From positions 1 through 28,168 of the IMG/VR virus record IMGVR_UViG_3300017708_003505: DNA of 28,168 nucleotides, one strand, 5' to 3'. This stretch comes from a virus. Every line of letters starts with the position of its first letter. Position 1 is the first letter of the stretch. The notes under the pieces are model-generated. The model saw only the letters and a list, made by a program, of their open reading frames with translations, made no database searches and was not told the DNA's origin. Below, in pieces: positions 1-28,168 of this stretch. A program made the position numbers and the translations under genes.

Positions 1-1
1 T

Positions 2-562
2 ACTTGTTGCGACAAATTAAGAATTAATTTATCTAACTCAAGATTCGTAGCTATTGTCAATAACTACATAAATTTCAGAGACAAAGAACTCTTTGAGCAG
101 GAGTTTGTTCGATTAACCTGGGATAAGCCAGACCTAACACCAGATGAACTCAATCTTTATATGAATGTATGTAAGGAAATTATTAATCTAGAACTTATCA
201 CCTCTCATCTACAAAAGTTAAATGATATGTTTGAGTCTGCAGATGATCAAGACGAGATGAGTATCAGATTGGCGGAAATTATTAAAGCAAAAAGCTCAGA
301 GTATCATCAGTGCGAAACTCGCATAGAAAACCTGACAAAGAAACTTCAAGGTGATCGTGGCGCGCGTTTAGCCAATAAACAAAAAGAAAGCGCATCGTTC
401 TTATCTATAGTTCAACTCTTCCAGGAAGAGGAAGAAAGAAAGAATATGGTTCGAATTGCTGAAATGCAAAAAGAGGTAATCAAAGAGGAGGCTCAAAGAC
501 TTGAGGGTATGGCTGCATGGAAAGCCCGTGTTCTCGGAATTGGTGTTGAAGATGTCTTATAA
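2..562 (+). CDS. Putative small terminase subunit or packaging-associated protein, 5' end outside the window
   Basis: The reading frame is open from base 2, so the true start lies left of the window; the first in-frame ATG at 161 is probably internal, because the 53 codons before it read like protein. The visible 186 residues are mostly charged and helical. The last third is a Glu/Lys/Arg-rich stretch (EEEERKN, EMQKEVIKEEAQRLEG) likely to form a coiled coil. No catalytic motif is seen. The gene ends 11 bases inside the next gene and lies two genes upstream of the large terminase, where a small terminase subunit often sits. Small terminases bind the packaging site on the DNA and have helical oligomerisation regions, which fits, but the DNA-binding part is not clearly visible. 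That this is a gene is secure; the terminase role rests on position. Confidence 0.6.
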   Translation, partial: TCCDKLRINLSNSRFVAIVNNYINFRDKELFEQEFVRLTWDKPDLTPDELNLYMNVCKEIINLELITSHLQKLNDMFESADDQDEMSIRLAEIIKAKSSEYHQCETRIENLTKKLQGDRGARLANKQKESASFLSIVQLFQEEEERKNMVRIAEMQKEVIKEEAQRLEGMAAWKARVLGIGVEDVL

Positions 563-1469
563 ATGCAAAGAATGCGGGGTCGAATTTGAGACGGAGAAAA
601 GCCTTCATGCGCATCTTAAAGCGCATAAGATGTACGTAGCTGACTACTATGTTAAACATTATCCGCGATTTAATAAGTTAAATGGTAACCCGTTGCCCTT
701 TAAGAAAAAAGACGAGTACTTCGCAAATGATTTTATTAATAGATCACAGCTTGTAAAGTGGTGCGAATCTGCGCCAGATGAAGAAGTTAAGAATTATATT
801 ATTGATCTGGGTAAAAAAAGAATCGAAAGAAAAAAATACAAGAATGCCCCCTTTCATTTAGAGCTTCTTAAACGACAGTTACCAGACCTAGATGTCTACA
901 AAAAACACTTCGGGACATATACTAATGCTTGTGAGGCTATGGGGGCAAAGCCTATATTTTATAAGGGTATGCCAAAAGAATTTAACAATGATATAGATGT
1001 TGAAGTTTTAATTGATACTAGAGAGCAACAACCATTGGAGTTTAATAAATCTTCAATTTTGAAGTTAGACTTTGGAGATTACACCTTAGGTGGAGATGAT
1101 TTTGCTAATACATTTGTAGACAGAAAAAGTGCTGGCGATTTCTTATCAACTTTTGGTGGGCAAGTAGATAGATTTAGAAGAGAGATGGAAAGGTGTGTTG
1201 AGTTAGATAGTTATATGTATATTGTTGTAGAGAAATCTCTTAAAGCAATAGAAAAAGAAGCGGTGTTCACGAAAGGAAGAAGAGCTCCCAAACTGGGCTG
1301 GGTGTTCTCTAATTTAATTTCTGTTCAACACGAGTTCGCTGGTCATTGTCAATTTGTATTTACAGATAGTAGAATTCATAGCGAAGAATTAATTCCAAAA
1401 TTACTATACTTAGGTAAGAAACTCTGGAACGTGGATGTGCAATATTTTTTAGATAAGGAGGACCGATGA
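552..1469 (+). CDS. C2H2 zinc finger / ERCC4-type nuclease
   Basis: A 305-residue protein with three recognisable parts. Residues 5-25 form a classical C2H2 zinc finger with spacing C-x2-C-x12-H-x3-H (C5, C8, H21, H25). Residues about 98-133 contain LPDLDVYKKHFGTYTNA followed by an AMG turn, resembling the DNA-binding repeat found in homing endonucleases. Residues about 150-220 match the ERCC4/XPF nuclease core: DTRE at 155-158, GDY at 175-177, and VDRKSAGDF at 189-197, corresponding to the family's ERK...D signature. It should cut DNA using a metal ion. I chose ATG 552 over the upstream TTG at 501 because the zinc finger starts right after it and the overlap is then 11 bases. The stop overlaps the terminase start (ATGA). 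Being next to the terminase, it may help packaging or resolve branched DNA; a homing role is the alternative. Confidence 0.82.
   Translation: MSYKCKECGVEFETEKSLHAHLKAHKMYVADYYVKHYPRFNKLNGNPLPFKKKDEYFANDFINRSQLVKWCESAPDEEVKNYIIDLGKKRIERKKYKNAPFHLELLKRQLPDLDVYKKHFGTYTNACEAMGAKPIFYKGMPKEFNNDIDVEVLIDTREQQPLEFNKSSILKLDFGDYTLGGDDFANTFVDRKSAGDFLSTFGGQVDRFRREMERCVELDSYMYIVVEKSLKAIEKEAVFTKGRRAPKLGWVFSNLISVQHEFAGHCQFVFTDSRIHSEELIPKLLYLGKKLWNVDVQYFLDKEDR
1455..1461 (+). promoter_or_regulatory. Shine-Dalgarno site of the large terminase gene
   Basis: AAGGAGG lies 4 bases before the ATG at 1466, inside the end of the nuclease gene. It is the best ribosome binding site in the window and supports translation of the terminase from this start although the two genes overlap. 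Confidence 0.75.
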
Positions 1470-3316
1470 GTTGGGAATTGGGAAGTCAAAAACCATTAAA
1501 ACGAGAACCAATCAATGAGCAAGTGATGAATCTGGATGGTTATCTAGAAGATGTAAAAGCTAAGATTTGGTTGTATAAATTTTTAAAAGAAAACGTAACT
1601 TTCACTACGGAACTACTTACTGGTATCGAGTTATTTCCATTTCAACACATGGCGGTCAAAGCAATGATGGAGAACGATTACTTTTTAGGTGTCTGGTCTC
1701 GTGGTATGTCTAAGTCTTTCTCTACTGGTATTTTTGCATTGCTGGATGCGATGATGAATCAAGGAGTTCACATTGGGATTATTTCAAAATCATTTCGTCA
1801 ATCTAAGATGATCTTTCGTAAGATAGAGGATATATCGCAAGATCCCAAAGCTGAGCTATTTAGACAATGCATAGGAAAAGTAAGCAAGTCTAACGATGAA
1901 TGGTCAATGCAGATTGGTAAGAGTCGCATTACTGCTTTGCCCCTTGGCGATGGAGAAAAGCTTCGTGGTTTTCGTTTTCAACGGATCATCATTGATGAGC
2001 TTCTACTTATGCCAGAGAAGGTTTTAAATGAAGTTATTATGCCATTCCTAGCTGTTGTGGAAAACCCAACAGAAAGACAAAAAATTAAAGACGCAGAAGA
2101 TGCGATGATTAAGGCTGGAAAAATGAAAGAAGACGAGAGAACGGAGTGGCCATCGAATAAAATGATCGGACTGTCTTCGGCGTCATATAAATTCGAATAT
2201 CTTTATAAAATGTATCAAGCTTATGAAAATATGATCTTTAATCCTGGAGCGAAAAACCAAGGCAGAAGATGTATTATGCAATTTAGTTATGATTGCGCTC
2301 CAAAAGCCCTTTATGATGAAAACTTAATTTCACAAGCAAGGGGTACGATGAGCCAATCACAAATTGATAGAGAGTTCAATGCTCAGTTTACTGACGATAG
2401 CGCTGGTTATTTTAAAATCAGCAAAATGGCAGACTGCACAATTGAAGACGGAGAATCTCCTTCTATAGAAGTTGCTGGAGAAGAGGGTGCTGAATATATT
2501 TTAGCTTTTGACCCCTCTTGGTCTGAATCTGAAGCTTCTGATGATTTTGCTATACAAGTTATAAAACTATTGCCAGAAGAGAAAAAAGGGGTATTGGTAC
2601 ATAGCTACGCCCTGCCAGGAACAAATCTAAAAAAACACATAACTTACTTTAAATACATATTAGATCACTTTAATGTAATTATGGTTGTAGGAGACTATAA
2701 TGGAGGAGTTCAGTTTATGAATTCCTGTAATGAAAGCGATCTATTTAAAAAAGATAAGCTAGAGATAGGCATGTTCGATGGGGATTTTAACAATCCGCGA
2801 GAATATGTTAAAGATTTAAGGGAGGCTAGAAGAAAATATAATGTTCAAAGTAAAGTGATATGTCACTTAAGAAAGCCTTTATCGGTATGGATAAGAAACG
2901 CAAACGAAATGCTTCAAACCGCTTTTGATAGAAAGAGATTATATTTCGCAGCGACAGCAATGGACGATAATTATTCTGAGCAAAAAGCTAAAAGAATACC
3001 AATTAAGGATTTGAAGTTTTCAAAATACGAGGACGAAAAGAATGTAGGAGCTAAAATGATCGATTTTATTGAACACCAAAAAGACATGATTGATTTAACT
3101 AAGGCTGAATGCGCGCTCATACAAGTTTCTAGTTCGACTGGGGGAACTCAAAGTTTTGATTTGCCGCCTAATTTAAAAAGGCAGAAAGGGGTAGATAAGG
3201 CAAGGAAGGACTCCTATTCTGCATTGATACTGGGTAACTGGGGAATGAATATATATTACGATATGATGAATGTGCCGCAAGAATCTCAAGCTGGGTTTGA
3301 GCCCATGTTTATTTAA
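1466..3316 (+). CDS. terL: Terminase large subunit (packaging ATPase and nuclease)
   Basis: A 616-residue protein of the usual size for large terminases, the motor that pumps DNA into the prohead and cuts the concatemer. The N-terminal ATPase half has an adenine-binding-type region (FPFQHMAVKAM, residues 57-67), a Walker A-like loop WSRGMSKSF (77-85) of the phage type, and a Walker B strand RIIIDE ending in D177-E178. The C-terminal half carries the RNase H-like nuclease, with candidate metal-binding aspartates D349 (in AFDPSW), D410 (in VVGDYNGG) and D533 (in KMIDFIEH). The gene overlaps the upstream nuclease by four bases and has a strong Shine-Dalgarno site. The packaging type (cos, pac or repeats) cannot be told from this sequence. 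Confidence 0.95.
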   Translation: MSWELGSQKPLKREPINEQVMNLDGYLEDVKAKIWLYKFLKENVTFTTELLTGIELFPFQHMAVKAMMENDYFLGVWSRGMSKSFSTGIFALLDAMMNQGVHIGIISKSFRQSKMIFRKIEDISQDPKAELFRQCIGKVSKSNDEWSMQIGKSRITALPLGDGEKLRGFRFQRIIIDELLLMPEKVLNEVIMPFLAVVENPTERQKIKDAEDAMIKAGKMKEDERTEWPSNKMIGLSSASYKFEYLYKMYQAYENMIFNPGAKNQGRRCIMQFSYDCAPKALYDENLISQARGTMSQSQIDREFNAQFTDDSAGYFKISKMADCTIEDGESPSIEVAGEEGAEYILAFDPSWSESEASDDFAIQVIKLLPEEKKGVLVHSYALPGTNLKKHITYFKYILDHFNVIMVVGDYNGGVQFMNSCNESDLFKKDKLEIGMFDGDFNNPREYVKDLREARRKYNVQSKVICHLRKPLSVWIRNANEMLQTAFDRKRLYFAATAMDDNYSEQKAKRIPIKDLKFSKYEDEKNVGAKMIDFIEHQKDMIDLTKAECALIQVSSSTGGTQSFDLPPNLKRQKGVDKARKDSYSALILGNWGMNIYYDMMNVPQESQAGFEPMFI

Positions 3317-3342
3317 AAAAGTTCATAAAGTGACTTTTAAAA

Positions 3343-3359
3343 GTGTAATTAACTTTATA
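3343..3359 (+). promoter_or_regulatory. Promoter-like motif GTGTAATT before the portal gene
   Basis: GTGTAATTAACTTTATA lies in the 50-base gap between terminase and portal, with GTGTAA starting 24 bases before the portal ATG. The portal gene has no clear Shine-Dalgarno site. The same motif recurs before several other genes, which is the reason for calling it a candidate promoter. Confidence 0.4.
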
Positions 3360-3366
3360 ATAAGTT

Positions 3367-5331
3367 ATGCCAAAAAGAAAATATAATAAAAAGTCTAATT
3401 ATTGGAATAAATTCAATAAAGTTTCGGCTCAGTTATCAGTGGCTGAAGAAAGCGTAGAGCCAGCAACAATGGGAGAGTCTTATCATGTTTCTCATGGATC
3501 CTATAATAGATCTGGTTCTGTAAGTGGTTTATCGTCATCGAACACTTCAAGCAGAATAAACAGATCATCCGTAACTGCCCCCTCTAACAAATACAGTCAA
3601 ATCAGGGGAGGACTTCTTCCCTATGAAATTTCATCTGATGGCATAAATGTCAGAGAAGCTATTGAACTTTGTCAGAAAGCATATGCAAACGTGCCTATTT
3701 TTAGAAATACCATTGATATGATGTCAGAATTCGCTAATTCTGAATTGTATCTAGAAGGTGGCAACGCTACATCGAGGAACTTCTTTGAAAAACTTTTAGA
3801 TAGAATTAAGATTTGGGACTTAAAGGATCAATATTTTAGAGAATACTACAGAAGTGGTAATATTTTTCTTTACCGCATCGATGGCAAATTTAGCTTAGAC
3901 GATTATAAGAAATTTTCTCAAAACATCTCAGAAGGCCCCTCTTTGAACAAGTTTCCCCTTAAATATATCGTCCTAAATCCTTTTGAGATTGTAGCAAAAA
4001 GGAGCACAGTGTTTAACACAAGAGATGGAGCTTACGCAAAGATTCTTTCAGAATTTGATATGGAAAGGCTATCAAATCCAAAAGACGATTACGATAAAGA
4101 AGTGTTTGAGGCTTTAGACCCAGAAGTTCAAAAGCAGATTAAGGACGGGGCTTACTTTAAGGATGGTCTTAAAATCAATTTAAAGAACGAAAAAATTTCC
4201 TATAGTTTTTATAAGAAACAAGATTATGAGCCCTTCGCTATACCATTTGGTTACCCTGTTCTTGAAGACATAAATGCCAAAATGGAAATGAAGAAAATGG
4301 ATCAAGCGATCATGAGAACCGTAGAAAACGTTATTCTAATGATTACTATGGGAGCGGAGCCAGACAAAGGTGGAATCAATCCAAATAATGTTAAGGCGAT
4401 GCAAAAACTTTTTCAAAATGAATCTGTTGGTCGTGTACTCGTTTCGGATTACACAACTAAAGCCGACTTCGTTATACCAGATATTAATAAGGTTGTTGGG
4501 CCAGGAAAATACGAAGTAATCAATAAAGACATTAAAGAAGGATTGCAAAATATTATTCTTAATGATGACAAATATAACGGCGCAGAAATTAAAGCAAGGG
4601 TATTTTTAGATAGATTAAAAGAAGCTCGTGAAGCTTTTATTCAGGATTTCTTACAGCCAGAAATTAGAAGAATTGCAAAGGATCTAGGATTTAGATCTTA
4701 CCCAATTGTCAAATTTAAGGATATTGATCTCCGCGATGAAGTCCAACTCATGAGAGTAGCTACAAGACTTATGGAGCTTGGAGTTGTCACCGCAGAGCAG
4801 GGAATGGAACTATTCAATACTGGAAGATTCCCCCTTGCCGAAGAGTTGGAAAGCGCACAGAAAAAGTTCGTCGGGCAAAGAGCAAAGGGATACTTTAATC
4901 CAATAGTTGGTGGCGTTCCTATGATCGAAGATGATGTCTCTGTCGAACCAGAAAATTCTAAAAAGACAGATAAAGGAATGCCTGGACGACCAGAAGGATC
5001 GGAGGATCAATTTTCTAGAGAAAGCATACAGGCAACAATTTATGAGGTAGAGGCTTTAAACTCCCTAGCAAAAGAAAAAATGCTTGAAGTTTATAAAACA
5101 GAATCATTGAATGAAGATCAAGAAAAAATGGTAAGTAAGCTATGCGAGTCTATTGTATGCGCCTCAGACAAAGAAAATTGGACAGAAAGTCTCGTTTCTT
5201 GTGTAAATGATTTCAATGAAATAGAAAAACTTGGGGCGATGGAAGATATATTGAATATTTCAGAGTCTCATAAATTAGAAATTTATCCATCAGCAATTTT
5301 ATACCATTCAAAAAATTATGAAAGAAATTAA
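3367..5331 (+). CDS. Portal protein
   Basis: A 654-residue protein directly downstream of the large terminase. Portals form the dodecameric ring at one head vertex through which DNA enters and leaves. Residues 1-85 are Ser/Asn/Lys-rich and probably disordered. The core then follows, with REAIELCQKAYANVPIFRNTI and, further on, REAFIQDFLQPEIRRIAKDLG and ELGVVTAEQGMELFNTGRFP, which are typical of the portal stem, the clip and the helix region that follows (the protein asks for helices that turn around a conserved TxEQ-type loop). The last 140 residues are charged and helical and may be an extra C-terminal extension. The gene ends 14 bases inside the next gene. The start has no strong ribosome binding site but the frame and context leave little choice. 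Confidence 0.92.
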   Translation: MPKRKYNKKSNYWNKFNKVSAQLSVAEESVEPATMGESYHVSHGSYNRSGSVSGLSSSNTSSRINRSSVTAPSNKYSQIRGGLLPYEISSDGINVREAIELCQKAYANVPIFRNTIDMMSEFANSELYLEGGNATSRNFFEKLLDRIKIWDLKDQYFREYYRSGNIFLYRIDGKFSLDDYKKFSQNISEGPSLNKFPLKYIVLNPFEIVAKRSTVFNTRDGAYAKILSEFDMERLSNPKDDYDKEVFEALDPEVQKQIKDGAYFKDGLKINLKNEKISYSFYKKQDYEPFAIPFGYPVLEDINAKMEMKKMDQAIMRTVENVILMITMGAEPDKGGINPNNVKAMQKLFQNESVGRVLVSDYTTKADFVIPDINKVVGPGKYEVINKDIKEGLQNIILNDDKYNGAEIKARVFLDRLKEAREAFIQDFLQPEIRRIAKDLGFRSYPIVKFKDIDLRDEVQLMRVATRLMELGVVTAEQGMELFNTGRFPLAEELESAQKKFVGQRAKGYFNPIVGGVPMIEDDVSVEPENSKKTDKGMPGRPEGSEDQFSRESIQATIYEVEALNSLAKEKMLEVYKTESLNEDQEKMVSKLCESIVCASDKENWTESLVSCVNDFNEIEKLGAMEDILNISESHKLEIYPSAILYHSKNYERN

Positions 5332-5728
5332 AAACCCATTAGTAGCTAACGTCGATCGTTCGAGCGGAGATATTGAAATATCTATCGCTAAAAAATACAG
5401 CGAAACAGAGGAGGCTATGTACAAGTCTTATATGAGCGTTTGCGCTATGGACGACAAGGCGCTAACTGATACAAGCGACATGGACGATAAGCAGACCATC
5501 AAAGCTTGCGCAGGTCAGTATGGCAAGATGAGAGCGATGATGAATGAAGTTGGCGAAGCGGGTTTGACGGAAAATCAAAAGAAACTGCCTCCCGCTTTAC
5601 AGAAAGCAATTTTAGAAAAAATGAAAAAGGAAGGCAAACTTTCTGAAGAATCAGAAGCTGCTTATAGCAAGCTGCTTTCAAAGGATGATATCCCCAAGAA
5701 GAAAGATAGTCCTAAAAAGGATGCATAA
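5318..5728 (+). CDS. Small lysine-rich protein between portal and protease, function unknown
   Basis: A 136-residue protein overlapping the portal gene by 14 bases and the protease gene by 8. The middle holds several Asp/Met-rich turns (MDDKALTDTSDMDDKQT), and the end is strongly basic and low in complexity (IPKKKDSPKKDA). There is no signal peptide, membrane segment or catalytic motif. Its place between portal and maturation protease suggests a part of prohead assembly, for example a core or internal head protein; this is inference from position only. The tight overlaps on both sides argue that it is a real, co-translated gene. Confidence 0.7.
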   Translation: MKEIKNPLVANVDRSSGDIEISIAKKYSETEEAMYKSYMSVCAMDDKALTDTSDMDDKQTIKACAGQYGKMRAMMNEVGEAGLTENQKKLPPALQKAILEKMKKEGKLSEESEAAYSKLLSKDDIPKKKDSPKKDA

Positions 5729-7265
5729 ATACACTACAACTTTTGAATTTGAAGTTAAAGCGTGCGAAGAAATTGCAGGCATCGATGTTAGCAAAGCCAA
5801 CATCGAAAACTTAAGAAGTTTAATTCCAGACTCAGTTGATCTGGAAAAAAATATTGATCTTATGGGTGTGGCTTTTAATGCCGCAGTCGTTAATGAGTTC
5901 AATAAAAACGGAGATGGAATTGATACTAAAACAGCTATCGAATCTGTTCAACAATTCATACACAAGCCTACAAACATAGAGCACAACAAAACGAAAGTTG
6001 TTGGCCATATAGTTAATGCTGGCTTCAGCGATTACTCAGATAGCACATTATTAATTAATGTAGACGAAAAAGAAAGTAATCCCTTCAATATTGCTCTTGG
6101 AGCTGTTGTATACAAAACAGTAGATAAGGAGTTTTTTGATACTCTTCAAAGAAGTACAAACCCTAAGAACAAAATTCATAACACCGTTTCTGCTAGTTGG
6201 GAAATTGGGTTTAGCGAATATCAAATAGCCGTAGGAAGTAAAAACTTAAAGGATGCAGAGATTATTTCAGACCCACAAAAGGTCAACGAAATGAAAGGCA
6301 TGTTGAAGGGTTTTGGCGGGAAAGGGATCACTGAAGACGGTCGACCAGTTTATAGATTAATAACTGGAAACGTATATCCTTTAGGTATTGGTTTTACTAT
6401 GAAACCAGCCGCTAATGTCAAAGGAGTTATAAGCAATGAATATCAAAAAGAAGAGCCGAAAGATGAAGAGATTTCTGATTCTAACGAGGGGCAAGCTTCA
6501 GCTTTAAAAAAAATTAATGACAAAATTTCACAAAATTTAAAAAATACTGTAAACAATACTAAAATCATGGACTTAGAAAACCTACTATCAGAACTAAAAG
6601 ACTCTCTCGCAGAAAAGAAATTTTCTGAAGAAGCTGTCGCTGGCATGACTTCGACTTTTGCCGAAGCCATTAAAACAAAAGATGATGAGTACAAAGCTTC
6701 TCTAGAAGCTGCGGAAAAAGAGAAGGCCGAAATCGCATCAGCGAAAGAAGAGCTTCAAGCTTCTGTAGAATCTATCAAAGAAGAGCTTAAGGTAGCTCAA
6801 GAACGCATCGGGACATTTGAAAGCGAAAAAGCTGCTGAAGAAGCAGTTGCTTCATTTAATGCTCGCATGGAAGAAATTGATTCTGTTTATGATCTCGAAG
6901 AAAGCGACAGCGCATTCATCGCCGAAAAGATTAAAGGACTTGACGCAAGTGAAGAAGCCTTTGCATCTTTCAAAGATGAGCTCTCCGTTTTCTGGGCAGC
7001 TAAAAACAAAGAAGTCAAAGCAAAACAAGAAGAGGCAATCGCCGCTCGCGTCGAAGCTGAAATCGAAAAGCGCCTTAATAAGTCAGAAGCATCTGAAGTC
7101 GTAGCTGAAGAAGTTACAGCCGAAGAAGTCGATGTCGAAAAAGCTCTTGAAAATGCTGAAGCTACTGAAGAAGCTCTTCCTAACAATAACGAAGCTCAAG
7201 CTTCAAAAACCACTTTGAAGGACAGATTCGCTGCTGCGTTTAGCCGTGATGAAGTTCTTGGATAA
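5721..7265 (+). CDS. Prohead maturation protease fused to scaffold
   Basis: A 514-residue protein with two parts. The N-terminal 260 residues look like a capsid maturation serine protease: NIDLMGVAFNAAVVNEFNKN (44-63), a candidate catalytic His in NIEHNKTKVVGH (H88), and a candidate Ser in TVSASWEIGF (S157 or S159), the usual His-then-Ser order of this group. After a linker, residues 283-514 are a Glu/Lys/Ala-rich coiled coil typical of scaffolds, with a short basic end (TLKDRFAAAFSRDE) that could bind the capsid protein. The protease would cut the scaffold and often the capsid protein after the shell is built. I prefer ATG 5721, which overlaps the previous stop by 8 bases; an in-frame ATG at 5685 would add 12 residues. 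Both lie right behind an AAAGG, so the choice is not secure. Confidence 0.87.
   Translation: MHKYTTTFEFEVKACEEIAGIDVSKANIENLRSLIPDSVDLEKNIDLMGVAFNAAVVNEFNKNGDGIDTKTAIESVQQFIHKPTNIEHNKTKVVGHIVNAGFSDYSDSTLLINVDEKESNPFNIALGAVVYKTVDKEFFDTLQRSTNPKNKIHNTVSASWEIGFSEYQIAVGSKNLKDAEIISDPQKVNEMKGMLKGFGGKGITEDGRPVYRLITGNVYPLGIGFTMKPAANVKGVISNEYQKEEPKDEEISDSNEGQASALKKINDKISQNLKNTVNNTKIMDLENLLSELKDSLAEKKFSEEAVAGMTSTFAEAIKTKDDEYKASLEAAEKEKAEIASAKEELQASVESIKEELKVAQERIGTFESEKAAEEAVASFNARMEEIDSVYDLEESDSAFIAEKIKGLDASEEAFASFKDELSVFWAAKNKEVKAKQEEAIAARVEAEIEKRLNKSEASEVVAEEVTAEEVDVEKALENAEATEEALPNNNEAQASKTTLKDRFAAAFSRDEVLG
6547..6566 (+). promoter_or_regulatory. Internal promoter-like motif before the scaffold part
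   Basis: CTGTAAACAATACTAAAATC lies directly before the in-frame ATG at 6567, inside the protease-scaffold gene. It closely resembles the sequence before the tail tube gene on the other strand (CTGTAAACAAATACATAAAT, then T and ATG). Such a match at a domain border is unlikely to be only coding sequence, but it has not been tested. Confidence 0.35.
6567..7265 (+). CDS. Nested scaffold protein (in-frame internal start), predicted
   Basis: The ATG at 6567 lies exactly between the protease and the coiled-coil part of the fused gene and would give a 232-residue free scaffold starting MDLENLLSELKDSL. Lambda makes its scaffold Nu3 in just this way from inside the protease gene C, so the arrangement has a good precedent. 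The upstream bases are AT-rich and match the promoter-like motif seen before other genes, though no Shine-Dalgarno site is present. The coiled coil is rich in EEL/KEK repeats and has no cysteines. The alternative is that only the full fusion is made and the scaffold part is released by proteolysis. Confidence 0.42.
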   Translation: MDLENLLSELKDSLAEKKFSEEAVAGMTSTFAEAIKTKDDEYKASLEAAEKEKAEIASAKEELQASVESIKEELKVAQERIGTFESEKAAEEAVASFNARMEEIDSVYDLEESDSAFIAEKIKGLDASEEAFASFKDELSVFWAAKNKEVKAKQEEAIAARVEAEIEKRLNKSEASEVVAEEVTAEEVDVEKALENAEATEEALPNNNEAQASKTTLKDRFAAAFSRDEVLG

Positions 7266-7304
7266 AACTAAAACTAAAAATAAAATTTAACTAAATATAA
7301 AATT

Positions 7305-7931
7305 ATGGCACTAAGACTATTACCATTCAGACAATACGATGAGCAAGATGTTGTTAACATCTTCGCTCTTCAAAATGCTGATGTTCTTGACTCCACAACT
7401 ACGGATGGCAAGGGCTCAAACGGCGTTTTTGTAAAGGTCACTGACGGGAACTTCAATCAAGATACAGTTGTTTATGGAAGCAACTCTTATCTTGGTAAGA
7501 CAGATTATCCTTTCGTCGGCGGCGACATGTATCCTACTAACCCTCTAGAAGTTGCTGCTGCTGGTTCTGGTGACGCTCCTCTTGGACTGACACTAAATCA
7601 AACAGCAAAAACTGATGAGAACGGTGAGAAACTTATTTACAACACAACCAAGAAAGAAGAGCTCCAAGCTGTTCTTCCTGGCCAATCCGTACCTGTTGCG
7701 ACTAAGGGCATTTTTACCATTGGTATTAATGGACTTGAAGCATCTGACAACTCCGCATTCACCATTGGTGGTGGCTTCGAAGTAGCTGGTGCTGATGGAT
7801 CTATCGGTCCAGTAGCTGATGCTCATGATGCAGCTTCTATCGGAATGGTTCTTGGAACTGGTTCACGCGCCTCTTCTGGCGGTCTCACAGATCAATTCGC
7901 TGGCGACTATGTTGTTGTCAAGCTAGGATAA
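7305..7931 (+). CDS. Putative head decoration or capsid-stabilising protein
   Basis: A 208-residue protein between the scaffold and the major capsid protein, the usual place for a decoration (cement) protein. It is rich in Gly, Ala, Thr and Val with short alternating strands (FVKVTDGNF, DTVVYGSNSY, FTIGINGLEA, DYVVVKLG), which fits a small beta-sheet protein. Its PVATKGIFTIG segment resembles the barrel part of known capsid cement proteins, where a parent chain gives a value and returns to base; I cannot confirm the family by eye. Codon use is clean and GC-richer than in the tail genes, as in the neighbouring capsid gene, suggesting high expression. No Shine-Dalgarno site is seen before the ATG; the preceding 40 bases are almost pure A and T. 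Confidence 0.65.
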   Translation: MALRLLPFRQYDEQDVVNIFALQNADVLDSTTTDGKGSNGVFVKVTDGNFNQDTVVYGSNSYLGKTDYPFVGGDMYPTNPLEVAAAGSGDAPLGLTLNQTAKTDENGEKLIYNTTKKEELQAVLPGQSVPVATKGIFTIGINGLEASDNSAFTIGGGFEVAGADGSIGPVADAHDAASIGMVLGTGSRASSGGLTDQFAGDYVVVKLG

Positions 7932-7950
7932 TTGAAAGGAATTTAATAAT

Positions 7951-9039
7951 ATGAAAATTACTTTAAAAAATACTCCCGAACAAATCGAACTCGTAAAGGC
8001 AATGGCTTCTCGCAACCGTGATGTTGCTTATGAAGCTCAAACTGCACTTGCTGAATTTATCGGTCCTGTTCTCGCAGAGGTTATCAACCAGGCTCCTGTC
8101 TTGTCGAATCTCTTTACTACTCTTCAGTACAACGCTGATGACAATCCTTCGATTCCGTTGGATCTGTACTTCGACGTTGCAGACGAAGATTACATTCAAG
8201 TTTATAGCCAAAGCCGTGCTGGTGGCCTTCCTACTTCGGAAGTTCTTCCAACATCGTCTGAGCTTAAGATCGCTACATATAGCCTTGATTCGGCTGTAAG
8301 CTTTGATCGTCGTTATGCTGCTAAGAGCCGCATGGATGTTGTTGCTAAGACAATGACCCGTGTTGCTCAAGAGATTCTTCTCAAGCAAAACACAATCTCT
8401 GCTAATGTAGTCATGACAGCTCTAGCAAACGCTTCAACTAATGGCATCGCTCATGCTTTTGCATCTGCCGCCCAAGGTTCGTTCACTCTTGCTGACTTAA
8501 ATTCACTGTTGACCAAGTCAAAGAGAATCAACACATCTTTTGCAGGTGGTACTCCAGATTCTGGTGTAGCTAAAGGTGTCACAGACATCCTTGTTTCTCC
8601 AGAAATCGTTGAGTCGCTTCGCGCTATCGCTTACAATCCATTAAGCAGTGGTGTACCAAATGCTGATGTTATCGCTGAAGAAGCATACAGTGCTGCTGGC
8701 GCCCCTAGCTTCTATGGCATCAATGTTATTGAGCTTGTTGAATTTGGCGATGACGCTAAGTTCAGCAAATTGTTCGAATCTGCAGCAACTGCTGCAAGCG
8801 CAACACCTGCTCATGGCGGAACTGCATACGCTAGTGACGACCAAATTGTAGTAGGTATCGATCGCAGCCGTGAATCATTGGTTCGCCCAGTTGCTGTTGA
8901 TGCTGAAAACGGTGGCGAGTTTAATCTCATCGCTGATGACCAATATAGCATTCGTCAAAACAAGATCGGTTACTTCGGTTCACTCGAAGAAGGCCGCGTT
9001 GTTATCGATAATCGTGCTCTTCTTGGAGTTGTTGTTTAA
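7951..9039 (+). CDS. Major capsid protein (HK97 fold expected)
   Basis: A 362-residue protein downstream of protease, scaffold and candidate decoration protein. Segments typical of HK97-type capsid proteins are visible: a helical N-terminal arm, then PVLSNLFTTLQYNADDNPSI, a Gly-Gly-containing extended-loop region (SQSRAGGLPTSEVLPTSSE), and a long spine-type helix (RMDVVAKTMTRVAQEILLKQ). DILVSPEIVESLRAIAYNPL and the PSFYGINVIE segment match the usual end of the central domain. It builds the icosahedral shell. An AAAGGA ribosome binding site sits at 7935-7940. Arginine codon use is striking, 14 CGT/CGC against one AGA, whereas the fibre gene uses AGA/AGG throughout; this suggests selection for high expression. 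The gene is followed by a strong terminator. Confidence 0.9.
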   Translation: MKITLKNTPEQIELVKAMASRNRDVAYEAQTALAEFIGPVLAEVINQAPVLSNLFTTLQYNADDNPSIPLDLYFDVADEDYIQVYSQSRAGGLPTSEVLPTSSELKIATYSLDSAVSFDRRYAAKSRMDVVAKTMTRVAQEILLKQNTISANVVMTALANASTNGIAHAFASAAQGSFTLADLNSLLTKSKRINTSFAGGTPDSGVAKGVTDILVSPEIVESLRAIAYNPLSSGVPNADVIAEEAYSAAGAPSFYGINVIELVEFGDDAKFSKLFESAATAASATPAHGGTAYASDDQIVVGIDRSRESLVRPVAVDAENGGEFNLIADDQYSIRQNKIGYFGSLEEGRVVIDNRALLGVVV

Positions 9040-9061
9040 TAACAATAATTAATTCAAAACT

Positions 9062-9090
9062 AAGCCGTCCCGAATGGGGCGGCTTTTTTT
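9062..9090 (+). terminator. Rho-independent terminator after the capsid gene
   Basis: A 10-bp stem (AAGCCGTCCC paired with GGGGCGGCTT, one G-T pair) with a GAAT loop is followed by an uninterrupted run of T. It lies 22 bases after the capsid gene stop and should end the head transcript. Confidence 0.93.
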
Positions 9091-9101
9091 GTGTAAATAT
9101 A
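9091..9101 (+). promoter_or_regulatory. Promoter-like motif GTGTAAATATA after the terminator
   Basis: GTGTAAATATA begins directly behind the T-run of the terminator and 34 bases before the next ATG (9125). The following bases are almost pure A and T (ACTATATATATTTTATAATA). A promoter is expected here because the gene downstream would otherwise be cut off by the terminator. Confidence 0.5.
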
Positions 9102-9124
9102 CTATATATATTTTATAATAAATT

Positions 9125-9763
9125 ATGGACAATACATCAAAAGAAAACGAAGCAGAAGAAAAATCTCTTCACGACCTAAAAGAAGAGTTTGTAGAAGTTG
9201 GCGCAAGTCAAGATACAGAGGACTTGCATATAGCTACAGCCATTGAAAATGACGAAGTAAATAATGAAGAAATGCAGAAGGCCGACGAACTAGAAAATCT
9301 TGAATACTCTGATGGCAAAGAAAGAGATGAGATAGATTTTGCCGAAGAGCAAGAGAAGATTTATGGAGTCGACACCGTAAGCCCATTTAAAACTGCAGAC
9401 GTAAGAGTTTTTAGAAGAAAACTAGAAACGATGTCGAGAGATACAATGACAGCATTAGCATATAGGGTGGCAGCAAGAACATACTCTTCTGAGGAAGACC
9501 AAAAAGAAGAACTACTTAAAGCCTTCCATTCGTGGAGCTCTACAAATAGCTACGCACAAACAGATTCAGTTAAAAAGGTAGAAAAGGGAGCTTTATCCAT
9601 AGCTTTTGAAGGCGCAAACAGCGCGTCTTCTTTGCGACAAAAATTAAATGAAAAAACATTATCCGACCTGCAGTCAACGGCAGCAAGGTTGGGGTTTAAT
9701 CCTAGTTTTGATCGTGATAGAACTATTAAAGCAATTGTAGACGAATACAGAAGGCAATCATGA
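9125..9763 (+). CDS. Acidic protein with two LEM/HeH-like helical segments, function unknown
   Basis: A 212-residue protein. Residues 1-80 are very acidic and low in complexity, probably disordered. The rest holds two similar helix-loop-helix stretches: one around FRRKLETMSRDTMTALAYRV, and one around LRQKLNEKTLSDLQSTAARL followed by an extended loop and RDRTIKAIVDEYRR. The second resembles the HeH/LEM or Rho N-terminal type of small DNA- or protein-binding fold; the first looks like a diverged copy. The gene follows the capsid terminator and overlaps the putative adaptor gene (ATGA), so it is likely a head or head-tail junction protein. There is no Shine-Dalgarno site. The function is not known to me. 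Confidence 0.72.
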   Translation: MDNTSKENEAEEKSLHDLKEEFVEVGASQDTEDLHIATAIENDEVNNEEMQKADELENLEYSDGKERDEIDFAEEQEKIYGVDTVSPFKTADVRVFRRKLETMSRDTMTALAYRVAARTYSSEEDQKEELLKAFHSWSSTNSYAQTDSVKKVEKGALSIAFEGANSASSLRQKLNEKTLSDLQSTAARLGFNPSFDRDRTIKAIVDEYRRQS

Positions 9764-10224
9764 GCGACCTTGGAAATTTATCGACTTCAATATACCACAA
9801 TGAATTTGATTCAGAAAGTGGCTCACCATCAGTAGAATCTATTTCTGGATGGCTAGAAAATAATTTAGGACAATTGAATAATGTCTTATATACTAGTTTT
9901 TCTGGAGTGGCTGGAGATGTTAGTGGGTTAAATTTAGAAGAGCAGAATATTTATAAAGAGATGTATCTTTATCATTATTATACCAAGCAAACAAGAAATA
10001 CTATTCGTGGTATAGCTAATGACACAAATGGTAACATTGTGAGCGTCAGAGACGGCGATAACGCCATTACGTTTGTAAATAAGAACGAAGTATCCAAAGT
10101 ATACAAGGGACTCGCTAACGACGCTAATAACAGGCTTTCTGACCTCGTGTCAAAATACAATAGCTATAATGCAAGCCCAAGGCAAGTAGGAGGCATAGAG
10201 GCGAGCGCGGAAACGGAAAGTTAA
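9760..10224 (+). CDS. Putative head-tail connector (adaptor) protein
   Basis: A 154-residue protein that starts in a four-base overlap (ATGA) with the gene before it, behind a GAAGG. The central part is helical, with ESISGWLENNLGQLNNVLYT and EEQNIYKEMYLYHYYTKQTR. A helical bundle of about this size with an aromatic YLYHYY patch is what adaptor proteins under the portal tend to show. Position supports this: it is the last gene of the head block and the first neck protein in the canonical order. The last 20 residues are polar and probably flexible. I rate the adaptor role as likely but not proven; an unknown head protein is the alternative. Confidence 0.62.
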   Translation: MSDLGNLSTSIYHNEFDSESGSPSVESISGWLENNLGQLNNVLYTSFSGVAGDVSGLNLEEQNIYKEMYLYHYYTKQTRNTIRGIANDTNGNIVSVRDGDNAITFVNKNEVSKVYKGLANDANNRLSDLVSKYNSYNASPRQVGGIEASAETES

Positions 10225-10252
10225 TTATTTATCACTAGGGTTTGACTCTGAT

Positions 10253-10283
10253 AGCGTGATCTCGAAAGGGGTCGCGCTTTTTT
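10253..10283 (+). terminator. Rho-independent terminator after the adaptor gene
   Basis: An 11-bp stem (AGCGTGATCTC with GGGGTCGCGCT, several G-T pairs) closed by a GAAA tetraloop and followed by six T. It ends the rightward head transcript 28 bases after the stop codon. Confidence 0.85.
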
Positions 10284-10286
10284 GGC

Positions 10287-10316
10287 AATAAAAAACCCCC
10301 TCTAATGAGGGGGTTT
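10287..10316 (-). terminator. Terminator of the leftward neck/tail-tube block
   Basis: A perfect 10-bp inverted repeat, AAACCCCCTC and GAGGGGGTTT with a TAAT loop. On the minus strand it is followed by six T, so it is a good terminator for the leftward genes ending at 10364. On the plus strand only three T follow, so it is weaker there. Together with the hairpin just left of it, it separates two converging transcripts. Confidence 0.85.
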
Positions 10317-10363
10317 GTAAAAAGGACGGGCTTCGTAGCGTTAGCTCCACCCGAAAGTAATCT

Positions 10364-11815
10364 TTACGATAGGCTTAATTGACCAGTGATATTGGCGTTA
10401 GCTGTTTTATCAGTAGGTGCGAATACCAAAGTGCCACCCGCAGCGCCACTTAGGCCAGTAATACCATTTCCTCCATCGTTACCAGTAATTGCGCCACCAA
10501 CAACGGAGCTAAGATCCAAGTCAGCTGCACCAGTATAGGTAACAGGGAAACTTCTGGATGTTTGTCCGTGAACATATCCAACAGTTTGCTCTCCAGTTGT
10601 ACTAGCATCATCCCCATCAAACAAAATGCCATTAACTTTTACAGATTCTCCTGAGACTAATCCTCCGCCATTCAACTTGACTGGCTGCAGTGCAAATTTT
10701 GCATCTGTATTCGCGCCAGAGAAGAAGATATTATTTTCAAGATCGTCTGGGCCACCAACCGAAATACTGAAAGTAAGATCGACTGTTTTATTTGGGCCAA
10801 CGCTAGAGCTAAATGATTCAGAATCAAGCTTAAGATTTGTAAGCTTATAAATAGCAGCATTAGTTCCAGCAGGATCTTTAATAGTAATCGAAGCTTGAGG
10901 AATAAAAGCGTCATTCGAAATAATATCAGTTAGAGATTTTTCTTGAGTTTCATTAACAATCGCAGAAACACTAAGTGTTGGAGTGATTGGGAAGTCTACT
11001 GTTCTAGCGAATGGGAATCTAGTTCCTAGTCTTTCAATTGGGGTTCTGCTTAGAGGCACACTGATAGAAACACTTTGAACGTGAGCGCCATCTGTGCTGT
11101 GAATATTTGCGATAGTGTCGCCATCTGCATCTGACAGATCAAAAGTAATATCTGCTGGTCTGAGAGCTGTTGCAACTCCTGCATCAGTGCCAGGATCTGC
11201 TGGTCTGATTTCGATGCCTGCGCCAGCTACTTGATTAGCTATTGGAGTACCAGAAACGGGATCAATTCCAGCTCCAGTGAAAGTTCCAGAAAATCCATCT
11301 TTTGTTCCCGAAACACTTGTAGATGCGTTGATGTTAGAACCTTCAAAAGAAACAGTTACCGTTGGGAAGCTACCAACTGAAGCTTCTAGAGAGTAGTCTG
11401 TTACGAAAGCGTTACCGATACCAATTGCACCAAATGATCCAGTGCTTAAACCTGGTACACTGGCATCTGTACCTTCGGACGCTGTCATGATGTATAAGTT
11501 CTGACCGCTAGAAGAAGTGATTTGACCAGAAACAAAACCTACATTTAGGTCTGAGTTGGCGAAATTTAAAACTTCTTCGTTATACCCATCTCCAAGATAA
11601 TAAGAAACGTCAGCGGATACTGTAGGCGCTTCCAGGATAAGAGAATCAATTCTGGACAATTGTCCAAACTGATTTAGATCCGTACGGGTTACATTAAAAG
11701 AATAATTCGCTGATTGTACTCTGCGAAGTTGCATGTGATCTGCTTGGCCAGTGGAATTAATCTCCTTACTAGCGAAGAGAGCTTCTGATTGATAAATGAC
11801 TCTATTTCTACTCAT
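10364..11815 (-). CDS. Major tail tube protein with duplicated tube domain
   Basis: A 483-residue protein on the minus strand. Residues about 1-165 form a first tube-like domain (RRVQSANYSFNVTRT, APTVSADVSYYL, IGIGNAFVTDYSLEAS, FEGSNINAS). Residues about 245-358 form a second (VQSVSISVPLSRTPIERLG, TLSVSAIVNE, LDSESFSSSVG, VDLTFSISVGG). A Gly/Ser/Thr-rich C-terminal part (about 372-483) follows and may be an Ig-like outer domain. Both tube parts match two distal tail proteins further right. Known case: the T5 tube protein pb6 (464 residues) has two tube domains plus an outer domain and forms trimers. Length and layout agree, so a trimeric tube is likely. The gene is the last of a leftward block and is followed by a terminator. 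Confidence 0.8.
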   Translation of the reverse strand: MSRNRVIYQSEALFASKEINSTGQADHMQLRRVQSANYSFNVTRTDLNQFGQLSRIDSLILEAPTVSADVSYYLGDGYNEEVLNFANSDLNVGFVSGQITSSSGQNLYIMTASEGTDASVPGLSTGSFGAIGIGNAFVTDYSLEASVGSFPTVTVSFEGSNINASTSVSGTKDGFSGTFTGAGIDPVSGTPIANQVAGAGIEIRPADPGTDAGVATALRPADITFDLSDADGDTIANIHSTDGAHVQSVSISVPLSRTPIERLGTRFPFARTVDFPITPTLSVSAIVNETQEKSLTDIISNDAFIPQASITIKDPAGTNAAIYKLTNLKLDSESFSSSVGPNKTVDLTFSISVGGPDDLENNIFFSGANTDAKFALQPVKLNGGGLVSGESVKVNGILFDGDDASTTGEQTVGYVHGQTSRSFPVTYTGAADLDLSSVVGGAITGNDGGNGITGLSGAAGGTLVFAPTDKTANANITGQLSLS

Positions 11816-11837
11816 AATTTATGTATTTGTTTACAGT
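11816..11837 (-). promoter_or_regulatory. Promoter-like motif before the tail tube gene
   Basis: On the minus strand CTGTAAACAAATACATAAAT precedes the ATG, with CTGTAA starting 21 bases upstream. It matches the internal motif before the scaffold part at 6547 and resembles the GTGTAA motif of other genes. A separate promoter for the most abundant tail protein would make sense. Confidence 0.4.
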
Positions 11838-11857
11838 TAAAAATTTAAAATGTGAAA

Positions 11858-12709
11858 TCAAGATCTGGGAAATCTATTAGTTGAAACATCAAAATCGATA
11901 AATCCTATTTTTAAATCACCAGGTAATTTGTTTTGCGCTCTTTCAGAGAATTTTGAAACAGTCACATCTTCTATAAAATATGGCGCTCCAGCAGAATAGG
12001 AATTAGCCAGACTTAAGTAATTGTATGTTCCACCTTTTATATCTCCATACTCTGTAGAGGGGTGTCCAGAAAAAGGTATCTTAGAGAATGTCTTACGAGA
12101 AGTGTCCGCAAAAATAGAAAGCGCTCCGTCTAGTTGATACTCGTTGTCTGCAATAACTACCGCTTTTATAGTATTTGTAGTTTTTTCTTCCCCTCCGAAA
12201 GCAAATCCTTCATTTCTCATATACTCAGAATTTAAAAATATTGCAGGAACAACTTGATCATATGGATCTATTCCGCTTATTGATAAGTCTCCATATCTGC
12301 TGTTTATTTGAAATTTATTTTCTAATATTAAATCTTCTTCTGTTTCGTTTGTGAGATAAATATTAAAATCTTTAACAGCAAATGTGCCAGTTAATGTATC
12401 TCCTGTAACCAAACTACCGCCAGTTTCAATAATTCTGCCATTATCAAAATCGAAGAGAATGCCATTAGATCTACCACTACCTTGAAAACCTGTTGGAATA
12501 ACTGGATTCGTCGAGCCCGACACGGAGGAATCGTTTACCCATTGTTTATAATTACTCTGTGCAGAAATATAAGTGTTTGGTAGTCTACTGTCTGATTTGG
12601 CGTAAAGTGTCCCAGTTTTATTTGAATAAGCTTCGCCCTCTTGCAGAAGTTCGTGATCAAACCAAAGCATAAAGCTTGTCATTAGTTCATGTTTATATTG
12701 AGGCTTCAT
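11858..12709 (-). CDS. Neck or tail-terminator candidate, function unknown
   Basis: A 283-residue protein. The N-terminus is helical (HELMTSFMLWFDHELLQEGE). The rest is rich in short strands and turns: SNGILFDFDNGRIIE, FNIYLTNETEEDLILEN, TIKAVVIADNEYQLDGALSI. It has no cysteine-rich or catalytic motif. In its own reading direction it lies between the gp10-like gene and the tail tube gene, where phages usually encode the tail terminator or another neck protein. It is longer than most tail terminators (about 130-200 residues), so I keep the call open. The gaps on both sides hold promoter-like motifs, so it may be transcribed separately from its neighbours. Confidence 0.62.
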   Translation of the reverse strand: MKPQYKHELMTSFMLWFDHELLQEGEAYSNKTGTLYAKSDSRLPNTYISAQSNYKQWVNDSSVSGSTNPVIPTGFQGSGRSNGILFDFDNGRIIETGGSLVTGDTLTGTFAVKDFNIYLTNETEEDLILENKFQINSRYGDLSISGIDPYDQVVPAIFLNSEYMRNEGFAFGGEEKTTNTIKAVVIADNEYQLDGALSIFADTSRKTFSKIPFSGHPSTEYGDIKGGTYNYLSLANSYSAGAPYFIEDVTVSKFSERAQNKLPGDLKIGFIDFDVSTNRFPRS

Positions 12710-12716
12710 TTATTAT

Positions 12717-12725
12717 TAATTACAC
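12717..12725 (-). promoter_or_regulatory. Promoter-like motif GTGTAATTA before the 283-residue neck protein gene
   Basis: On the minus strand GTGTAATTAATAATAA runs straight into the ATG at 12709. It fills the 18-base gap between two genes of the leftward block and matches the start-proximal motif seen elsewhere. Confidence 0.42.
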
Positions 12726-12727
12726 TG

Positions 12728-13312
12728 TTAAACCTGAAGGTTGGCAAATTCTTTTTCATACTTCTTTATAAGTGCTGATATATATTGTGTATTTTTAAAT
12801 TTAGACCCAGATTTTCTAACTTTTCTAGATGATTGTATGCCAAGGCCAGATCTACTATTATCTCTACTTATTTTTAAATAATAGCCTAATCCCGATATTC
12901 CAGTCTCTATTCCTTTTGCCCAACTTCTTCCTGGAGCCCAAGGCATTGGTGTTGCAGCAAATATTTCAGCAGGTTCAGGTATATCAATCTCAAACTCAAC
13001 TGAGTTTCTGGTTGTTCTGGTGAATCTAAAATTAGTAGAATATAAAACTTTTTCTATTGCATCTATTGGATCTGAGCCAGATTCAAAACCTATAAATGAA
13101 AATAAATTTGTAGAGCCTCCCAGTGTCCCGCTAATATTACCAGAGCTTGTGCCTCCTTTTATTTCAAGGGTAACTGGATGATTAAGAAACTCAGCAATCA
13201 TTCTGTTTTTAACCTTTTGAAAAGCTGAAGCAAATTGTTTTTGGACTTGGGCTCTTGCAAGTTTGGGTACTTGCCTGTTTATTTGAGATATATTTGAACT
13301 AGTGAGTATCAT
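12728..13312 (-). CDS. Putative neck protein (HK97 gp10-like tail completion candidate)
   Basis: A 194-residue protein. The N-terminus has helices rich in Lys, Arg and Gln (KLARAQVQKQFASAFQKVKN). Next come FLNHPVTLEI, a Gly/Ser-rich loop (GGTSSGNISGTLGGS) and LFSFIGFESGSDPIDAIEKV. The C-terminus is basic (SRKVRKSGSKFKNT) and ends in a short helix. The helical start plus basic surface, together with a place between the stopper-like gene and the later neck gene, fits a gp10-type head-tail joining protein. I do not see a decisive signature. The start codon overlaps the stop of the previous gene by one base (TAATG), so translation is coupled. Confidence 0.6.
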   Translation of the reverse strand: MILTSSNISQINRQVPKLARAQVQKQFASAFQKVKNRMIAEFLNHPVTLEIKGGTSSGNISGTLGGSTNLFSFIGFESGSDPIDAIEKVLYSTNFRFTRTTRNSVEFEIDIPEPAEIFAATPMPWAPGRSWAKGIETGISGLGYYLKISRDNSRSGLGIQSSRKVRKSGSKFKNTQYISALIKKYEKEFANLQV

Positions 13313-13770
13313 TATTCTTCAATTGGAGAAAGATAAAAATGATAATATTGGGGTCCAAAAATACCAGTGGGATTGCCTTTGCTTTCTATTGTGTATTTTC
13401 TTCCTTCAAATTCACATCTTTTAGCTTCTTTTAAAATAACAAAACCGCTCCCGTCTACAGTGATTCTAACGGAGCCATCTATGGTCTCTACGCCCAATTG
13501 ACTAGAAATGTTTCCGTCTGAAAGGTTCTGTTCTCTTGCATTTATATACTTTATTCTAGCTTTTACTGTATGAGCTACGGAAGTTTTTGAAGTGCTAGTT
13601 GTTCCGCTAGAAGTTTTTCCATATATACCGTTATACTCAGAGCTGGCAGATATCAAAATCTTTTTACCTTCTTCGTAAACGGTTATATTTCTAGCAAAAG
13701 TTTCGTGTATGTCATCAATAATAGCTTTGATCGTATTTTTTTGAGAATCTGATATCAAGGAGGTGGCCAT
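13312..13770 (-). CDS. Putative head completion (stopper) protein
   Basis: A 152-residue protein, the first gene of the leftward block. It begins with a helix (SDSQKNTIKAIIDDIHETFA), followed by beta-rich segments: NITVYEEGKKILIS, TVKARIKYI, SVRITVDGSGFVIL, and an end FGPQYYHFYLSPIEE. Strands with a mid-chain linker and an end that states a measured quantity, like a bound partner, are usual for stopper proteins, which close the neck after packaging. The YTIESKGNPTGIFGPQYY stretch resembles the end of such proteins. The order after the adaptor gene supports the call. The start site is preceded by GTGTAAATATAGAC on the minus strand with no clear Shine-Dalgarno site. Confidence 0.6.
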   Translation of the reverse strand: MATSLISDSQKNTIKAIIDDIHETFARNITVYEEGKKILISASSEYNGIYGKTSSGTTSTSKTSVAHTVKARIKYINAREQNLSDGNISSQLGVETIDGSVRITVDGSGFVILKEAKRCEFEGRKYTIESKGNPTGIFGPQYYHFYLSPIEE

Positions 13771-13773
13771 GTC

Positions 13774-13800
13774 TATATTTACACTTTTTTGTGTAAAGTA
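13774..13800. promoter_or_regulatory. Divergent promoter-like region with a palindrome
   Basis: The 49-base gap between two divergent genes holds one copy of the GTGTAAA motif on each strand, joined head to head by six T: TTTACAC-T6-GTGTAAA (13778-13797), a perfect 7-bp inverted repeat. The minus copy (GTGTAAATATA) starts 14 bases before the gene at 13770; the plus copy starts 29 bases before the gene at 13820. Two promoters are expected here since the genes diverge. Confidence 0.6.
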
Positions 13801-13819
13801 ATTCAGGTATAAGGATATT

Positions 13820-14110
13820 ATGATTGCAAAAGAATTTTTGTATGATCGCTCTGATCATCACATTCGATATTTATTTAAGTCTTTTTTGCTCACTTTGGAA
13901 GAGATGCAAAAGGTTCATGAAATAAATTTTGAAAAACTATATGAAAATCTGCCAGAAGAATCTCGGCCTTTGATTGAGATGGCGGATTACTTCGACGAAG
14001 ATCATTACGAAATGTATAGAAAAAAAATATTAGATATTGGAAATTCTGTTTTGCGAGATTATAATAGTGAGTTAGAAAATTTAACAGTAGAGTTCAAATT
14101 CAAGAACTAA
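13820..14110 (+). CDS. Small acidic helical protein, function unknown
   Basis: A 96-residue protein, first gene of the rightward tail block, with an AAGGA ribosome binding site 6 bases before the ATG. It is predicted mostly helical (YLFKSFLLTLEEMQKVHEIN, EMYRKKILDIGNSVLRDYN) with no membrane segment or known motif. It lies between the neck block and the tail chaperones, and its stop overlaps the next possible start by one base. It may be a tail assembly factor; this is position only. Confidence 0.65.
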   Translation: MIAKEFLYDRSDHHIRYLFKSFLLTLEEMQKVHEINFEKLYENLPEESRPLIEMADYFDEDHYEMYRKKILDIGNSVLRDYNSELENLTVEFKFKN

Positions 14111-14136
14111 TGTTAGACTACGGAAAAAGGAAAATT

Positions 14137-14871
14137 ATGGCAAAAGAATACATTTACGAATTTACATTAAAGAAAAAAGTTAAAAAGCAGGTAGAGACTA
14201 AAAGAAAAAACAAGGATGGAGAAGAAGAAACCATCTTGTCTAATCGTACGGTTAGTGTACCAGTAAAGTTTTTTGTAAAAAAGCCGACAAGGCGCATGGC
14301 CGATGAAGCTGAAGTGTTTTATTCAGTTCAGTTAAGCAAGGCTATTAAAATGGGAATAGTCACGAAAGCAATGCTTATTAAAAAGTATGCTGACAATGGA
14401 GGGGCTTTATCAGAAGAAGAATCCAAACTGCTTTTAAAATCTCTAAAGAAACTTAATGATTTAGAAAATGAGTACAAGCTATGTTTTGTCAAAAAAACAA
14501 AAGAAAGCAAAAAAAGAGGCGAGGAGCTTGAATTAGAAATTATAACTCTAAAAAGAGAGCTTCAAGAATTAGAATCTTCTCTGCAGTCTGTTTATCAACA
14601 TACAGCAGACGCTAAGGCCGAAAAAGAAGTTTTACTTTGGTACGCGATTCAGTTAGCTAGATTTTCAGAAGAAGAAGAAGAAGAACAAAGTTTCTTTAAG
14701 GGCATAGATTTTGAAGAACAATTAGAAGACTTGTATGAAAAATATGAAGTAGACGAAAGCTTTGAATCCGAAGCTACTTCAAAAATTTGCAAAGTAGTGG
14801 GGTATTGGTTCTATAATCAAACCGCTGACAAAAAAGCTATAGAAGAGTTCATCAAGAGAGATGAGCAATGA
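14137..14871 (+). CDS. Putative tail assembly chaperone, first of two
   Basis: A 244-residue protein just upstream of the tape measure gene pair. A beta-type start (EYIYEFTLKKKVKKQVE) is followed by a long charged coiled coil (about residues 105-165) and an acidic region (SEEEEEEQSFFKGIDFEEQ). Tail assembly chaperones coat the tape measure protein before the tube closes, and they normally sit here. I chose ATG 14137, which has AAAAAGG 6 bases upstream; ATG 14110 in the same frame would add 9 residues and couple it to the previous gene. The gene overlaps the next by 11 bases. Confidence 0.62.
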   Translation: MAKEYIYEFTLKKKVKKQVETKRKNKDGEEETILSNRTVSVPVKFFVKKPTRRMADEAEVFYSVQLSKAIKMGIVTKAMLIKKYADNGGALSEEESKLLLKSLKKLNDLENEYKLCFVKKTKESKKRGEELELEIITLKRELQELESSLQSVYQHTADAKAEKEVLLWYAIQLARFSEEEEEEQSFFKGIDFEEQLEDLYEKYEVDESFESEATSKICKVVGYWFYNQTADKKAIEEFIKRDEQ

Positions 14872-15835
14872 TAGAAATTTAGAAATAGTTTCAGAGATAC
14901 TCCAGGGCGTTACCGTTGTTAGGGGCTCCTTTGGGTCTTTATATTTAAAACACCTTTCTCAGTTTGAACAAAGAGAGGTATTGTCTCAGTCAAAAATTTT
15001 TGAAAAAGAAGGCATATCGAAAGGCCTGCCAACGGAAAAGCAAGGTCTTCGAGATATACTAGATCAAGGTATGTGGTCTTTGGATAATGAAAATTTAATA
15101 AAAAATTTAAAAAAAGAAATTGATGATTTAAAATTGTCATCCTCAAAAGTTTTTTTGCCGTCTCAACAAAAACAGCTTATAAATCAATCTAAAAAGAAAG
15201 AGGAAGAATTGTTATCTCTTGAAAGAGAAAAATCACAACTTATTGGCCTGACTAGTGAAAAGTATGCTAGAAATCAAGTTCAAAAAACTATAGTAAACAA
15301 AATTCTTTTTTATGATAGAGAGTTTAAAGAAGGAGTTTACGAAGATTTGTACATAAATGAAAACATGAAAGAGGTAGAGCTATTTAAGCTACAAAGAGAT
15401 TTTTTCGAAAAATTTGAAGACTCGAAAATTTCTGAAGCTGTCTTGAGTGATTATTTTTCAATGTACCTACCATTCTGCGAAGATGTTATGGGAGTTTTCG
15501 GTAAACCTTTAGCCGATCTAACAAGTTATCAATTAAAGTTAATATCCTTTGGTAGATACTTTTTGAATATATTTAAAAACTCTCAAAAAGACATTCCAGA
15601 CAGTGTGGCCAAAGATCCAGAACTTTTAATTAGTTTTTATCAAAATCAAAGAAACGAAAGGTCTAAAACGAAAGCACAGTCTTCAGAAGGCGGGTCGGCA
15701 TACTTCGGGGCAAGCAAAGAAGACTTAGAAGATATTAAATCAAACGATGAAAGAGCAGTAGATTTAAATGAAGAAGTAAAGAAGCAAGGAGGGTCTCTTA
15801 ATATGGAACAAATGATGAAACTACACGGAGTTTAG
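14861..15835 (+). CDS. Putative tail assembly chaperone, second of two
   Basis: A 324-residue protein between the first chaperone candidate and the tape measure. It has a folded start (VSEILQGVTVVRGSFGSLYL), a coiled coil (about residues 85-125, rich in KKEEELLSLEREK), then a helical region with SDYFSMYLPFCEDVMGVFG and LTSYQLKLISFGRYFLNIF. The last 55 residues are polar and flexible. Position and size suggest a tape measure chaperone. In many phages the second chaperone is made by a ribosomal frameshift from the first. Here it has its own ATG, and its frame is closed by a stop only 20 bases upstream of that ATG, so separate initiation is likely. Confidence 0.6.
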   Translation: MSNDRNLEIVSEILQGVTVVRGSFGSLYLKHLSQFEQREVLSQSKIFEKEGISKGLPTEKQGLRDILDQGMWSLDNENLIKNLKKEIDDLKLSSSKVFLPSQQKQLINQSKKKEEELLSLEREKSQLIGLTSEKYARNQVQKTIVNKILFYDREFKEGVYEDLYINENMKEVELFKLQRDFFEKFEDSKISEAVLSDYFSMYLPFCEDVMGVFGKPLADLTSYQLKLISFGRYFLNIFKNSQKDIPDSVAKDPELLISFYQNQRNERSKTKAQSSEGGSAYFGASKEDLEDIKSNDERAVDLNEEVKKQGGSLNMEQMMKLHGV

Positions 15836-15844
15836 GTGTAATAT
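15836..15844 (+). promoter_or_regulatory. Promoter-like motif GTGTAATAT before the tape measure gene
   Basis: GTGTAATAT begins 15 bases before the ATG at 15851, right after the previous stop codon. There is no Shine-Dalgarno site in the gap. The motif and spacing match other starts in the window. Confidence 0.4.
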
Positions 15845-15850
15845 CATTAT

Positions 15851-18800
15851 ATGGCGGTAAAACTAGGAGTTGATTTTGATCCAAATACAAAAAAGGTTGA
15901 GGCGGCTTTAGCGAGGATACAAGCCCAAGCTAAAGGTGTTCAATTTGGTGGTGGCGCCAGATCGATTGAAAAACTATCGCGTCCTCTAGGAAAAATTACT
16001 GGACAAGCTTCTGAGTTTCAAAAATCACTAGAAGCTTCTAATGCTCGTGTTTTGGCTTTTGGTGCCTCTGTCGCCGTTATTAATAAACTTTCTCAAGCTT
16101 TTGGGGCGTTAGTTAGCAATACTATTAAAGTCGAGGCGTCTTTTGCTAAAATTAATACGATTCTTGGTGGTACTCAAAAACAATTAGAGCAGTTTGGAAA
16201 TGGAATATTTAAAGTTGCTCAGAATACCGCTACATCTTTTGATCAAGTAGCCGAAGGAGCTTTAGAATTAGCTCGTCAAGGTTTATCTGTTGAAGAATCT
16301 TTGTCTAGAGTTGAAACCGCATTGAAGTTGGTTCGTGTGGCTGGAATTGATTCTCAACAAGCCGTTGCTGGTTTGACTGCCGCTATAAAAGGTTTTGAAG
16401 GAGCTGGATTAAACGTCGCGCAAATAGCAGATAAGTTGGCAGAAGTCGATACAAAGTTTGCTGTTTCTACAGAAGATTTAATTAATGGTCTAGAGCGGGC
16501 ATCTGCTTCGGCTCGTGTGGCTGGAGTAAGTTTTGATGAGCTATTGGGTGTTATAACAACAGTTCAAGAAAGAACTCAACGTGGTGGTGCTGTTATTGGT
16601 AATGCGTTTAAAACTATTTTTGCCAGACTCGGAAGAACTGATACATTACAAGCTTTAGAAGATTTAGGGATTTCAACTACAGATGCTTCTGGAAATGTAA
16701 GGTCTGCAATACCGCTTTTTCAAGAATTGGCGGTAGAGCTAGATAGACTGGGTTTAAAAAGTATAGAAGCTGGAGAAATTATTCAAAAAGTTGCTGGAGT
16801 CAGACAACGTGATATTTTAATTAGTTTGGTCGAGGATTTAACATCTGGACAAAGTCAGTTTTCAAAAGCCTTAGATGTTTCCGCTAGCGCCGCTGGATCT
16901 TTAGATAGAAAAAATGCCCAATTGAATGATACGTTAGAGGCATTAATAAATAATTTAGCAGTCGGGGCTCAAAAGCTTTCGGCCGTAATTGGTGAATTGG
17001 GGTTTACTGATGCAGCCAAAGATATTTTAGCGGTTTTTTCATCAGTGGTAAATGGTATAACCGATTTACTGCAGGGAGATTCAATGGGGGCTAAATTTGC
17101 TCAAGGAATTGTAAAGGGTATTGGGAGTATTTTAAGTGGACCTGGACTTGCCTTAATAAGCGCAATATTTATAAAGCTATTCATTGACTTAGCAAAATTT
17201 GGAGTGACTTCACTCAAGAGTTTGTTGGGTATAAATAAAGCGTCAGAGCAACAAGGTTTACTCCAAAAATCTATCTTTCAAACCCTTCTTCAAAATGAGG
17301 CAATTCAAAAAGAAATTTTAGCCCTTGAAGGTAATAAGGTAGCTCAAGAACAACTTCTTTTAAAAATATATAATCAACAGGCGGCTGCTTTAGCTAGAGT
17401 ACAAAAAGCCGCTGCAACCGTAAGCCCAGGTTTATTCAATAGAGGATTTCGGGGTGGCGAAAGTGGTGTAGGAAAAACTGGCAGAGGTGCTGGCGGTTAT
17501 GTTGCTGCCGAGGCTCGTGATGTATCTAGAGGAGTTGGCGGAGCGCCCGCAAGTTCTAAAGTGGTATCAATTCCAAACTTTGCTTTTGGTGGCGGTAAAC
17601 GCGGAACGATGGTCGCTAATACTAGCGAGTATTTTGTTCCTAATTACGCTGGTGGCGGAGATGCGATATTTAATCGTGACATGATTCGCTCTGGCGGTCT
17701 TCCATCTGGCGCTAAGAAAATAAATGCATCTGGTGGATATATACCGAATTTTAATAGATTTAAAATAGGTGACAGAAATCTCAGTTCTTCTCAAGTGGCT
17801 GCTGGTATAAACAGAGGAACAATAACAGAAGCAGACGCTAAAGCTGCTGGTTATGTTAAAGACGCAAGAGGCAAGGAACGAGCTGCAGCGAAATCAAAAA
17901 AACAGAAGAGTGCTTATAACTTTGATTCTCTTGGGCAAATAGGCGTTCTCTCTGCTTTTGCTAGGGGTGGCACTAGTATAGCTAATACAACATTTCAAAA
18001 GCTATCTACTAAAGAAAAGGGTGCGCTCGAGAGAATTGTAGGTGACGATATTACAAAACCTTCTACGCCAATATCTGTTAGAGGAATTCAAAATCAATCA
18101 TTAGAAAATATAGACAAAAGTGCTGTTTCAAGTTTTAGAAAAAATATAGATACTACTTTTGCCCCAGCTCTAATTGACTTTGCTACAACTTTAATCAAAG
18201 GCGTCGGTATTAAAAACGACGAAATGGGTGAATTTGTTAGGAATGTTTCAGACGCAAGTGGTAATTTATTTTCTACTTCTGTAGAGGGCGGTATTTTTGA
18301 ATCTGCAATTCAATTAGGCACAAAAGAATTAAAAGACATTCCTACGTTTTTAAAAGGTCCTGGTAATGATAGATCTCCATTCGATTTTGAAGAAGCAGGA
18401 AACGTATCACAAAATTTAATAAAAGCTTTTCGTTTTGACGATAAGCTTCTAAAAGCTGACGCTAAAAGATCATCAACGCCTGATGCCGTTGCATCTTTAA
18501 TTGGAAAAAGTCTTAGAGATGGAATAGCTACACGATTTCAAAGATCTGCCGCTGGAGGTTACATACCTAATTTTGCAGAAGGTAGCGGTTTAGAAGACGC
18601 TATTGGGAGAGAGCAAGCTGCTGGCGTACCAATCAATCAAATTAGAGTTAATCAAAGCGGCAAACTGCGCAACTCTCAAAATCCAAAAGGTCTTGCTGTA
18701 ACAAATACTAGGGACGAGCCAACTGGAAGAATTCCAAACTTTTTTCAAGGAAGAATTCCAAACTTTAATTTTGGAGGTTCAGGTTTTGGTCTTTTAACTC

Positions 18801-21800
18801 CTGGCGAAGCAGGCCGAAGAGGTGTAGCTGCGCCAACTGCGGGTAGCATTAGCGGAAATTTAGATTTCTCAAAGACTACGGAGGGTCTTGATGGCGCTTT
18901 TGATTCTACAGTAGGAAGATTGTTTGCTTTACAATTAGGGGTAAGTGCATTAGGTAGTGCATTTACTGAATCAGAAAGCAAGGTGGGCGAATTTGTAAGT
19001 GGATTAAATAGTGCAATTAATACAATGCTTGTTGTTTCGGCCATCGGAGCTAATCCCTTGGGAGGTTTTGGGGGCAAAAGTATTACGACATTAGTTAAAG
19101 GAACTACGGGTTTATCTAGAGCTTTTGCTTTGATGAAAGGTCTTCTTGGCCCAATAGCCCTAGGCCTTACCGCGTTGGATGTAGGTCTTAAATTATTTAC
19201 TGGCAAGGGAGTTTTTGGTTATGCTAAAGATGCAATGGTGATCTTTGGATTAGCTGCTTCAGACGCCGCTAAACAAATGGGAGATGCAGCAGAAGATTTT
19301 GCAACAAGGACAGCTGGAAAAGACGCTGGAGAAGCAACCGACACGGCGTTTCAAGATATTGAAACGCAGATAGCAGCAATAAAATCTGGTGTTGCGGTTG
19401 AAGATGTATCTCAATCAAATACAGATTTTGCATCAATATCGAGCTTAAGAGCTGGTACAAAAGTAGGAGAAAATAGAGGGCTAACGGGACTTTTTACAGA
19501 AGATATAGTACTTGAAGAAGAAGATGTAAAGCCAATTAGGGATGCCTTGGGTAATTTAGTTTTTACCTCCGCTGAAGAGCTAAGGAAAAAGATACCAGGC
19601 ATTTCAGACGAAGCTGCGGAAAATTTTCTAAAAAGTCAAAAAGAAATATTTAGCAACTTAGACAAGAGAGTTGTTGATTTTGTCAAAAATAATAAAGGCG
19701 ACTTCAACTTTACTGATATTGGAGCAAATATTGGCAACCTTACTCAAGAAGCTAGACTTGCACAATTAAACTTATTTAGTAGAACCCAAACCGCAGCGGG
19801 GCCTGCACCCAAAGGACCTCCGCCTTTAGCGGCTGGAAACATAAGTGTTGGGTCGGCTTTATTAGAAACAAGGCAGGCATTTTCAAAATCTACGTCAACG
19901 ATACAAACAGATAATTCGACTGCAAATCTGGCAGATGAACTTTCTCTTATAAAAGCCATCACTGAAGAAGAAAAAGTTAAGCTCCAAAATCAAATAGATA
20001 TAAGAAATTTAGAAAAAGATGCGGCATTGGCTAGGAACGAAGCTTTAAAGGGAATAGTTGAAGAGGCGGTAGAATCAAAGAAAATTGTCGGTGTAAATAG
20101 TGATAAGCTTAGTTCTATATTATCTCAAGTTACTGCTGAAACGGATATTCTTGATTTAACCAAAAAGACGGCAACTGAACTTGGACTTTCAGATGAAGCG
20201 ATGGCGGATCTCCTGCTTAAAGCGCAAGAATCTCTTAGCTTGTCCGAAGACGAACTTCAAACGAAAAAAGATTTGTTGGCAAACGACAAAGAAAGAAAAG
20301 ATGCGTTAGCAGAGATAAATGATGCGCTAGAAACGGCCAATAGAATACAAAATGCATCTAGAAATAATAGTTCAAATACATTTAGAAGCACTCAAGCAAA
20401 AGAGCAAGATGAAACAAGAAAAAGGAAGCAGACTTTAAAATCTGGTCCGATAGGGTCGGGAGAAGCAAGGCGACTTCAGTCACTCAACGAAATTTCAAGT
20501 CTAACTGTAGAATTAGCGGCCCTAGAAAAAGCGAGTGCTGACGCTAACGCCGCAGCCATTAAAGCAGAGGCAGACCTCAAGACAAATAAAGCCGACAAAG
20601 ACCTGATAGCAGCAGAAAAACAAGCTCAAAAAGATAAAACTTATCATAAAGACAGGCTCACAAACCTTAGCGAAATAATAGAAAAAGAAAAAGAGTTGGC
20701 CGAATTTAGGGGAAATCAATCTGGATTTAGTCTAGGTTTAGAAGACTTAGATACAGGAATATTAAGCTTTGAAGATAAGCTTGGTAGAGAAATACCAGAA
20801 CTATTTGCAAATAATTTAGGAACAGCAATTAAAGACGCTGTTAGTGGAGCCGAAGATATAGGAGACGCTCTTTCAAAAGCTGGAGAAACTTTCTTGGGTC
20901 ACATTAGGGACGCGTTTTTACAACAAGCTGCTGATCAATTTACTAGTAGTTTGATGGGTGGAATGGGAGGCGGCGGAGCTCCAGGGACAGGCGGAGGTTT
21001 AGTTGGAGGTTTATTTGATGGTGTTAAAGGTTTTTTCGGAGGAGAAAAAGGTGCCGAAGGAGCGGCTGGAGCGGCTGCTACAGCTGCAGGCAGTGCCGTC
21101 GAGGGAGAAAAAAAAGGAGGAATAAGCGGATTTTTCTCTGGACTATTTGGAGGCGGTAAAAAAGGCGCAGCTTTAGGGTCTACTCCAGCTACCCCAATGT
21201 ATGTTTCAGATGTTTCATTAAGTAAAGGTGGAGCTGGTGGAGCTGGTGGGGTTTTAGAAGGCTTGACTGGCGAAAAAGAGGGGGAAATGTCTGTAGAGGG
21301 AGAAGAAGGAAAAGGGTTTTTCTCTGGACTAACAACCAAATTTGGTGATTTATTTAGTGGCTTAAAAGATGGTTTCGGCGACATATTTGGAGGTTTTAAG
21401 CAAGGCCTCAGTGGGTTATTTAGTGGAGGAGCTGGCGGTGGCATGGGCGGCCTATTCAGTAGTATTATCGGTGGATTTTCAAGTGGATTCGGAGGATTCG
21501 GATCGGCACTTGGTGGATTTTTTGGATTCGCAAATGGAGGAAGAGTTGGATTCGCAAATGGTGGTTCAGTTGGATCAACAGATACAGTACCCGCAATGTT
21601 AACTCCTGGAGAATTTGTAGTAAAAAGATCTGCGGTAGATAAGTACGGGACGGATTTCTTATCTAGTTTAAATCAGGGCATATTACCAATGCAAGGATTT
21701 CAAAACGGAGGCTCTGTATCTCCAGTTGCAGCAGAAGCTGGCGCTTCTGCGATGGGCGGAAACCAGGTCAGCAATAACTCAGACTTTACATTTAATATTG

Positions 21801-21949
21801 ATCAAGGTGGACAAGTTAGCCAAGAAGGCGGTCAGTCATCTTCGGAACGACAAAGAGAATTTGCTGATAGAATAAGATCGGCCGTGACAACCACAATACA
21901 AGAAGAATCAAGAACTGGGGGTTCGCTAAATTATTTATATAAAGGATAA
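15851..21949 (+). CDS. Tail tape measure protein
   Basis: A 2032-residue protein, which sets tail length. At the usual 0.15 nm per residue this means a tail near 300 nm if unprocessed. The N-terminal 350 residues are the classic tape measure domain (LEQFGNGIFKVAQNTATSF, ALKLVRVAGIDSQQAVAGL, GGAVIGNAFKTIFARLG). Hydrophobic segments at about 430-452 and 1098-1117 may cross the host membrane. Residues 574-972 hold six IPNF-type motifs. A charged helical region spans about 1340-1640. Residues about 1702-1917 are Gly/Phe-rich. The end has the common GSTDTVPAMLTPGEFVVK box (from about 1908). It follows the chaperone pair and precedes the distal tail genes. No lysozyme or peptidase signature is obvious. 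Confidence 0.93.
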   Translation: MAVKLGVDFDPNTKKVEAALARIQAQAKGVQFGGGARSIEKLSRPLGKITGQASEFQKSLEASNARVLAFGASVAVINKLSQAFGALVSNTIKVEASFAKINTILGGTQKQLEQFGNGIFKVAQNTATSFDQVAEGALELARQGLSVEESLSRVETALKLVRVAGIDSQQAVAGLTAAIKGFEGAGLNVAQIADKLAEVDTKFAVSTEDLINGLERASASARVAGVSFDELLGVITTVQERTQRGGAVIGNAFKTIFARLGRTDTLQALEDLGISTTDASGNVRSAIPLFQELAVELDRLGLKSIEAGEIIQKVAGVRQRDILISLVEDLTSGQSQFSKALDVSASAAGSLDRKNAQLNDTLEALINNLAVGAQKLSAVIGELGFTDAAKDILAVFSSVVNGITDLLQGDSMGAKFAQGIVKGIGSILSGPGLALISAIFIKLFIDLAKFGVTSLKSLLGINKASEQQGLLQKSIFQTLLQNEAIQKEILALEGNKVAQEQLLLKIYNQQAAALARVQKAAATVSPGLFNRGFRGGESGVGKTGRGAGGYVAAEARDVSRGVGGAPASSKVVSIPNFAFGGGKRGTMVANTSEYFVPNYAGGGDAIFNRDMIRSGGLPSGAKKINASGGYIPNFNRFKIGDRNLSSSQVAAGINRGTITEADAKAAGYVKDARGKERAAAKSKKQKSAYNFDSLGQIGVLSAFARGGTSIANTTFQKLSTKEKGALERIVGDDITKPSTPISVRGIQNQSLENIDKSAVSSFRKNIDTTFAPALIDFATTLIKGVGIKNDEMGEFVRNVSDASGNLFSTSVEGGIFESAIQLGTKELKDIPTFLKGPGNDRSPFDFEEAGNVSQNLIKAFRFDDKLLKADAKRSSTPDAVASLIGKSLRDGIATRFQRSAAGGYIPNFAEGSGLEDAIGREQAAGVPINQIRVNQSGKLRNSQNPKGLAVTNTRDEPTGRIPNFFQGRIPNFNFGGSGFGLLTPGEAGRRGVAAPTAGSISGNLDFSKTTEGLDGAFDSTVGRLFALQLGVSALGSAFTESESKVGEFVSGLNSAINTMLVVSAIGANPLGGFGGKSITTLVKGTTGLSRAFALMKGLLGPIALGLTALDVGLKLFTGKGVFGYAKDAMVIFGLAASDAAKQMGDAAEDFATRTAGKDAGEATDTAFQDIETQIAAIKSGVAVEDVSQSNTDFASISSLRAGTKVGENRGLTGLFTEDIVLEEEDVKPIRDALGNLVFTSAEELRKKIPGISDEAAENFLKSQKEIFSNLDKRVVDFVKNNKGDFNFTDIGANIGNLTQEARLAQLNLFSRTQTAAGPAPKGPPPLAAGNISVGSALLETRQAFSKSTSTIQTDNSTANLADELSLIKAITEEEKVKLQNQIDIRNLEKDAALARNEALKGIVEEAVESKKIVGVNSDKLSSILSQVTAETDILDLTKKTATELGLSDEAMADLLLKAQESLSLSEDELQTKKDLLANDKERKDALAEINDALETANRIQNASRNNSSNTFRSTQAKEQDETRKRKQTLKSGPIGSGEARRLQSLNEISSLTVELAALEKASADANAAAIKAEADLKTNKADKDLIAAEKQAQKDKTYHKDRLTNLSEIIEKEKELAEFRGNQSGFSLGLEDLDTGILSFEDKLGREIPELFANNLGTAIKDAVSGAEDIGDALSKAGETFLGHIRDAFLQQAADQFTSSLMGGMGGGGAPGTGGGLVGGLFDGVKGFFGGEKGAEGAAGAAATAAGSAVEGEKKGGISGFFSGLFGGGKKGAALGSTPATPMYVSDVSLSKGGAGGAGGVLEGLTGEKEGEMSVEGEEGKGFFSGLTTKFGDLFSGLKDGFGDIFGGFKQGLSGLFSGGAGGGMGGLFSSIIGGFSSGFGGFGSALGGFFGFANGGRVGFANGGSVGSTDTVPAMLTPGEFVVKRSAVDKYGTDFLSSLNQGILPMQGFQNGGSVSPVAAEAGASAMGGNQVSNNSDFTFNIDQGGQVSQEGGQSSSERQREFADRIRSAVTTTIQEESRTGGSLNYLYKG
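17570..18766 (+). repeat. Six IPNF-type motifs in the tape measure gene
   Basis: Within the tape measure frame, I/V-P-N-F/Y motifs occur at residues 574 (SIPNFAFGGG), 596 (FVPNYAGGG), 631 (GGYIPNFNRF), 905 (GGYIPNFAEG), 961 (GRIPNFFQG) and 969 (GRIPNFNFGG). They sit in Gly-rich linkers and bracket a compact region of about 270 residues. Confidence 0.8.
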
Positions 21950-21951
21950 AA

Positions 21952-22995
21952 ATGAGTGAGGTATTGGCAACCTATGATAGAGATAATAATATAACTGGAA
22001 TTATCGAAGCTAACACCTTTGTTCCAGAATACGGATCTACTGTATCATTTGAAAATGAAAATGTTCACATAACCACTGCTGACAATTTTTATAAAAAGTT
22101 TTCAAAGGGCTTGAACGGTACAGAGATAAAATTAAATTTAAAATATTCAAACAAAACTGAAGAACAAGCGAGGTCTTTTTTAAGTTTTATAGAAAATATA
22201 TCAAGAACTACCTCGGGCACTTTTGATTTTAATACTCCCAATTCAGATTCTGTTGAATTATCTTTTCCTACTGGGGACATATATAAAAACATGGGTGGGT
22301 TTAATATAGAAAATTACGATTTTAGATTTCATGATGGCTTGTTTGATGTAGATTTAAAACTTATCAAAAACAGTCACTCTTCTTTTATAGATTGGAGCGG
22401 CTCTTCTTATTTAAACACTGCCAATTTTAACAGTACCTGGTCGGACGCCACATCTTATTCTAAATTTGATGTCGTTTATTTTCCAAACTATGATACAGCT
22501 GGATATTCAAACTTTGACACAGTCGCTAATAGAATTGAGAAGTTTTATTATTGCAATCAAGCTCATACTTCGGATGCAGATACAAGCCCAACGGGCGCCA
22601 ACACAAAATGGACAAGATCTTTTTTTTATGATTTAGATGATGATGTAAAAATATCTACAGACAAAAAATCAGAAATAGTAAAGCTAAAAAATTCATTTAG
22701 TTCTTTTGGTAAAACAGAAGGTAACGCTGGCTTAATAAAAGGATTAACATTAAATTTTAAAAATAGGACAGATAAAGAAACTAGATCGATTCTTCATTTT
22801 ATAGAAAAGCATGAAAACTATATGCCTTTTGAATTGCCGCTGCCTCAATTATATACAAGAAGAAAGTTTTTTGTTTGTAGCTCAATTAATCATAAATTTG
22901 TATATAAAAATTGTAATGACATAAGTATCACAATAGATGAGGTTGTTAAATTTAAGTCAGACCCAATGTTTGATAATTATTATTATGACAATTAA
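21952..22995 (+). CDS. Minor tail protein M-like protein, duplicated, with carbohydrate-binding-like insert
   Basis: A 347-residue protein right after the tape measure, where lambda-type phages encode tail tip proteins. The N-terminal part (1-140) and C-terminal part (235-347) look like two copies of one domain: LNLKYSNKTEEQARSFLSFI against LTLNFKNRTDKETRSILHFI. The C-terminal copy ends with FFVCSSINHKFVYKNCNDI, as in minor tail protein M. Between them, residues about 146-230 read TWSDATSYSKFDVVYF ... FYYCNQAHTSDADTSPTG ... KWTRSF, resembling the small aromatic CBM5/12-type carbohydrate-binding fold that phages use in tail and fibre proteins. It may cap the tube and bind the cell surface. An AAAGGA lies 5 bases before the start codon. 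It overlaps the next gene by 11 bases. Confidence 0.78.
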   Translation: MSEVLATYDRDNNITGIIEANTFVPEYGSTVSFENENVHITTADNFYKKFSKGLNGTEIKLNLKYSNKTEEQARSFLSFIENISRTTSGTFDFNTPNSDSVELSFPTGDIYKNMGGFNIENYDFRFHDGLFDVDLKLIKNSHSSFIDWSGSSYLNTANFNSTWSDATSYSKFDVVYFPNYDTAGYSNFDTVANRIEKFYYCNQAHTSDADTSPTGANTKWTRSFFYDLDDDVKISTDKKSEIVKLKNSFSSFGKTEGNAGLIKGLTLNFKNRTDKETRSILHFIEKHENYMPFELPLPQLYTRRKFFVCSSINHKFVYKNCNDISITIDEVVKFKSDPMFDNYYYDN

Positions 22996-24022
22996 TGCAA
23001 ACAGACCAACAATCACATATGAAAACGTTTCTTTGCTTAAGGGTGGAGAGACCTCATATTTGAATGCATCGAACAATGCATCTTCAATAAAATTGATTCC
23101 ACTTGTTCAAGATTTTTCTTTTAATTTTGATACTAAAACAGAAGATATATTGACGTTGGGCAATACATTTTATTCAAAAAGAATTAATAGATATGATGTA
23201 GATGTGAATCTAGATATAACTATATTTGAAACATTTGAAGACATATTTTCTGGCTTTTTTAGTGGAACCGCTCTTCTGAGCGACTTAAATAAAGATGTCA
23301 GTTTCTATTCTTTAATAGGAAAAAATAAAAATTTTGACAGTTTTTCTGACGCAGATGAAACGATAAACTTTGGAAACGCCTTCATTGAAAGCTTTTCGAT
23401 GTCTCAATCAAAAAATCAATTTTTGTCTTCTAAATATTCCTATAGTTGCAGTAATGTAAACGCTGAGCAATTAGTATCAAATGACATATCAAATCCAGCG
23501 ATAGATTTAACTGGCACTCAATTGCAGGATTTAACGGCGACCCTACCAGACGTGCAATCAATTTTGGATGCGCAATCTAATTTACAAAATAAAATTTACC
23601 CAGCACACAAAACTAACATTTCTATATCTGGGGTACAGTCTGAAGATATATTTTTAGTTAAGCCTGATATGGTTCAAGATTTTAATTTAAAAATACCTTT
23701 TGATAGAAAAAAAATATTTAAAATAGGAAAAAAATATCCCATACAGAGAAGGTTTGTAGATACTACGGAAGGCTCCATCTCTATCTCTTGCATAACTTCA
23801 GAATTTGTTGTTAATGGAAATGACTCTAATTTAAAAACATTCTTAAATGAAAACGATAGTTATGTCATTGATTTAAATTTTTTAAGCGAGGGATCTCAAG
23901 CTCAAAATTTTCAAATATCTGGAGCAAGGTTAAAATCTAATTCACATTCTGCCTCTCTAAGCGAAAACTTAAACTCTTCGTTTTCTTTTGATTTTAATCC
24001 TGTCGATTTTAAGAGACCCTAA
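22985..24022 (+). CDS. Distal tail protein, paralogue of the tail tube protein (first)
   Basis: A 345-residue protein. I chose ATG 22985 over 22937 since it overlaps the previous gene by 11 rather than 59 bases. Domain one has IPLVQDFSFNFDTKTEDILT, YDVDVNLDITIFETFEDIF and FGNAFIESFSMSQS ending in SNVNAEQ; domain two has MVQDFNLKIPFDRKKIFKIG, GSISISCITSEF and a closing LNSSFSFDFNPV. The tail tube protein shows the same order (VQSANYSFNV, VSADVSYYL, IGNAFVTDYSLEAS, SNINAS; then VQSVSISVPLSRTPIERLG). It lacks the tube protein's extra C-terminal part. It probably forms a ring at the tail tip, as distal tail and hub proteins with tube folds do. The next gene overlaps its stop by one base. Confidence 0.75.
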   Translation: MTINANRPTITYENVSLLKGGETSYLNASNNASSIKLIPLVQDFSFNFDTKTEDILTLGNTFYSKRINRYDVDVNLDITIFETFEDIFSGFFSGTALLSDLNKDVSFYSLIGKNKNFDSFSDADETINFGNAFIESFSMSQSKNQFLSSKYSYSCSNVNAEQLVSNDISNPAIDLTGTQLQDLTATLPDVQSILDAQSNLQNKIYPAHKTNISISGVQSEDIFLVKPDMVQDFNLKIPFDRKKIFKIGKKYPIQRRFVDTTEGSISISCITSEFVVNGNDSNLKTFLNENDSYVIDLNFLSEGSQAQNFQISGARLKSNSHSASLSENLNSSFSFDFNPVDFKRP

Positions 24023-25149
24023 TGACTGCAAGCAGATTAGTAAATAGATCTGATGATATTGCTGTATTTTATAGTGAAGATAACTTTGATCAGGTAAAAA
24101 TGAATGCTGGAAGCGGAATGTCTTTTTTGCCAGCAGTACAAGATTTAAATTTTGCGTTTGATGGTTTAACTAAAAAAAATAATTATATAGGCTCGAAGAA
24201 AAAAAGCTTTACGTATCCCAATCAAGCGCCAGATATTTCTCTAGATATATCTATATTAGAAAATTTTGAAACTCTTTTTGAGGATGCATTCACTGGGGGT
24301 AGTCTTGTACAAGACCTTGATAATGGAAAGAATTTTTATTTTTTAATAAGTACCGATGAAGAAAGAACAGCACTAAGTAAATACAAAAGTTCTATATCTA
24401 TAGGAAATTGTTTTTTAGATTCTATAAGCATAAATCAAAGTATAAATGGTATTTTAAAAAGTGATTATTCTTATGTTGGAAGTAATATAATTGCACAAGA
24501 ATATAGCGGTTCCAATAATGAATATTTATCTAGTAGCGGAAAAGCCCCCTCTGTTAATTCAACTGGCGATCAACAACCTGTTGGAAATTTTGTTTTTGCT
24601 GATATAGAAAAAGAAATATCGACATCTAATTATTATGGTGAGTTTACTCCTGGCTGCAAAACTTTTGTAAAGGTAAGCGGCATAGGTTCTGATACTTCTT
24701 TCTTGATTAAGCCCGACGGAATACAATCTTTTAACCTTGATTTAAACTTTAACAGAAAAAGAATAAATTCTGTAGATAAGTTTTTTCCTATGGGTAGAAA
24801 GGCCACTCCTCCGTTTTTGGGTAATATATCCATAGAAAATAAATTTTCAGATATAGAGTTTGGGGACTCTTTTATAAATTTTTTAAAAAATCCACATGAG
24901 TATCATATTAGCATAAGTGGAGAGAAGAGTAACGGAAAAAGCTTCATGTTTGACATTTCTAAGGCTTTTTTGCAAAAAAAAGCTGTAAATGGCTCGACTT
25001 CATCTAGCTTGTCGGAAAAAGCAGATTTTGTATTTGGCCTGGAAGACGCAGCGCTTCTAACAAATTTAACATCCATAGCCTCTTGGGCTAAAAATAATGG
25101 CACCATTTGGAATGATAACGACTTTATTTGGAACACTATTAATGATTAA
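24022..25149 (+). CDS. Distal tail protein, paralogue of the tail tube protein (second)
   Basis: A 375-residue protein, coupled to the previous gene by TAATG. It has the same two-part plan: FLPAVQDLNFAFDGL, APDISLDISILENFETLFED, IGNCFLDSISINQSIN and SNIIAQE in the first part; IQSFNLDLNFNRKRINSVDK, GNISIENKFSD and a final FVFGLEDA strand in the second. It is clearly related to the gene before it (shared FE..FEDAFTG/FEDIFSGFFSG segment, then a FYFLIS or FYSLIG strand) and less closely to the tail tube protein. The last 30 residues (ASWAKNNGTIWNDNDFIWN) are Trp- and Asn-rich, absent from the sister gene, and may bind a partner such as the fibre. It likely forms part of the tail tip. Confidence 0.74.
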   Translation: MTASRLVNRSDDIAVFYSEDNFDQVKMNAGSGMSFLPAVQDLNFAFDGLTKKNNYIGSKKKSFTYPNQAPDISLDISILENFETLFEDAFTGGSLVQDLDNGKNFYFLISTDEERTALSKYKSSISIGNCFLDSISINQSINGILKSDYSYVGSNIIAQEYSGSNNEYLSSSGKAPSVNSTGDQQPVGNFVFADIEKEISTSNYYGEFTPGCKTFVKVSGIGSDTSFLIKPDGIQSFNLDLNFNRKRINSVDKFFPMGRKATPPFLGNISIENKFSDIEFGDSFINFLKNPHEYHISISGEKSNGKSFMFDISKAFLQKKAVNGSTSSSLSEKADFVFGLEDAALLTNLTSIASWAKNNGTIWNDNDFIWNTIND

Positions 25150-25161
25150 TATTTTCTTTTT

Positions 25162-25172
25162 GTGTAATTATA
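25162..25172 (+). promoter_or_regulatory. Promoter-like motif GTGTAATTATA before the fibre gene
   Basis: GTGTAATTATAGAT runs straight into the ATG at 25176 after a T-rich stretch. It matches, with two differences in 14 bases and the same spacing to ATG, the minus-strand motif before the stopper-like gene (GTGTAAATATAGAC then ATG). No Shine-Dalgarno site is seen. Confidence 0.5.
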
Positions 25173-25175
25173 GAT

Positions 25176-28168
25176 ATGGCAAACCTTGAAGGACAGAGAA
25201 TAGATTCGACTTACATTTACGTCTTAAATTCGGATCCAAATACGGCAATAGTAACAAATGGAGATGGCTCCAGTGTCGATTGGCATGGAAACAGTATAGT
25301 ATTAAGAACTGGAGATCAAGACATATCTGGGGTTAAAAACTTCGATTCTGTGCCCAAATACCAAGGTTTAGAAATTGTTTACAAAAGCAATCCCCTCTCT
25401 GGCTTAGGGGAAGGGGTCTTGCAACAAGCTCAAAACTCTAATGGCTCTGTTATATTCGCTGGTAATATAAGTAATTTAAGTGGAAACTATTCAGTAATTT
25501 TAGCAGGAACAGGGCAGGGATTAACTGGCGACGCCTCTGCGATTGCGGTTGGATTAAATAATTTATTAACAGGTAATCAATCTTTTATTGGTGCTGGATC
25601 TGGTAATAACATAAGTGGCGATAATTCTTTCATAGGGGCTGGCGTTTCGAATTTATTAACAGGTTCAAATTCAAATATAGGAGCTGGAGAAAGCAATAAA
25701 ATTACTGGAAAAAGCTCTATTGTTTCGGCTGGACAAAATAACATTATTTCTGGCGATAAATCTTCAATATCTGCAGGGCTTTCAAATACTATAAACTCTG
25801 ATGAGTCTTTTATTGGTGCAGGCACCTCAAATCAAATAAATTCAAGTGCTGGTGGGATAATAGCTGGTTCAAGTAATGAAATTAATGGACAAGGATCTGC
25901 TATAGGTGGCGGACTGAATAATAGAATTACTGGCGAGTATGCGGCAATTCTAGGAGGAGACAACAACGAAGTTTCTGGTTCATACGGCTCTATATTAGGA
26001 GGTAAAGAAAATGAAATAGAGCAAAATTCCACTCATGCATCTATTGTAGGAGGAAAAGAAAATAAAATTTCTGGATCTTTTAGTTCTTCAATTGGGGGTG
26101 AAGGAAATACTGTAAGTGGAGAAAAAAGCGTAATAGTAGGAGGAAGTGGAAACCTTTTGATTGCAGAAAAATCTGTAATTGTTGGTGGCGAACAAAATCA
26201 AGTATCTGGATCTTCAACATCTATTATAAATGCAGGTAATTTAAATATTATAAATGAATCAAATAGAGGGTTTATAGGCGGAGGCGACTCAAATTCTTTA
26301 AAAAATTCATCTGCTGGATCTGTTTCAGCTGGATCTTTTAATTCTATTTCTGGATCTGATAGATCTTTCATAGCTGGAGGAACATTAAATGATCTTAAAA
26401 ACAGCCCAAGATCTGTAATAGGAGCTGGAAAAAGTAATAAAACAGAAGGAGCTGTAGAATCTTCTGTGCTTGCGGGAAATTCAAATGAAATATTAAGGGC
26501 TCAAAATTCATCTATTATTGCAGGTAGCGGAAACAAGCTAACCGACGCAACTGGATCAAATATTTTGGCAGGAGAAGACAATCAAATTACAGGTTCTAAA
26601 AATTCATCAATATTAGATGGAAAATTAAATAACATTAGTGGCGGAGAAAGCTCTTCAATCTTGGGTGGGCAGGGAAATATCGTAAAAGATTCAGAAAGAT
26701 CTTCTGTGGGTGCTGGAAGTGGAAATTACATAAGCGGGGACTCGTCTTTTATTGGTGGTGGACATCAAAATGAAGTTTTTAAACAACAGTCTGCTATTTT
26801 GGCTGGACAAGAAAATAAAGTTAGTGGAGATCTCTCTATCATTGGTGGAGGTTTTTTGAATGAAAATTTTGGAAGCAAGGGCTCTATATTGGGCGGCAGA
26901 AATAATTTAATTGGAGAAAATACTGATTCAGCTTCAATATTAGGTGGCAGAGGAAATGACGTAAAAAGTGGAGACCAATCCGCGCTATTGGGTGGAAGAG
27001 ACAATGTAATTTCTGGAGATTATAGTTCTCTAGTGGGTGGCAGTGGAAACTCTCTCTTCGGTGACGGAATAGTTTTATTGGGAGGAGAGGGAAATACAGC
27101 ATCTGGAAAATTTACAACACTTTTTGCTGGACAAAATAATAACATAACTGGAACCGCATCTACAATTGTAGCTGGAAGAAGCAACAATATGGATAGATCG
27201 GATGATTGTTCAATTGGGGCTGGATCTGGAAATTTAATAAGAGTAACAAACCACTCTTCTGTTAATGCTGGAAGATCTAATATACTAAGCGGTTCAAATG
27301 ATTCTTCTATAGAGGCGGGAACAGCTAATGAATTAAGGTCCTCTAATAAATCTTTAATTGGAGTAGGTAGTGGGAATTTAATCTCTTCTTCAGAGTCGTC
27401 GGCGCTAATAGCGGGAGATGATAATAAAATTGAAAATTCAACTAGCTCTATAATTGGAGCTGGAACTGGAAACCTTGTGAAAGATTCGACTGGTTCCGTT
27501 TTGTTAGGTGGAGCTTTAAATATAATGAGCGGCAACAGAAGCGTTCTTGTTGGCGGCAGTGGCAATAAAGTTTTTAGCGATGAAACAGTTTTAATAGGAG
27601 GGAAAACAAATACCGCATCTGGTGATTTTATAAACCTTTTTGCTGGAGAAAATAATAACGTTACTGGAACGGGCTGTACAATTGTTGCTGGAAGAGACAA
27701 TGATATATCTAGCTCTACCGACTCTTCGATTACTGCGGGCAGAATTCATGAAATAATTAATTCAACCAGATCTTCTATAAATGCTGGGGATTCTAATAGA
27801 ATTGAAAATTCTATTGATTGTTCCGTTCTTGCTGGAGAAGGAGCTGACGTTTTAGAATCTGAAAGGTCGTTGGTTGCAGCAGGGAGTGGAAATGTATTAA
27901 ACAACTCGATCGATTCTTGTATATTGGCTGGTAAAGATAATACAATTATAGACTCAAATTTTACTTATATTGGAGCCTCAAAAAATGCAACAATAGATAC
28001 AAACACCAATGTTGTTTTTAGCCCTTCCCTTCTGATTGGAAGTCAAATAAGAGAAGCTGGATATCCATCAAACTATACTAAGTTTCCGTTTCAAGACATT
28101 GGTGGCCACCTTGAGTCTATAGGATCGCCAGACCCTCATTATACATACACTGCTCCAGACATTGGCGA
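25176..28168 (+). CDS. Giant repetitive tail fibre or adhesin, 3' end outside the window
   Basis: The frame runs open from ATG 25176 to the right edge (997 codons), so the end is missing. Residues 1-90 form a non-repeated start that includes TGDQDISGVKNF, a phrase common near the front of phage tail fibres. Residues about 91-945 are some 55 repeats of 14-17 residues with the pattern S-x-I-x-G/A-G-x-x-N-x-I-x-G. This resembles the head repeats of trimeric adhesins (YadA/haemagglutinin type), which form a left-handed beta-roll; one Asn per turn may stack as a ladder. After 945 the repeats stop and a different segment begins (LLIGSQIREAGYPSNYTKFP), perhaps an attachment or trimer-forming end. 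It should bind the host surface. Arg codons here are all AGA or AGG. Confidence 0.88.
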   Translation, partial: MANLEGQRIDSTYIYVLNSDPNTAIVTNGDGSSVDWHGNSIVLRTGDQDISGVKNFDSVPKYQGLEIVYKSNPLSGLGEGVLQQAQNSNGSVIFAGNISNLSGNYSVILAGTGQGLTGDASAIAVGLNNLLTGNQSFIGAGSGNNISGDNSFIGAGVSNLLTGSNSNIGAGESNKITGKSSIVSAGQNNIISGDKSSISAGLSNTINSDESFIGAGTSNQINSSAGGIIAGSSNEINGQGSAIGGGLNNRITGEYAAILGGDNNEVSGSYGSILGGKENEIEQNSTHASIVGGKENKISGSFSSSIGGEGNTVSGEKSVIVGGSGNLLIAEKSVIVGGEQNQVSGSSTSIINAGNLNIINESNRGFIGGGDSNSLKNSSAGSVSAGSFNSISGSDRSFIAGGTLNDLKNSPRSVIGAGKSNKTEGAVESSVLAGNSNEILRAQNSSIIAGSGNKLTDATGSNILAGEDNQITGSKNSSILDGKLNNISGGESSSILGGQGNIVKDSERSSVGAGSGNYISGDSSFIGGGHQNEVFKQQSAILAGQENKVSGDLSIIGGGFLNENFGSKGSILGGRNNLIGENTDSASILGGRGNDVKSGDQSALLGGRDNVISGDYSSLVGGSGNSLFGDGIVLLGGEGNTASGKFTTLFAGQNNNITGTASTIVAGRSNNMDRSDDCSIGAGSGNLIRVTNHSSVNAGRSNILSGSNDSSIEAGTANELRSSNKSLIGVGSGNLISSSESSALIAGDDNKIENSTSSIIGAGTGNLVKDSTGSVLLGGALNIMSGNRSVLVGGSGNKVFSDETVLIGGKTNTASGDFINLFAGENNNVTGTGCTIVAGRDNDISSSTDSSITAGRIHEIINSTRSSINAGDSNRIENSIDCSVLAGEGADVLESERSLVAAGSGNVLNNSIDSCILAGKDNTIIDSNFTYIGASKNATIDTNTNVVFSPSLLIGSQIREAGYPSNYTKFPFQDIGGHLESIGSPDPHYTYTAPDIG
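25446..28010 (+). repeat. About 55 tandem short repeats in the fibre gene
   Basis: In-frame units of 14-17 codons (42-51 bases), consensus S-x-I-x-G/A-G-x-x-N-x-I-x-G plus two or three variable residues, for example SFIGAGSGNNISGDN and SVIVGGSGNLLIAEK. The repeat is clear in protein; DNA copies differ at many sites, so the array is old or under selection for variety. Confidence 0.9.
26979..28010 (+). repeat. Two tandem copies of a 516-base (172-residue, 11-unit) higher-order repeat
   Basis: Units 34-44 (26979-27494) align with units 45-55 (27495-28010) at a constant offset of 516 bases. Matching pairs include LVGGSGNSLF and LVGGSGNKVF, NTASGKFTTLFAGQNNNITG and NTASGDFINLFAGENNNVTG, TIVAGRSN and TIVAGRDN, SSVNAGRSN and SSINAGDSN. 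This points to one larger duplication on top of the short repeats. Confidence 0.78.

Follow-up and report, generated by a model that had tools for sequence, protein, structure and literature searches.

Tail tubes made of subunits with two fused tube domains occur in several unrelated phages, and trimeric tubes of this kind were reportedly termed exceptional at the time the T5 structure was solved. Cryo-EM has revealed a trimeric tube in T5, whose tube protein pb6 consists of a 374-residue core and an 85-residue Ig-like domain (PMC5717097), and in P74-26 (PMC10034513). At the tail tip of T5, p140 forms a decoration-less, pb6-like trimer with 9% identity to pb6; the distal tail protein of this phage is a hexamer, and its tube fusion and hub fusion are regarded by the T5 authors as independent events (PMC10038345). 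In HFTV1, gp41 (the baseplate-tail connector, BTC) is a two-domain pseudo-hexameric trimer at the tip, and the tube is hexameric (PMC12494034). In JBD30, a trimer of gp49, a protein of two beta-sandwich domains, bridges the hexameric tube to the threefold baseplate (PMC11445458).

The window analysed here, a virus record of 28,168 bases, carries a siphophage structural module. Its open reading frames follow the order terminase, portal, protease, capsid, a four-gene minus-strand block, chaperone-like genes, tape measure and tail-tip genes, several of these names being given by position. The gene studied is the last of the minus-strand block, within the tail module and between the neck genes and the tape measure. 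Its open frame fills positions 10364-11815, the coordinates given, without a strand, in the preliminary description; it sits on the minus strand, and there is no such frame on the plus strand across this interval. We identify its product as the siphophage major tail tube protein, with two tube domains fused in one chain and a C-terminal domain that would lie at the surface:

10364-11815, minus strand: 483-aa major tail tube protein with a fused pair of tube domains and a C-terminal decoration (open reading frame; internal duplication; model and fold match)
11282-11797, minus strand: tube domain 1, residues ~7-178 (region of the model, residues 7-~170, on which single-domain tubes superpose; strands and helices of the model)
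11171-11281, minus strand: linker between the tube domains, residues ~179-215 (region between the aligned domains)
10703-11170, minus strand: tube domain 2, residues ~216-371 (model residues 213-373 superpose on single-domain tubes, among them Hcp)
10367-10690, minus strand: beta-rich C-terminal decoration domain, residues ~376-483 (in the window and L002-L006, absent in most relatives)

Sequence searches of PHROGs, Pfam and the PDB gave nothing usable for the 483-aa protein, and PDZ matches to it were discarded as chance. The preliminary description had seen two similar beta-rich parts in it, followed by an extra C-terminal part, and had proposed a profile alignment of residues 1-165 with 225-358. 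Alignment A2 comprises 86 sequences of tube and tip proteins. Within it, the profile of residues 25-170 aligns collinearly with that of residues 225-372 over 106 columns, with a profile-profile score of 37.2 (E 1.3e-5 for one comparison). The control scores were all lower, with maxima of 19.5 for 100 column shuffles and 31.6 for 100 block-of-8 shuffles, a hard control in which local motifs are preserved, and with 13.0 for a reversed half. The motifs VQSANYSFNV and VQSVSISVPL, starting at residues 33 and 246, superpose in the profile alignment of the halves, and Q34 and Q247, at equivalent repeat positions, are invariant in 86 of 86 sequences. At the level of sequence the two halves are homologous, and the similarity suspected by eye is confirmed.

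The AlphaFold2 model of the protein, computed with A2 as input (pLDDT 83.8, pTM 0.83), carries, as had been proposed, two copies of the tube fold and not a single one. They span residues ~7-178 and 216-371, close to the limits first proposed, and are followed by a third beta-rich part at ~376-483. The top Foldseek matches of the model were the tube and tip proteins of T5 and DT57C, together with SH-Ab15497 and P74-26. With VIA-align, residues 7-371 superpose on 8xan (SH-Ab15497; Z 20.6, 291 residues, 3.8 Å), 8ed0 (P74-26; Z 20.5, 298 residues, 3.8 Å) and 9iny (T5 pb6; Z 20.4, 300 residues, 3.7 Å), and further Z values were 20.0 for 7qg9_A, 18.5 for DT57C, 17.6 for 9ioz_A and 16.7 for 5ngj. The HFTV1 tail chain reached Z 10.5 against the tube model; single-domain tubes gave Z ~7-8 and below and matched one half only, either ~7-170 or ~213-372. 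Sequence identity between the model and the solved tubes is 8-10%. Because both domains fit together, at 3.7-3.8 Å over ~300 residues, their predicted placing relative to each other fits that in the solved trimeric rings. A fold match leaves stoichiometry free; we infer by analogy that three subunits would form each ring, contributing six tube domains in a pseudo-hexameric arrangement.

Like T5 pb6 (5NGJ, 7QG9, 9INY), the protein combines two fused tube domains, in a core of ~372 as against 374 residues, with an extra C-terminal domain, which in pb6 is Ig-like and of the Big_2 type. The subunit of P74-26 (8ED0) is also two-domain and forms a trimeric ring (PMC10034513), but its solved chain of 348 aa is without the 110-aa C-terminal domain (10% identity). 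The major tail protein of SH-Ab15497 (8XAN), a two-domain tube by alignment over both halves, has 306 aa and no room for a decoration (8% identity). HFTV1 gp41 (the 284-residue chain of 9FKB, assigned from chain length and two-domain match) is two-domain as well, whereas the HFTV1 tube itself is hexameric.

The C-terminal part, correctly recognised at the outset, is separable, because the core is conserved without it in most relatives. Fewer than 30 aa lie beyond the core in 78 of the 86 aligned proteins, and at least 60 in seven, namely those of the window and L002-L006, which form one clade (support 99), and of L013. The window domain has a weak Big_3 match below the cut-off (E 0.059), and the extension of L013, at the same place, contains a significant Ig-like domain (PF16403, E 1.4e-12). 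Since L013 branches in the tree among decoration-less tubes, decorations were probably gained at least twice. Judged from these alignments, the C-terminal ~110 aa are a detachable decoration whose window type is confined to the clade of the window and L002-L006. By analogy with the known tubes it would sit on the outer face, and the tube would assemble without it.

A scan of IMG/VR with the six closest sequences yielded 183 related contigs, and ~80 relatives keep the tube gene in the company of head and neck genes and the tape measure. Its immediate neighbours in the window are as follows:

10253-10316: back-to-back terminator-like hairpins, 10253-10278 on the plus and 10293-10316 on the minus strand (consensus matches only)
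11858-12709, minus strand: 283-aa protein, tail terminator or neck by position (kept upstream of the tube gene; gene order in L002-L082)
12728-13312, minus strand: 194-aa neck/connector candidate by position (gene order)
13312-13770, minus strand: 152-aa head-completion candidate (weak PF05521 match, E 0.011, below the cut-off; gene order)

The hairpins separate the convergent head genes from the tube operon. The tube gene belongs to a seven-gene block (tube-283-194-152, then 96-253-324; window positions 10364-15835) that occurs in both orientations among the relatives (L002-L061). Flanked by the head genes on one side and the tape measure on the other, it is inverted as a whole in L018, L026, L030, L038, L039, L042, L044, L056, L058 and L061, and on the tube tree well-supported branches force at least four changes of orientation. 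The distant group L062-L082, L071 excepted, has a collinear gene order. The two arms of the block start divergently in its middle (13771-13819), so either orientation leaves both arms reading outward; a search for flanking inverted repeats around the block found none that stood out. The tube gene occurs in tandem in L036, L040, L050, L054, L055, L058 and L061, as two copies or, in L061, three. The tube tree suggests separate duplication events in L040, in L036 and in L050/L054, and the tandem copies might make rings of mixed composition or a tube in two sections.

On the plus strand, the tape measure is followed by a distal-tail-type protein and by two proteins related to the tube itself:

15851-21949, plus strand: tape measure protein, 2032 aa (length and position; conserved in relatives)
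21952-22995, plus strand: 347-aa duplicated distal-tail-type (gpM/DTP-like) protein (homologous halves; model match)
22937-24022, plus strand: decoration-less tube paralog, 361 aa as called (BLASTP to the tube, E 1.6e-9; orthologs match both domain profiles)
24022-25149, plus strand: second decoration-less tube paralog, 375 aa (BLASTP to the tube, E 5.7e-7, and to the 361-aa protein, E 1.7e-38)
25176-28166, plus strand: start of a long, solenoid-like repeat protein, truncated where the window ends (short glycine/asparagine-rich repeats)

The halves of the 347-aa protein are also homologous (score 47.7, against shuffle maxima of 21.5 and 34.9). Its match to PF05939 (E 1.3e-5) is below the cut-off. 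The predicted model (pLDDT 76.9) resembles the tail-tip proteins of Chi (Z 11.8) and JBD30 (Z 11.5), while the lambda tip chain 8iyk_E (Z 9.4) superposes on the second half; duplication and model matches together indicate a chain with two DTP-type domains. JBD30 gp49 and the Chi tail-tip protein likewise combine two tube-type domains in a single chain, but those chains have ~555 aa, and the JBD30 tube is hexameric where the tube is here itself two-domain. Unlike in T5, the distal tail protein is duplicated. In L098 (7633-11064) a leucine-rich-repeat tail (DUF285, E 1.1e-128) brings the 347-type protein to a length of 1143 aa. The repeat protein, which measures 1764-1785 aa at full length in L095 and L096, is likely a tail fibre by position and repeats; in L095, a close relative, its gene is the last of the tail module and is followed by genes for a glycosyltransferase, SSB, a kinase and ribonucleotide reductase.

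As called, the 361-aa frame overlaps the upstream gene by 59 bases; sequence comparison in alignment A4 points to 22985 (MTINANRP) as the probable start, giving ~345 aa. Profile matches place both tube domains in the orthologs of the 361- and 375-aa proteins. At least one tube match besides the tube itself was found in 22 of 28 long records, and a tube-domain match, weak in some cases, lies near the 347-aa gene in 76 of 80 loci; a scan with the 361-aa paralog alone recovered one locus. In a quick tree with long branches the tubes form one clade (SH-aLRT 99) and all tip copies lie together beyond a branch with a support of 95.9; among them, the 375-aa type groups with the window-side tip copies. 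An initial reading in which the tube stood alone, with nothing special nearby, was dropped once the paralogs matched in BLASTP. By analogy with p140 in T5, the two paralogs most likely form the last tube rings at the tip, a placement drawn from gene position and paralogy.

The tip copies of relatives carry insertions of up to ~900 aa. The insertion lies in the linker in the copies of L097 (total length 497 aa), L102 (904 aa in total, residues 616-785 matching a LamG-type domain, E 1.4e-10) and L104 (1032 aa in total), and inside domain 1, just before the long strand, in those of L103 (821 aa in total) and L101 (1268 aa in total). The 375-aa type has inserts in L097 and L101. The distant group has more two-domain tube paralogs (395-430 aa; L110:8198-10665 and L112:11520-12812) beside portal and terminase, in a clade of their own. 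Distant relatives also have a compact third tube-domain protein of 261-272 aa (e.g. L156:5201-5992) between the tape measure and the 347-type gene, of which the window has no ortholog of its own.

The fold by itself cannot tell a tube from a tip ring, and HFTV1 has a two-domain trimer at the tip only, its tube being hexameric (PMC12494034). The 483-aa protein might accordingly be a tail-tip ring of the p140 or BTC type and the major tube protein another gene, but this is very improbable: the structural block revealed no candidate for a single-domain tube, the gene stands on the neck side and adjoins the neck candidates, only the 483-aa copy carries a decoration, and the tip paralogs form a separate group behind the tape measure. 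Nor does the tube protein, taken as such, seem to have come from T5. The preliminary description had called the tube T5-like and considered that its gene might have been swapped in; the two-domain layout stands, the special closeness to T5 does not, as T5 scores level with SH-Ab15497 and P74-26 in Z. A recent acquisition from a T5-type phage, by exchange of the tail module, would account for the layout shared with pb6, a ~370-aa double domain plus a C-terminal domain of ~85-110 aa (PMC5717097), and for a decoration-less paralog, of which T5 has one (p140) and the window two. It is nevertheless unlikely, indeed extremely so, because sequence similarity to pb6 is undetected and the fold is no closer to T5 than to P74-26 or SH-Ab15497. 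Comparison of A2 with single T5 sequences by hhalign detected no similarity to pb6 (probability 0.1, E 0.45) or to the 298-aa protein adjoining it (E 0.099), and a tblastn search of 50,697 named phage records with three family members gave no match. The same neighbours are, moreover, kept around the tube gene in ~80 contigs, and the paralogs lie behind the tape measure, whereas the T5 paralog adjoins the tube gene.

The origin of the fusion is a separate matter, compatible with the protein being a two-domain tube. A fusion independent of that in T5 and P74-26 is conceivable, though we hold it somewhat doubtful. Similarity to the T5 proteins is undetected in sequence, and such fusions recur, those of the T5 tube and hub being held independent (PMC10038345); yet the alignment is collinear across both domains, over ~300 residues at 3.7-3.8 Å, which would be expected if the fusion had been inherited from a common ancestor. 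At so great a distance the present comparison does not separate one fusion from several.

We therefore favour, with a probability of about 0.9, a tail with a two-domain tube in threefold rings, an outer C-terminal domain, tip rings made of tube copies and a duplicated distal tail protein. Both duplications, the paralogy, the folds of the two predicted models and the gene order carry this reading; the oligomeric state, the order of the rings and the surface position of the C-terminal domain would follow from the comparison with solved tails. Three tube copies would close a ring of six tube domains, rings would stack around the 2032-aa tape measure to form the DNA conduit, and the 347-aa protein would form a further pseudo-hexameric trimer. 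Because the tube, the tip copies and the 347-aa protein all look like two-domain subunits, a threefold organisation from tube to tip, through two tip rings, is a reasonable inference.

More speculatively, threefold symmetry may hold along the whole conduit, with a tube copy as the last ring at the tip or hub and with inserts in its domain-1 loop or linker, as in L101, L102, L103 and L104, building a plug, hub or receptor platform; we regard this extension as rather unlikely. It is proposed because the stretch from the tape measure to the metabolic genes showed no separate hub gene of the gp27/pb3 type, a weak indication in records that are incomplete, so that a hub may lie elsewhere. A tube duplicate may thus have replaced the hub gene.

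The tube described here is a fresh member of the known two-domain class, with an unusually complete set of paralogs. Two tube relatives, L195 and L196, are on contigs binned with Verrucomicrobiales and Neomarinimicrobiota MAGs, a weak hint of hosts. Two-domain tubes are the rule in this lineage, a large group of uncultured phages to which the searches linked no named relative. The origin of tip rings by copying of the tube gene and addition of domains is still visible here in sequence; in T5 it is visible only from structures. The lineage also offers a natural series of tubes without decoration, with different decorations and with independently gained ones.
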